Of a DNA stretch of 49,695 bases, positions 1 through 49,695 are shown piece after piece (the first letter of the stretch is position 1; each line of letters opens with the position of its first letter). Source of the DNA: Oscillospiraceae bacterium. GTDB lineage: Bacteria; Bacillota; Clostridia; Oscillospirales; Oscillospiraceae. The position numbers and the translations under genes were made by a program. Location of the stretch: assembly GCA_017501695.1 (NCBI GenBank), contig JAFVWL010000006.1:1-49695 (forward strand). The letters are read 5' to 3'. The notes below the pieces were generated by a model. That model did not search any database, was not told the DNA's origin, and was given only the letters and a program-made list of their open reading frames with translations.

Positions 1-13
1 AGAGGGGGCTGGC

Positions 14-105
14 AAAAATCGGCTCTTCGGAACCGATTTTTGACTGGGGGAGTTCTTTTTTCTCCCCCCGGCCCTTCGGGCCACCCCCCTCATAAATGCG
101 GGGGG
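14..105. repeat. Strip of four consecutive hairpins
   Basis: Four inverted repeats follow each other without a gene. The first pairs 14-22 with 33-41 and carries an inner C(TTCG)G loop. The second pairs GGGGGAG (46-52) with CTCCCCC (62-68). The third is GGCCC-TTCG-GGCC near 71-82. The fourth pairs six C (84-89) with six G (100-105). The strip could be the terminator region of a gene left of the window or a dispersed extragenic repeat. I see no coding potential in it. Confidence 0.5.
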
Positions 106-189
106 CAAGGGGTGCGGTGCTGATATAAACTACAATTTCTCTCACGAATATATTCTACATTTTACTCCCCGGTTGGGGCAGCGTCAAGG

Positions 190-218
190 TTGACATCCGG
201 GGATTTTATGGGTAAAAT
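190..218 (+). promoter_or_regulatory. Promoter of mgtE leader
   Basis: A perfect -35 box TTGACA (190-195), a 17-base spacer and a -10 box TAAAAT (213-218) lie upstream of the leader peptide and mgtE. The expected transcription start is near 225, giving a leader of about 140 bases before mgtE. No other gene lies between, so this is the likely housekeeping-sigma promoter of mgtE. Confidence 0.75.
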
Positions 219-250
219 AATAATAACTATGCCAACAAGGAGGGAAAACC

Positions 251-319
251 ATGGAGCCTGGCAGTAATGGCAATATACCCGGCCGAAGTACCGTCGCGCC
301 CATGGTGCGCCCGGAATAA
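251..319 (+). CDS. 22-residue leader peptide upstream of mgtE
   Basis: An ATG at 251 follows a near-perfect ribosome binding site (AAGGAGGG, 237-244) at six bases and opens a 22-codon frame ending TAA at 317-319. The peptide reads MEPGSNGNIPGRSTVAP followed by MVRPE. It starts about 26 bases after the predicted transcription start and ends 47 bases before mgtE. It is glycine- and proline-rich and begins Met-Glu-Pro, as does the Salmonella MgtL leader peptide, where acidic and proline residues near the N terminus destabilise ribosomes at low magnesium. The frame and binding site are seen; a magnesium-sensing role is inferred. It could also be an untranslated structured leader with a chance frame. 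Confidence 0.6.
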   Translation: MEPGSNGNIPGRSTVAPMVRPE

Positions 320-358
320 GGCCACGGATATTGCTCCCTATTTTTACAGAATAAGGAG
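270..358 (+). promoter_or_regulatory. Possible alternative RNA structures controlling mgtE translation
   Basis: GCAATAT (270-276) inside the leader peptide frame can pair with ATATTGC (328-334), and GGAGC (253-257) can pair with GCTCC (333-337). In competition, CTCCCTAT (334-341) can pair with ATAAGGAG (351-358), which contains the mgtE ribosome binding site, with one mismatch and a nine-base loop. The alternatives share bases 334-337, so translation of the leader peptide could decide which forms. This is read by eye without an energy calculation. Confidence 0.4.
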
Positions 359-366
359 GAATCTCA

Positions 367-1746
367 ATGGCAGAACGATTTGAGATCGTAGAAAAAGCAT
401 TGCGTCAGATGCTGGAGGACAAGAAGTACAACACCCTCCGGGACATTCTGATCACCATGAACCCCAGCGACATCGCCGCCGTCTTTGCCGGACTGAAGGA
501 TGAGAAGATCCCCGTCATGTTCCGGCTGCTGACCAAGGAGCTGGCAGCGGAGACCTTCGTGGAAATGGAACCCGACGACCAGGAGCTGCTGATCCGGGGC
601 TTCTCGGACAACGAGCTGAAGGAAGTGCTGGACGAGCTGTATGTGGACGACGCGGCGGACCTGGTCGAGGAAATGCCCGCCAACGTGGTCAAGCGGATCC
701 TGAAGCAGGCGGATCCGGAAATGCGCAGCGCCATCAACCAGATCCTGCGCTACCCCGAATACTCCGCCGGTTCCATTATGACCACGGAGTACGTATCCCT
801 GCGGCCCACCATGACCGTTGAGGAGGCCATCCTGCGGATCCGCCGTCAGGGCATCGACAAAGAGACCATCTACACCTGCTACGTCACCGCCAAGGACCGG
901 ACCCTGATCGGCATGGTCACCGTCAAGGACCTGCTGCTGGCCCCCGACGACGAAATGACCATCCAGGAGCTGATGATCACCAACCTGATCTTCGTAAGCA
1001 CCCAGACGGACCAGGAAGATGTGGCCCGGATGTTCAGCAAGTATAATTTCCTGGCCCTGCCCGTGGTGGACGGCGAGGGGCGCATGGTGGGCATCGTCAC
1101 CTTCGACGACGCCATGGACGTCATGGAAGAAGAGGCCACCGAGGATATGGAGCTGATGAGCGGTATGACCCCCTCGGAAAAGCCCTACCTCAAGAGCTCT
1201 CCCTTTGACCTGTTCAAAAACCGGATCCCCTGGCTCATGCTGATGATGGTATCCGCCACCTTTACGGGGCTCATTATGACCGCCTTTGAGGACGCTCTGG
1301 CGGCCCAGATCGCCCTGTCCGCCTTCATTCCCATGCTCATGGGCACCGGCGGCAACTCCGGTAGCCAGTCCTCCGTCACCGTGATCCGCGGTCTGAGCCT
1401 GGGTGAGATCCAGTTCCGGGACATTGGCCATGTGCTGTGGACGGAGCTGCGGACAGCGCTGCTCTGCGGTGTGGCTCTGGCGGTGGTTTGCTTTGGCAAG
1501 ATTTTCCTGGTAGATCATCTGCTGTTCAACAACCCCGATGTGACCCTGGCGGTGGATCTGGTGGTCTGCTGCGCCCTGTGCGTCACGGTGGTGCTGGCCA
1601 AGATCGTGGGCTGTCTGCTGCCCATCGGCGCCAAGGCCCTGAAGCTGGACCCGGCGGTCATGGCAAGTCCCTTCATCTCCACCATTGTGGACGCCCTGAG
1701 CCTGCTGGTGTACTTCCTGTTCGCCAACTGGATTCTGGGAATTTGA
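367..1746 (+). CDS. mgtE: MgtE-type magnesium transporter
   Basis: This is a 459-residue magnesium channel of the MgtE/SLC41 family. Residues about 10-130 form the cytoplasmic MgtE N domain, about 135-255 carry two CBS domains that sense magnesium, and about 285-459 hold five membrane segments. The family signature PMLMGTGGNSGSQSS near residue 325 and the pore-region pattern DPAVMASPFISTIVD near the C terminus are intact, and the length is normal. The start is set by AAGGAGG at 353-359. The gene stands alone behind its own promoter and leader peptide and converges on thrC. Expression is plausibly magnesium-controlled through the leader. Confidence 0.95.
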   Translation: MAERFEIVEKALRQMLEDKKYNTLRDILITMNPSDIAAVFAGLKDEKIPVMFRLLTKELAAETFVEMEPDDQELLIRGFSDNELKEVLDELYVDDAADLVEEMPANVVKRILKQADPEMRSAINQILRYPEYSAGSIMTTEYVSLRPTMTVEEAILRIRRQGIDKETIYTCYVTAKDRTLIGMVTVKDLLLAPDDEMTIQELMITNLIFVSTQTDQEDVARMFSKYNFLALPVVDGEGRMVGIVTFDDAMDVMEEEATEDMELMSGMTPSEKPYLKSSPFDLFKNRIPWLMLMMVSATFTGLIMTAFEDALAAQIALSAFIPMLMGTGGNSGSQSSVTVIRGLSLGEIQFRDIGHVLWTELRTALLCGVALAVVCFGKIFLVDHLLFNNPDVTLAVDLVVCCALCVTVVLAKIVGCLLPIGAKALKLDPAVMASPFISTIVDALSLLVYFLFANWILGI

Positions 1747-1755
1747 AATACAATC

Positions 1756-1788
1756 GCCCGTGGGAAATCCCCACGGGCAGCTGTTTTA
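1756..1788 (+). terminator. Rho-independent terminator of mgtE
   Basis: A nine-base perfect stem, GCCCGTGGG (1756-1764) with CCCACGGGC (1770-1778), is followed by AGCTGTTTTATT. It begins ten bases after the mgtE stop codon. Confidence 0.85.
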
Positions 1789-1855
1789 TTGTAGGCGCAG
1801 GTCAGGTATTGAAAACCAATATATTACGGCAAAACGCACCCAGCCACTAGCAATT

Positions 1856-2008
1856 GTCATTCCGAGGGCGACGCCCGTGGGAATCTCCAGCACCGATGTT
1901 TGTATTCGGCCATCCAATTAACATCGAACATTTACAACGGACTTGGGGTAACAGATTTTCCAGCCATCCACCAGGAGATTGCCACGCCGCTTTGCGGCTC
2001 GCAATGAC
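1856..2008. repeat. Divergent copy of GTCATT...AATGAC palindromic repeat
   Basis: The 355-base gap between mgtE and thrC holds a left arm beginning TGTCATTCCGAGGG with GTGGGAATCTCC, and a right arm GGAGATTGCCACGCC...CTCGCAATGACAG. These are diverged versions of the two half-elements seen complete at 5111-5320, 6676-6769 and 7813-7909. The centre contains no convincing gene. The repeat resembles REP/BIME-type extragenic palindromes; no transposase belongs to it here. Confidence 0.6.
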
Positions 2009-2068
2009 AGTGCCTGTCGTTTTCCGGTTGCATTATGACGTTAGATTTATGGTTTCGCAACATGGCAA

Positions 2069-2088
2069 GGGAGGGTCAAGGCCCTCCC
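2069..2088 (-). terminator. Possible terminator hairpin behind thrC
   Basis: GGGAGGG (2069-2075) pairs with CCCTCCC (2082-2088) across a six-base loop, just beyond the thrC stop on the minus strand. The following T run is poor, so it may instead be part of a repeat. Confidence 0.35.
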
Positions 2089-2101
2089 CTACTGTGATTC
2101 A

Positions 2102-3580
2102 TTACAGCTTCAGCACATATTCCAGCATTTCATCCTTGGGTATGACATTGGTATGCCGTTCGGGTTTTTGCCGCAGGTTCGCCAGATTGGGCGGCACCGG
2201 AACACCGGTCAGGGCATGGAGGGCATCCATATGGTCAAAGCCCTCCCCTGCCGGCTCCTTCAGCAAATCGGCAGGCAGCGCGTCCGTCGGAGCCGTAACG
2301 GCGGACAGCACCGCCCCGGGGAACTTGTAGGGAGATGCGGTGGACAGGACCACCATGGGCCGCTTGTCCCCAGTCTGGTTTACATAATCCTCCGCCACAG
2401 CCCAACCGGAGGCGGTGTGGGTATCCATCAGGTAGCCCCGCTCCCGCCAGACCCTGCCGATGGTCTGCAGGCCCTTGTAATCCCCGCAGGCACCGCCCCA
2501 GAAGTGATTCCGGATCCGGGCCATCAGATACTCCGGCACATGGTAGCGGCCATCGGTTTTCAACTTCTCCATCAGCTCTGCCACCAGGCCGCAGTCCCCG
2601 CTGAGCAGGTACAGCAGCCGCTCCAGATTGCTGGACACCAGAATGTCCATGCTGGGGGACTTGGTCTTGTGCAGGAGCCGGATCCGGTTATACCGGCCGG
2701 TGTCCAGGAACTCCGTCAGCACATTATTGCTGTTGGAGGCGCAGATCAGCTTGCCCACAGGCAGTCCCAGCAGCTTCGCCAGGTAGCCTGCCAGAATGTC
2801 GCCGAAGTTGCCCGTGGGAACGGAGAAGTTCACCTGATCTCCCAGGGTGATCTTGCCCGCGTCCAGCAGGTCCCGGTAGGCCTTGAAATAGTACATGATC
2901 TGGGGGGCCAGGCGGCCGATGTTAATGGAGTTGGCACTGGACAGGGCGAAGGGCAGGTCCTTCCCCTGGCAGGCGGCGAAGATATTCTTCACGCCGGTCT
3001 GGGCATCGTCGAAATTGCCCTCCACGGCGCAAACCGCCACATTGCTGCCCTCCTGGGTCACCATCTGAGCCCGCTGGACCTGGGAAACACCGCCGTGGGG
3101 ATAGAACACGGTGATGCGGACACCGGGCACATCCCGGAAGCCCTCCAGGGCTGCCTTGCCCGTGTCACCGGAGGTGGCGGTGAGGATCATAACCTCCCGG
3201 TCCATGCCCTTGACAGCCCTTGCGGCAGTCAGAAGCTGGGGCAGCATGCACAGGGCCACATCCTTAAAGGCGGAGGTGGGGCCCCGGAACAGCTCCAGCA
3301 CCGTAAAATCACCCACGGGCACCGTGGGGGTCAGCGCTTCGGTCTGGAATTTTCCGGTGTAGGCCTTGCGGACCAGGTCCTCCATATCGGGGATCTCCGG
3401 CAGCAGGGCGGACAGGATCATGGCAGACATTTCCATTGGTGTCCCGGCCAGGCATTTCTGCCAGTCGAAGGCCGGGATGGCTTCGGGCATATACAGGCCG
3501 CCGTCGGGGGCCAGGCCCTCCAGCACCGCCTGGGCACTGTCTACAAATACAGAATCATTTCTGGTGGAATGGTAACGCAT
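2102..3580 (-). CDS. thrC: Threonine synthase
   Basis: This 492-residue PLP enzyme converts O-phosphohomoserine to threonine, the last step of the pathway. The PLP lysine lies in SAFKDVAL near residue 105, and SANSINIGRLAPQ near residues 215-230 is typical of the long (fungal/E. coli-like) threonine synthase class. I chose the ATG at 3578-3580 (MRYHSTRND) because AAAGGAGGAAACTCT precedes it; an upstream in-frame ATG at 3605-3607 lacks a binding site. It is convergent with mgtE and divergent from hom, separated by a MITE-like element. It is the only threonine gene here on the minus strand. Confidence 0.95.
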   Translation of the reverse strand: MRYHSTRNDSVFVDSAQAVLEGLAPDGGLYMPEAIPAFDWQKCLAGTPMEMSAMILSALLPEIPDMEDLVRKAYTGKFQTEALTPTVPVGDFTVLELFRGPTSAFKDVALCMLPQLLTAARAVKGMDREVMILTATSGDTGKAALEGFRDVPGVRITVFYPHGGVSQVQRAQMVTQEGSNVAVCAVEGNFDDAQTGVKNIFAACQGKDLPFALSSANSINIGRLAPQIMYYFKAYRDLLDAGKITLGDQVNFSVPTGNFGDILAGYLAKLLGLPVGKLICASNSNNVLTEFLDTGRYNRIRLLHKTKSPSMDILVSSNLERLLYLLSGDCGLVAELMEKLKTDGRYHVPEYLMARIRNHFWGGACGDYKGLQTIGRVWRERGYLMDTHTASGWAVAEDYVNQTGDKRPMVVLSTASPYKFPGAVLSAVTAPTDALPADLLKEPAGEGFDHMDALHALTGVPVPPNLANLRQKPERHTNVIPKDEMLEYVLKL

Positions 3581-3614
3581 AGAGTTTCCTCCTTTTAGAT
3601 AAACCATGCTCAGC

Positions 3615-3753
3615 AGGGCGGCTTGCCCTCAAGCCGCCGCCACCGAGCGGAAGCTCGGTGGAATAAACACATCCTCCCTTGGGTTCCTTATTCTTGAAAA
3701 TTTGCCCATCGAGGTCAAATTTTCAAGACGGCGGCTTGAGGGCAAGCCGCCCT
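3615..3753. mobile_element. MITE-like element with 25-base inverted ends
   Basis: A 25-base sequence, AGGGCGGCTTGCCCTC..., at 3615-3639 recurs as its exact inverse at 3729-3753. Inside lie two more perfect hairpins: CCACCGAGC/GCTCGGTGG (3640-3648 with 3653-3661) and TCTTGAAAATTTG with its complement (3692-3704 with 3716-3728). The 139-base unit has no gene and sits between the starts of thrC and hom. A non-autonomous inverted-repeat element fits best; no transposase with matching ends is in the window. Confidence 0.7.
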
Positions 3754-3844
3754 ACCCGAGGTTGTTTCAAGAACAGGCATGGCCAGGTAACAACTGCACA
3801 AAACCGGGGCGAAAATAGCATCATACTTGGTTTTTTTGGCAGTC

Positions 3845-3873
3845 TTGCTTTTTGATAAGGTATATGATATACT
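3845..3873 (+). promoter_or_regulatory. Promoter of hom cluster
   Basis: TTGCTT (3845-3850), a 17-base spacer and TATACT (3868-3873) stand about 75 bases upstream of hom. The palindrome GTATA-TGA-TATAC (3860-3872) overlaps the -10 region and could be an operator. Confidence 0.6.
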
Positions 3874-3899
3874 GTTTCTGCTAAAAAAGCAAGTGTTTT

Positions 3900-3927
3900 C
3901 GCCTGATGACCGCAAGGCCATCGGGCG
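3900..3927 (+). promoter_or_regulatory. Leader hairpin upstream of hom
   Basis: CGCCTGATG (3900-3908) pairs with CATCGGGCG (3919-3927), including one G-T pair, and is followed by TTTAAG. It lies between the promoter and the hom ribosome binding site. It may be an attenuator-like hairpin, but the T run is too short for a confident terminator. No T-box or lysine-riboswitch features were recognised. Confidence 0.35.
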
Positions 3928-3950
3928 TTTAAGAGACGGAGGAATGAACG

Positions 3951-5099
3951 ATGCGGATCGGTTTGCTTGGTTTTGGTACCGTGGGCAAGGGTGTCTACGA
4001 GCTGGTGGGTGCCCGGAAGGATATGGAAGTGGTGCGGGTCCTGTGCCGCCGGGAGCTGAGCCTCCCCGACGTGGAGGTGACCCACGACTTTAACGACATC
4101 CTGAGCGACGACTCCATTGACACCGTGGTGGAGGCCATCGGCGGCCTGCATCCGGCCTGGGAGTACGTAAAAGCCGCCATTGAGGCCGGCAAGCATGTGG
4201 TCACCGCCAACAAGGCCCTGGTCGCCACCTTCTACGACGAGCTGCTGCCCCTGACCGAGAAAATGGGTGTCCATTTCCGCTGCACCGCCAGCGTGGGCGG
4301 CGGCATCGGCTGGCTCAGTGAGCTGGAGCGTGTCCGCCGCATTGAGCGCGTCACCCAGGTGGGCGGCATTATGAACGGCACCTGCAACTACATTCTCGAC
4401 TCCATGACCCAGTGGGAGCTGGGCTACGAGGAAGCCCTGTCCCATGCCCAGATGCTGGGCTACGCGGAGGCAGACCCCTCCACCGACGTGGAGGGCACCG
4501 ACACCTGGCACAAGCTCATCGTCTCCTCCAACATCGCCTTCGGTGTCAGCCTGGATATCTCCGCCATCCCCGCCGCGGGCATCCAGAACATCACCAAGGC
4601 CGACGTGGATGCCTTCCGGGCCCACGGTCTGGTGTGCAAGCTGGTGTCCACCGGCAAGAAGCGCAAATCCGGCTACAGCGCCTACGTTCAGCCCACTCTG
4701 TTCTTCCAGGGCGAGCCCGAGGCCGCGGTGCCTGTGAACTACAACCACATCACCCTCATCGGTGATATCTCCGGACGCCAGAGCTTCTTCGGCCAGGGTG
4801 CCGGCCGCTACCCCACCGCATACAATGTGGTGCAGGACTGTATGGATTTCCTCCGGGGCAACGGCTTCTACTGCGCCTACGGAAAAAAGGTCAAGGTGGT
4901 CAACGACGAGAAGTACAGCTACTATGTCCGGGGCGGCAAGGATTTCTGGCTGGAGGAAATGACGGCGGAAACCTGGGACGAGGCCGTGATCACCAAGCCC
5001 GTGTCCGTGGAGACCATGCACAAGTGGCTCCAGGCCCATCCCGGCGCCTTCATCGCCGCCATGCCCAAGAAAACCCCCAAGGCAAAGTTTGAAGTTTAA
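3951..5099 (+). CDS. hom: Homoserine dehydrogenase
   Basis: This 382-residue enzyme reduces aspartate semialdehyde to homoserine with NAD(P)H. The N-terminal Rossmann motif GFGTVGKGV starts at residue 7. NKALVA, GIMNGTCNYIL and EADPSTDVEGTDTWHKL mark the substrate and catalytic region. The protein is shorter than the usual bacterial form of about 430 residues: the last 80 residues look like a shortened or degenerate version of the regulatory ACT region, so threonine feedback may be altered. The start follows GGAGGAATGAACG. It is the first gene of the plus-strand series hom, aspartate kinase, asd, thrB. Confidence 0.93.
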   Translation: MRIGLLGFGTVGKGVYELVGARKDMEVVRVLCRRELSLPDVEVTHDFNDILSDDSIDTVVEAIGGLHPAWEYVKAAIEAGKHVVTANKALVATFYDELLPLTEKMGVHFRCTASVGGGIGWLSELERVRRIERVTQVGGIMNGTCNYILDSMTQWELGYEEALSHAQMLGYAEADPSTDVEGTDTWHKLIVSSNIAFGVSLDISAIPAAGIQNITKADVDAFRAHGLVCKLVSTGKKRKSGYSAYVQPTLFFQGEPEAAVPVNYNHITLIGDISGRQSFFGQGAGRYPTAYNVVQDCMDFLRGNGFYCAYGKKVKVVNDEKYSYYVRGGKDFWLEEMTAETWDEAVITKPVSVETMHKWLQAHPGAFIAAMPKKTPKAKFEV

Positions 5100-5110
5100 A
5101 TAATATACAA

Positions 5111-5320
5111 GTCATTGCGAGGAGCGAAGCGACGCGGCAATCCCGTCGATGTTCCAACCGCTTTGTAGGAGCGGCCTGTGGTCGCCCACCTGGCGGCATA
5201 GTCGCCAGGAAAGGAGAACGGATTGCCACGCCATGAGCGCCCGCAGGCGCCATGCAAGCGAGCAACCGCCCGAAGGGCGGCTCTTGGCGAGTCGCAGTGT
5301 GCGCACTGGCTCGCAATGAC
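5111..5320. repeat. Compound palindromic repeat between hom and aspartate kinase
   Basis: It begins GTCATTGCGAGGAGCGAAGC with GCGGCAATCCC and ends with the inverse arm GGATTGCCACGCC...CTCGCAATGAC. The interior contains a second repeat type (GCGGCCTGTGGTCGCCC) and a 46-base stretch, 5262-5307, that recurs exactly at 49511-49556. It fills almost the entire intergenic gap and ends about 28 bases before the aspartate kinase start. Confidence 0.8.
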
Positions 5321-5348
5321 ATTATTGGGAAGAAAGAAGGAAACTGCG

Positions 5349-6665
5349 TTGCTGAAAGTTACGAAATTCGGCGGCTCCTCCATGGCGGATGCCGGCCAGT
5401 ACCGGAAGGTCCGCTCCATTCTGGAGGCCGATCCCGCCCGGAAGGTGGTCATCGTCTCCGCCGCCGGCAAGCGTGATAAGAAGGACCACAAAATTACAGA
5501 CCTGCTGTACCTGACCTATGCCCACACCCAGTACGGCGTGGACTACAGCCGGATCTTTGATATGATCTACGACCGCCACATCCAGATCCGGGACGATCTG
5601 GGCGTGGATCTGAACATGGAACGGGAGCTGAAGGACATCCGGGTCCGGCTGGACGAAAAGTCCATCTCCCAGGATGAGCTGGTGAGCCGGGGCGAGTACC
5701 TGTCCGCCAAGCTCATGGCCGCCTTCCTGGACTTTGAGTTCGTGGATGCCGCGGACTGGATCCGATTCAATCTGGACGGCTCCGTGGACCGGGAGACCTC
5801 CTACGAGCTCCTCCGCCGCCGGGTGGGCAAGAAGGGCATCGTGATCCCCGGCTTCTACGGTGTCATGCCCGACGGTCACATCCGCACCTTCTCCCGGGGC
5901 GGCAGCGACATCACCGGCGCTCTGGCCGCCGCGGCCCTGGACGCCGATGTCTACGAGAACTGGACCGACGTATCCGGCATCCTCATGGCGGATCCCCGGA
6001 TCGTGGAGAATCCCCAGGCCATCCCCCAGGTGACCTACGACGAGCTCCGGGAGCTGAGCTATTCCGGCGCCCAGGTCCTCCATGAGGGCACCATTTTCCC
6101 CGTCCGGGAGAAGAACATCCCCGTAAACATCCGCAACACCAACGCCCCCATGGACCCCGGCACCATGATCCAGGAGTCCTTCGACTCCCCCATCGACCCG
6201 GACCGGTTCATCACCGGCATCACCGGCAAGAAGAATTTCTCCATCATCTCCATGTCCAAGCGGGGCATGAGCAACGAGGTTGGCGTTCTGCGGAAGCTCC
6301 TGACCGTGCTGGAGCGGCACAACATCTCCATCGACTACGCTCCCAACGGCATTGACAATGTGTCCGTGGTCATGCCCACGGAATCCATTGAGCCCTGCCT
6401 GTACCAGATCCTGGACGAGATCAAGCGGGATGTGAATCCCGACACCCTGGATGTCCACGACCAGATCGCAGTGGTCGCCGCCGTTGGCCGCCACATGGCC
6501 TACCGGCCCGGTATTTCCGGTAAGATCTTCGCCGCATTGGGTAAGGCCGGCATCAACATCCGCATGATCAACCAGGGCCCCGATGAGCTGAACATCATCT
6601 TCGGCGTGGACAACAAGGATTTCGAAGCCGCCATCCGGGTGCTTTACAACAGTTTCGCGAAATAA
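5349..6665 (+). CDS. lysC: Aspartate kinase
   Basis: This 438-residue monofunctional enzyme phosphorylates aspartate, the first step toward threonine, methionine and lysine. The N-terminal KFGGSSMAD motif is the aspartokinase signature, RGGSDITGALAA near residue 180 belongs to the amino-acid kinase fold, and residues about 295-438 form two ACT regulatory domains. I chose a TTG start at 5349-5351 (reading LLKVTKFGGSS), preceded by GAAGGAAACTGCG, because the protein family starts at exactly this point. Longer starts such as the ATG at 5316 would run into the palindromic repeat. The isozyme cannot be named from sequence alone. Confidence 0.92.
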   Translation: MLKVTKFGGSSMADAGQYRKVRSILEADPARKVVIVSAAGKRDKKDHKITDLLYLTYAHTQYGVDYSRIFDMIYDRHIQIRDDLGVDLNMERELKDIRVRLDEKSISQDELVSRGEYLSAKLMAAFLDFEFVDAADWIRFNLDGSVDRETSYELLRRRVGKKGIVIPGFYGVMPDGHIRTFSRGGSDITGALAAAALDADVYENWTDVSGILMADPRIVENPQAIPQVTYDELRELSYSGAQVLHEGTIFPVREKNIPVNIRNTNAPMDPGTMIQESFDSPIDPDRFITGITGKKNFSIISMSKRGMSNEVGVLRKLLTVLERHNISIDYAPNGIDNVSVVMPTESIEPCLYQILDEIKRDVNPDTLDVHDQIAVVAAVGRHMAYRPGISGKIFAALGKAGINIRMINQGPDELNIIFGVDNKDFEAAIRVLYNSFAK

Positions 6666-6675
6666 CAAACACGCC

Positions 6676-6769
6676 GTCATTGCGAGGCTCCAGGCCGTGG
6701 CAATCCCGTGGACATTGCGCAAACCCCAAGGGGATCGCCACACCAGTGTGCGCACTGGTTCGCGATGAC
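6676..6769. repeat. Palindromic repeat between aspartate kinase and asd
   Basis: GTCATTGCGAGGCTCC...GTGGCAATCCC faces GGGGATCGCCACACC...GGTTCGCGATGAC. The two arms are inverted copies of each other and match the arms at 5111-5320 and 7813-7909. It starts ten bases after the aspartate kinase stop. Confidence 0.8.
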
Positions 6770-6796
6770 GCGTATTCTTTTTTGGAGGTAATGATA

Positions 6797-7798
6797 ATGA
6801 AACAGTATACCGTCGCCATTCTGGGTGCCACCGGCGCCGTAGGTCAGGAAATGATGAAGGTCCTGGAAGAGCGGAATTTTCCCGTGGGCAAGCTGGTGCC
6901 CCTGGCCTCTGCCCGGTCCGCGGGCAAAAAGCTGACCTTCAAGGGTCAGGAAGTGACCATCCAGGAGGCCTGTGACGATGCCTTCGCCGGCGTGGACATC
7001 GTCCTGGGTGCCGCGGAAAACGACATCGCCAAGCGCTTCGCTCCCGCCATCGTCAAGGCCGGAGCCGTGTTCGTGGACAATTCCTCCGCCTTCCGCCTGG
7101 ACCCCAAGGTCCCTCTCATCGTTCCCGAGGTCAACCCCGAGGATGTGGCCTGGCACAACGGCATCATCTCCAACCCCAACTGCTCCACCATTATCACCGT
7201 CACCGCGGTGAACGCCCTGAATTCCATCGCCCCCATCCGGGCCATGACCGCCTCTACTTACCAGGCCGTGTCCGGTGCCGGTGCCGGCGGTCCCGTGGAG
7301 CTCATGGCCGAGGTGGAAGCCCTGCGGGAGGGCAAGACCTACGAGCCCAGGATCTTCTCCCACCAGATCGCTTATAACCTGATCCCCCAGATCGGCGGCG
7401 AGCAGGTGGACGGCTACACCAGCGAGGAAATGAAGATGCAGAACGAGGGCCGGAAGATCATGCATCTGCCGGAGCTGAAGGTCACCTGCACCTGCGTCCG
7501 GGTCCCCGTGGTCCGGAGCCACTCCATTTCCGTGTCCTGCCATTTCGACGTGCCCGTCACTGTGGAGCAGGTCCGGCAGGCCATCGCCAAGGCCCCCGGC
7601 TGTGTGCTGGTGGATGACCTGAGCAAGAAGATGTACCCCATGCCCCTGGACACCTCCGACCAGGACCTGGTGTTCGTGGGCCGGATCCGGCCCGACCTGA
7701 CCGATGACTGCGGCATTGCCCTTTGGTGCTGCGGCGACCAGGTCCGTAAGGGTGCCGCCACCAACGCCATCCAGATCGCTGAGCTGCTGGTAAAGTAA
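6797..7798 (+). CDS. asd: Aspartate-semialdehyde dehydrogenase
   Basis: This 333-residue enzyme reduces aspartyl phosphate to aspartate semialdehyde. GATGAVGQEMM at residue 10 is the NADP-binding loop, SNPNCSTI near residue 128 holds the active-site cysteine, and SGAGAGG follows near residue 160. Two in-frame ATG codons stand at 6791 and 6797; GGAGG at 6784-6788 is only two bases from the first but eight from the second, which I therefore take as the start (MKQYTVAIL). The length is normal for the family. It lies between two palindromic repeats in the threonine series. Confidence 0.95.
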   Translation: MKQYTVAILGATGAVGQEMMKVLEERNFPVGKLVPLASARSAGKKLTFKGQEVTIQEACDDAFAGVDIVLGAAENDIAKRFAPAIVKAGAVFVDNSSAFRLDPKVPLIVPEVNPEDVAWHNGIISNPNCSTIITVTAVNALNSIAPIRAMTASTYQAVSGAGAGGPVELMAEVEALREGKTYEPRIFSHQIAYNLIPQIGGEQVDGYTSEEMKMQNEGRKIMHLPELKVTCTCVRVPVVRSHSISVSCHFDVPVTVEQVRQAIAKAPGCVLVDDLSKKMYPMPLDTSDQDLVFVGRIRPDLTDDCGIALWCCGDQVRKGAATNAIQIAELLVK

Positions 7799-7812
7799 CC
7801 ACCAAAATTTAT

Positions 7813-7909
7813 GTCATTGCGAGCCAGTCCGCAGACTGGCGTGGCAATCCCCCGGACCTACCGGACACCTTACGGGATTGCCACGTCGCCTTCGGCTCCT
7901 CGCAATGAC
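7813..7909. repeat. Palindromic repeat between asd and thrB
   Basis: GTCATTGCGAGCCAGTCC...GTGGCAATCCC faces GGGATTGCCACGTCGCC...CTCGCAATGAC. The arms are near-perfect inverses, with a central spacer of about 25 bases. It fills the gap from 14 bases after the asd stop to about 20 bases before thrB. Confidence 0.85.
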
Positions 7910-7930
7910 GTCCTGTCAGGAGAGAATCCC

Positions 7931-8821
7931 ATGAACAAAGTAACCATCCGTGTGCCTGCAACCACGGCAAACCTGGGCCCCGGCTTTGACGCCTTCGGCG
8001 TGGCCCTGAGCCTGTATACCGATGTCACCTTTGAGGAAACCGAGTACGGCCTGGAAATCACCGGCTGCGACGAGGCCTACACCGGCCCGGACAATCTGGC
8101 CTATGTTTCCTACTGTGCCGTCATGGCCACCATGTGTGAGGAAGTCCGGGGCGTGAAGATTCACATCGACGCTCAGATCCCCATCTGCCGGGGCCTGGGC
8201 TCCTCCGCCGCCCTGCTGGTGGCCGGTGCCATGGGCGCCAATGTGCTCCACGGCAGCAAGCTGTCCACCCAGGGCCTGCTGAACATTACCAATGCCATGG
8301 AGGGCCACCCGGACAACCTGGCCCCTGCCTTCTACGGCGGTCTTACCGCTTCCATGGTGGATAACGGCCTGCCCGTCACCGTGAACTTCCCCCTGCACCC
8401 GGACTGGGAATTCCTGGCCCTTGTGCCGGACTTCGACCTGCCCACCTCCAAGGCCCGTGCGGTTCTGCCGGAGCAGGTGAGCCGGGAGGCGGCCATTTAC
8501 AACATTTCCCACGGCGCCATGGTCCTGAAGGCCCTGGAGCTTGGCAACGAGAAACTCCTGCGCAACGCCATGCAGGACCGGCTCCACCAGAAGTACCGCC
8601 GGAAGCTGATCCCCGACTACGAGGCCATTGAGGCCCTGGTCCGGACCTGCGGCGCGGCCTTCTGCCTGTCCGGTGCCGGCCCCACCCTGCTGTGCATCAC
8701 CCAGGACGAGAATCTCCAGGAAAAGCTGGCCAAGAAGCTGGACACCGTCACCCAGGCCAACTGGGCCATGATTCCCCTCCATGTGGAATTCCAGGGTGCC
8801 CGGGTCATCAAGAGCGAATAA
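7931..8821 (+). CDS. thrB: Homoserine kinase
   Basis: This 296-residue GHMP-family kinase makes O-phosphohomoserine, the substrate of ThrC. The N terminus VRVPATTANLGPGFDAFG-like sequence (residues 5-21) and the ATP loop GLGSSAALL near residue 90 are diagnostic, and GAGPTLL near residue 248 is the third GHMP motif. The ATG at 7931 is preceded by CAGGAGAGAATCCC. It closes the plus-strand threonine series and is followed directly by a strong terminator. Confidence 0.95.
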   Translation: MNKVTIRVPATTANLGPGFDAFGVALSLYTDVTFEETEYGLEITGCDEAYTGPDNLAYVSYCAVMATMCEEVRGVKIHIDAQIPICRGLGSSAALLVAGAMGANVLHGSKLSTQGLLNITNAMEGHPDNLAPAFYGGLTASMVDNGLPVTVNFPLHPDWEFLALVPDFDLPTSKARAVLPEQVSREAAIYNISHGAMVLKALELGNEKLLRNAMQDRLHQKYRRKLIPDYEAIEALVRTCGAAFCLSGAGPTLLCITQDENLQEKLAKKLDTVTQANWAMIPLHVEFQGARVIKSE

Positions 8822-8826
8822 AATCG

Positions 8827-8857
8827 AGCCGGTCCCATTCGGGACCGGCTTCATTTT
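8827..8857 (+). terminator. Terminator behind thrB
   Basis: AGCCGGTCCC (8827-8836) pairs perfectly with GGGACCGGCT (8841-8850) around ATTC and is followed by TCATTTTATTT. On the other strand it lies directly behind the next convergent gene, so it may act in both directions. Confidence 0.88.
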
Positions 8858-9473
8858 ATTTCTGCTTTTCCTTGCGGATCTCATCCATTTTCTGACGGAT
8901 CTTGGCTTCTTTGGCCTTCTGCTTGGCCTCACGGCGGGCTTTTGCCTCTTCCTTCTGCTGCTGGGCCACTTCGATTTCGTGGGCCTTCCGGGCCTCTTCA
9001 TCGTACTCCCACTTGGGCACATTGGCATAGAACTCCAGCCCCAGGTCCTTGGCCAGCTCGATGGCCATAGGCTCCGCCTGAAGTCCGTTGTTGGAGGTGA
9101 ACATCGTGGGCACAACGCCAACCGTCTTTCCCTCCGCGTCGCTGAAATGCAGGGCACGGCCCGTCACCTGGCCGCTCTTGACGGTGATGGTTTCCAGGCG
9201 AACGGCATTGGTCAGGTCCAGGGTATAGCTGCGGATTCCATGGACCAGAAGCTTCTTTTCCCCCGGCACCGGCTCCACCGCGGCCTTGACCACATTCAGG
9301 GAATAATAAATCAGGCCTGCTGCCACCAGGACACAGCCGACAGCCGTCAGAATCATCACAGCCAGGTCCTCCCGTACCGCAAAGACCAGGACCGCCATGG
9401 CGACGATCATCACCGCGGAAACAGAAAAACCTGTAATCCGCTCCGAAGGGGTAGAAAGATAATACTTCTTCAT
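8856..9473 (-). CDS. Membrane protein with charged coiled-coil tail, unknown function
   Basis: I do not recognise this 205-residue protein. Two hydrophobic segments, about residues 14-32 and 37-58, anchor a cytoplasmic or exposed region of about 95 residues, which looks like a PH-like beta domain (GEKKLLVHGIRSYTLDL onward). The last 45 residues are almost only K, E, A, R and Q and should form a coiled coil. The start is preceded by GGGAGGAGCGAATCT. It lies 44 bases behind glgB on the same strand and may be co-transcribed with it. No enzyme motif is seen. Confidence 0.75.
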   Translation of the reverse strand: MKKYYLSTPSERITGFSVSAVMIVAMAVLVFAVREDLAVMILTAVGCVLVAAGLIYYSLNVVKAAVEPVPGEKKLLVHGIRSYTLDLTNAVRLETITVKSGQVTGRALHFSDAEGKTVGVVPTMFTSNNGLQAEPMAIELAKDLGLEFYANVPKWEYDEEARKAHEIEVAQQQKEEAKARREAKQKAKEAKIRQKMDEIRKEKQK

Positions 9474-9490
9474 AGATTCGCTCCTCCCGG

Positions 9491-9508
9491 GCCGGGAAAA
9501 TACCCGGC
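9491..9508. other. Hairpin between glgB and the downstream gene
   Basis: GCCGGG (9491-9496) pairs with CCCGGC (9503-9508). In the minus direction, that of glgB, no T run follows, so it is more likely a partial attenuator or stability hairpin than a terminator. Confidence 0.35.
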
Positions 9509-9517
9509 TCCGTTGTT

Positions 9518-11536
9518 TTATTTCTTCTTGGCAGTCTTGGGCTTCTTGGGTGCTTCTTTCTTCTCCCGCAGGACGATGGCGGTGCGGGCAGGGATGTACA
9601 GCTCCACATAGCGCTGTCCATTGAATTCCTTCACGGGATAGACCTGGTGGGCGATCTGGCTGAAGCCGCCGTACTTGTGGTCATCGGAGGTGAAGGCCAC
9701 CTCGAACTCCTTGGAGTCGGGATACACCGGCACCAGCACATTCTGCAGGGAGTTGGAGGGATGGAAGTTGAAGGCGAAGAACAGGTCGCACCGGGCAAAG
9801 ACGATGGTCTGCTCCGGCGCCTTCATGAGCTGCAGGTTAGCCATGCGCTGCTGGAAAATATTGTGTTCCTTGGCCAGGTGGATCATGTCGTGATCGAAGT
9901 CATTGAGCCACTGATACTTCAGCAAGCCGTTTTCCTTCAGGCTCCACTGGCGGCGGCAGTAGTGGAAGCTCCAGCCGTTGCCCTCCCGGGGGAAATCGAT
10001 CCATTCGGGATGGCCGAATTCGTTGCCCATGAAGTTCAGGTAGCCCTCACCGCCGCCGGCCAGGGTGAACAGGCGGATCATCTTGTGCAGGGCGATGGCC
10101 CGGTCAATGACGGGGTTATGGGTGGACTTTTCCATGTCGGTGTACATAGCGGCGTCCGCCAGGCGGAAGATCATGGTCTTGTCTCCCACCAAGGCCTGGT
10201 CGTGGGACTCCACATAGGCCACGGTGCCCTCACCGGGACGGCGCAGGCACATATCGCCCCACATCTTGTTGATATCCCAGCTCTCATCCTGGGTCTTCAC
10301 GGCCTTGATCCACATATCGGGCAGGCCCATGGCCAGCCGGTAGTCGAAGCCCACACCGCCGTCCTCAATGGGCAGGCACATACCGGGCATGCCGGACATA
10401 TCCTCGGCCACGGTGATGGCATTGGGGTTGACCTGGCGGATCAGCTCATTGGCAAGCTGGAGGTAGGTGATGGCCTCGGTATGGGTGTTGTAAGAGAAAT
10501 ACTTGTCGTTGGAATTGAAGTCGGTGCCCAGGCCATGGTCATGGTAAAGCATAGAGGTGACACCGTCGAAGCGGAAGCCGTCGAAATGGTACTCGGTCAT
10601 CCAGAACTTCAGGTTGGACAGCAGGAAATGGAGGACGCCGGTACGGCCATAGTCGAAGCACTTTGTGCCCCAGGCGGGATGGTCGCCCTTGGCGCCGTCG
10701 TGGAAGAACTGCCACACGGTGCCGTCAAACATATTGATGCCCTCGGCGGTGTTCTTGACGGCATGGGAATGGACCACGTCCAGCAGGACCCGGATGCCCA
10801 TTTCGTGAGCCTTGTTGACCAGGTACTTCAGGTCCTCGGGCTTGCCGAACCAGGAGGAAGCGGCAAAGAAATTGGAGACCTGGTAGCCAAAGGAGCCATA
10901 GTAGGGGTGCTCCATGATTGCCATGAGCTGGATGGTATTGTAGCCGGCCTGCTTCACATGGGGCAGGGTCTTGTCGGCGAACTCCCGGTAGGTGCCCACC
11001 TTGCCCTCTTCCTGGGCCATACCCACATGGGCCTCGTAGATGAACAGGCCTTCCTCGCCCTTGAAATCCTTGTCGGTCCAGGGGTAGGTCTTCCGGTCAT
11101 CGGTGACCTCGGCAGTGAAGGTAATGGTCTTGGGGTCCTGGACCACCCGGCGGGCGTACAGGGGGATATGCTCCGTGCGGGTCAGGTTGGCATCCACCAC
11201 AGTCTTGACCTTACAGCCCTCCCACAGGGCATCGTCACCCTCCAGATACAGCTCCCAGTTGCCGTCTTCCAGCTTGGTCAGGGGATGGCTGGTCTGGTTC
11301 CAGTTGTTGAAGTCGCCCTCCAGATAGAGCTGATAGGCAGAGGGTGCCCACTCCCGGTAATACCAGCCGCCATCCACATGGTGGAAGCCGTAGTAGTCGT
11401 GGGCGTTGGCGAACTCATTGAGGGTCGGGGTCTTGCCCAGGATCCGGCTCTTGGTAGCCCGGTACAGGAACATCCGCAGGTCGATATCGCCGGCGAAAGG
11501 CATAAGTTGGGGATTGTGCTCCAAAATCTTATACAT
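9518..11536 (-). CDS. glgB: 1,4-alpha-glucan branching enzyme, eukaryote-like type
   Basis: This 672-residue GH13 enzyme introduces alpha-1,6 branches into glycogen. A CBM48 module (about residues 55-160, YYREWAPSA and GDFNNWN) precedes the catalytic barrel. FRFDGVTSM near residue 320 holds the nucleophile, VAEDMSGMPG near 377 the acid, and YVESHDQAL near 443 the third acidic residue. The order and wording resemble the branching enzymes of plants and animals and their counterparts in Clostridia and Bacteroidetes rather than E. coli GlgB. The tail ends in a lysine-rich segment (KKPKTAKKK). The start is preceded by GAAGGAGATGCACTGTT. No other glycogen gene is in the window. Confidence 0.93.
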   Translation of the reverse strand: MYKILEHNPQLMPFAGDIDLRMFLYRATKSRILGKTPTLNEFANAHDYYGFHHVDGGWYYREWAPSAYQLYLEGDFNNWNQTSHPLTKLEDGNWELYLEGDDALWEGCKVKTVVDANLTRTEHIPLYARRVVQDPKTITFTAEVTDDRKTYPWTDKDFKGEEGLFIYEAHVGMAQEEGKVGTYREFADKTLPHVKQAGYNTIQLMAIMEHPYYGSFGYQVSNFFAASSWFGKPEDLKYLVNKAHEMGIRVLLDVVHSHAVKNTAEGINMFDGTVWQFFHDGAKGDHPAWGTKCFDYGRTGVLHFLLSNLKFWMTEYHFDGFRFDGVTSMLYHDHGLGTDFNSNDKYFSYNTHTEAITYLQLANELIRQVNPNAITVAEDMSGMPGMCLPIEDGGVGFDYRLAMGLPDMWIKAVKTQDESWDINKMWGDMCLRRPGEGTVAYVESHDQALVGDKTMIFRLADAAMYTDMEKSTHNPVIDRAIALHKMIRLFTLAGGGEGYLNFMGNEFGHPEWIDFPREGNGWSFHYCRRQWSLKENGLLKYQWLNDFDHDMIHLAKEHNIFQQRMANLQLMKAPEQTIVFARCDLFFAFNFHPSNSLQNVLVPVYPDSKEFEVAFTSDDHKYGGFSQIAHQVYPVKEFNGQRYVELYIPARTAIVLREKKEAPKKPKTAKKK

Positions 11537-11593
11537 AACAGTGCATCTCCTTCGTAGTGTATCGTTGGGGCGTTATCCAGTTTGCTAACAGTT

Positions 11594-11622
11594 ATTGTAG
11601 CATAATGCCACCAAACCGTCAA
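11594..11622 (-). promoter_or_regulatory. Promoter of glgB
   Basis: On the minus strand TTGACG (11622-11617), a 17-base spacer and TACAAT (11599-11594) stand about 58 bases upstream of the glgB start. It begins about 33 bases after the end of the polysaccharide operon, so glgB has its own start site although read-through is possible. Confidence 0.75.
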
Positions 11623-11654
11623 CCGGCTTTCCGATTTTTGGTGCAATCTGCCAG

Positions 11655-12521
11655 TCAGGTCCCGGGTTCCAGGTCGATGATGACGATCTCCGGCGGATTT
11701 CCGAACCGGGGAATATCAGTGGAGGAACCCAGTCCCGCGGACAGGACCACCGCGGAATCCCCCCGGAAGAACGCTCCCCGGGTGTATTTTGGGAACCAGC
11801 CGGTCTCCGGGTCGTAGAGTCCGCCGATGAAGGGCAGGCGGATCTGGCCCCCGTGGGCATGGCCGGAAAGAACCAGGTCCACATTCCAGTCATCGATGCA
11901 GTTGTAGGCCAGAAGCCCCTCGGACATATGGGCCAGGAGCACCGTGGTCCGGTCCGTGTTCAGAAAATCATCCAGAAAATCCTGTTCGGGGCCGTTGCGC
12001 AGATCCCGGGACAGCAGGTAGCCGTAGCACCCGCCGATGCGGAGGTCCTGACCCTCCACGGAAAGGTCCGCGTAACTCCGGTCCAGGATCACAGCCCCGG
12101 CAGAGCGGAGCTGATCCAGAATTTCATAGCCATGGCTTGCCATGTAGGCCAGCTCATGGTTGCCCAGGGCATAGTACACCGGGGCCAGGCCCGACAGGTC
12201 CTCCACCAGGCGGCATACCAGCTCCAGGTCCCCGGGGCCGGAGAAGGAGGAGAACATATCCCCGGTCATGGCGATGAGATCCGGGCCCGCGTCCCGGACC
12301 GCGGCCACCAGGTCGGCATTGTTCTCGCCGAAGGACATAGCGTGGAGATCCGAAAGCTGCACGATCCGCACGGACCCCGCCGATGTCTCATCCTCCACAG
12401 GCACTTCATACTCCACCGCCACCAGCCCATAGGCCGACCGCCATAGCTCCCAGCCTATGTACCCGCCCAATACCAAAATCACCCCAAGGGCAATGATTCC
12501 ATTTCGAATCCAGTTTTTCAT
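11655..12521 (-). CDS. Membrane-anchored metallophosphoesterase
   Basis: This 288-residue protein has one N-terminal membrane segment (about residues 8-27) and a calcineurin-like phosphoesterase domain facing outward. The metal ligands are seen in order: QLSDLH near residue 57, TGDMF near 85, LGNHE near 120, LAHMSE near 195 and SGHAHGGQ near 222. It resembles the YkuE/YaeI group, whose substrates include lipid-linked phosphates. Its ATG overlaps the stop of the glycosyltransferase before it (ATGA), so it is translationally coupled and is the last gene of the 25-kb operon. A role in recycling or trimming lipid-linked glycan precursors is possible but not shown. Confidence 0.85.
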   Translation of the reverse strand: MKNWIRNGIIALGVILVLGGYIGWELWRSAYGLVAVEYEVPVEDETSAGSVRIVQLSDLHAMSFGENNADLVAAVRDAGPDLIAMTGDMFSSFSGPGDLELVCRLVEDLSGLAPVYYALGNHELAYMASHGYEILDQLRSAGAVILDRSYADLSVEGQDLRIGGCYGYLLSRDLRNGPEQDFLDDFLNTDRTTVLLAHMSEGLLAYNCIDDWNVDLVLSGHAHGGQIRLPFIGGLYDPETGWFPKYTRGAFFRGDSAVVLSAGLGSSTDIPRFGNPPEIVIIDLEPGT

Positions 12522-13639
12522 AGCACGTCACAAATCGCACGAATGCGGCCGGGCAAATCGATAAAGCTCCGCCGTTCCTGCACAGCGGCACGGTAACGAG
12601 GCAACAGTTCCGGATTAGACAGCACTCGGCACATCGCCTCATAGAGGGCATCTTCATCATTGTCTGTTACGATTCCATATTGGCTGTCACCCAGGAATTC
12701 CCTGGTTCCTGCATTATCTGTCGTTATAGCAGGCGTTCCACACCAAGCCGCTTCGTAAAGCACCATATTGAACCCCTCATGTCTGGACGAGCATACCAGC
12801 CAGTCCGCCGCTTTCATATAGGGAAACACATTTCCTTTTTGTCCCAGAAGCCGAACATTTTCCAGGCCGCCTTTGGAAATTTCTGCCTCCAGTTTTTTCC
12901 GTTCCTCACCGTCACCGATGATCCAAAGCCGGTAATCAAAGCCCTGCCGGTTCAGTCTGCGGCAGATTCGCAGGAGCCGGTCAAAGCCCTTCTGCTCCGC
13001 CAATCTTCCGACCGCCACAAATAACGGCACTACTTCCCGCTCCACCGGGAACAAATCCATCTTTCGGTCAATTTCCGCCGTATCGATGGGGTTGTAACAC
13101 ACATGGAGGTTTTTCATTTCTCCAAACACCTTGGCCATGCTGTCTGCCACAGAATGAGATACACAAACCACCTTATCGAAGCGAAGATAGCAGTTTTTCT
13201 CTTCTTCCAGCGAAGAAAACTCCCGGGCTGTCCAATGGCATCGCTCCATATCATTGTGAATCCACAGCAATTTCCGATCTGCCCGCAGATTCTCGTCCAC
13301 AAACCGGGCATACTTTCCCTCTTGGGCGGCGATAGCAGTATCAAACCGCCGGAATCGCAGCCAGATTGGATAGAGCCGGGGCATCAGGAAATTGTGAACT
13401 CTCTGCAAAAACCGTCGAATGCCGCCGGGGGCAAACTCATCGTAATACAGCCATCTCCGGTGTACATTTTGGGGGTACAGTTCCGCGTGGATATCATCCG
13501 TCAGATAGGCGATGTGGGAAAGCACGGTAATCTCGTACTGCTCCTGAGGAAGGTTATTCAGCAGGTTGTAAAACACCTTCTCCACGCCACCCTTTAGGAT
13601 GCACTGATGGATGTAGATAAACAGTTTTTTCTTTTTCAT
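12518..13639 (-). CDS. GT4-family glycosyltransferase
   Basis: This 373-residue protein has the two-domain GT-B layout. The N-terminal domain contains KGGVEKVFYNLL, the glycine-rich acceptor-side loop; the C-terminal domain contains AVGRLAEQKGFDRLL near residue 215 and the nucleotide-sugar motif SRHEGFNMVLYEA near 294-306, with the E-x7-E pattern. It therefore transfers a sugar from a nucleotide donor in the cytoplasm; donor and acceptor cannot be told. It overlaps both neighbours by ATGA junctions. Confidence 0.88.
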   Translation of the reverse strand: MKKKKLFIYIHQCILKGGVEKVFYNLLNNLPQEQYEITVLSHIAYLTDDIHAELYPQNVHRRWLYYDEFAPGGIRRFLQRVHNFLMPRLYPIWLRFRRFDTAIAAQEGKYARFVDENLRADRKLLWIHNDMERCHWTAREFSSLEEEKNCYLRFDKVVCVSHSVADSMAKVFGEMKNLHVCYNPIDTAEIDRKMDLFPVEREVVPLFVAVGRLAEQKGFDRLLRICRRLNRQGFDYRLWIIGDGEERKKLEAEISKGGLENVRLLGQKGNVFPYMKAADWLVCSSRHEGFNMVLYEAAWCGTPAITTDNAGTREFLGDSQYGIVTDNDEDALYEAMCRVLSNPELLPRYRAAVQERRSFIDLPGRIRAICDVL

Positions 13640-14535
13640 GTGCCGACCCTTCCGATAATCTGGCTGAGATACAAATCATCCGTCACATCCGCCACCTGGT
13701 CTCCCCCGGAGACTTCATTGACATACTTGCCGGGGATTTTTACCTTTTCCGTGGCGCCCAGACGCATCCACTCATATTCCAGATCGATATGTCCGGCATC
13801 AAATGCCCATAAACCGGCCCGGAACAGATCGTATGCCAGTACTGTTGCTGTGGGACCGAGGGCCATAAAAATCAGGTCATCCTGCTTCGCAGCTTGCTTT
13901 ACGGCTTCCAGGATTTCATCATAGTGGGAAAACGCATTTTCCGACGGACACAGCAAACGCCTGACACTTTTTGCGTTGTCAAAGAGATCGTTTCCAACAC
14001 CGACCCGGCTCTTGTCGCCCTCCACAATCAAAACATTTTCATCCTGCCAGATTTGCTTCAGCCCCTCATACCAGCCCTGACACTGGGATTTGTCCGCCCA
14101 ATCATAGTAGAACCGGGTGATTTGGGCCTGATAATAGGGAGCCTTGGTGTTCAGGAGGCCCACCCACCGGATGCGTTCCCGGTCCAGCCGAATTCTCCAA
14201 TGGTTCTGTGCCGCAGGGATAAAGTGATCCAGGGAACCAAAGCAGTCCGGCAGAGCCACCAGGAAGCGATCAGATAAATCGTTCTGCTTCAAGACGGTTT
14301 TTAGTCTCATAGACAAAACCATGTCTGTTTTCTGATAGCCCTCGGTCCGCCCAAAGATTATGTCAAATTCGCCGTCACCATATCGGGCGATAGAAGCCCG
14401 ACGATCCCGGATTGCGGAGATGGTCTCGGTCATTCCAATCACATCCGGCTGCCGCATCCATTTGCAACTGGACCTCTGGAACCATGTATTCAGTTTTTCC
14501 AGCTCATATAGCAGCTTGTTGCGAATAATGCCCAT
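13636..14535 (-). CDS. GT-D fold (DUF1792/SP_1767-type) glycosyltransferase
   Basis: This 299-residue protein matches the SP_1767/DUF1792 glycosyltransferase family, which has the GT-D fold and was characterised in glycosylation of the streptococcal Fap1 adhesin. The signature IARYGDGEFDIIFG lies near residue 50 and includes the metal-binding D-x-E. EGDKSRVGVGNDLF and ALGPTATVLAYDL are further family stretches. I chose the ATG at 14533-14535 because TTGAGGAACTACG places GAGGA at a good distance; an upstream TTG at 14550 lacks a site. The gene overlaps the next GT4 gene by four bases. Confidence 0.8.
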   Translation of the reverse strand: MGIIRNKLLYELEKLNTWFQRSSCKWMRQPDVIGMTETISAIRDRRASIARYGDGEFDIIFGRTEGYQKTDMVLSMRLKTVLKQNDLSDRFLVALPDCFGSLDHFIPAAQNHWRIRLDRERIRWVGLLNTKAPYYQAQITRFYYDWADKSQCQGWYEGLKQIWQDENVLIVEGDKSRVGVGNDLFDNAKSVRRLLCPSENAFSHYDEILEAVKQAAKQDDLIFMALGPTATVLAYDLFRAGLWAFDAGHIDLEYEWMRLGATEKVKIPGKYVNEVSGGDQVADVTDDLYLSQIIGRVGT

Positions 14536-14555
14536 ATCGTAGTTCCTCAAATTAA

Positions 14556-15536
14556 TCAGCTCATTAAATACACATACAACGGTTTCGCAACCAGTGGGTG
14601 CACAGCAAACAACAATAGCACCAGCTTAAAGGCTCGTGGTATCTGACCATTCTTCAGGAGCGAAACCATCTTTTCTCTTAGTGTCACCTCATAGATAAGA
14701 AGTTTATCCAACAACCCCGGCTTCTCCGTTTTCATCCTATAGTATATATTCAAATAGGCTAAAAACCACTTGTACTCAAAAATATCATGCTCAACCAAAA
14801 GGTTCCGACTTTTCATAAAGTCACTCATATGTTGGAGCGATACGAAAGTAAACAAATCTTTCTCATTCAGTTCGCTACGCATCAGACTCCCCTCAGACTG
14901 ATAGTAAAAATACAAAGGAAGTTTCGTAATAGCGACTTTTTCTGCTCTTTCAATTAGTTCTAAGCATATATACTCATCTTCGTACAGTTGCATTTTCTCA
15001 TTAAATCGAAATTGATCAAAACAATATTTTTTGTAAATTTTATTGCACACATATGCGTGTAGTGTTGGATAGAACTCCTTATTGTATCTCTCTAATACTG
15101 TATTCGAGTCTACACATTCATATTGCTGCTTTTGCAATTCAGGAAAGCATCTATATTCGCAGTTCCTTTCTCTTGTATTTGTAACTGCACATGCAGCATA
15201 GCCCGAGTTGGAAGAATTACATGCATATAGTAAGACCTCCAAAAAACAAGGGTGTACATAGTCATCACTATCTACAAAACTTAAGTAGTCTCCCCGGGCG
15301 ATATCGATGCCCGCGTTCCGGGCAGAGGACAGACCCCCATTTTCCTTATGGATCACCCGGACCCGGGGATCCTTTGCTGCATATTCATCGCAGATAGCGC
15401 CACAATTATCTGGACTTCCGTCATCCACCAGGATCAATTCAAAATCTGTGAAGGTCTGATTCAAAACGCTGTCTATGCACCGGTGCAGATAGGGCTCTAC
15501 TTTATAAACGGGTACAATGACACTAATCTGTGGCAT
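14556..15536 (-). CDS. GT2 glycosyltransferase, tandem mosaic copy 4
   Basis: This 326-residue GT-A enzyme starts MPQISVIVPVYKVEPYLHR, with nucleotide-sugar residues VDDGSPDN near 40 and the metal motif FVDSDDY near 90. The first 77 or so residues are nearly identical to those of the three genes upstream in the operon, while the rest is different and strongly AT-rich. The ATG at 15536 follows GAGGTGAGGATAGAT. The carboxyl third (residues about 280-320) has hydrophobic stretches and may sit on the membrane. The sugar is unknown. Confidence 0.88.
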   Translation of the reverse strand: MPQISVIVPVYKVEPYLHRCIDSVLNQTFTDFELILVDDGSPDNCGAICDEYAAKDPRVRVIHKENGGLSSARNAGIDIARGDYLSFVDSDDYVHPCFLEVLLYACNSSNSGYAACAVTNTRERNCEYRCFPELQKQQYECVDSNTVLERYNKEFYPTLHAYVCNKIYKKYCFDQFRFNEKMQLYEDEYICLELIERAEKVAITKLPLYFYYQSEGSLMRSELNEKDLFTFVSLQHMSDFMKSRNLLVEHDIFEYKWFLAYLNIYYRMKTEKPGLLDKLLIYEVTLREKMVSLLKNGQIPRAFKLVLLLFAVHPLVAKPLYVYLMS

Positions 15537-15592
15537 ATCTATCCTCACCTCTTTAATCCATTTCTTCTTAGCTGTGGGGTCCATATATTTTA

Positions 15593-16609
15593 TTACGCCA
15601 AGCTATTTAGTGTTGTAACCATTCCCATTTCTGTTTTCCCATACATAATTTTCCATAGCGGACATTTGGCTAGGTACAGGAGTAGTGCCAATATCTCATA
15701 TAAAGTAACATACGGTGTTCGCAACAGCTTGCTTATATCGCACAAAATTCTTTTTTCATATGGTGCAAACTCTTTTTGAAGCTGCAGATTCTTCTCTTTC
15801 TCGATCGCCCACGCCAAGCTTAGGAACTTGAACAAATAACGATACATAAATTTCTGTTTCTCCGTCTCGGAAATATGGGCTAATGACGCAGCATTTCGAA
15901 GGACAGATAATTCGCAAAATTTTTTCTTGTTTAGCGGGCACCTATTCAAGCTCTCGCTTCCTGTGTAATAAAAGTATAATGGAATATGCATATGAACTAT
16001 ATCACTTAGATGTGGTGTTATTTTGCACAGCATATCTAAATCTTCTGCATAATATACACATTCATCAAATCGAAGATCCTTAAACACATCTGTTTTCCAT
16101 ATAGAGTACAAGCCGCACGTCAGAACATCCTTTCTTTTTTTTCCGAAAACAAAAGAATACAACGCCTCTTCAATCGTTTTTGTAGCGTATACCGTTTTAA
16201 CAACTTCCGCATACTCATATTGCACATACTTTACTTGATTTTCAGAAGTCCATTGATTTGTAACCGACACCATCGCTGTTCCGTATTCCTCTTGCGCACG
16301 GAATAGCAATTCCAACATTTGAGGATGAATCCAATCGTCACTATCCACAAACATTCCAAACCGTCCTGTCATCGCATCGATGCCGGCATTCCGGGCGGAG
16401 GACAGACCCCCATTTTCCTTATGGATCACCCGCACTCTGGAATCCTTCCCGGCATATTCATCACAGATTGCCCCACAATGATCCGGACTTCCGTCATCCA
16501 CCAGAATGACTTCCAAATCTGTAAATGTCTGATTCAGAATACTGTCCACGCACCGGTGCAGATAAGGCTCCACCTTATATACGGGTACAATGACGCTGAT
16601 TGTGGGCAT
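15593..16609 (-). CDS. GT2 glycosyltransferase, tandem mosaic copy 3
   Basis: This 338-residue GT2 protein starts MPTISVIVPVYKVEPYLHR; VDDGSPDH and FVDSDDW are the donor and metal motifs. The catalytic half is shared with its neighbours; residues 100-338 are unrelated to them and AT-rich. The start has AGGAGAGGATTAT. A 56-base gap, the largest in this stretch, separates it from copy 4. It probably adds one sugar of the repeat unit. Confidence 0.88.
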   Translation of the reverse strand: MPTISVIVPVYKVEPYLHRCVDSILNQTFTDLEVILVDDGSPDHCGAICDEYAGKDSRVRVIHKENGGLSSARNAGIDAMTGRFGMFVDSDDWIHPQMLELLFRAQEEYGTAMVSVTNQWTSENQVKYVQYEYAEVVKTVYATKTIEEALYSFVFGKKRKDVLTCGLYSIWKTDVFKDLRFDECVYYAEDLDMLCKITPHLSDIVHMHIPLYFYYTGSESLNRCPLNKKKFCELSVLRNAASLAHISETEKQKFMYRYLFKFLSLAWAIEKEKNLQLQKEFAPYEKRILCDISKLLRTPYVTLYEILALLLYLAKCPLWKIMYGKTEMGMVTTLNSLA

Positions 16610-16620
16610 ATAATCCTCTC

Positions 16621-17670
16621 CTATCGATATCCGAACACTCTATTATAAAATCCTCTTGTTATCCGATATATCCACCAATTTTTGTGCAAACAATATGCAG
16701 AAAACATCATCACCCGTAATGCATCGTCCTTTCCAATATAGGACGTCAACAAGTTAAATGCACTAAAAATTTTAGCAGTATTATTTTTGAACCATTGCTG
16801 ATTTTTGATACCATTAAGTAATTCTCCCATTTGAGGAAGTTTTTCTAATTGCAGCACTTTGGCATACTGACAATACATAACCATAAAATGAGTAATTGCA
16901 AGATATTTATCCCAGTTCCTTCCTAGCGTTTTTTTGTTGTAATATCTTCCCAAACTATAGGATATCTCGTTCATAGCATCCAATCGAATAATTTCCCGAC
17001 TATTGCGCATCATGGATCCACTTCGGACATTATAGTTATACATACATGTGTCCAATGCTTGAATAGAGCTGGCATGCAGTACATATTGTGCAACAAACTC
17101 TAAATCCTCCGCAAAGTTTTCACAAGTAGTACAAAAACGAATTTGGTTTTGCCGAATGATGTTCGTCCGAAAAAGTCGCGTCCACACTTCCCAGCCCTCT
17201 TTACATTGCAGAAGGATACCATGTAAATACTGCATTCTAGCTTCGTATCCCGGAAGAATATGCACAGCTGGCTTAACGATTTGTCCTCCTGCATTCTCAT
17301 TATTAACGATACTGCGACAAGTACACGAGACTAAATCCCTTTGCCCTTGTTCTGCAGCAGTTATCATCACAGATAAAAACATATCGTCCCAGGAGTCATC
17401 GCCATCCAGGAATGCCACAAATTCACCCCGGGCAGCATCCAAGCCCGCATTTCTGGCAGAGGAAACACCGCCGTTTTCCTTGTGGATCACCCTCACTCTA
17501 GGGTCCTTTTCGGCATACTCGTCACAGATTGCTCCGCAGTTGTCCGGGCTGCCATCATCCACAAGGATCAGCTCAAAATCCGTAAATGTTTGATTCAGAA
17601 CGCTGTCCACACAACGATGCAGATAAGGCTCCACTTTATAGACGGGTACAATCACGCTTATTTTTGGCAT
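16621..17670 (-). CDS. GT2 glycosyltransferase, tandem mosaic copy 2
   Basis: This 349-residue GT2 protein starts MPKISVIVPVYKVEPYLHR with VDDGSPDN and the variant metal motif FLDGDDSWDD. The substitution of DGDD for the DSDD of its neighbours suggests a different donor. As with its neighbours, only about the first 77 residues are shared, and the remainder is AT-rich and distinct. The start is preceded by GAAAGGACGGTAAAT. Confidence 0.88.
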   Translation of the reverse strand: MPKISVIVPVYKVEPYLHRCVDSVLNQTFTDFELILVDDGSPDNCGAICDEYAEKDPRVRVIHKENGGVSSARNAGLDAARGEFVAFLDGDDSWDDMFLSVMITAAEQGQRDLVSCTCRSIVNNENAGGQIVKPAVHILPGYEARMQYLHGILLQCKEGWEVWTRLFRTNIIRQNQIRFCTTCENFAEDLEFVAQYVLHASSIQALDTCMYNYNVRSGSMMRNSREIIRLDAMNEISYSLGRYYNKKTLGRNWDKYLAITHFMVMYCQYAKVLQLEKLPQMGELLNGIKNQQWFKNNTAKIFSAFNLLTSYIGKDDALRVMMFSAYCLHKNWWIYRITRGFYNRVFGYR

Positions 17671-17672
17671 AT

Positions 17673-18656
17673 TTACCGTCCTTTCAGGCTTTGCTTAACT
17701 CCACTCAGCCATTTCCAGCTACCGCATACAACTTTAATGATCCAAGCCGGATAAGCAAACTCATACAAATCCTGATAATCCAGCATACTGTAACGGAACC
17801 GGCTCCGGTACAGCTTCAACATCCGCCGAGTCCATTTTCGACATTGATGCAAGCTTCTCCTGGCAACTGCTTTGCTCGGATGCATCTCGATAGCTTTCCT
17901 CTGCCTTCGAACACAGGAAGGATATGTATACATCCGATCTCTGGACAGTTGATCATCATCCAGGCTGAGGAAATATTCCATTTGCTTGCACAGGGCTTCC
18001 AGCACATCCAGGCGTTTGGGGTTCCAGGTGCCCATAATCCCATTCGGGTTTTGGTAATAGCCGTACAGGGGTTCCGGGATTACCGCCACCTGGGGCTCTG
18101 CGAACAGGATCCGGTAGGTGACAAATTCGTCCTCGTGAAGCTTGCCCAGGGGGTATCGGATATTTTGGAAGCAGTCCCGATGATAGAGTTTGCCCCAGGC
18201 CACCGTAGCTTCCACACAATGCTTCAGATAGTAATCCTTCGGGGTCCACGCTTCCGTCTTTGGTGCAACTTCTTCAGGGAGGGACTCCCCCGCTGTCCGA
18301 ACAAATCCGCAGCTGCTGATCTTGGTCCCCGCAGTACGCACCGCATCCAGCAAGATTTCCAGCATTTGGGGGTGGATATAATCGTCGCTGTCCACGAAGC
18401 TCAGCCAGTCTCCCCGGGCCACATCAATTCCCGCGTTCCGGGCAGAGGACAGGCCGCCGTTTTCCTTGTGGATCACACGGACCCGCGGGTCCTTTTGGGC
18501 ATATTCATCGCAGATGGCCCCGCAATGATCCGGACTTCCGTCATCCACGAGGTTCAGTTCAAAATCTGTAAATGTCTGATTCAGGATGCTGTCCACACAC
18601 CGGTGCAGATAGGGTTCTACTTTATAGATGGGCACGATGACACTAATTGTTGGCAT
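17673..18656 (-). CDS. GT2 glycosyltransferase, tandem mosaic copy 1
   Basis: This 327-residue GT2 protein starts MPTISVIVPIYKVEPYLHR, with VDDGSPDH and FVDSDDYIHPQML. Its 3' half is less AT-rich than those of the three copies behind it. The start follows GGTGGTGAGATCGT and overlaps the end of the pyruvyl transferase gene by 14 bases; the gap to copy 2 is two bases. Confidence 0.88.
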   Translation of the reverse strand: MPTISVIVPIYKVEPYLHRCVDSILNQTFTDFELNLVDDGSPDHCGAICDEYAQKDPRVRVIHKENGGLSSARNAGIDVARGDWLSFVDSDDYIHPQMLEILLDAVRTAGTKISSCGFVRTAGESLPEEVAPKTEAWTPKDYYLKHCVEATVAWGKLYHRDCFQNIRYPLGKLHEDEFVTYRILFAEPQVAVIPEPLYGYYQNPNGIMGTWNPKRLDVLEALCKQMEYFLSLDDDQLSRDRMYTYPSCVRRQRKAIEMHPSKAVARRSLHQCRKWTRRMLKLYRSRFRYSMLDYQDLYEFAYPAWIIKVVCGSWKWLSGVKQSLKGR

Positions 18657-19716
18657 ACGATCTCACCACCTGGGCCAAAGTTTCAAAATAGGGCTGCAAG
18701 GGTTTGTTGTCGAACCGGCAATCCTTCATTTCCATCAGGTCCGGAATCATCCGTTCCGCATCCTCCACCGTTTCCGCAAAACGAATGTAGGGAAGATAGC
18801 TGATCCATTCATAGGTCCCCCGTACCTTGTAGTTATAATTTCCAAATGCGATACAGGGCGTCCCTGTAATCGCCGCAAAAATCATTCCATGGAGCCGGTC
18901 CGTAATGACCAGCTCTGCGGATGCGATTTCCTCCAGCTTCTCTTTCACACATACACCGCGGTTTTCTTTGGTAATCCAGACATTTGCGTGCATATCCGTA
19001 TGCCGCATTTCCTTTCCCCAGCCAGAGAAGATCCCCTCTAACGCAGCCCGCTGTTCATCTGTCATAGCCCGCTCCGGGTCATTTCGCATACAAAACAGCA
19101 CACCGTGCCGCGGCTGCGGCTCCACTCCAAAAGAAGACATATCCGCAGACAGAACAATATCCGGTGCCAGCATACTGAGCGTATTCGGGTAGAGCTTCTG
19201 CACTAGCTCCAAGGATTTCTTTTCCCGGGCAACAATGATCAATTTCGGACGGTCATTATAGACAGGAATTGAAGACTGTCTATATTCCTCCTCTGTTTCT
19301 GCGTAGTATATGGTCTGAGGAAAGACCACCGTTGGGTTCTGGGGAAAGTCAGAAAGAAGCAGTCGGTGAAAATTCTCCTCCCGTTTCCATTGACTTCCCA
19401 TGTTTCCGCCACCCAAATGGACAATCAGGTCGTGCTTTTTTACCAGTCTTCTGATCCTACGCCGAAAAGAGGGATACTCCGAAAAACCAACTTCCCGGAT
19501 ACTTTCCGGCGAGATACCGGAACGGATTAAAAACAGCCGCTGGGCAATAGATATGGCACTGTCTCCCAGATTGGTGTGGTCCGGAAGCCCCGGAAGCAGC
19601 ACCCGGATTCCGGCATTCTTTCCCCACCAGGATTTTACATATTGATTTGTCATGTGCCACTCATGCAGCATCCCGTGCAACCGCCGCAGGGGGTAAAGAA
19701 TGTCTTTTTGGTTCAT
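18643..19716 (-). CDS. Polysaccharide pyruvyl transferase-family protein
   Basis: This 357-residue protein belongs to the pyruvyl transferase family (CsaB/WcaK type), which places ketal pyruvate on sugars using phosphoenolpyruvate. Family features are PGLPDHTNLGDSAI near residue 41, HLGGGNMGSQW near 95 and TDRLHGMIFAA near 273, the conserved R-x-H site. Its ATG overlaps the radical SAM gene before it (ATGA), so the two products are made together. Some family members have other activities, so pyruvylation is probable rather than certain. Confidence 0.85.
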   Translation of the reverse strand: MNQKDILYPLRRLHGMLHEWHMTNQYVKSWWGKNAGIRVLLPGLPDHTNLGDSAISIAQRLFLIRSGISPESIREVGFSEYPSFRRRIRRLVKKHDLIVHLGGGNMGSQWKREENFHRLLLSDFPQNPTVVFPQTIYYAETEEEYRQSSIPVYNDRPKLIIVAREKKSLELVQKLYPNTLSMLAPDIVLSADMSSFGVEPQPRHGVLFCMRNDPERAMTDEQRAALEGIFSGWGKEMRHTDMHANVWITKENRGVCVKEKLEEIASAELVITDRLHGMIFAAITGTPCIAFGNYNYKVRGTYEWISYLPYIRFAETVEDAERMIPDLMEMKDCRFDNKPLQPYFETLAQVVRSYANN

Positions 19717-20813
19717 AGTTTTTCCTTTAGGTTATGTAAAAACCGATAAAACTTAAATCCGGATAACCAGCCCCGTAATTTCTTCACTTTGGCCTTGAGG
19801 AATAGCTTCATTTTCTCCCCGGATGTGTATTGCTTATTAGAATCATACAAACGAGAAGAAAGAAAGGCTTTCATTTCCTGAGTCTGCCATTCTGCCTCCG
19901 GCCTGTTTCTTAAACTTCCATAACTTGGTGTCTGAACATTAGGAATTACGCCTAGTGACATAAAGTGACTTGAGTTCACGCAGTAGCTCGTTTTACATTC
20001 TGTGCCAACAGGAGTCAAGCAAACAGGAGCATTTAAATCAGAAAAAATATTTACACCTTCATTTGAAAAATAACACTTCCGCAGGATCCCCGTTGAGAGA
20101 TCCAAAACACCTGACCATTCCCCCGCATAACAAAACTCATTCCTTTTTTTATTAAAGTTCCTTAGTGTAAAGTCAAATAGCGGAGAATTAAATGATTTTC
20201 CCACACTAATGTAGTTTTCCGGATCCTTGCTATATACTTTGTATGGTGTACTGCTTTCATCTCGGGTGAGTGCTATTTGCGGATATGCACCCACTCTGTC
20301 TTTTGATATTTTCTTTATCTCGTCAACATACGGGATATAGGCATCACACAAGTTCATTTGAAGCAGAATTGATGCCCCAGCTTTACGCATTTTCTCGACA
20401 TTGGAGAAAAACTGATCAAGCAAACCACGCCGTTTTAACTCCAGATAATGCAAAGAGAACGATATGTGCAACCGTGATATAGCATCTTTACACAAATTGA
20501 TCAACCTATCAAATTGTTTTGTTTGTGTACCATTGGTCGTAATATTGACATAATGCCCCTCCTGTACCAACAGCCCTGCTATTTCTGCTACTTCCGGCTG
20601 TACAAGCGTTTCTCCAGCTCCACAGATACTTATTAAGCAAGTACCTCCCAACCGTTCCTTGGTCATAGCCAATGCAATATGTTCAGGAGAGTATTGCATT
20701 TTAGCCATTTTCATATTTCGTCTATTCTCTTGAATGATGTAGCAATATTCACATTCCAAATTACATACACTCACAGGCACCAAGCATTCTAAAAAACGTT
20801 TAATTCCCTCCAC
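19713..20813 (-). CDS. Radical SAM enzyme with SPASM-like tail, in glycan operon
   Basis: This 366-residue protein binds a 4Fe-4S cluster and S-adenosylmethionine through C17-x3-C21-x2-C24 (VCNLECEYCY). ISICGAGETLVQPE near residue 62 is the GxE SAM-binding motif. Residues about 228-290 hold further cysteines in a C-x13-G-x4-C arrangement (from FCYAGEW to ILRKC) followed by C-x7-C-x4-C, like a SPASM domain for extra Fe-S clusters. I use a GTG start at 20813, nine bases after GAGGGG. It sits between the ABC exporter ATPase and a pyruvyl transferase, so its substrate may be a sugar or lipid intermediate. Unrelated in detail to the radical SAM gene at 37609-38718. The gene is AT-rich. Confidence 0.82.
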   Translation of the reverse strand: MEGIKRFLECLVPVSVCNLECEYCYIIQENRRNMKMAKMQYSPEHIALAMTKERLGGTCLISICGAGETLVQPEVAEIAGLLVQEGHYVNITTNGTQTKQFDRLINLCKDAISRLHISFSLHYLELKRRGLLDQFFSNVEKMRKAGASILLQMNLCDAYIPYVDEIKKISKDRVGAYPQIALTRDESSTPYKVYSKDPENYISVGKSFNSPLFDFTLRNFNKKRNEFCYAGEWSGVLDLSTGILRKCYFSNEGVNIFSDLNAPVCLTPVGTECKTSYCVNSSHFMSLGVIPNVQTPSYGSLRNRPEAEWQTQEMKAFLSSRLYDSNKQYTSGEKMKLFLKAKVKKLRGWLSGFKFYRFLHNLKEKL

Positions 20814-20819
20814 ACTTAG

Positions 20820-22076
20820 TCACCCCTCTGTACGAAGACTTGGCAATCGGATACATCCCCATCCGTGTCGATTCCACTCCATGTTGTATAGAATGTTATC
20901 TTCCCGAACAGAAAACGCAAAAGCTTTAATTGCAATATCATGCCTAATCTGTATTCCCCCGTCATAGGAAATTAGAATAATATCAGCATAGTATTCACCA
21001 GGAGCAAGTACAGAACAATCTAACGCAAATTCCCTGGCTGAGTGGCCACTAACCAAATCCCACATATTCGAGTATGTTGCACCAAGAGTATTGCCTCGTT
21101 TATCGAACAAGACAAATCTTAGCATGGTGTTCTGAATGGGACTGTCGCACATACATTGCAGTTCAAACTTTAACTGCTGGTTCATGCCAACATCCGAACA
21201 CGCAATCCGAAGTCTTTCCATCCTTGCCACATTGGTCAATCCTGTTATTCTGCTCAACCGAGTAAGATCGTATTCACTTCTTTTTTCAAGTACACTATTA
21301 TTTTCATATATTTCGATAGCTTTTTCTGTTTCTCCACAGAACACCAATTTCCCACTGTTCAACACTATGCATCGATTGCAAAGCTGGCGTATTGTATTCA
21401 TGTTATGGCTTACATACAATACCGTTTTTCCTTCTATAGTTGCAGCTTCTCGCATTTTCTTCAAGCATTTTTGCTGAAAATTTACATCGCCCACGGCCAG
21501 GACCTCGTCCATGATCATGATTTCCGAATCCAGGTGGGCCGCCACCGAGAAAGCCAGCTTCACATACATGCCCGACGAATACCGCTTCACCGGGGTGTCG
21601 ATGAATTCCCGGACCTCCGAAAATTCGATTATTTCCTCCATCTTCTCGTCGATCTCCGCACGGCTCATGCCCAGAATCGCACCGTTCATATAAATGTTCT
21701 CCCGGCCCGTCATCTCCGGGCTGAAGCCCGTGCCCACCTCCAGCATAGAGGTGATCCGGCCGTAAATATCCACAGTTCCTTCCGTAGGTGCCGTGATCCG
21801 GGACAGAATCTTCAGCAGCGTAGACTTGCCCGCACCGTTGCTGCCGATGATGCCCAGGGCTTCGCCCTTTTTCACCGTCAGATCAATGCCGTTCAGAGCC
21901 ATAAATGCTTGCCCGATGCGTCGCTGGTCCGTGCCGATTTTGGAATTGGGGTCCTCCTGATGCCGCACCCTGGCCCACCAGCTCTGCAGGTCCGCCGTCA
22001 GCGTTCCGCCGCCAATCTGGCCCAGACGGTACTGCTTCTTCAGTCCCCTGATTTCAATCGCGTTTTCTCCACTCAT
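20820..22076 (-). CDS. wzt: Polysaccharide ABC exporter ATPase with C-terminal Wzt domain
   Basis: This 418-residue protein powers export of a lipid-linked polysaccharide. Walker A GSNGAGKST is at residues 78-86, the ABC signature YSSGMYVKL at 166-174, Walker B IMIMDEVLAVGD at 186-197 and the H-loop SHN near 224. Residues about 275-418 form an extra beta domain like the Wzt-C domain that recognises the glycan end in E. coli O8/O9a. Base composition changes sharply near 21480: the region coding for residues 1-197 is GC-rich, that for the remainder AT-rich, suggesting a recombined gene. It follows the permease by nine bases. Confidence 0.92.
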   Translation of the reverse strand: MSGENAIEIRGLKKQYRLGQIGGGTLTADLQSWWARVRHQEDPNSKIGTDQRRIGQAFMALNGIDLTVKKGEALGIIGSNGAGKSTLLKILSRITAPTEGTVDIYGRITSMLEVGTGFSPEMTGRENIYMNGAILGMSRAEIDEKMEEIIEFSEVREFIDTPVKRYSSGMYVKLAFSVAAHLDSEIMIMDEVLAVGDVNFQQKCLKKMREAATIEGKTVLYVSHNMNTIRQLCNRCIVLNSGKLVFCGETEKAIEIYENNSVLEKRSEYDLTRLSRITGLTNVARMERLRIACSDVGMNQQLKFELQCMCDSPIQNTMLRFVLFDKRGNTLGATYSNMWDLVSGHSAREFALDCSVLAPGEYYADIILISYDGGIQIRHDIAIKAFAFSVREDNILYNMEWNRHGWGCIRLPSLRTEG

Positions 22077-22085
22077 ATCAATACC

Positions 22086-22940
22086 TCAGACCGTATCCAT
22101 AAAGGTCTTTTCCACTTTGCTGAACACCATCACACCAACCGCCACAATCACGGCCATGACCCCGGTGCTGACAATCCAGCTCAGGGCATTCACATCTCCC
22201 GCACCCAGGAACATCCACCGGAAGGTCTCCACCGCACAGGTTACCGGGTTCATCATAATCACCGTCCGCAGCATTCCGTCGCCCAGCGTAGACAGGGGGT
22301 ACACCACCGGCGTGATGTACATCCAAAGCTGCACACCAAAACCCACCAGCATGGCCAAATCCCGGTACTTGGTGGTCAGACTGGAAATGATGACACCACA
22401 GCCCAGAGCCAGTAAGCCCAGATACCCCATCACCAGGGGAAGCAGCAGAATCCCGGCATAGTTGGGAGTCACCTGGCCCGTGGCCACATAGTAAATCCAG
22501 AACACCAGGAACATGGCAAGCTGCACACCAAAATTAACCGCAGACGACAGTACCGTGGAAATAGGCATCACCAGCCGGGGGAAATAGACCTTTCCAAACA
22601 CACCGGCATTTCCGGTGAAGGTGCTGGCGGTCTTATTCAGGCAAGCGGCGAAGAAGCCCCACACCGCCGTACCGCCCATATAGAACAGCAGCTGCGGCAC
22701 CCCATCCGTAGGAATCCCCGCAATGCCGCCAAACACCAGCGTATAAATCAGCGTGGTCATCAGGGGCTGCAGGACAATCCAGGCCGGACCCAGAATGGTC
22801 TGCTTATACACCAGGATGAAATTTTTCTTCGTAAACAGCCAGATCAGGTCTCTGTACCGCCACAGCTCCTTCAGGTCGATGTCAAACCATCCATTCTTCG
22901 GCTGGATATGAATATGGTATTGATGATTCGGTTCGCTCAT
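22086..22940 (-). CDS. wzm: Polysaccharide ABC exporter permease
   Basis: This 284-residue protein is the ABC-2 type permease partner of the following ATPase. About six membrane segments run from residue 45 to 275, after an N-terminal amphipathic stretch (WFDIDLKELWRYRDLIWLF) typical of Wzm/TagG/RfbA proteins. YKQTILGPAWIVLQPLMTT and the PVVYPLS loop are family hallmarks. The ATG follows AAAGGAAGACACGAT. Together with the ATPase it should move the finished glycan across the membrane; no Wzx flippase is in the operon. Confidence 0.93.
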   Translation of the reverse strand: MSEPNHQYHIHIQPKNGWFDIDLKELWRYRDLIWLFTKKNFILVYKQTILGPAWIVLQPLMTTLIYTLVFGGIAGIPTDGVPQLLFYMGGTAVWGFFAACLNKTASTFTGNAGVFGKVYFPRLVMPISTVLSSAVNFGVQLAMFLVFWIYYVATGQVTPNYAGILLLPLVMGYLGLLALGCGVIISSLTTKYRDLAMLVGFGVQLWMYITPVVYPLSTLGDGMLRTVIMMNPVTCAVETFRWMFLGAGDVNALSWIVSTGVMAVIVAVGVMVFSKVEKTFMDTV

Positions 22941-22955
22941 ATCGTGTCTTCCTTT

Positions 22956-23909
22956 TTACGTCTTTCCGAAAAGTCTTCGGGTTAGATAGTACAGCTCCGG
23001 GGCGATGGGAATATACCGGGCCAGGCTGTGCAGGATCCGGTACTGGCCGGTCAGGTCCAGGTCCGATGCCGCACCTTCCAGAATTCTTGCCTTCAGGGTC
23101 GCCGCTTCCCGCCGGAATCCGGCTTTTTTTGCCTGACAGTACAGCCAGGCGGCGGTTCGGAACAGCCTGCTCCGGCTCTCCCGGACCAGGTCCTCCATGC
23201 CCAAGGACTGCAGCGTCTCAATTCTCCGGTCCATAATTGGGAAAATGTCCAGGCTCTTAGGGTTGAAGCTGGAATGGATGATACTCCCGGGCCGCGTGAC
23301 ATAGCCGTACAGCTCCAGATCCGTATACACCACCCGGCGGCACCGGGGCAGGAGGCGGGTCATTAGCTCCTCATCCTCATGCCGAAGCCCTTCCGCAAAC
23401 CGCAAATCCCGGAACAGCTCCCGCCGGAACAGCTTGGTACAGGCCGACGCTCCCACACCCCCCAGGACATAGAGCTGCCGGAACAGCTCCTCCGGGCCCG
23501 AGGCCGTTTCCGGAAGGTTCTCCCGGTCCTCCCCGGACCAGGAACCGTCGGTTTCCCGGTAGCGGAACTGGATAAAATCCGCCGCCGGATACGCCCCGGC
23601 CAGGGCCGTCAGACGCTCCAGGGCAAAAGGTGCCAGATAATCGTCCCCGTCCACAAAGAGGACCCGTTCCCCCACCGCGGCATCCAGACCCGCGTTCCGG
23701 GCCGAGGACAGGCCGCCATTTTCCTTATGGACACAGCGGACCCGGGGGTCCCGGGCGGCATAGCTGTCGCAAAGGGTGCCGGAGCCATCGGTGGAACCGT
23801 CATCCACCAGGATGACCTCAAAATCCCCACCGCTTTGCCCCAGCAGGCTCTCCACGCACCGGGGCAGGTATTCACTTACATTGTACACCGGCACGATAAT
23901 GCTGATCAT
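22956..23909 (-). CDS. GT2 glycosyltransferase
   Basis: This 317-residue GT2 protein begins MISIIVPVYNVSEYLPRCV; VDDGSTDGSG and FVDGDDYLA are the donor and metal motifs. The gene is GC-rich throughout, unlike its AT-rich neighbours on either side of the exporter genes. It follows the Fe-S protein gene by one base. The sugar donor cannot be told. Confidence 0.88.
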   Translation of the reverse strand: MISIIVPVYNVSEYLPRCVESLLGQSGGDFEVILVDDGSTDGSGTLCDSYAARDPRVRCVHKENGGLSSARNAGLDAAVGERVLFVDGDDYLAPFALERLTALAGAYPAADFIQFRYRETDGSWSGEDRENLPETASGPEELFRQLYVLGGVGASACTKLFRRELFRDLRFAEGLRHEDEELMTRLLPRCRRVVYTDLELYGYVTRPGSIIHSSFNPKSLDIFPIMDRRIETLQSLGMEDLVRESRSRLFRTAAWLYCQAKKAGFRREAATLKARILEGAASDLDLTGQYRILHSLARYIPIAPELYYLTRRLFGKT

Positions 23910-23910
23910 A

Positions 23911-25056
23911 TTAGCTCCTGTTTAGTCCCAATTTATATCTTGCAACCTCTATAAACCATTCCCATGCCGTTGGTTTTAGGCACTTCGCTGTAGCAATCCC
24001 AAAAGGCTCCTTTTGCAGCAGTTCAAAAAACTTTTTCCTTCTCTTGTGAAGTGTGCAGTGTCCATTCAAAAAAGGGTTGCCTTGTAAAATCTTTTCCGGA
24101 ACGGTTTCTTCCATTTGTAGTTCCGCTTGGATACAATTCACTAGATTCCGTCCCTTCTCCGAGTTTACAACAATACAAGACACTCCCTTGTTGTCCGCAA
24201 AGCTTTCATGGTACTTCTCCACACCCCAAAAATCGCCAAGGGTAATATCCGACGTACGTGGCAAGCTATTAAACACACACCTTCCGCAGACTTCATTTAA
24301 GCTTAGATTGGACAGGAATGCACGATAGTACACATCTTTCGCCGCTGGCAAGGAATAGACACTACCATCCGTAAATTCAATTCTGATGCACAGTTCTTTC
24401 CAGCCTTTTGTTTTATCCCGAAAAACGACTCGGTCCACTTTTGCCCCGTATTGCATTTCCTTTTCCATTATGTATTTCTGAAATGCCAAAGGACTGGGAA
24501 CACCATGGCAAATAAAATCAACTGTAATCAGATTTTCATATTCTTTGCTAAGATAGTTTTTCAGCCCCGCAACTTGACAAGGTGTTCCGCTGAATAAAAC
24601 AGGCTTGCCCTCTGTCAGTCGATTCTTTACATCGACAAACATGTTCCCTATCTTGCTTTGCACATATTTAGATTTTGATAAACGCGGGATTTGGGCTATG
24701 GTTGAAATCTCTACATGGCAAGCAGACAAATCCTCCCCCCATGCACATCCAAAAACATAGCCGCCATATTCAATAATCGACCGAGCTAGCAAAGGGAATA
24801 TTCCCCCGGAACTACTTTCTGTTAGGATGCTAGAGTCCTTACTTCTTCCAACAAATGCAGCAATCGGTCCCATACGCTCCGATTCATACAGCATGGGGCA
24901 AGCTTTTTCACACAAGCCGCATCGAACACATTTCTCATCCTGAATAACAGCCTTATAAAAGCCTTCCCGGTCCTGAGAAATGTGAATTGCACCTTTCATA
25001 CATTTTGCGGCACAGGCTCCACAGCCTGTACAAAAGCCATCAAGTTTTCGGACCAT
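23911..25056 (-). CDS. Fe-S F420 hydrogenase/dehydrogenase beta-subunit-like protein
   Basis: This 381-residue protein has two N-terminal 4Fe-4S motifs, C9-x2-C12-x2-C15-x3-C19 and C43-x2-C46-x2-C49-x3-C53-P, followed by the N- and C-terminal domains of the coenzyme F420 hydrogenase/dehydrogenase beta family (SSGGIFPLLA, GTPCQVAGLKNYL, DFICHGVPSPLAFQ and a later LGDFWGVEKYH). Family members bind flavin and transfer electrons. Its start overlaps the end of the preceding pyruvyl transferase-family gene by 17 bases, a pairing known from other capsule loci. No F420 biosynthesis gene is seen here, so the electron partner may be ferredoxin. A redox step on a glycan is inferred. Confidence 0.85.
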   Translation of the reverse strand: MVRKLDGFCTGCGACAAKCMKGAIHISQDREGFYKAVIQDEKCVRCGLCEKACPMLYESERMGPIAAFVGRSKDSSILTESSSGGIFPLLARSIIEYGGYVFGCAWGEDLSACHVEISTIAQIPRLSKSKYVQSKIGNMFVDVKNRLTEGKPVLFSGTPCQVAGLKNYLSKEYENLITVDFICHGVPSPLAFQKYIMEKEMQYGAKVDRVVFRDKTKGWKELCIRIEFTDGSVYSLPAAKDVYYRAFLSNLSLNEVCGRCVFNSLPRTSDITLGDFWGVEKYHESFADNKGVSCIVVNSEKGRNLVNCIQAELQMEETVPEKILQGNPFLNGHCTLHKRRKKFFELLQKEPFGIATAKCLKPTAWEWFIEVARYKLGLNRS

Positions 25057-26143
25057 ATATTGCCTCCAGTAAAAACTGTTTTGACGCTCTTATGTGATCT
25101 TGAACAGGCTTTCTGACAGCCTCATAACTAATCGAGCCATAGTCTTCCATGGTCCTGCCGTTTACCCAAATACGATCCTGTAACCCAGTAAGATTCAGCA
25201 AACTATTCAGCCGTTCAAACAACGGTCTGTTTCCGGTCTGGAATGCCACAAAGGGCCTTTCAAAAATAACAGAGAACGCTAACGCATGAAACGAACTGGT
25301 AAAAATTATTTCCGCATGACTTATCAGCCAAAGAAACTGTTCCGGTCCACCCAGGGCATATTTTCCATTGCCTTTCAGCGTAACAACCCGGAGTCCTCTT
25401 TGTTTGGCATAAACTTCCGCAATCCCCTCAATATCTACATCATTATCATTATCATAACCATAGACAAACGCAAATCGCTCCGGTACTTGTGCAGGTGGCT
25501 TGCGCATTTTTTCCCAATGTTCCTTTTCCACAAGAAATACAGGGTCCATAACCTGAACACCGGAAATTCCATTTCGACGCAAAATATCCACGCCGGATTT
25601 CTCCCGGACACTGATTGCACTGAACTTTGGAAGATTCTTCTTGATTTGATTGACCCCAGCTTCATTCACGCAGTCTGCTCCAAAGCTTGCGGCATAGGCA
25701 ATTTTCTTTGCGGTTTCAGAAAATGCCAGATAGAATGCAGGATCCTCACCACACTTGTTATTTTCTGTTGCCCAAATCTGGTCGCTACCACAAATCAAAA
25801 CGTCATACTCGCCAATTTTCTGTAAGTCTTCAAAGGAGGTGCACCGTGGTTTTGTCAGGGCCAAATATTCTTTGTTAAATCGCTTGTAGCAATAGTATTT
25901 TGGCAGCAGAGAGCAGTTATAGGGAAATATTCTTGCACGATAGGCCCATCTGTGAATGCAGGTTTTCTGCCACTTGGGACTATCCACCCTCATAAAATCT
26001 ATAAGCCTGTACATATAGTCCGTTTTATAGTCAATGATCTTCACATTTTCCCCATTCTGTCCCAAAAAATGACGCAACGCATAGGCTTGCAGCGATGAAC
26101 CCGCATTGAACACATCATGGCAAGTGATAATTCCTATCCTCAT
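25040..26143 (-). CDS. Polysaccharide pyruvyl transferase-family protein
   Basis: This 367-residue protein starts MRIGIITCHDVFNAGSSLQ, with the family N-terminal loop (NAGSSLQAYAL) and later CGSDQIWATENNK near residue 115 and SSFHALAFSVIFERPF near 280. The ATG at 26143 follows GAAAGGACAGACGGAA and overlaps the stop of the GT2 gene before it by four bases. It belongs to the subgroup that occurs next to F420-dehydrogenase-beta-like Fe-S proteins, so it may do something other than classic pyruvylation. The gene is AT-rich like its partner. Confidence 0.83.
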   Translation of the reverse strand: MRIGIITCHDVFNAGSSLQAYALRHFLGQNGENVKIIDYKTDYMYRLIDFMRVDSPKWQKTCIHRWAYRARIFPYNCSLLPKYYCYKRFNKEYLALTKPRCTSFEDLQKIGEYDVLICGSDQIWATENNKCGEDPAFYLAFSETAKKIAYAASFGADCVNEAGVNQIKKNLPKFSAISVREKSGVDILRRNGISGVQVMDPVFLVEKEHWEKMRKPPAQVPERFAFVYGYDNDNDVDIEGIAEVYAKQRGLRVVTLKGNGKYALGGPEQFLWLISHAEIIFTSSFHALAFSVIFERPFVAFQTGNRPLFERLNSLLNLTGLQDRIWVNGRTMEDYGSISYEAVRKPVQDHIRASKQFLLEAIYGPKT

Positions 26144-27099
26144 TTCCGTCTGTCCTTTCGCAAAACAGTTGCTATTCTTGAAACGAACGGCTGTCCTTCC
26201 GTAATCTTCCATTTGTCTAATTTTCCGATTTTGGAATTTACAGCTACAGACGTCAAAAAGTTCTCGTATTCTTTAGGAAATCCTTTTTCCCCGTAGTATT
26301 CTGCCACTTTCCTCAATCCTGTTTTCAGCATCCGTAACTGTTCCGGAGCTTCCACTGTTCCAAAAAAGGACGCCCAGCAAAGTGCTGTTTCTATCGGTTC
26401 CGTAAGACCGATTTGAAGTTCTTGATAGTAGCGTTTTTTTAAAGAAAAGTGCTTTTCTTTTTTTTTGCTATCGGCCCTTCGGGTAACCTGTCCCTTGTGA
26501 ATGCGATACCTAAGTAAACAGTCTCGCAAATTGGATACCTTATATTTTTGCGAAACCCGCATCCAAAAACGATAGTCCTCTCTGCCTTCATACTCCATTT
26601 CATAGGATAATTCCGCGATCATACTCCTCCGCATCATAATAGTCGGATGAATGAACGGATTGGAGAGCGCCATTCTCAATCGGATAGACCTGTCGGTCTC
26701 TGGCACTTGTGTCATCTGTATTGTTTTGTCATCAGAGAAAATGGCCGCATTAGTCCCCAGAACCGCCACCTCTGGGTGGGCATCCAGGTAGGCGATCTGC
26801 TTTTCGAACCGCTGGGGTAAGGAGATATCGTCCGCGTCCATCCGGGCAATATATTCGCCCCGGGCCATTTCCAGCCCCCGGTTCAGGGTCGCCGCCACGC
26901 CCAAATTATTTTCGTTTTTCAGATAGACGATTCGGGGATCGTCATAGGACAGGATGATCTCCTCCGTCCCATCGGTGGAGCAATCGTTGAGGATGATGAA
27001 CTCAAAATCCCCGAAGGTCTGGCCCAGAATGCTGTCCATGGCCTCGCCAATGTATTGTTCGGCATTGTATGCCGGCATGATCACGCTGATTTTGGGCAT
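26140..27099 (-). CDS. GT2 glycosyltransferase with composition switch
   Basis: This 319-residue GT2 protein begins MPKISVIMPAYNAEQYIGEA; LNDCSTDGTEE and ARMDADDISLPQRF are donor and metal motifs of the subgroup that includes capsular galactosyl- and glucosyltransferases. Bases about 26750-27099 (catalytic part) are GC-rich, and bases 26140-26750 are AT-rich, so the acceptor half looks exchanged. It follows a DUF1919 gene by one base. Confidence 0.88.
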   Translation of the reverse strand: MPKISVIMPAYNAEQYIGEAMDSILGQTFGDFEFIILNDCSTDGTEEIILSYDDPRIVYLKNENNLGVAATLNRGLEMARGEYIARMDADDISLPQRFEKQIAYLDAHPEVAVLGTNAAIFSDDKTIQMTQVPETDRSIRLRMALSNPFIHPTIMMRRSMIAELSYEMEYEGREDYRFWMRVSQKYKVSNLRDCLLRYRIHKGQVTRRADSKKKEKHFSLKKRYYQELQIGLTEPIETALCWASFFGTVEAPEQLRMLKTGLRKVAEYYGEKGFPKEYENFLTSVAVNSKIGKLDKWKITEGQPFVSRIATVLRKDRRK

Positions 27100-27100
27100 A

Positions 27101-27709
27101 TTACTTCCCCTCGTTGAACCATTTTACATAGTCAAAACAGTCGAAATACTTTCTCCCGCTGAAGCCATCCACAAAAGCATCGCCATTGCCCACTTCCCCC
27201 TCCGATTCAAAGCCAGGGATGTACACGGCGCTGGCGATTTCCGGCCGGGGTACATGGGTGAACACCGCCTTGTTTTGATAGGGCAGGGCATCAAATTCCC
27301 GCAGGATTTCCTCGGTACAGTCGTCCCGGTCCGTCATCAGGACAAAGAGGTTGTCCCAGTTGATCCGGGCCTTTCTTCGCTCCCAGGCGGAAGCCGCTTC
27401 CTCCGAATCGGCGTAGTGCATGAAATGGAGGGTGATGTCCCGGAGCATGGCTACGGGATATGCCTTACCGGCATCCCGGCAAAATTCCAGCGGAGCGGCC
27501 AGATAGATCCGGGGCTGGCGGAGGAATTTCATGTAATCCTCCGCTGACAGGCACAGGTTCACAAAAGGCGACCGGAACGGGAGCCCCAGGTCATGGCAGA
27601 TACAGCCGCCGTTGCAGTTGCTGGAAAACAGGGAAAACTCCCGGTTTCTCAACCGGAGACGGTTGATGCCGTTGATCAGTTTGCGGAAGATATAGTTGGA
27701 GTAGGACAT
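27101..27709 (-). CDS. DUF1919-family exopolysaccharide protein, GC-rich copy
   Basis: This 202-residue protein belongs to DUF1919, proteins found in exopolysaccharide and capsule loci and possibly glycosyl- or acyl-transfer related. FSLFSSNCNGGCICHDLGL at residues 26-44 and RSPFVNLCL are family landmarks; DNLFVLMTDRDDC and FDYVKWF follow. The start is preceded by AAAGGGAGCTGCCCC. A paralogue lies directly before it in the operon. The molecular function is not established. Confidence 0.75.
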   Translation of the reverse strand: MSYSNYIFRKLINGINRLRLRNREFSLFSSNCNGGCICHDLGLPFRSPFVNLCLSAEDYMKFLRQPRIYLAAPLEFCRDAGKAYPVAMLRDITLHFMHYADSEEAASAWERRKARINWDNLFVLMTDRDDCTEEILREFDALPYQNKAVFTHVPRPEIASAVYIPGFESEGEVGNGDAFVDGFSGRKYFDCFDYVKWFNEGK

Positions 27710-27728
27710 GGGGCAGCTCCCTTTCTTT

Positions 27729-28376
27729 TCAGTGGTTTCCGTTATTTAGCCATGCCACATAATCGAATTGATCGATCTTCCGTTTTCCAGACAGTCCATT
27801 GAACAAGGTCAGGCCGCCCAGTCCATCCTCATAACCGCGAATGCAATATGCACTGGGATACTGAGGAAATTCTCGTTCCGTAAACGCGACTTTGTTCCGA
27901 TAAGGCAGTCGATCAAAACGGGCCACCAGATCCTCTTCTGCGGGATCATAGAATGCCCACATTATGAACAAGTTGTCCCTATTGATTCTTCGAGTCCGCC
28001 TTTCCCATTTCTCCTTCGCCTCAGCAAAGGATTTATAGTGCAGAAAGTGCATCTCCAAATCACCCAAATTGCACACAGGGTATTCAATCTCCGGTGTATG
28101 CTCCGGGTTTTTGCATAGCGTCAATTCCTGAGCCAGATAGTATTCCAAATTCTCACAGAAACGGAAAAAATGGTCTTTATAGAAATATAGGTTAATTGTA
28201 GGAGATCGAAACTGTTCTCCTAAATCATGTGTAATGATACCACCGTTACAGTTATTGCACAGCAAAGAAAAGCCGTGATTTTGTAGTCGCTCCCTGTTTT
28301 TTCTGTTGATAAAGAAACGAAGCAATTTATTCCACCGCAACGCGAATTTCGTATTGTATTTTGTCAAATCCCGCAT
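27729..28376 (-). CDS. DUF1919-family exopolysaccharide protein, AT-rich copy
   Basis: This 215-residue protein is a paralogue of the following gene: FSLLCNNCNGGIITHDLG, RSPTINLYFY, MHFLHYKSFAEA, RINRDNLFIM and FDYVAWLNNGN align along the entire length. The DNA is clearly more AT-rich than that of its sister, so the pair is unlikely to be a recent duplication. Basic residues near the N terminus (RFFINRKNRERL) suggest membrane association. Confidence 0.75.
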   Translation of the reverse strand: MRDLTKYNTKFALRWNKLLRFFINRKNRERLQNHGFSLLCNNCNGGIITHDLGEQFRSPTINLYFYKDHFFRFCENLEYYLAQELTLCKNPEHTPEIEYPVCNLGDLEMHFLHYKSFAEAKEKWERRTRRINRDNLFIMWAFYDPAEEDLVARFDRLPYRNKVAFTEREFPQYPSAYCIRGYEDGLGGLTLFNGLSGKRKIDQFDYVAWLNNGNH

Positions 28377-28382
28377 CTGTAT

Positions 28383-29357
28383 CTATCTCCCATGTTTCCA
28401 ATTGGCCAGCTTTGCCAGGAGGCACAGGGCAGTGACCTGCTTGTATTTCATCAGGTTCTGCCGCAGGTCCAGCTTCTCTGCCCGTTCAAGAACCTGCCGC
28501 AGGATTGGATCCTCACACAGGGCTTTCACCCGCTCCCGCCGTTGGGCCGCCGTCAGGGGCGAGGTTTTGTAATGGTAATTGTGGATCGCCCCCAGGGCGC
28601 TGCCCAGGAACTGCCGCTCATAGGCCCGGACATAGGAAACTTCTCCGTTCCAGGCCCTTTCCAGCACTGCCATCACCGCCAGATGGGCAGCTTTGGAGGC
28701 ATCAAAGTAATCCCCGTGGTACCGGTGCACCGCGCTGGCGCTGTGCATCAGCCGGTAATACAGAGGCGTTTTCAAATACCGCAGGCGTTCCGCCCGGCCC
28801 ATGGCCTGGAGGTTGAACAACCGGTCCTCGGAAAACTTGATCCCCTCCGGGAACCGGATATCCCCGATCAGGCTCCGCCGGTACAGGCACCGGCACACGG
28901 AACCCGCCATCAGGCACAGCAGTTCCGGGGTCATATCCTGCCGGGTCAGATTCGCGTCCCCGGACAGCAGAGGGATGGTATCCGGCTCGGTCCGTCCGTC
29001 GGCCCACACCGTCACCGCGTCCCACATCACCAGGTCCGCATTTTCCATACCTTCCAGGGCCATTTCATAAGTCTCCGGGGCAATATGGTCATCCGCATCC
29101 ACGAAGCCCACATATTCCCCCCGGGCCACATCCAGCCCCGCGTTCCGGGCGGCGGAAACGCCGCTGTTCTTTTGATGGATCACCCGGATCCGGGGATCCC
29201 TCTGTGCCCAGCGGTCACACAGGGCACCGGAGCCGTCAGTGGACCCATCGTCCACCAGGATCATCTCCCAGTCCTTCAGGGTCTGGGCCACGACTGAGGC
29301 CACACACCGGTCCAGATATTCCGCTCCGTTGTACACCGGCACAATGATGCTGACCAT
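28383..29357 (-). CDS. GT2 glycosyltransferase
   Basis: This 324-residue GT2 protein begins MVSIIVPVYNGAEYLDRCV, with VDDGSTDGSGALCD and FVDADDHIAPE. It is GC-rich and of the same subgroup as the tandem GT2 quartet, but outside their near-identity. It is 16 bases behind the polymerase-like gene and six bases before the DUF1919 pair. Confidence 0.88.
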   Translation of the reverse strand: MVSIIVPVYNGAEYLDRCVASVVAQTLKDWEMILVDDGSTDGSGALCDRWAQRDPRIRVIHQKNSGVSAARNAGLDVARGEYVGFVDADDHIAPETYEMALEGMENADLVMWDAVTVWADGRTEPDTIPLLSGDANLTRQDMTPELLCLMAGSVCRCLYRRSLIGDIRFPEGIKFSEDRLFNLQAMGRAERLRYLKTPLYYRLMHSASAVHRYHGDYFDASKAAHLAVMAVLERAWNGEVSYVRAYERQFLGSALGAIHNYHYKTSPLTAAQRRERVKALCEDPILRQVLERAEKLDLRQNLMKYKQVTALCLLAKLANWKHGR

Positions 29358-29373
29358 GCTGACCTCCTTTGCT

Positions 29374-30483
29374 TTAATGACGCTGCTTCAAATACCGCAC
29401 TCTTCCCACCAGGATGCCCAGGATCATGTAGGGCATCATATTGGGATTGCGGCCGATAAAGCCCAGCTCCACGGACTGCTGGACATAGATCACCAAAAAC
29501 GCGATCATGGCACCGCTGACACAAATATCTCCGGTATACTTCCGGGCATCGGTCAGGGGCAGCCAGAAGGACCAGATCCAGAATCCAAAGCCCACGAGGC
29601 CATAGCTGGTCAGACATTCCACCGCGCTGTTGTGCCAGTTGAAATGGCTCAGATATCCGCTGCCAAACAGGGGCTGCCGGGACCACAGCTCCAGGCCCTG
29701 GGCCCAGTAGGCCTCCCGGCCATTGAAGGCAGGCTTGCCCGTCTCTGCCACGCTCCATTCATTCAGTTCCTCCACCAGGGGCGCTCCCGCCAGGGAACCG
29801 ATCACCACCGCCACCGCCAGAGGCACCATCAGAGTCAGGAAAATACCGATCCGGCTCCGCAGCACCGGTCTGCTGGGGAGGATCCGGAAGATCAGCGGCA
29901 AAGACGCGGCGATGGCCATGATGCAGGACCGGGAGTCCGTAGGCCACAGCAAAACGCAATAGACCACACCCACGGTGATCAGCATAAACACACTCTGCTT
30001 GTCCCGGGCTCCGAAATAGGGGATGATGAAGGTCAGGAAGCTGAACAGCCCGATCATGGCGATATCGTTGGCATTCCAGCCGGACAAGGCATCCATATAG
30101 TTGAAGATAAAGAGAATGGCCGCCCCCAGCACCGCGTAGGCCGCGCCGGCCAAATACAGGTGCTTCCGCCGGACAGGGATGTTGGAGAATATATAGACCA
30201 CCAGATAGGCCCACAGGTAATCCCAGGCCCGCAGGCCGTAGCCCGCCCACCAGGACGACAGCAGGAATACCGCCCCCATACCCAGGTAAGTATAGAAATA
30301 TCGCTGCTCCACCAGAAGCCGGTTTTCCCGCCGGATCCGCTGCAGCACAAAGGCAGCCGCCAGCGCAGCCGCTGCCAACTGGGACAACTCGATGGTATGG
30401 TACGCCGTGCCCAGGCCGGTGCCGTTCAGGAGGTTCAGTCCCCAAACACCCACCATCAGCACGGTAAAGGCTATGGTCGTCAT
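29374..30483 (-). CDS. O-antigen polymerase/ligase-like membrane protein
   Basis: This 369-residue protein has about ten hydrophobic segments and one large loop between the later segments (residues about 240-285) that holds FNGREAYWAQGLELWSRQPL-like sequence and GSGYLSHFNWHNSAVECL. The pattern R-x3-W...P-x-FGxG...HN is that of the Wzy_C/WaaL superfamily, which polymerises or ligates lipid-linked glycans outside the membrane. Because the operon exports by an ABC transporter, a ligase-like role is at least as likely as polymerisation. The start has GGGAGCGCCT. Confidence 0.82.
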   Translation of the reverse strand: MTTIAFTVLMVGVWGLNLLNGTGLGTAYHTIELSQLAAAALAAAFVLQRIRRENRLLVEQRYFYTYLGMGAVFLLSSWWAGYGLRAWDYLWAYLVVYIFSNIPVRRKHLYLAGAAYAVLGAAILFIFNYMDALSGWNANDIAMIGLFSFLTFIIPYFGARDKQSVFMLITVGVVYCVLLWPTDSRSCIMAIAASLPLIFRILPSRPVLRSRIGIFLTLMVPLAVAVVIGSLAGAPLVEELNEWSVAETGKPAFNGREAYWAQGLELWSRQPLFGSGYLSHFNWHNSAVECLTSYGLVGFGFWIWSFWLPLTDARKYTGDICVSGAMIAFLVIYVQQSVELGFIGRNPNMMPYMILGILVGRVRYLKQRH

Positions 30484-30496
30484 AGGCGCTCCCGTA

Positions 30497-31366
30497 TCAA
30501 ATGTTTCTGAAAATTTTGTAGTACAGCCGGAATACCGGCCCCAGGACCCGGCCCAGGGCCACCGTCAGGCCGTGCTTTCCCCCATATTCCAGCTCCCGGT
30601 TCCCGCTGATGCTCCGGAAGCACCAGTATTTCCCGGCGCAGACCAGCCGGGAAACGAGACTCCGCTGCAGGTCGATCCGCTGAAGGAAGTACAGACAGAA
30701 CCCATTTGGGCTGCTCCGCATGAGGTTGTCCGTGCTCCGGGAATAGCCGTCGGGCTGGTATTCGCAAACGGTAATGACCGACCGCAGGAGGGCAAACCAG
30801 CCCTCCCGGTCCATCCGGTCGTAGATCACACTTTCTCCCATGAACTTTTCTCCCGGAAAGACAGGGAAGGGATATTCCCGGGCAAAATCCGTCCGGAAGA
30901 CCAAGGTAAATTCCCCGGTGCAGCCGTAGTCCATGGACAGGCTATGGAGCTTCACCTGGTCCGGCTCCTGCGGGAATGCCCAACTGAGAAGGTTGCCCCG
31001 GATGTCCGTCTTATAGGCCACGACCCCTTCCGGAGGATCCCGTTCCTCGAAAAACGACAAAAGCGTGGCAACAGCGCCGTCAGCCAGGTAATCATCGGAA
31101 TCCACACAAAGGAACCACTCTCCCCGGGCCTGCTCCAGGGCCAGGTTGTGGGCCGTATGCTTGCCGCCGTTTTCCTTGCGGATATAGCGGACCGGGAAGT
31201 CCTGCTCCCGGGTAAATTCCCGGGCCACCGCTTCCGTTCCGTCGGTGGATCCGTCGTCCACGATCAGCCACTCGAAATCATGGCAGGCTTGGTATTGCAG
31301 GCTCCGGTACAGCCGGGGCAGAGTCTGAGCCCGGTTGTAGGCGGGCGTAAATATCGTCAGTTTCAT
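30497..31366 (-). CDS. GT2 glycosyltransferase, short type
   Basis: This 289-residue GT2 protein begins MKLTIFTPAYNRAQTLPRLY, with VDDGSTDGTEAVA and CVDSDDYLADG. RKENGGKHTAHNLAL near residue 80 is typical of a subgroup often found in Clostridia and Lactobacillales capsule loci. Its ATG overlaps the acetyltransferase stop (ATGA). Confidence 0.87.
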   Translation of the reverse strand: MKLTIFTPAYNRAQTLPRLYRSLQYQACHDFEWLIVDDGSTDGTEAVAREFTREQDFPVRYIRKENGGKHTAHNLALEQARGEWFLCVDSDDYLADGAVATLLSFFEERDPPEGVVAYKTDIRGNLLSWAFPQEPDQVKLHSLSMDYGCTGEFTLVFRTDFAREYPFPVFPGEKFMGESVIYDRMDREGWFALLRSVITVCEYQPDGYSRSTDNLMRSSPNGFCLYFLQRIDLQRSLVSRLVCAGKYWCFRSISGNRELEYGGKHGLTVALGRVLGPVFRLYYKIFRNI

Positions 31367-31914
31367 ACAACATATCCCATACCGTCTGACAATGCTTTCT
31401 TCTGACGCATTTTCTTTTCTTGATCAACATTGCCGCGAAGCGTAAAAGACTCGTCGAAACACGGTCTTTTTTCCATGTTCGTCTTATGCTTCATCAGGTA
31501 TTCCTCGGTATCACATATCTCTTTTGCGGGGTTTCCAGCATATACCTTACCCGCCGGAATATCTTTGGTCACAACAGAGCCTGCACCAATAATCACATTG
31601 TCGCCAATGGTCGTGTTCGGCAGCACGATTGATCCCGCTCCAACAAAAACGTCATTGCCAATGGTAACGCGGCCAATTTTGGCATACCCCAATGCCCGAC
31701 AAGTACTGGCATCATGGGCCAGTATCTGAACACGGGGACCAAATGTTACATTATCACCGATGGTAATCAACCAGCAATGAGATGGGTCCAAATCATAGCC
31801 CAGTTGTGGATTAAAATTCTTTCCAACTGTCAAGCCCATTTTGACAAGGCGCTCTACAGTGTACTGGCCACGAAGGCGGAAAACAAATTCCCTGATTATA
31901 TGTTTTATGGACAT
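31363..31914 (-). CDS. Left-handed beta-helix O-acetyltransferase
   Basis: This 183-residue protein has the hexapeptide repeats of the maltose/serine acetyltransferase type between residues about 50 and 135 (IGDNVTFGPRVQILAHD, VTIGNDVFVGAGS, TTIGDNVIIGAGSVV, VYAGNPAKEIC). HDAST holds the family histidine. It should O-acetylate a sugar of the glycan with acetyl-CoA. I chose the ATG at 31914 because AGGAGGAAAACT precedes it; a longer frame begins at 31956 without a site and would overlap the GT32 gene. The gene is AT-rich. Confidence 0.87.
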   Translation of the reverse strand: MSIKHIIREFVFRLRGQYTVERLVKMGLTVGKNFNPQLGYDLDPSHCWLITIGDNVTFGPRVQILAHDASTCRALGYAKIGRVTIGNDVFVGAGSIVLPNTTIGDNVIIGAGSVVTKDIPAGKVYAGNPAKEICDTEEYLMKHKTNMEKRPCFDESFTLRGNVDQEKKMRQKKALSDGMGYVV

Positions 31915-31931
31915 AGTTTTCCTCCTGTTCT

Positions 31932-32639
31932 TTATTTCCTCAACCACATAAAGCAATCCTTACCGAAAAATCGGTGGAAGGGGCGGGCGATTTTGGTCCT
32001 AAGCCGCTCCATTGGGGAGATCCAGCTCTGGCTGTACCAGTGGACGGACACCGTGTTGGCGGTGCGCTTCAGCTCTCCGGTGGCAGGATCATAAGGATTC
32101 AGCCAATCCGCAGGCAGGATTTTGGCCCCGGCCACAATCTGTTCCCGCCCATCCAGTTTCAGTCCCAGCTTCACCAGAGCTTTCGTATTCAGGCCCGGAC
32201 AGGCTCTCAGCGGGTACTCCCCCGTCCCGTCAGGTTCCAGAGTCTCATATTCCCGGACCATAGCCGCCACCGCGGGATGGCCTGCCACGGCTCCAAAGCC
32301 CAGGCCGGATGCCACATAATTAGGATTTTCGAATCCAAAGAAGGCTTCATTTTCCCCAAGGTCATCCAGACTTTTGACCAATTCCACATCCGTATCCAGG
32401 TACACGCCGCCAAACTCCTCCACGACCTTCAGCCGTACAAAGTCACTTAGAAACGCCCATTTCCGCGAACGCAAACAATAGGCAGCGTAAGGATACTCCT
32501 CCACCGGAAAATTGGACTCATTCCACATCCGCAGTTCCCAATCCGGGCAAAACTTCCGCCAGCTTGCGATGCATTTTTTCGCCAGGGGCGGCAGCTCCTT
32601 GCCGCCGAACCAGCAGTAGTGGATGATCTTGGGGATCAT
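31932..32639 (-). CDS. GT32-type glycosyltransferase with DxD motif
   Basis: This 235-residue protein begins MIPKIIHYCWFGGKELPP and carries LSDFVRLKVVEEFGGVYLD followed by TDVE, the DxD metal motif near residue 85. This is the Gly_transf_sug/GT32 pattern of capsular sugar transferases. It starts one base after the end of the preceding GT2 gene. Donor and acceptor are unknown. Confidence 0.87.
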   Translation of the reverse strand: MIPKIIHYCWFGGKELPPLAKKCIASWRKFCPDWELRMWNESNFPVEEYPYAAYCLRSRKWAFLSDFVRLKVVEEFGGVYLDTDVELVKSLDDLGENEAFFGFENPNYVASGLGFGAVAGHPAVAAMVREYETLEPDGTGEYPLRACPGLNTKALVKLGLKLDGREQIVAGAKILPADWLNPYDPATGELKRTANTVSVHWYSQSWISPMERLRTKIARPFHRFFGKDCFMWLRK

Positions 32640-32640
32640 G

Positions 32641-33447
32641 TCAATTCCTCCCTAAACGCTTCTTATGCAGGACTGTATACACCGGCATGGGCAGCAGGCC
32701 CACCAGAATGGGCCGCAGGGCCCGGACATAGCCCCACAGGGGCAGCTTCAGCACCCGCACCGCCTTGGTGATGGCTCCGGCTTCGTTGAGCCGGTAGCAG
32801 AATTTCCGCCGGGAAATGGCGTCCCGGCCATCCCGCATATGGTACAGAGCATCGTCAATGTTCACGCCCCGGTATCCGGCGGCGTAGAGCTTGACCCACA
32901 GGTCATAATCCTCCACCCGAAGGAACCGCTCCTCCTCGGTATAGCCCCCTACTGCAACCATGGCCTGCCGCCGGACCATGCAGGCCCCGTGGCAGAAGGG
33001 TGTGCCGTAGAGAAAATCCGTTTTTTCAGGCCGCGGCTTCACATGGCACCGGCCCCAGGTGCCCCCCTCGTCAAAATAGGTCATGGCGGTGCTGACCACA
33101 GCCAAATTCGGGTCCGTTTCCAGCACCGCAAGCTGCCGGGCGAACCGGTCCGGGTCGCACAGGTCGTCTCCGTCCATCCGGGCCACGAATTCCCCCCGGG
33201 CCGCCGCCAAGCAGCGGTTCAGGGTGTGGTTCAGGCCCATGTTCTTTTCGTTGCGCAGGAGCACGATCCGGTCCGGGTACTGCCGCCGGAAGGACTCCGC
33301 CACCGCATATGTATCATCCCGGGAACCGTCGTCGCAGAGAATCAGCTCCCACCGTGTCTCCGTCTGGGCCAGGATGCACCCAATGGCCTCCCCCAGAGTA
33401 GCCGCGCAGTTGTATATCCCCATGAGGACAGAAATTTTCGGGTCCAT
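32641..33447 (-). CDS. GT2 glycosyltransferase
   Basis: This 268-residue GT2 protein begins MDPKISVLMGIYNCAATLGE, with CDDGSRDDTYAV and ARMDGDDLCDPDRF. I chose the ATG at 33447 because GAGGAGTGAGGGC precedes it; a GTG at 33462 would overlap the preceding gene and has a weaker site. It is of the same subgroup as the gene at 26140-27099. Confidence 0.87.
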   Translation of the reverse strand: MDPKISVLMGIYNCAATLGEAIGCILAQTETRWELILCDDGSRDDTYAVAESFRRQYPDRIVLLRNEKNMGLNHTLNRCLAAARGEFVARMDGDDLCDPDRFARQLAVLETDPNLAVVSTAMTYFDEGGTWGRCHVKPRPEKTDFLYGTPFCHGACMVRRQAMVAVGGYTEEERFLRVEDYDLWVKLYAAGYRGVNIDDALYHMRDGRDAISRRKFCYRLNEAGAITKAVRVLKLPLWGYVRALRPILVGLLPMPVYTVLHKKRLGRN

Positions 33448-33451
33448 GCCC

Positions 33452-34600
33452 TCACTCCTCACATATTCCCAACAGCCGTTTCCGGTCTGCCAGAATCTTT
33501 TCCGTCAAAATTTTCTGGTCAAAATTCCGGGCGGCAAATTCCGCGCCGGCTTTGCCCAGCCGCTTCCGCAGCTCCGGATCCCCGGCCAGCCGTTCCATGG
33601 CGGCGTACAGGGAATCCACATCCCGCACCTTCACCACCAGCCCGGTTTCCTCCGGGAGCATAGCATCCGTGGGTCCGGGAATGTCGGTGACGATCACCGG
33701 AACACCCATAGCCTCCGCTTCAATGACAATGTTTCCAAAGCCTTCCCGGTAACTGGGTAAAATCAGCACATCCATCATCGAAAAATACCGTTCGATATCT
33801 TTCACTTCCGGGTGAACGGTGACGCGATCGGAGTTTATGGCTTGATTCCAGAGCCGTTGATCCAGCGTGTGTTGTTCTTCCTGCCGCCCTACTAAAAACA
33901 GTCTTGTGTCTGCCCGGGACATCTTTTCAAAAGCACGCAGCAACTCATTGATACCCTTGTCTCCCGTAATTCTTCCGGCAAAGCCAAATACACAGTCCGC
34001 GTTTGAATAGCCAAATTCTTGACGCAATTCTTTACGCCAAATTTCTTTTTTGGAAATATCGAATCTTCCCAAATCAACACCGGCTGAACTGCCATGGTAC
34101 AAAACCGATACCTTTTTATCAGGAAACAGCCCCATTTCCACGCCAATGCGTAGGTTGCTTTTGCTGACACACTCCACTTTTGTAGCCAGTGAACACGCCA
34201 GCTTTTCCAGTAGTTTGAAAATCTCCGCTTTAATTCCTGAAAAGCCCAGAAATCGATAACCCATCAGATGGTATATCCTGTGTTTGACTCCAGCCGCCCA
34301 GGCCGCAATGGATGCGTAAACGCTGGCATTGGGCGTAGAATACTGGACCAGATCAAATTTTTCCTTCCGGAAGATCTGATACATCTTCCAGCAGGCCCCG
34401 ATGCCACCCAGGCTGATGCCCCGCTTCATAGGCACGGGAATGTACCGAACCCCAGCGGGCAGCGCTTCCTGCAAAGAATCATCTTCATCACAAATAACCG
34501 TCAATTCCCATGACGTATTATCCCGGAAACGATTCAGAACCGGTATCAAAAATGCTTTAATTGTAAGAGAAACTGTCGTTACAAAACAAAGCTTTTTCAT
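33452..34600 (-). CDS. GT4-family glycosyltransferase (CapM-like)
   Basis: This 382-residue GT-B protein contains the C-terminal donor motif PSYREGFGNIVIEAEAMG near residues 273-290 and GFAGRITGDKGINELL near 205. It resembles the enzymes that add the second sugar to an undecaprenyl-diphosphate-linked primer, consistent with its place close behind the initiating transferase. The central part (about 33780-34500) is more AT-rich than the end. Its ATG overlaps the NeuD-like gene stop by four bases. Confidence 0.88.
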   Translation of the reverse strand: MKKLCFVTTVSLTIKAFLIPVLNRFRDNTSWELTVICDEDDSLQEALPAGVRYIPVPMKRGISLGGIGACWKMYQIFRKEKFDLVQYSTPNASVYASIAAWAAGVKHRIYHLMGYRFLGFSGIKAEIFKLLEKLACSLATKVECVSKSNLRIGVEMGLFPDKKVSVLYHGSSAGVDLGRFDISKKEIWRKELRQEFGYSNADCVFGFAGRITGDKGINELLRAFEKMSRADTRLFLVGRQEEQHTLDQRLWNQAINSDRVTVHPEVKDIERYFSMMDVLILPSYREGFGNIVIEAEAMGVPVIVTDIPGPTDAMLPEETGLVVKVRDVDSLYAAMERLAGDPELRKRLGKAGAEFAARNFDQKILTEKILADRKRLLGICEE

Positions 34601-35211
34601 CTTATTTTCCTCGCCGGAGTGCCGGTATAGGTTCCGGGAACAGTAATGTCCCGGACAACTACTGCCCCGGCCCCGATAACGCAGTCGCCGCAGACGGTCA
34701 CATTGTTCTTAATCGCAGCGCCAATACCCACCCATGTCTTTTCTCCTATTTTTACGGTTCCACCCAGTTTGGCTCCCACGGAGATATGGCTGAAGTATCC
34801 AATCTCATTGTCATGCTCTACAATGGCTCCGGTGTTGATGATGCAATGACTGCCAATCCTTGCGCATGGATTTACCACAGCATTGGCCATGACTACAGTG
34901 CCTTCCCCAATTTCTGTTTCCATAGGCGAAATCACAGCAGTCGGATGGATTGCCGTATACCATTTCACACCGTTCATCCGGGAGACGAGTCTTTCCCGGA
35001 GGGTTCCATCCCCCACTGCCACCAGGAACCATACATCAGGAAAGTGTACGTAGGCAGACACAGGTCCCAAAACCGGAATTCCACAAACTGTTTCTCCCAG
35101 AGCTTTTCCGTCATCCAAAAATCCCAGCACAGTATCGCCGCTGAGCATCACAATATCCGCCACGACCTTGCCGTGTCCACCTGCACCGATGATCACGATC
35201 TGCTTGCTCAT
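34597..35211 (-). CDS. NeuD/PglD-type sugar O- or N-acetyltransferase
   Basis: This 204-residue protein has an N-terminal nucleotide-sugar-binding fold (IVIIGAGGHGKVVADI, residues 5-20) and a C-terminal left-handed beta-helix (VVNPCARIGSHCIINTGA, IVEHDNEIGYFSHISVG, GAKLGGTVKIG). HDN near residue 133 holds the catalytic histidine. Members acetylate 4-amino sugars (PglD) or sialic acid-type sugars (NeuD). Adjacent PglC-like transferase and acetyltransferase suggest a bacillosamine-like or N-acetylated primer sugar, though no aminotransferase or dehydratase is in the window. Confidence 0.87.
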   Translation of the reverse strand: MSKQIVIIGAGGHGKVVADIVMLSGDTVLGFLDDGKALGETVCGIPVLGPVSAYVHFPDVWFLVAVGDGTLRERLVSRMNGVKWYTAIHPTAVISPMETEIGEGTVVMANAVVNPCARIGSHCIINTGAIVEHDNEIGYFSHISVGAKLGGTVKIGEKTWVGIGAAIKNNVTVCGDCVIGAGAVVVRDITVPGTYTGTPARKIR

Positions 35212-35819
35212 TGTCTCACCGTCCCTTTGAATTCTTCCATGGTTGCGCTGGATTCGGAGGATATTCCCTCTCGGTTAATGATTTTTCCCACCGTGGCGAA
35301 CAGGATCTTCATGTCGCCCAGGAAGGTAATATTCTTCACGTATTCCACGTCCAACCGGAATTTTTCCTCCCAGGACAGAAGATTTCTGCCATTCACCTGG
35401 GCAAGCCCCGTCAGGCCCGGGCGGACATCGTGGCGGTGCCGCTGTTCATCGTTGTACAGAGGGAGGTATTTCACCAGCAGCGGGCGGGGGCCCACCAGGG
35501 ACATCTGGCCCAGGGCGATATTGATCAGCTCCGGCAGCTCGTCCAGGGAGGTAGACCGCAGGAACCGGCCGTAGCCGTTGAGCCGCTGCTCATCCGGCAG
35601 CAGATTGCCTTGCTCATCCCGCTCCATGGACATGGTGCGGAATTTGATCAGCCGGAAGATCTTCTCGTCCTTTCCCGGCCGGAGCTGGGCGAAAAAGGGG
35701 TTGCCCTTCATAAACCAGGCACCCAGCACCGTCAGCACCAGCAGCACCGGACTCAGCACCGCCAGTGCCGCCACCGACAGCACCAGATCCAGGCACCGTT
35801 TTCCAAATCTTGCGTACAT
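35208..35819 (-). CDS. Initiating phosphoglycosyl transferase (PglC/WcaJ catalytic type)
   Basis: This 203-residue protein moves a sugar phosphate from a UDP-sugar to the lipid carrier and so starts each glycan chain. One N-terminal hydrophobic segment (about residues 13-37) precedes the catalytic core: LIKFRTMSME near 58, STSLDELPELINI near 90 with the D-E pair, SLVGPRPLL near 107 and RPGLTGLAQVNGR near 132. The size is that of PglC, without the extra four membrane segments of WbaP. I chose the ATG at 35819 because GAGAGGAATGAGCGT precedes it. Its ATG lies four bases after the end of the nucleotidyltransferase gene. Confidence 0.92.
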   Translation of the reverse strand: MYARFGKRCLDLVLSVAALAVLSPVLLVLTVLGAWFMKGNPFFAQLRPGKDEKIFRLIKFRTMSMERDEQGNLLPDEQRLNGYGRFLRSTSLDELPELINIALGQMSLVGPRPLLVKYLPLYNDEQRHRHDVRPGLTGLAQVNGRNLLSWEEKFRLDVEYVKNITFLGDMKILFATVGKIINREGISSESSATMEEFKGTVRQ

Positions 35820-35823
35820 ACGC

Positions 35824-37014
35824 TCATTCCTCTCCAAGCACACCGTACTGCCGCAGCAGGGCCACCCTCCGGTTGCCCTCCGCCGCCGCTTCCCCGGCAT
35901 CCGGGGTTTTCAGGACATACCGGACCAGCCGGTCGCCCCAGGCCACCGGCACCAGCCAGGGCCTTTTTTTCAAATGCGGATACCGGTCCTCCAGCTTCCT
36001 GGGCTCCGGGAACAGGGCCCCCAGAAGGGCCGGACCCCGGCCGCTGGGGCCATCCGTCACCGCTTTCAAGGTCATATTGCCGCTGTGGAGCCGGGCCTGG
36101 GTGGCGGAGCCGTAGATGCCCGCTCCCAGAATATCCGCCAGCAGAGCCTCCGGGTCCGGGCCATCCTCCGGACAGCCCGCCGGGTTCAGGTTCAAATACC
36201 GCCGACCCAGGGCGAACACGCCCCGGACAAAGCCCTCCGCCCGAAGCTCCCGGCTAATTTCCAGAATCCGGGGCCACGAAATCTCCCCGCTCCGAGCCTG
36301 GGCGTACAGGCAAATGTCACAGACCTGCCGGACGCCCACGCCGCTGTGGATGAAATGCTTGAAGGCATGGAGCAGCAGGTACAGCATATGGTCCGTGGGC
36401 CCCATGGTCAGCACCGGGGTGCCCTGGATCTCCTGCACCTCCGCCCGGTCAAATACGCTGTCGAAATACCGGTTCCAGCCGCTGCAGGCCGGTTCCTCCG
36501 GGCTGAACAGGTCCCGGTGGAGCTCCACAAACAGAGGGCTTCCCTCCATCCCATAGTCCCGCTCATGATCCCCGGAACGGATTTTTGCGCAGGTCATGCC
36601 ATATCCCTCCAGGACCTTCTGTGCCGCTTCGTACTGCTCCGGTGGCACCAGCAGGTCCTCATCCGAGGAGGGGCGCAGGTCCGGCTGGGGGTACAGGCTC
36701 CGGCAGACGATGCCCTTGACCACCAGGGCCCGGATCCCGGCAGCGCGCAGCCCCTCCGCCAGAGCCAGGAAATCATGGGTCTTTCGGGTTTGCAGCATAA
36801 CCGCGGACCGGACCGCCGGACGGCAGGGGGCCAGAGCTTCCATGGCCCCCGACTGGGTGCTGAGGCTTTGGAAAATCAGGGGCAGGACCTTGTGGGCCTG
36901 GGCCAGCCGGGCCAGGAACTGCCACCGGTCCCCGGTAAGCTCCGCCTCCGGAGCCTTTTGGCCCCGGAGGGCCGCTCCCAGAGCGGTCAGAAATACCTGC
37001 TCCCAGTGTTCCAT
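35824..37014 (-). CDS. NTP_transf_5-type nucleotidyltransferase
   Basis: This 396-residue protein matches the uncharacterised nucleotidyltransferase family (PF14907 type): IRALVVKGIVCRSLYPQP near residue 100, followed by RPSSDEDLLV with the acidic metal residues, and VELHRDLFSPEE. Members occur in lasso-peptide clusters beside HPr-kinase-like and PqqD-like proteins, and in polysaccharide loci. I chose the ATG at 37014 because the -10 box at 37047-37052 leaves almost no leader for the ATG at 37035, and GGGGTG stands before 37014. It is the first gene of the glycan operon but lies next to the PqqD/radical SAM block, so it could serve either pathway. Confidence 0.75.
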   Translation of the reverse strand: MEHWEQVFLTALGAALRGQKAPEAELTGDRWQFLARLAQAHKVLPLIFQSLSTQSGAMEALAPCRPAVRSAVMLQTRKTHDFLALAEGLRAAGIRALVVKGIVCRSLYPQPDLRPSSDEDLLVPPEQYEAAQKVLEGYGMTCAKIRSGDHERDYGMEGSPLFVELHRDLFSPEEPACSGWNRYFDSVFDRAEVQEIQGTPVLTMGPTDHMLYLLLHAFKHFIHSGVGVRQVCDICLYAQARSGEISWPRILEISRELRAEGFVRGVFALGRRYLNLNPAGCPEDGPDPEALLADILGAGIYGSATQARLHSGNMTLKAVTDGPSGRGPALLGALFPEPRKLEDRYPHLKKRPWLVPVAWGDRLVRYVLKTPDAGEAAAEGNRRVALLRQYGVLGEE

Positions 37015-37046
37015 CCCCACACCCCATTTCCGCATTTTAATAATTT

Positions 37047-37075
37047 ATTATACCATATTTTCTCCCCGCTTGGAA
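37047..37075 (-). promoter_or_regulatory. Probable promoter of the polysaccharide operon
   Basis: On the minus strand a perfect TATAAT (37052-37047) lies 17 bases behind a weak -35, TTCCAA (37075-37070). Transcription would begin near 37040, just before the nucleotidyltransferase gene and the 25-kb operon. The weak -35 box suggests an activator or low expression. Confidence 0.55.
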
Positions 37076-37228
37076 TAGCAAAGGCGAAAATATGGAGGAT
37101 TTTTGAAGTAATTTCCCTTGTGGACAGCCGTCAGCGAGGCCGGTGGTATCGGACGAGCAACCGCAAGGTTCGCCCCTGTTCGGAAAAAGGACCGTCCGGG
37201 AGGCCGGTCCCTACATTCGCACAAGCAC

Positions 37229-37262
37229 GTCATTGCGAGGAGCGAAGCGACGTGGCAATGAC
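37229..37262. repeat. Collapsed GTCATTGC...GCAATGAC palindrome
   Basis: Thirty-four bases begin GTCATTGCGAGGAGCG and end CGTGGCAATGAC, so the end arms GTCATTGC and GCAATGAC pair directly. It is a short form of the repeats in the threonine cluster and has a second repeat-like stretch (GGGGGGCGACCGTCTGAG) beside it. The 316-base gap from 37036 to 37351 also contains the glycan promoter and the terminator below, and no gene that I can support. Confidence 0.7.
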
Positions 37263-37307
37263 GTGGATGGGGGGCGACCGTCTGAGTGCCCCTACACAGA
37301 AGGATAT

Positions 37308-37348
37308 CCCAAAACAGAATACACGGGGTCCCGGAGCCGGGACCCCGT
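37308..37348 (-). terminator. Terminator of the PqqD/radical SAM operon
   Basis: On the minus strand ACGGGGTCCCGG (37348-37337) pairs perfectly with CCGGGACCCCGT (37334-37323), followed by GTATTCTGTTTTGG. It begins four bases after the PqqD-like stop codon and separates this operon from the glycan operon. Confidence 0.85.
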
Positions 37349-37351
37349 TGC

Positions 37352-37612
37352 TTACAGGATGCCAAATTCACGGAGCCGGGTCAGGAACTCGTCCAGGTCC
37401 CGGGCAGCTTCCGCTTCCGGAACCTCGTATTCTGCCAGCACCGCCGCCAGCAGGTCCTCCCGGTCCGACGCCTGGGGCAGGCGGTCCCACAGGAACGCCC
37501 CCAGCTCATTCAGGGCAAAGAGCCCATTGGAATCATAAACGCTTTTTCCCACGGGCACCAGGATGGTATCCCCGGCGACCTCCCGCTTGATCAATTCCTT
37601 TCGGATTTTCAT
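37352..37612 (-). CDS. PqqD-like peptide-chaperone (RRE) protein
   Basis: This 86-residue protein belongs to the PqqD family. KREVAGDTILVPVG, FALNELGAFLWDRL near residue 45 and the following acidic helix region (REDLLAAVLAEYEV) are typical. PqqD-type domains bind the leader of a ribosomal peptide and present it to the modifying radical SAM enzyme. The ATG at 37612 follows AAGGAGGACTCCG and overlaps the radical SAM stop by four bases, which supports a working pair. It is the last gene before the terminator. Confidence 0.87.
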   Translation of the reverse strand: MKIRKELIKREVAGDTILVPVGKSVYDSNGLFALNELGAFLWDRLPQASDREDLLAAVLAEYEVPEAEAARDLDEFLTRLREFGIL

Positions 37613-38718
37613 CGGAGTCCTCCTTCTTCCAGGGTCCGGCGGACCACAGCATCGGTCATGCGGCACACATACTCCGGCACCCGGTCAAAGGCACCGGTCT
37701 CCGTGACACATACGGCGGCGCAGACACTGCACACCTCTTTTTTAGGGCAGGATGCGCACTGGGTCGGGGTTCGGATTTTGGCTGTCTCGGCCCGGATGGC
37801 ATCCCAGGCGGCGTCGAAGCCCACTTCCAGAGGGTAGGCCGTGGGGCCGGGCATCATGCCGCAGGGCCGCATTTTCCCATCCCAGGTCATCCAGAAGCTG
37901 GTGGACCCAGCCCGGCACCTTACTCCGGTTTCGTCCTCCAGAGGACATCCCTCCCGGGGCACCGTCAGCGCTTCCATCGCCCGGGCCCGCTGGGCAAATT
38001 CCTCCGGAGTGAACCGGAGCTTATCCCACCGGACAGACTGGGCCGCCGCTTCCTCCGGCGGCAGACGGTGGCCATGGCCGTAATCGCCGCCGTTGATGCG
38101 GATGGGCGGGTACATATAGCTGGCCGCCCGGATATTCACATTCAGATCCACCGCGTCGGCGTAGATCCGTTCCAGGTCGCCCTGATTCTCCGGAGTGATG
38201 GACAGATTCAGACTGACCTCCACCCCCGCCTGCCGCAGAGCGCGGATATTGGCGCGGACCCGGTCATAGAAGGGCTGGCCGCACATCCGGGAATAAGTAT
38301 CGTTGGAGCCGCCGTATAGTGAGATGTTGAACCGGGCCGGCGGCGCCTCCAAAAAACGGTCCAGGACCCTGCCCTGAAGCAGGGAGCCGTTGGTATTGAC
38401 GGAGATCAGCAGGCCCAGGTCCTTCATGCCCTCGTAGATCTCAAAAAAGTCCCTGCGGATCAGGGGCTCGCCGCCGGTGAGAAGGGCAAAGACCATACCC
38501 CGGTCCCGGGCAGCACGGGCAATCCCCAGCCACTCCCGGGCCGTCAGTTCCCGGCCCGCCGCGTCCACCTGTTCCTGGGTCATGTGGACATAGCACATGG
38601 GACAGTTGAAATTGCACCGGGCAGTCAGCTCAAAATTGCCCGCAATAGGCAAGCCAAGCTTCCTGCCCTTGGTATGCAGATACGTAGAAAGATAGGGTTC
38701 GGATTTTTTCGGATTCAT
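37609..38718 (-). CDS. Radical SAM/SPASM peptide-modifying enzyme
   Basis: This 369-residue enzyme has C35-x3-C39-x2-C42 (ARCNFNCPMCYV) for the radical SAM cluster, LLTGGEPLIRRDFFE near residue 77 as the GGE motif, and a complete SPASM domain: C268-x12-G-x4-C286, then C321-x2-C324-x5-C330-x2-C333-x3-C337 and C352. Such enzymes cross-link or otherwise modify ribosomal peptides when paired with PqqD. I chose the ATG at 38718 with CAGGTGATACC before it; longer frames run into the HPr-kinase-like gene. An 81-residue four-cysteine peptide upstream in the operon is the likely substrate, by inference. Confidence 0.87.
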   Translation of the reverse strand: MNPKKSEPYLSTYLHTKGRKLGLPIAGNFELTARCNFNCPMCYVHMTQEQVDAAGRELTAREWLGIARAARDRGMVFALLTGGEPLIRRDFFEIYEGMKDLGLLISVNTNGSLLQGRVLDRFLEAPPARFNISLYGGSNDTYSRMCGQPFYDRVRANIRALRQAGVEVSLNLSITPENQGDLERIYADAVDLNVNIRAASYMYPPIRINGGDYGHGHRLPPEEAAAQSVRWDKLRFTPEEFAQRARAMEALTVPREGCPLEDETGVRCRAGSTSFWMTWDGKMRPCGMMPGPTAYPLEVGFDAAWDAIRAETAKIRTPTQCASCPKKEVCSVCAAVCVTETGAFDRVPEYVCRMTDAVVRRTLEEGGLR

Positions 38719-38722
38719 GGTA

Positions 38723-39583
38723 TCACCTGCCACTGAGTGCCTGCTCCAGGGCCAGCACCGCAGATTCATCGGGGGTACAGTCCAGACGGAATACGGGAAC
38801 GGCATCCAGAACCTGCCGGACCAGCTCCGTGGCCAGTTCCAGGTCCTCCCGGTCCCAGGTGTTGACGCTGCAGCCTTCCCACACCGCCCGGAAAGCACGG
38901 AAGCCCTCCAGGGGCCGGATGGCGGTCTGCTTCGCCTGGCCCAGGTATACGATGGCTCCCAGGGGAGCCGTGAGATTTTCGCAGAATTGGGAGCTTCCGG
39001 CATAGGGGATGCCGCAGGCCACGGGGAGCCCCGCTACCATTCGGATGGCGATCCGGTCCCCATTGACGATGACCCCGCCCCGGTGGCGGTGCCACAGCCC
39101 GGCCTGGGTAGATTTTCCGGTTTCCGACGGCGCGGTGAACAGGATCGCCCGGCCCTCATGGATCACGCAGGACGCATGGAGAATCACACCTCCGGCCCGG
39201 ACCACCAGGTGCTCTGCCCCAAGGGCCCCCAGGACCGTATGGGTTCCCACAGGGCCGGGAACCATGTCCCGGAGAAGCTGGATCCGGCAGGACCGGCCCT
39301 GCCAGACCGTACGCAGATAGGCCTTTTCCCAGGTCAGTTCCACACCGCCCTGGTAACGGGTCCGGACGCCTGCCTGCTCATAGACACGGCAGTCGGGCTC
39401 CACCGCCAAGCACTCCCCCTCCGGGGGCTCCAACCGGTCCACCCGTTCCAGAGTAACGGTATAACTTTCCTCAGTATGGGCCGCTCCAAAGGGAGCCAGC
39501 CGGCCCTCCCGCTCGTACATCAGATCCTCCGGACCCTCCAGTGCGATACGGACCCCGGCGAATTCATAACAGCGCCGGACCAT
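38723..39583 (-). CDS. HPr-kinase-like protein
   Basis: This 286-residue protein resembles the kinase domain of HPr kinase/phosphorylase and the related peptide kinases. VILHASCVI at residues 133-141 precedes the P-loop FTAPSETGKST (149-159), and NGDRIAI (174-180) is the following metal/catalytic motif. There is no N-terminal regulatory domain of true HPr kinase, no HPr gene nearby, and the first 120 residues are specific. In paeninodin-type lasso-peptide clusters homologues phosphorylate the C-terminal serine of the precursor peptide. Its ATG overlaps the stop of the preceding gene as TGATG. Confidence 0.8.
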   Translation of the reverse strand: MVRRCYEFAGVRIALEGPEDLMYEREGRLAPFGAAHTEESYTVTLERVDRLEPPEGECLAVEPDCRVYEQAGVRTRYQGGVELTWEKAYLRTVWQGRSCRIQLLRDMVPGPVGTHTVLGALGAEHLVVRAGGVILHASCVIHEGRAILFTAPSETGKSTQAGLWHRHRGGVIVNGDRIAIRMVAGLPVACGIPYAGSSQFCENLTAPLGAIVYLGQAKQTAIRPLEGFRAFRAVWEGCSVNTWDREDLELATELVRQVLDAVPVFRLDCTPDESAVLALEQALSGR

Positions 39584-40623
39584 CAGGAAGCCACCCGAAC
39601 GAACATGATCACGCTCTCCGAGGAGGAGAAGTGACCGGTCATGACCTGGCGGGTCTCGTGGGCGGACAGGCCGCCGGGGATCCGGGCCACATAGGTGATG
39701 CCGCCGTAAAGCTGGCCGTCCACCATATTCTTGTAGTAAATTTCGATGTCTCCGGTGATGTCAGCGCCGGAGATATTGGTCACATTCAGCGCGCCTTCCA
39801 TGCCCTGGAAGCTGAACCAGTCCGTGCGGACGGTCTGATCCTCCGGGAAGAAGACCACGTTCCGGGCAGCGGCGGAGGTGAATTCCAGCTCCGGGGAATC
39901 CTGCATCCGGGTCTGCTCCAGCAGCAGCACGGAGGCTCCCGCGGGCAGGGTGGTCACAGAGAAGACAGCGGTGCCGGAGGGTCCGGACAGCTCGATCTGG
40001 GCATACTGGAGCAGCTCCGTGCCTGTGTTGGTCAGAACGATCATGAGCACATTGGACACGGTCTCGTCGGAGCCGTCCTCCATAAAGGGTCCGGTGTAGC
40101 TTCCCATGTCCGTGATCTGCAGGCCATGGACCAGATTATACATGGAGCCCGCAGGCTCGGTTTCCGGATCCGAGGGATAGGGGATCCGGTCGGTATAGCT
40201 GTCCGTATAGTCGAAGCCGCAGCGGGTGCAGGTATGGCGGGTGTAGCCGCCGGCCACGTGGGTGGCTTCCACCACCTCCGTCTCGAAGCTGTGGCCCAGA
40301 GGCTCGGTCTTGTCCCCGAAATAGGAGTCGCCGCAGTCACAGGTATAGACCGTGTAGCCGCCGTTGGTGCAATCCGGTGCCTGGGTCCGGGTCACGGTAT
40401 GACGGTGGGTATGGCCCGGGTCGGTGGGCGTTGTGGGGTTGGTGGGACCGGGGGTGGGATCGGTGGGACCTAGGGTGGGATCGGTGGGCCCGGCAGGCTC
40501 TGTGGGGTCCGGGGATGCCGGGTCCATGGACAGGGCCACCGCCAGAAGCACCGCCAAAAGCACCGCCAGCACGGCAATCGCCGTCAGCAGCCCCCGGCGG
40601 GGGTTGGTTTTTCTTCGCTTCAT
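39583..40623 (-). CDS. Membrane-anchored Thr/Pro-rich protein with two CxC/CxxC repeats
   Basis: I do not recognise a family for the entire 346-residue protein. A single membrane segment (about residues 12-32) is followed by a proline/threonine linker made of repeats such as DPTLGPTDPTPGP (35-68). Two related units follow: TVYTCDCGDSYFG and TRHTCTRCGFDYTD, each with a cysteine pair and an adjacent GHS/GGYT stretch, like the short zinc-ribbon-like repeats in clostridial surface proteins. Residues about 150-346 look like an extracellular beta domain. The ATG follows GAGGTGAAACCCT. It lies between the small peptide and the kinase gene, so it may anchor or receive the modified product. Confidence 0.75.
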   Translation of the reverse strand: MKRRKTNPRRGLLTAIAVLAVLLAVLLAVALSMDPASPDPTEPAGPTDPTLGPTDPTPGPTNPTTPTDPGHTHRHTVTRTQAPDCTNGGYTVYTCDCGDSYFGDKTEPLGHSFETEVVEATHVAGGYTRHTCTRCGFDYTDSYTDRIPYPSDPETEPAGSMYNLVHGLQITDMGSYTGPFMEDGSDETVSNVLMIVLTNTGTELLQYAQIELSGPSGTAVFSVTTLPAGASVLLLEQTRMQDSPELEFTSAAARNVVFFPEDQTVRTDWFSFQGMEGALNVTNISGADITGDIEIYYKNMVDGQLYGGITYVARIPGGLSAHETRQVMTGHFSSSESVIMFVRVAS

Positions 40624-40674
40624 AGGGTTTCACCTCGTAAATCCGGCGGGATCTGCCCACCGGGTCATGCGGGT

Positions 40675-40704
40675 AAGGCCGCGCCACGAAAATGGCGCGG
40701 CCTT
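40675..40704 (-). terminator. Strong hairpin behind the small peptide gene
   Basis: A perfect 12-base stem, AAGGCCGCGCCA (40675-40686) with TGGCGCGGCCTT (40693-40704), follows the peptide stop on the minus strand by eight bases. No long T run follows. It is placed as an attenuator or mRNA-protecting hairpin that would give more peptide mRNA than enzyme mRNA. Confidence 0.6.
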
Positions 40705-40712
40705 GGGGTAAA

Positions 40713-40958
40713 TCAGGAGTTGAAGAGATTGTATCTCTCATACGGGACATGGTAACAAATACCATTGTATTCCCCGTCTTGCTCATGCGTTCTGCAGCCG
40801 TTGACCTCTGAGATAAACACTGCATATCCTGTTTTTGTCAGGAATGGACATGTTTCCCTTGCACTGTTGTCGATTATTGTATCACAATCTCCAGCAATAC
40901 CGGAACTCATGGAGAAGCTCTCAAAAATGATTTCAGGCTTCGTGTATTTCTTTTTCAC
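40713..40958 (-). CDS. 81-residue four-cysteine peptide, candidate RiPP precursor
   Basis: This small protein begins MKKKYTKPEIIFESF, a charged leader-like helix, and continues SMSSGIAGDCDTI. Four cysteines (25, 37, 55, 68) lie in the second part, with GICYHVPYERYNLFNS-like sequence at the end and a C-terminal serine. The GTG start at 40958 has GGAAAGGAGACTCTGAAAA before it. The gene lies 19 bases behind the giant surface protein and ahead of the hairpin at 40675-40704. The N terminus resembles short peptides that I recall beside PqqD/radical SAM genes in gut Firmicutes, but I cannot verify that here. It has no signal peptide or membrane segment. Precursor status is inferred. Confidence 0.72.
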   Translation of the reverse strand: MKKKYTKPEIIFESFSMSSGIAGDCDTIIDNSARETCPFLTKTGYAVFISEVNGCRTHEQDGEYNGICYHVPYERYNLFNS

Positions 40959-40977
40959 TTTTCAGAGTCTCCTTTCC

Positions 40978-43900
40978 TTAATGATAGATCCAGTCACGCC
41001 GGTCCTCGCCCGGGTTCACCTTGGCATCCCGGACTGTTACCGTCCGCAGGACGGGCTCGCTCCATTCTCCGTCGGCGTTATAGGCCACCACGGAAATCTC
41101 CAGGGTGCCCACGGCTTCCGCGGGGATCTCGATGATCCAGGTCTTGGTACGGCTCCAGCGGCTGTAGGTGCAGCGGGTGACAACCTGGCCATTGACCACC
41201 AGGTTCTCCACATCCGGGCCGGTCAGAACGGTCACCAGAACACGGTTGCCCACCCGGACCCAGTCCCGGCTGAGCTTCACCAGCATAAACCGGGGTTTAA
41301 AGGTGGGTTCCGGCTCAGGTTCCGGCTGCGGTATTTGCTCCGAATCTCCGTGGTAATCCGGCGAATTCAGGATCTGGATCGTCGCTTCCGCAGCTTCCTT
41401 GGTCATGTAAACATAGCCCAGTTCAGGTTCCTGCGTTTCGTCAACCGCCTGAATACCGTTCGCTCCGGAGGCATTTTCTCCCGTTTGTGGTCCGCTTACC
41501 GTATCGCCCGTATTTTCCTTTGGATCCTGAGTATAGGTAAACTTAATATTGGTCAGGGAAATAATGCCTTCCGTGCCGTTCTCGGGCCGGTTACCGGTGT
41601 TGGAGATCACGATGATCGCATCCTTCCAGGGATCCAAATCGTAATACATATCCGTAGTTGTGCTCAACGTATCTGTCTTTGCTCCAAAGAACGCGCCAAT
41701 CTGCTCTCCCGGATTATTCGGATTGTAAATCGGTTCTCCGTTTACTTCGTCGCCTATCACAATATTCGTGATGGTATAGGTACAGGTTCCACCATCCGCA
41801 CTCTTGATACCAATATGGACATTGGCCAGATTGGCAACGTTACCAAGCATAAACGCAATGCGCTGTCCGGGGTTCAGATAGACTTCATTATTGGGACCAT
41901 AATCGATATAGTCTGCCAGTTGGTCGTCACCAACGTCAGCATCTCCATCAATAAAAACTATGCCTTCAATTATTTCATCTGTCAGATTGCTGTCAAAAAA
42001 ACCCGCTTCGATAATCTCGTTGCGCAGTTCCAGATAGGAAGGCCAGCCTTCGCCATCTGCTTTATAGGCATCTTCGATGGTGGTATCCTCGGAACCGTCA
42101 GAAGCCCCATCATTGGCAGGGTCATAGATCCGGATTGCGTCCAGATAGAAATCATAACTGTCGCTCCCCTCTACATGGTCAAAGAAGGGCTCATACAGCG
42201 CAATAATTTCTGCCTCATATTGACCATAAGGAAGATTCTCTACCTGCATAACAGGAACCTGATACAGACTGTCCTTTGCATTCGGATCAACAACCCATAC
42301 CTGCACTGCTTCATAAGCGATGTAGCTGTCCCCATTTTGGGGATTCTCAGGCTTCGTTGTCTCCGGAGTATCGTCCGAAGGTACACCCAAATCTTTTCTT
42401 ATCCAAGAGGCGTTCTGCCCATCATCAGTATAGGTGTACTGCACTGCATGCGTCTCCGTCACGGTTTTATATCCGTAATAGGTGTCCACTATGAAACTGT
42501 CATAAAGCGTCCGACCACTCTCGGAGCATTTATAGACATCGACAATAACCGTTCCAGTCATATTGCTGGTGAGACTGATTACGTCAAAACCCGTGCCAAA
42601 AAACTTAAACTTAGCTTTGGCATAGTGATCATAATCCACTGTAGCTTTCAGTGCAGAGCCCATGGAATAGGTCGACATCTTCAGGTTTACCTGATCATAG
42701 CCATAGATGTTGTTAGCATCAGTCAGGCTGTAGAAACCAGGCCGATCCTCGGATTGAGCACCGTTGATCTCAGCACCGTCCGTGCTCCACAGGCTATTGC
42801 TCTCATCCAGCACCCATTCCTCGCTGTCATCCCATTCGTAGCTTTCCGTTTTCAGGAAGCTGTCCTCATAGTAGATGGTCGTCGCGGGGATGACGGTAAC
42901 GGTGCCGTAGTAGAACTGGTCTTCCGTGAAGGTTTCGCCGTTGACCTTGACAGTTGCCGTATACTTGACTTCATAGTAGAACCGTTCGTATCCGGGCATC
43001 TCCGTGGTATTGGGCGTATAGCGGACCTTGCCGTTATTCAATTCGACAGTACCGTACTGGCCGGTCCATGTGCGGGAATACAGGTCGCTTTCCGTCAGAT
43101 TATGATTGCCGTTCGCGTATGTTATCTGCGGCAGGGAGCCAGCCACGCCGTAGAGGGTACCGGCAGTACCGAACATATCGTTGTACAGCACATCGATATC
43201 CACAGGCAGACCGTAGTCGATGACCACCGTATCCGGCAAGGTGCCGGGCTCCCAAATCACCGCGAACCAAACCGTGGTGGAAGTAAAGTCCACACCCGCT
43301 GTGCCCTCCGAATCAGAAATATTCTCGGTAGTAGCTTCCGAGCCACGGTAGTCGGTAACATAGGTCGTGAGAACCGGCTTGCTGCTGGTGATCACCCAGT
43401 TGCCGCCGCCGTTGGAGCGGACGGTGACCTGATAGGCTGCTTCGCTGTCAAACAGCGCATAGCCTTCCGGAAGGACATTCCTGTCGTTGGCCAACAGCTT
43501 TTCCAGATCCGTGATTCCGGTGGAGTTCAGGGGCATCTCGCTGTACAGGACCTTCTTTGTGACCTTAACGGCATCATAGAAGGAGCCGGTTTCGCCGGTG
43601 GCACGGTTGGTAACGGGGTTGCCTTCGCTGTCCACCAGGTAGAAGCCATAGTAGAAGGCCGCGCTTTCCCAGGCCACGGAGGGAGATGGCACGCTCTGCT
43701 GGGCATCGTTGCCCAGCCAGTTTTTGTAGTACAGGGTCGCGTAGTTATTGGTCATGTAGGTACCGGCGGCGGCAGTGCCTTCCATGGAGCCTTCCAGATA
43801 TGCGTAGTAGGTCAGAACAAATTCCTGGTCGTTGATGGTGCCGATATTCCAGCGGAAGGTTTCGCCCTCCAGCTCGAAGTCGGTGATTCCGTCACCGTCC

Positions 43901-46900
43901 GTATCGATCATCACCGGAGTACGGTTGGTGTTGTACCAGAAATTCTTGGCGTAAATCACGCCTTCAACGATGATGTTCGCATCTTCTTTTTGATCGGAGG
44001 TAGCAGCCGTGGGACTCGTGAACCGCACGGTTTCCACAGATTTCGGGTTGCCATACCGCATACCAACCATACTCTCTGTCACTTCCACGCCATCGATGGT
44101 TTTGCCCACATCGGACTTTTTATACACAGAGAAAGACTTAATGGAAACATTCGGATCATCCATAACGTCCGGGATCGGGGTCATTTGCAGAGTGAACTTA
44201 TCTCCCATCTGGTCCACGAAGTAGGCTTCCTTGGCGGCTTCCTTCAGACTCGCAGCCATACTGGAATAGAAAGACTGCAATTCGCGCTCGTTTTCTGTCA
44301 AAATCACATCACAGGAATCTTTACCTGCCAAGTTGTGAAGAACACTGGATATTGCTGCAATATCAGTTTCAGAGTTAAAAGTGAAATTACCAAAACCACC
44401 GTTGTCCAGGTCGAAGCCAATGGTTGTAATTGCCTTAACACCGGGCGTTTGATAAACCTGTTCCGCCGCATACAGTGAGTCGCTCTGAATCCAGGTAACC
44501 CAATTTGTCTGCGTTACACTGGCATTTGTCGTACTGGGCATATAATAACCACCAGTGGTATTCTGTACCATGTCCATATACGTCGGAACGGTAACTCCCT
44601 CCTGATCAAAATAGTAGGGAGAATCATCATTTGCATTTTTGTACAGAGCATAGTAGTCAAATGCACCCGTGTCGCGATACTTATAGTACAGCTGGTTATA
44701 GTGGTCCGGAGCACCGTCGGTCAGGAAGATAATATGGATTTCGCGACCGCTCTTGTCATAGCTGATGCCATTTTCTGCTTCATAATCGGCCTTCAGGGCT
44801 TTAATTGCGCTGGCAGTTTCAAGGAATGCGTAATCGTAGTTCGTACCGCCCTGAGCGGCCTTCGCACCGGTCATTCCAGGATATCCGGTTACATAGTAAT
44901 TGACACCGCCATTACTATTCTGTTCACCGTAGATATCAATGTTGTTAATAATACCGATTGCTTTGTCCGCATCGGTCTCGCCATGGAACACAGTCTGTAC
45001 GGAGTCAAAGTAATTATAGGCACCACTGTTGGCATTTCTATCCGCATCGTAGCCGCCGAACGTTACAAAGGAAACCGTATTGCCGGAGTCCTTGCTCCAC
45101 AACATGGAATCAATAAATACCGCAACAGAATCCTGCATAACATCCCATTTGTCACCGGTCGCATCTACCGGTGTATACTTCGTTGCGTCAGTTGTTCCGG
45201 TGGTATTGGGCACCCAGTTCATGGAGTTGGAAATATCCGCAACCAGAATTACATCAATACCGCCAGGGACAGGCAAACCGGAGGTAGACAGGTCGATGCC
45301 GACGATGCCCTGGGAATGGAACTTGGAGTAGTCGGAGATGACCTTGTTCACATCCACGGAGCCGGGGTTGGGGTACTCGGGATAGTTCATATCCGGGGGC
45401 GCGACCACCACCAGATCAAACAGCTCCTTGGCGGTAAATTCCTCCCCGTAAGTAACTTCCAGTTCTCTGAACTCCGCGGGCTCCGCCGTAGAGATCTCCA
45501 CATTGGGATCCGAGCTGGAAAGCATATCGATGGTGATATCCATGGGGTCCGATTCACTGCGGTCCTCATAGACCAGCACATACTTGGCAATGGGCGTATC
45601 CATAGGCGTGCCCACTTCCACCGTGGCCATGGTCTGCAGCAGGCGGATGCCGATGACCTTCTTATCCGTAACCGTAATGTGGAAGGTCACAGGAATCTGG
45701 TCATCCGTGGGGATGTCATAGCCATCCACATGGGTCAGTGTTGCGGTAACGGTGGCAGTGCCGGCCTTCACACCGGTGATATTGCCGTTGGCATCCACCG
45801 TGACGATGGAAGGATCATTGCTGGTCCAGTTGATGAGGGTGCGGGACCAACCGGGATCGCTGACAGCGTTGATCCACACGGTGGGTTTCAGCGTGACGGT
45901 GCTGCCGGTGGCCAGGTTCTTTTCGCCGCCTTCCGCCGTAATATCCGCGGTAAACTCCACAGGAATCGTCAGGACAATGGGTTCGACCAGATTGGTTCCG
46001 TCAACAGCAGTCAGGGTAGCCGTAATATCGACCGCACCCTTTTTGAGGCTTTCAACCAGGCCGTTTGCATCCACAGTCGCAAACGAAGGATTACTGCTGG
46101 ACCAGGTGATGTTGCACTTGCTCAGTTCAACGGGAGTACCACCCACGGTGACGGTACCGGTCAGCTGCTGCGTTGTGGCGTTCATCCGGTCAACGGTCAC
46201 ATTACCAGGAGTGACGGTGAAGGTGACAGCTTCGCCGTTGCCGGACGCGGTTTTTTCCTCGTAGAGGTAGACACTTCTCACAGTAGTATCCCGGCTCCAA
46301 TTTCCATTGTTGTATCGCAGGTAATAGGTTGTTCGGTTAAACCAATTTCCTGTCGTATAAGAAATTCGATATTCACCATTACCTTGATTGTTGAAGGTCA
46401 GATTCAAGGAAGATGCATTGAGGATACTACTGTTATTCAGATTCACATACCTATTGCCATTGTTAATATTGCCAGATGTGGCTCCGCTGAAAACCCAAGC
46501 AATTTTGGATGCATCTCCAACAACAATAATCTTATCACTGGAAATAGAAACCGTCGTGTCACCAGGATTATTGTTATTGTTGGTCAGCGCATGACCTTCG
46601 CCGCTGTTGCCGGTGTTGACAATAAGGTATTTCTTTCCGGCTTCGATACCATTCGTATCCAGTTCATAATAGGTGGTCACCATATTAACAGGATAGAACC
46701 GCCAACGGCTACCATCGTCGCCAGCTGCACCGTTTTGCCAACCAGATGCCTCGTTATGACTACCGTTATAATCATTCAAATACTGGCTGTTCAGCCCAAT
46801 TTCCCAAGAAGATACTCCAGCAACATAGTTTAGCGTAATTGCTGTAGGTGTATCAGTCAACGCTGCCGTATCATTTCCCAGGGTCAGGTACTGCCCGTTA

Positions 46901-48849
46901 GGGCCGCCATACCGAACATAATAGGTATTATTTCCCGCACTGGTAATATACCAGCGAGAAACATTCGACAGTTCTGCAGCACCGTTCAAAGCCAACCGCT
47001 TACCGCTACTGGCAGTACCGGTCAGAGTCTTGTTTGCCTTGGTATTGTACAGATAATAGTAAGTGCCGGACTTTACAGTGGTAGCCGCATCGCCAAGCAT
47101 CTCCACGCCGCTGACCAGATTACCCTCGCCGCTGACGAAAGGCACGGTAATTTCCGCAATGCCCACGGGGGAGAAGTGGGACACGGCGAAGGAGAACTTG
47201 CCGTCCCGGAGGACGCCGGGGATCTCCACCACGGTGCCGTCCTCCACATGGATGCCCACGACACGACCAGAGGTCCAGTGGGCCGGGATGGCGAAGGTGA
47301 CCAGGGCAGTCTCCCCCTGCGCCACAACGCCCGCCACATCCAGGGCGATATAGTTTACATAATCCTTTTCATCCAGCAGAGCCTTGTCTTCCTCGGTCAG
47401 CAGGGCGCCCGCCAGGGTGGCGGACACGCCGGAAACTGTGGCGCTGACGCCCACACCGTCGGTGACGGTCTGGTCCGGGATCTCCGGTTCCGTGACCTCC
47501 GGCTCGGTAACCTCAGGTTCCGTTTCCACAGGCTCGGTTTCCTCGGGCTCCGTGGGGTCGGGGTCGGTGGGATCGGGGGTTTCGGTTTGCTGATTCTTCA
47601 CATACTCCAGCACCTCGGCATACAGCATGATGAAGGGGCCAAGGCCCTTGCCCTCGTTATCATAGAAGGTGGAATTGCTGCTGCCGGGAGCGCCCTTGAA
47701 GCAGATGTCCTTCAGGTTGCCGTCCACCAGCTTTTCGTCGCAAATGCCCTCAAAGGCCAGCAGGGCCATATCGGCATAGCTTTCCTCCAGCCAGCCCTCA
47801 TTCACGGCCTTCAGCACCGCGTAGCACACCAGGGCAGTACCGGAAGTCTCGTAGGGGTTGGCGGAGGATTCGGAGGCGGCCATATTGTTCAGCCACATGC
47901 CGTTGCTCTCATTCTGGCAGGCGGCCATGCCGTCCACCAGCTTCACAAGCTGGGTCTTCATGGCTTCCAGATTTTCGCCCTCCATGGAGTCCATGATGTC
48001 CACAATGGCGGCGGCGTACCAGCCGATGGACCGGAGCCAGAAGGTGCCGGAATTATCGGTGGCATTGTCCGCCGCATGGTAGAACAGGCCCGTGGCGGAA
48101 TCATACATATTGTCGCTGACCCACTGCATCCGGCTGACGATCTGGTCCAGCTCCGCGGTGTCATTGGAGAATTTGGCGTACTCCGCCCGGAAGGGCAGGA
48201 TCATATACAGGCCGTCCAGCCACAGGTCCGGATTGGAATCACTGGCCCAGGTATGGCGGAAGTTGTTGCCGGCGTAGGGCAGCAGGTAGTTGCTCTCCGC
48301 CGCGGTCAGGTCATCATACAGGACCTTGGCAATGGTCAGATACCGCTGGTCCGCGGTCATCGCGTAGGCATCCAGCAGCAGGCTGGCGGTCTTGTAGCAG
48401 TCCGCGCCGTGGGTGGCGTTATAGCCCGCGGCTTCCTTGGCGGTATTGTTGACGCACTTGGCCCAGGTTCCGTCCTCGGCGATCATGCTGGACAGATACT
48501 CCAGCACATAGGCCCGGTAGGGCGTCTCTCCGGTGACATCGAAGACATACTTCAGGCCCTCGAAGACCACGCCGTTATAATAGCTCCAGTCAAAGAGGTA
48601 GCTCTTAGAGCTTTCCCGCTTCTCATTGTCCCAGGTAAAGTGTGTCCCAAAATTGCTGACAACGGTACCCGGATCGTTGGCGGTATTCTCCAGTGTGATG
48701 CCGTCGATATAGTCCTTCGCCTTTTCAATGGCTTCGGTCAGAACCGTATCCTCCGTTTCCGCTGCGAAGGCAAAGCTGTTGAAGGGCACGATGCCAACGA
48801 GCATCGCGCAGCAGAGCACCAAGGACAAGATCCGCTTCAGTTCCTTCAT
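40978..48849 (-). CDS. Giant secreted surface protein: GH105-like, Ig-like, vWA
   Basis: This 2623-residue protein has a signal peptide (residues 1-29, ending SFAFA). Residues about 35-415 resemble GH88/GH105 unsaturated glycuronyl hydrolases (DLWLDGLYMILPF near 210, FWLRSIGWYAAAIVDI near 270). A threonine/glutamate/proline linker (418-460), carbohydrate-binding-like repeats (580-870), two Ig-like Big2 domains (880-1060) and a von Willebrand A domain (1190-1500) with MIDAS motif VADISNSM follow. Later parts include Ig-like segments (LPVDIDVLYND near 1890) and a final beta domain. No LPxTG sorting signal, SLH domain or transmembrane end is seen, so the mode of attachment is unknown. The start follows AGGAGGTCATATTAT. 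The GH105 assignment rests on motifs only. Confidence 0.85.
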   Translation of the reverse strand: MKELKRILSLVLCCAMLVGIVPFNSFAFAAETEDTVLTEAIEKAKDYIDGITLENTANDPGTVVSNFGTHFTWDNEKRESSKSYLFDWSYYNGVVFEGLKYVFDVTGETPYRAYVLEYLSSMIAEDGTWAKCVNNTAKEAAGYNATHGADCYKTASLLLDAYAMTADQRYLTIAKVLYDDLTAAESNYLLPYAGNNFRHTWASDSNPDLWLDGLYMILPFRAEYAKFSNDTAELDQIVSRMQWVSDNMYDSATGLFYHAADNATDNSGTFWLRSIGWYAAAIVDIMDSMEGENLEAMKTQLVKLVDGMAACQNESNGMWLNNMAASESSANPYETSGTALVCYAVLKAVNEGWLEESYADMALLAFEGICDEKLVDGNLKDICFKGAPGSSNSTFYDNEGKGLGPFIMLYAEVLEYVKNQQTETPDPTDPDPTEPEETEPVETEPEVTEPEVTEPEIPDQTVTDGVGVSATVSGVSATLAGALLTEEDKALLDEKDYVNYIALDVAGVVAQGETALVTFAIPAHWTSGRVVGIHVEDGTVVEIPGVLRDGKFSFAVSHFSPVGIAEITVPFVSGEGNLVSGVEMLGDAATTVKSGTYYYLYNTKANKTLTGTASSGKRLALNGAAELSNVSRWYITSAGNNTYYVRYGGPNGQYLTLGNDTAALTDTPTAITLNYVAGVSSWEIGLNSQYLNDYNGSHNEASGWQNGAAGDDGSRWRFYPVNMVTTYYELDTNGIEAGKKYLIVNTGNSGEGHALTNNNNNPGDTTVSISSDKIIVVGDASKIAWVFSGATSGNINNGNRYVNLNNSSILNASSLNLTFNNQGNGEYRISYTTGNWFNRTTYYLRYNNGNWSRDTTVRSVYLYEEKTASGNGEAVTFTVTPGNVTVDRMNATTQQLTGTVTVGGTPVELSKCNITWSSSNPSFATVDANGLVESLKKGAVDITATLTAVDGTNLVEPIVLTIPVEFTADITAEGGEKNLATGSTVTLKPTVWINAVSDPGWSRTLINWTSNDPSIVTVDANGNITGVKAGTATVTATLTHVDGYDIPTDDQIPVTFHITVTDKKVIGIRLLQTMATVEVGTPMDTPIAKYVLVYEDRSESDPMDITIDMLSSSDPNVEISTAEPAEFRELEVTYGEEFTAKELFDLVVVAPPDMNYPEYPNPGSVDVNKVISDYSKFHSQGIVGIDLSTSGLPVPGGIDVILVADISNSMNWVPNTTGTTDATKYTPVDATGDKWDVMQDSVAVFIDSMLWSKDSGNTVSFVTFGGYDADRNANSGAYNYFDSVQTVFHGETDADKAIGIINNIDIYGEQNSNGGVNYYVTGYPGMTGAKAAQGGTNYDYAFLETASAIKALKADYEAENGISYDKSGREIHIIFLTDGAPDHYNQLYYKYRDTGAFDYYALYKNANDDSPYYFDQEGVTVPTYMDMVQNTTGGYYMPSTTNASVTQTNWVTWIQSDSLYAAEQVYQTPGVKAITTIGFDLDNGGFGNFTFNSETDIAAISSVLHNLAGKDSCDVILTENERELQSFYSSMAASLKEAAKEAYFVDQMGDKFTLQMTPIPDVMDDPNVSIKSFSVYKKSDVGKTIDGVEVTESMVGMRYGNPKSVETVRFTSPTAATSDQKEDANIIVEGVIYAKNFWYNTNRTPVMIDTDGDGITDFELEGETFRWNIGTINDQEFVLTYYAYLEGSMEGTAAAGTYMTNNYATLYYKNWLGNDAQQSVPSPSVAWESAAFYYGFYLVDSEGNPVTNRATGETGSFYDAVKVTKKVLYSEMPLNSTGITDLEKLLANDRNVLPEGYALFDSEAAYQVTVRSNGGGNWVITSSKPVLTTYVTDYRGSEATTENISDSEGTAGVDFTSTTVWFAVIWEPGTLPDTVVIDYGLPVDIDVLYNDMFGTAGTLYGVAGSLPQITYANGNHNLTESDLYSRTWTGQYGTVELNNGKVRYTPNTTEMPGYERFYYEVKYTATVKVNGETFTEDQFYYGTVTVIPATTIYYEDSFLKTESYEWDDSEEWVLDESNSLWSTDGAEINGAQSEDRPGFYSLTDANNIYGYDQVNLKMSTYSMGSALKATVDYDHYAKAKFKFFGTGFDVISLTSNMTGTVIVDVYKCSESGRTLYDSFIVDTYYGYKTVTETHAVQYTYTDDGQNASWIRKDLGVPSDDTPETTKPENPQNGDSYIAYEAVQVWVVDPNAKDSLYQVPVMQVENLPYGQYEAEIIALYEPFFDHVEGSDSYDFYLDAIRIYDPANDGASDGSEDTTIEDAYKADGEGWPSYLELRNEIIEAGFFDSNLTDEIIEGIVFIDGDADVGDDQLADYIDYGPNNEVYLNPGQRIAFMLGNVANLANVHIGIKSADGGTCTYTITNIVIGDEVNGEPIYNPNNPGEQIGAFFGAKTDTLSTTTDMYYDLDPWKDAIIVISNTGNRPENGTEGIISLTNIKFTYTQDPKENTGDTVSGPQTGENASGANGIQAVDETQEPELGYVYMTKEAAEATIQILNSPDYHGDSEQIPQPEPEPEPTFKPRFMLVKLSRDWVRVGNRVLVTVLTGPDVENLVVNGQVVTRCTYSRWSRTKTWIIEIPAEAVGTLEISVVAYNADGEWSEPVLRTVTVRDAKVNPGEDRRDWIYH

Positions 48850-48938
48850 ATAATATGACCTCCTGGAATTTGCTTATGGATTACGCGCATAACCGTCCGT
48901 TATCCAAAGACAGTTGTGGCGATTTTAATTCATTATAT

Positions 48939-48966
48939 ATTATAAACCACTTGCAGTATATGTCAA
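48939..48966 (-). promoter_or_regulatory. Promoter of the giant protein/peptide operon
   Basis: On the minus strand a perfect TTGACA (48966-48961), a 16-base spacer and a perfect TATAAT (48944-48939) give a start near 48932 and a leader of about 80 bases. This should be strong. The 363-base region 48850-49213 otherwise holds the second promoter and operator palindromes described separately. Confidence 0.8.
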
Positions 48967-49142
48967 TTACAACCCTGTAACTTTTAAGGGCTATTTAAGG
49001 TTTCGTTGTTTGATTTGACAAATCTACGCCGGTTATTCTGTGCAAGTATACAGGCAGCCTGAATGTCTCGCCCAGAGGGGAGCCGTCCCATGCCGCAAGC
49101 CTCTGGCCTCCGCGTAACCGCACTTGTCTGCCCAATACGTCT

Positions 49143-49171
49143 ATTATATCTGAAAATCAGATATAATTCAA
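49143..49171 (-). promoter_or_regulatory. Second minus-strand promoter overlapped by palindromes
   Basis: TTGAAT (49171-49166), a 17-base spacer and TATAAT (49148-49143) form a second minus-strand promoter, about 290 bases upstream of the giant gene. The inverted repeat 49145-49165 occupies the spacer and most of the -10 box, so a bound repressor would block it. Confidence 0.6.
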
Positions 49172-49191
49172 TATCTTGTTTTCAGATATTG
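49145..49191. promoter_or_regulatory. Two operator-like palindromes upstream of the XRE gene
   Basis: TATATCTGA-AAA-TCAGATATA (49145-49165) is a perfect palindrome with a three-base centre. CAATATCT (49169-49176) and AGATATTG (49184-49191) form a second with a seven-base centre. Both share the half-site ATATCT/AGATAT. They lie between the divergent giant-protein operon and the XRE regulator, the usual place for autoregulatory operators. Confidence 0.6.
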
Positions 49192-49213
49192 TATGGTGTA
49201 CCCGGGTGATGAT

Positions 49214-49450
49214 ATGCGTTATGAGATGATGAAATTCGAGAATATCCGTAACCTGCGGATCGACAGCGGTTACACACAGAAGCAAATTGCGGCACTCCTT
49301 GGGATCAGCCAGAACACCTATTCCCAATATGAGGTAGGCGTTCTGAATTATCCGGTAGACGCGCTGATCAAGCTTGCGGATTTCTATAATGTCAGCATAG
49401 ACTATCTCCTGGGGCGGACTGCCATAAAAACGCCCTATCCGAAGAAATAA
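49214..49450 (+). CDS. XRE-family helix-turn-helix regulator
   Basis: This 78-residue protein has an HTH-3 domain: IRNLRIDSGYTQKQIAALLG, then ISQNTYSQYEVGVLNYPVDA and KLADFYNVSIDYLLGRT, the classic ending. It is only a DNA-binding domain without a sensor. I chose the ATG at 49214 with GGGTGAT before it; an ATG at 49193 directly abuts the operator and would give 85 residues, and an ATG at 49229 gives 73. It is divergent from the giant surface protein operon and may repress it and itself through the palindromes upstream. Confidence 0.85.
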   Translation: MRYEMMKFENIRNLRIDSGYTQKQIAALLGISQNTYSQYEVGVLNYPVDALIKLADFYNVSIDYLLGRTAIKTPYPKK

Positions 49451-49452
49451 TT

Positions 49453-49476
49453 ATGCCAGCCTCCTCAGGCTGGCAT
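49453..49476 (+). terminator. Possible terminator behind the XRE gene
   Basis: ATGCCAGCC (49453-49461) pairs perfectly with GGCTGGCAT (49468-49476), two bases behind the stop codon. The T run that follows is weak. Confidence 0.55.
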
Positions 49477-49510
49477 TCCGTATGTCAAAAAAGTATCGAA
49501 AACAAGAGTG

Positions 49511-49556
49511 GCAACCGCCCGAAGGGCGGCTCTTGGCGAGTCGCAGTGTGCGCACT
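49511..49556. repeat. Truncated copy of the palindromic repeat
   Basis: These 46 bases match 5262-5307 exactly (GCAACCGCCCGAAGGGCGGC onward to GTGTGCGCACT). At 5308 the repeat continues GGCTCGCAATGAC, while at 49557 it changes to AAAAGTGGCGCAATAATTTG, marking an insertion boundary. Confidence 0.75.
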
Positions 49557-49695
49557 AAAAGTGGCGCAATAATTTGGACAGAAAATCCGAAAAATAAATG
49601 ACAGTTATGCAGCAAGCGGGGGCATATATCCCAAGCTGCTGTGGGGGCGCAGATTATTGTAGTAGTATACGTAATATTCGATTACCATGCGGTAG
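49557..49695 (-). mobile_element. End of an IS3-type insertion sequence (partial)
   Basis: From the break in the repeat at 49557 the sequence runs into a transposase end without another gene. The terminal stretch, plus-strand TAAAAGTGGCGCAATAATTT onward (49556-49580), is the likely inverted-repeat end. The other end lies outside the window, so ends and target duplication cannot be compared. Confidence 0.65.
49605..49695 (-). CDS. IS3-family transposase, C-terminal fragment at window edge
   Basis: The last 29 codons read YRMVIEYYVYYYNNLRPH then SSLGYMPPLAA and stop at 49605-49607. YYNNLRPHSSLGYMPP is the typical end of the rve integrase domain of IS3-family OrfB proteins, just after the catalytic glutamate. 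The gene is cut by the window end; whether it is intact outside is unknown. Confidence 0.8.
   Translation of the reverse strand, partial: YRMVIEYYVYYYNNLRPHSSLGYMPPLAA

Follow-up and report, generated by a model that had tools for sequence, protein, structure and literature searches.

Gene organization of the locus

The window, by which we mean the whole analysed stretch of 49,695 nucleotides from an Oscillospiraceae bacterium, carries six genes between positions 35824 and 40958, all on the minus strand (Table 1). The first-pass annotation, made from the sequence alone, had placed and named these genes, and its positions and identities were borne out, including those of the 81-residue four-cysteine peptide, the secreted protein with cysteine pairs and the nucleotidyltransferase, which is indeed preceded by a terminator-like stem. 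For the radical SAM enzyme, the ATG at 38718 is the most likely start and a longer 464-aa ORF was set aside. Three features lie beyond that first reading, namely a giant exoprotein with a shared domain, a near-invariant carboxy-terminal serine in the peptide and a hairpin.

Table 1. Coordinates of the genes and sequence features at the locus
Feature	Position	Strand	Characteristics
PF14907 nucleotidyltransferase	35824..37035	-	2.4e-51; 3′ of terminator-like stem
Terminator-like stem	37323..37348	-	divides PqqD from nucleotidyltransferase gene
PqqD-like leader-binding protein (predicted), 86 aa	37352..37612	-	ATG 37612; PqqD 1.8e-17
Radical SAM/SPASM enzyme, 369 aa	37609..38718	-	Radical_SAM 1.1e-26
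HPr-kinase-like protein	38723..39583	-	His136; P-loop GKST with Lys157; Asp176-Arg177
Membrane-anchored secreted protein	39583..40623	-	N-terminal hydrophobic segment, CxC/CxxC pairs (by eye)
Strong 13-bp hairpin, attenuator-like	40675..40704	-	just 3′ of peptide stop codon, before enzyme genes
Precursor-like peptide, 81 aa	40713..40958	-	leader-like KKYxKPEIxFESFxxSxxIA; CYHVP motif; C-terminal FxS
Giant secreted protein, 2623 aa	40978..48849	-	signal-peptide-like N terminus (by eye)
~130-aa domain (aa 2294-2443 of giant)	41521..41970	-	GPNNEVYL ... YYD ... ISLTNIKxTY

The giant secreted protein, the 81-aa peptide, the membrane-anchored secreted protein, the HPr-kinase-like protein, the radical SAM/SPASM enzyme and the PqqD-like protein follow one another in this order in a recurring operon, carried mostly by uncultured Clostridia, and its recurrence in many genomes shows that the gene set and order exceed chance. 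Nearly all of the sequences are incomplete metagenome assemblies. Two cultured species, Fusibacillus kribbianus and Intestinibacter bartlettii, have loci with related enzymes; of these, I. bartlettii alone showed a peptide, with Ser-Ala at its end. When we combined the window with 79 named loci found through the radical SAM enzyme (the best 80 listed), the kinase was present in 72 of the 80 loci, PqqD in 60 by profile (counting ORFs of at least 90 aa had given 55, an under-call caused by that length limit) and relatives of the membrane-anchored protein in 51. The first-pass annotation had made its reading depend on conserved linkage of the peptide gene, and the linkage is kept: among these best-listed loci a peptide was detected by profile in 52, and peptide, kinase and radical SAM enzyme jointly in 49, which supports a peptide-modification cassette joining a kinase with a radical SAM enzyme and PqqD. 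Seen from the peptide side, the kinase gene lies within 3 kb in 73 of 91 distinct peptides.

Where the enzyme genes have no local peptide, peptides occur elsewhere in the genome, several of them adjoining giant genes. A kinase was found in all nine genomes checked, including eight whose fetched locus has none. One draw of 150 family genomes contained 13 with the radical SAM enzyme, all of which carry the kinase, and the peptide and the ~130-aa domain of the giants each occur in 11, with 10 genomes common to both; a weak peptide match in genome G005, which is a different small peptide of the KPE type and has no cassette, is still included in these overlap counts. A kinase of the broad family reaches E<=1e-10 in 30 of the 150 genomes, 17 of them without a radical SAM match. 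The wider census of 133 loci does not include the short loci L040-L051, and some stretches appear in it twice, each time with a different locus id. Beside the window, alignment A4 used 35 of its 46 listed stretches and alignment A5 35 of its 39, the exclusions being due to wrong starts, near-duplication or divergence.

The nucleotidyltransferase belongs to PF14907 (175.2 bits against a gathering score of 31.2), and no second such gene was found in the genome, which is 87% complete. In the window it forms a separate unit that heads a capsule/exopolysaccharide cluster. That it is a core member of the cassette was rejected as a general statement, since a profile recount placed it in 18 of the 80 best-listed loci (BLAST clusters gave 17 of the best-listed loci, within 7 kb); together with peptide, kinase, radical SAM enzyme and PqqD it occurs in 10 of the 80. 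It is an occasional neighbour only. The earlier interpretation, in which a lasso-type and a radical SAM set are joined in one system, is supported for the modification cassette, its linkage, the union of kinase with radical SAM/PqqD and, among the 49 window ORFs scanned, the lack of a lasso cyclase and protease domain; it is not supported for the nucleotidyltransferase as a standing part.

The peptide and its carboxy-terminal serine

The window peptide starts with GTG, downstream of a ribosome-binding-site-like GGAAAGGAG (by eye), has its four conserved cysteines at positions 25, 37, 55 and 68, and ends in Ser81. It matches no Pfam family at cut-off, and no signal sequence was seen by eye. A chance ORF was rejected, since homologues sharing these motifs occupy the equivalent position in other loci. 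Four cysteines are found in 62 of 83 full-length peptides and, the cysteines excepted, the core is more variable than the leader.

After collapsing the homologues by their last 40 residues, serine is the carboxy-terminal residue in 88 of the 91 distinct peptides, compared with 6.4% of ORFs at the same loci, a background of six-frame ORFs of at least 250 aa that consequently includes spurious ones. The residue preceding this serine is of 17 different kinds, and phenylalanine occupies position -3 in 68 of the 91. The serine is encoded by each of the four TCN codons (58, 12, 10 and 7 times) and once by AGT, indicating conservation of the residue despite codon drift. Four peptides with another terminus (FGSF, FGSY, FTSG and PFSA) each have a serine one residue before, and the kinase adjoins three of these four. 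Ten further peptides below the profile threshold, chosen by N-terminal motif and by eye and kept outside the 91, end in serine in nine cases.

The hairpin divides the giant and peptide genes from the enzyme genes. In a test against single-base shuffles, 63 of 91 peptide genes had a strong hairpin on their 3′ side, versus 4 of 69 kinase genes. The whole stretch holds 6 terminator-like sites, with 3.1 expected in shuffles.

Predicted maturation enzymes and accessory proteins

The cysteines required of a radical SAM/SPASM peptide maturase are present: both the CxxxCxxC motif (35/39/42) and SPASM cysteines 268, 286, 321, 324, 330, 333 and 352 are invariant in all 19 aligned sequences. One SPASM pair is spaced CxxC here, the usual spacing being CxxxC. 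The membrane-anchored secreted protein, which matches no Pfam family at cut-off, is conserved over its C-terminal ~183 aa. No exporter, leader peptidase or immunity gene was recognised in the window cassette; an ABC exporter-like gene lies near the cassette in 9 of the 80 best-listed loci, and elsewhere in the genome a 271-aa frame gave the single match to a C39 exporter (28 bits, cut-off 22), a tentative candidate.

The kinase likewise has no Pfam family at cut-off. Its best named families are all HPrK-related and far below cut-off (ScmC 7e-6, HprK_rel_A 0.012, HprK_rel_B 0.016), ScmC being the nearest for all 18 members, and when its profile was compared with the PDB the top three matches were HPr kinases (E 0.0037, 0.0038 and 0.044). 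His136, Lys157 and Asp176 are invariant in all 18 aligned sequences; aligned to HPrK, the window kinase keeps the His, the Lys and one Asp, with Gly in place of the remaining Asp of the HPrK pair. HPrK-like kinases of lasso pathways are reported to phosphorylate a carboxy-terminal serine (PMC9266682, PMC8498205), acting on the linear precursor and requiring a His-Lys-Asp-Asp set (PMC9266682), and need that serine and little else (PMC8498205). The lasso kinase BsfK targets Ser3 instead (PMC10368454). As in lasso-type phosphorylation, an HPrK-like kinase and a precursor ending in serine are both present here.

The giant secreted protein and its shared domain

The window giant has a glycosyl hydrolase family 88 domain (Glyco_hydro_88, 6.7e-55) and Big_2 Ig-like domains (4.5e-18), with no LPXTG-type sequence within its last 60 residues. 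Sortase anchoring of the giants was rejected, an LPXTG-type sequence being found in none of 44 C termini, some of which are cut or of doubtful frame. By eye, a TGD motif and a membrane helix form the C terminus of the giants of L197, L198 and L108, and many other C termini form an amphipathic helix.

Giants adjoining such peptides have in common an unnamed domain of ~130 aa, for which we found no convincing Pfam match and no PDB match. Of its 68 distinct copies, 63 have a peptide gene no more than 3.1 kb away, and several peptide genes located apart from the enzymes adjoin giant genes with this domain. That the giant is an unrelated neighbour is doubtful given this co-occurrence, although among 16 copies found regardless of the peptide, two lacked one in the sequence read and another two lie at contig or stretch ends, which prevented a judgement. 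Genome G052 has two domain-bearing giants without a nearby peptide. Across 46 loci, peptide divergence follows that of the domain after controlling for the enzyme (partial rank correlation 0.40) and, equally, that of the enzyme after controlling for the domain (0.41); since the permutation control also breaks both links, this speaks only weakly for a tie to the domain.

A proposed pathway and its alternatives

With the gene order, co-occurrence, serine constraint, cofactor motifs, shared domain and hairpin as observed, we consider it somewhat better than an even chance that a RiPP-type pathway yields a cross-linked, C-terminally phosphorylated peptide that partners the giant exoprotein. The cysteine-rich peptide would be made in one operon with the giant; PqqD would bind the N-terminal KxYxKPexxFExF leader and deliver the peptide for probable cross-linking by the radical SAM/SPASM enzyme, starting at the conserved cysteines. 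The HPrK-like kinase would phosphorylate the hydroxyl of the carboxy-terminal serine, a reaction carried out on lasso precursors by PadeK and ThcoK, and in some genomes the PF14907 enzyme may extend the phosphate with a sugar, as PsmN does. The mature peptide would then work with the giant, most likely via the ~130-aa domain. We infer both modifications, their order, peptide export and the contact between peptide and giant. A peptide of gut Clostridia that almost always ends in serine and often adjoins the giant and enzyme genes suggests that a small cysteine-rich peptide can be a modified working part of a surface protein.

The same enzyme set, being of the RiPP-pathway kind, could instead make a free modified natural product, a bacteriocin or signal, with the giant as a merely co-regulated neighbour. 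A core that outside its cysteines varies more than the leader, the exporter-like gene near a minority of loci and the two G052 giants lacking a nearby peptide are consistent with such a secreted product; we nevertheless think it unlikely, as the window cassette has no recognised immunity gene or exporter and several enzyme-distant peptide genes adjoin giants with the domain. The tracking of domain divergence by the peptide also speaks against it, if weakly, the enzyme being tracked equally.

It is also conceivable, but quite improbable, that the peptide is a small disulfide-bonded partner protein, its FxS end a recognition tag, and that the enzymes have a different substrate, for instance a glycan precursor. 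The conserved Phe at -3 is what a carboxy-terminal tag would predict and the window cassette adjoins the capsule/exopolysaccharide cluster; yet PqqD with SPASM enzymes forms peptide-modifying sets by precedent, the kinase keeps close to most peptides and the peptide has no Sec signal by eye. Very improbable, in our view, is a distant branch of a lasso or SynChlorMet pathway with its remaining genes elsewhere. The kinase, PqqD and nucleotidyltransferase are of kinds known from lasso clusters (PMC9266682, PMC7533575), and ScmC is the nearest named kinase family, but every Scm model scores far under cut-off, and a Pfam scan of 49 window ORFs found no cyclase or protease (B2) domain, for which reason a lasso cluster was rejected, in agreement with the first-pass annotation.

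Returning to the cross-linked phosphopeptide as partner of the giant, a fuller version is tentative and, taken as a whole, rather doubtful: the peptide, glycosylated in some species, would be a dedicated part of the giant surface protein, co-transcribed with it; after maturation in the cytosol and export, the ~130-aa domain would hold it, perhaps so that it tethers the giant to the cell's own capsule glycan, and one enzyme set could serve several peptide/giant pairs in trans. If true, phosphorylation of a carboxy-terminal serine would extend from lasso to radical SAM peptides, and the role of a RiPP on the giant adhesin-like proteins of gut bacteria would be structural and not antibiotic. The prediction that the serine is the kinase target is directly testable, and the ~130-aa domain is a concrete candidate binding partner.

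Comparison with known systems

A search of openly accessible journal papers returned no published description of this cassette. In the phosphorylated lasso peptides paeninodin (PadeK/ThcoK) and pseudomycoidin (PsmK/PsmN), an HPrK-like kinase, a precursor ending in serine, a PqqD-type binder and sometimes a nucleotidyltransferase are found as here; such kinases, PqqD proteins and nucleotidyltransferases are reported from the paeninodin and pseudomycoidin clusters and from lasso clusters in rumen bacteria (PMC9266682, PMC7533575). Our locus differs in its radical SAM/SPASM enzyme, the four conserved core cysteines and the linked giant exoprotein, and in having no cyclase or B2 protein in the window.

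SynChlorMet is a naming precedent, its make-up being taken from the NCBIfam model names TIGR04248-TIGR04251: ScmC, a PqqD-like ScmD and two radical SAM/SPASM enzymes. The kinase nearest to ScmC, the PqqD-like protein and the radical SAM/SPASM enzyme are alike, but there is one radical SAM enzyme here where the Scm names give two. Membership was rejected on the curated cut-offs, in bits 25.6 against 125 for ScmC (also below cut-off in the source genome search), 17.1 against 100 for ScmD, 66.3 against 400 for ScmE and 56.3 against 400 for ScmF. SynChlorMet is not known to be linked to giant proteins.

The names of the HprK-related kinase A/B systems are not known to include a radical SAM enzyme. 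These systems (TIGR04352, TIGR04355, TIGR04353) resemble the cassette in pairing an HPrK-like kinase with a PqqD-family protein, but the window scores fall below their cut-off. The maturase itself exceeds the cut-off of none of the 25 NCBIfam models listed. In sactipeptides and ranthipeptides such as ruminococcin C, a radical SAM/SPASM maturase acts on cysteine-rich peptides of gut Clostridia. The predicted maturase and the cysteine-rich peptide described here resemble these, and the cassette adds a kinase and a carboxy-terminal serine.

Gene layout of the window

The cassette genes lie on the minus strand at the coordinates that the first-pass annotation had assigned to them, in an assembly (G000) of 2.3 Mb, 154 contigs and 87% completeness. 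The nucleotidyltransferase is followed by a long cluster of exopolysaccharide or capsule genes, among them those for a sugar-phosphate transferase, glycosyltransferases, pyruvyl transferases, a Wzy-type ligase and an ABC-2/Wzt-like exporter. Threonine-pathway genes on the plus strand lie in the first 9 kb. A second radical SAM protein (PF04055, 1.8e-9), outside the cassette, is flanked within the glycan cluster by pyruvyl transferase and ABC/Wzt genes. The same region holds an iron-sulfur protein and two DUF1919 genes, and a palindromic element, ATTGCCACGTCGCTTCGCTCCTCGCAATGACG, which has the look of a dispersed repeat, lies upstream of the nucleotidyltransferase gene.

Features of the window and of fetched loci (L handles)
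Feature	Location	Strand	Remark
Giant gene	40978-48849	-	window
Peptide gene	40713-40958	-	window; 19 bases behind giant gene
Hairpin	40704-40675		window; 13-bp stem after peptide gene
Secreted protein	39583-40623	-	window
HPrK-like protein	38723-39583	-	window
Radical SAM/SPASM enzyme	37609-38718	-	window
PqqD	37352-37612	-	window
Terminator-like stem	37348-37323	-	window; after PqqD
Palindromic element	~37223-37268		window; place approximate; intergenic, between PqqD and nucleotidyltransferase
PF14907 nucleotidyltransferase	35824-37035	-	window; after terminator-like stem
DUF1919 genes, two in tandem	27101-28376	-	window; glycan cluster
FrhB/FdhB-type iron-sulfur protein	23911-25056	-	window; between glycosyltransferase and pyruvyl transferase genes
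Second radical SAM protein	19713-20813	-	window
Next-to-last-Ser peptides	L033, L212, L200		L033 and L212 both from genome G052
Longer peptides	L161:4302-4775; L165:4794-5279 and 5843-6301; L159:5863-6291		
Conserved ORF next to PqqD	L073:2259-2807; L075:6606-7157; L076:6157-6687; L078:3145-3681; L079:4783-5382		

Conservation of the cassette

Relatives of the radical SAM enzyme (E<=1e-30) were found in 13 of the 150 family genomes searched and in 33 of the 101 from the genus. When named genomes were scanned with this enzyme, the best 80 matches yielded 79 loci. Judged by title, most belong to metagenome assemblies of Oscillospiraceae, Lachnospiraceae and other Clostridia; many came from ruminant guts and two from named isolates. 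Among the window and these 79 loci, many of them on cut contigs, the counts by profile out of 80 are 72 for the kinase, 60 for PqqD, 52 for the peptide, 51 for the secreted protein and 18 for the nucleotidyltransferase. In 49 loci the peptide stands together with kinase and radical SAM enzyme; 39 of these have PqqD as well, and 10 have both PqqD and the nucleotidyltransferase. An ABC exporter-like protein was nearby in 9 (one member verified by Pfam). Near the window's type the most frequent gene order is giant, peptide, secreted protein, kinase, radical SAM, PqqD, and variants occur. In loci L073, L075, L076, L078 and L079, sets of kinase, radical SAM and PqqD genes that have no peptide share a conserved ORF adjoining PqqD (RPQRYTKEFVDREE...), flavin-reductase-like by eye.

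The peptide and its terminal serine

Profile searches of 133 and then 17 further loci returned 105 peptide matches, 91 of them distinct, with the consensus MKKxYxKPexxFExFxLSxxIAxxC followed by three further Cys, CYHVP and a C-terminal FxS; four Cys are present in 62 of 83 full-length peptides. Ser is the last residue in 88 of the 91, and next to last in the three exceptions (endings FGSF, FGSY and FTSG), against a background of 6.4% terminal Ser in 1385 ORFs of at least 250 aa from the same loci. The residue before it is of 17 kinds and its codons comprise all four TCN codons and one AGT, which indicates that selection holds the Ser while its neighbour and the third codon base drift. With 87 of the 88 codons in the TCN set, common descent under constraint is a better fit than repeated origin.

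Nine of ten more distant peptides, picked by motif and by eye, also end in Ser; the tenth, from Intestinibacter bartlettii (L159), adjoins a kinase gene and ends PFSA (Ser-Ala). Four longer peptides of 129-142 aa, whose leaders end in an EYVAAC- or FIAAC-type motif, adjoin kinase and radical SAM genes; Ser is last in three, and the fourth is the L159 peptide. This group may represent a second family of precursors.

The C-terminal Ser points to the kinase, because PadeK-type lasso kinases phosphorylate a conserved C-terminal Ser. PadeK is described as acting on the hydroxyl of this residue with the linear precursor as substrate, the Ser being highly conserved among precursors from clusters with such a kinase (PMC9266682), with little regard for the remaining precursor sequence (PMC8498205), and PsmN, according to reviews, as adding one or two hexoses to the phosphorylated Ser; a counter-example is BsfK, where Ser3 is modified (PMC10368454). 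The top three PDB matches of our kinase profile are HPr kinases (E 0.0037, 0.0038 and 0.044), and in the alignment the kinase's His136, P-loop Lys157 and Asp176-Arg177 line up, with one Asp of the HPrK pair replaced by Gly. ScmC is the nearest named family for all 18 aligned members (best E 6.3e-11; the window's own kinase reaches 25.6 of 125 bits). A kinase lies within 3 kb of 73 of the 91 distinct peptides, and all nine genomes tested have at least one, eight having been chosen since their fetched locus had none; the ninth locus (L141) had one. Against this link stands the base rate, as a broad-family kinase (E<=1e-10) is found in 30 of 150 family genomes.

Giant proteins linked to the peptide

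A domain of about 130 aa (aa 2294-2443 in the window's giant) is present in 75 ORFs from the fetched loci, and 70 of them lie no more than 3.1 kb from a profile-detected peptide (63 of 68 with duplicates removed). Four of the five others have a motif-type peptide, below the profile threshold, at the giant gene's end (L029, L125, L145, L152), and in the fifth (L133) the giant gene runs off the locus. Since enzyme or peptide had led to most of the fetched loci, a search with the domain only weighs more. In 150 family genomes it gave 16 copies in 11 genomes. For 11 copies a profile-detected peptide lies no more than about 8 kb away on the same contig; one (genome G099) has a motif-type peptide instead, and for two (on contigs 25 and 16 of G052) the 18 kb read showed none. 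The remaining two count neither way: on G052 contig 14 the giant gene stops 165 bases from the contig end, and on G124 contig 121 it runs off the contig, that genome's peptide being on another. Of the 150 genomes, 11 carry the domain, 11 the peptide and 10 both (hypergeometric p 1e-13, descriptive only as the genomes are related). G052, with its two domain giants that have no peptide in the stretch read, is also the source of peptides L033 and L212.

Seven genomes (G203, G174, G186, G212, G235, G220, G236) have window-type enzyme genes with no peptide beside them (in G212 the kinase was likewise not seen), and all seven encode peptides elsewhere, some within other cassettes. Several of these peptides directly adjoin giant ORFs of 2410 to 3680 aa in a stretch free of enzyme genes (L197, L198, L203, L205); in L206 the secreted protein is the sole cassette companion of such a pair, and others are at contig ends or next to smaller ORFs.

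The domain matched no Pfam family at a convincing score (two of 36 members are weakly galactose-binding-domain-like) and nothing in the PDB, and LPXTG-type sequence was flagged in none of 44 giant C termini. At its start the window's giant has a domain of glycosyl hydrolase family 88 (aa 83-415), which was not found in giants L197 and L205.

When the 70 bases past each stop were folded and compared with shuffles (strong, z below -2.5), strong folds followed 63 of 91 peptide genes, 4 of 69 kinase genes and 14 of 57 giant genes. This placement agrees with strong expression of giant and peptide and weak expression of the enzymes, as expected if the former are products and the rest catalysts.

Proposed mechanism and known systems

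Most likely PqqD would bind the peptide leader, the SPASM enzyme would cross-link the Cys-bearing core and the kinase would phosphorylate the last Ser, after which glycosyl extension may follow where a PF14907 gene is present. The gene order, the sequence constraint and the motifs are observed directly; we infer the chemistry, the order of modifications, a route of export and a contact with the giant exoprotein, alongside which the finished product would serve. To our knowledge the giant-protein link is the part of the cassette that has no precedent.

Our literature search found no description of such a cassette, which is weak evidence of absence given that subscription papers and preprints fell outside it; the one paper found that covers radical SAM enzymes, HPr kinase and RiPPs together (PMC4289311) mentions the kinase only in lasso clusters. 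The window's cassette shares with the PadeK-type lasso systems the pairing of a kinase with a conserved C-terminal Ser on the precursor. The names of the ScmC-D-E-F families already cover the combination of kinase-like protein, PqqD and radical SAM enzyme.
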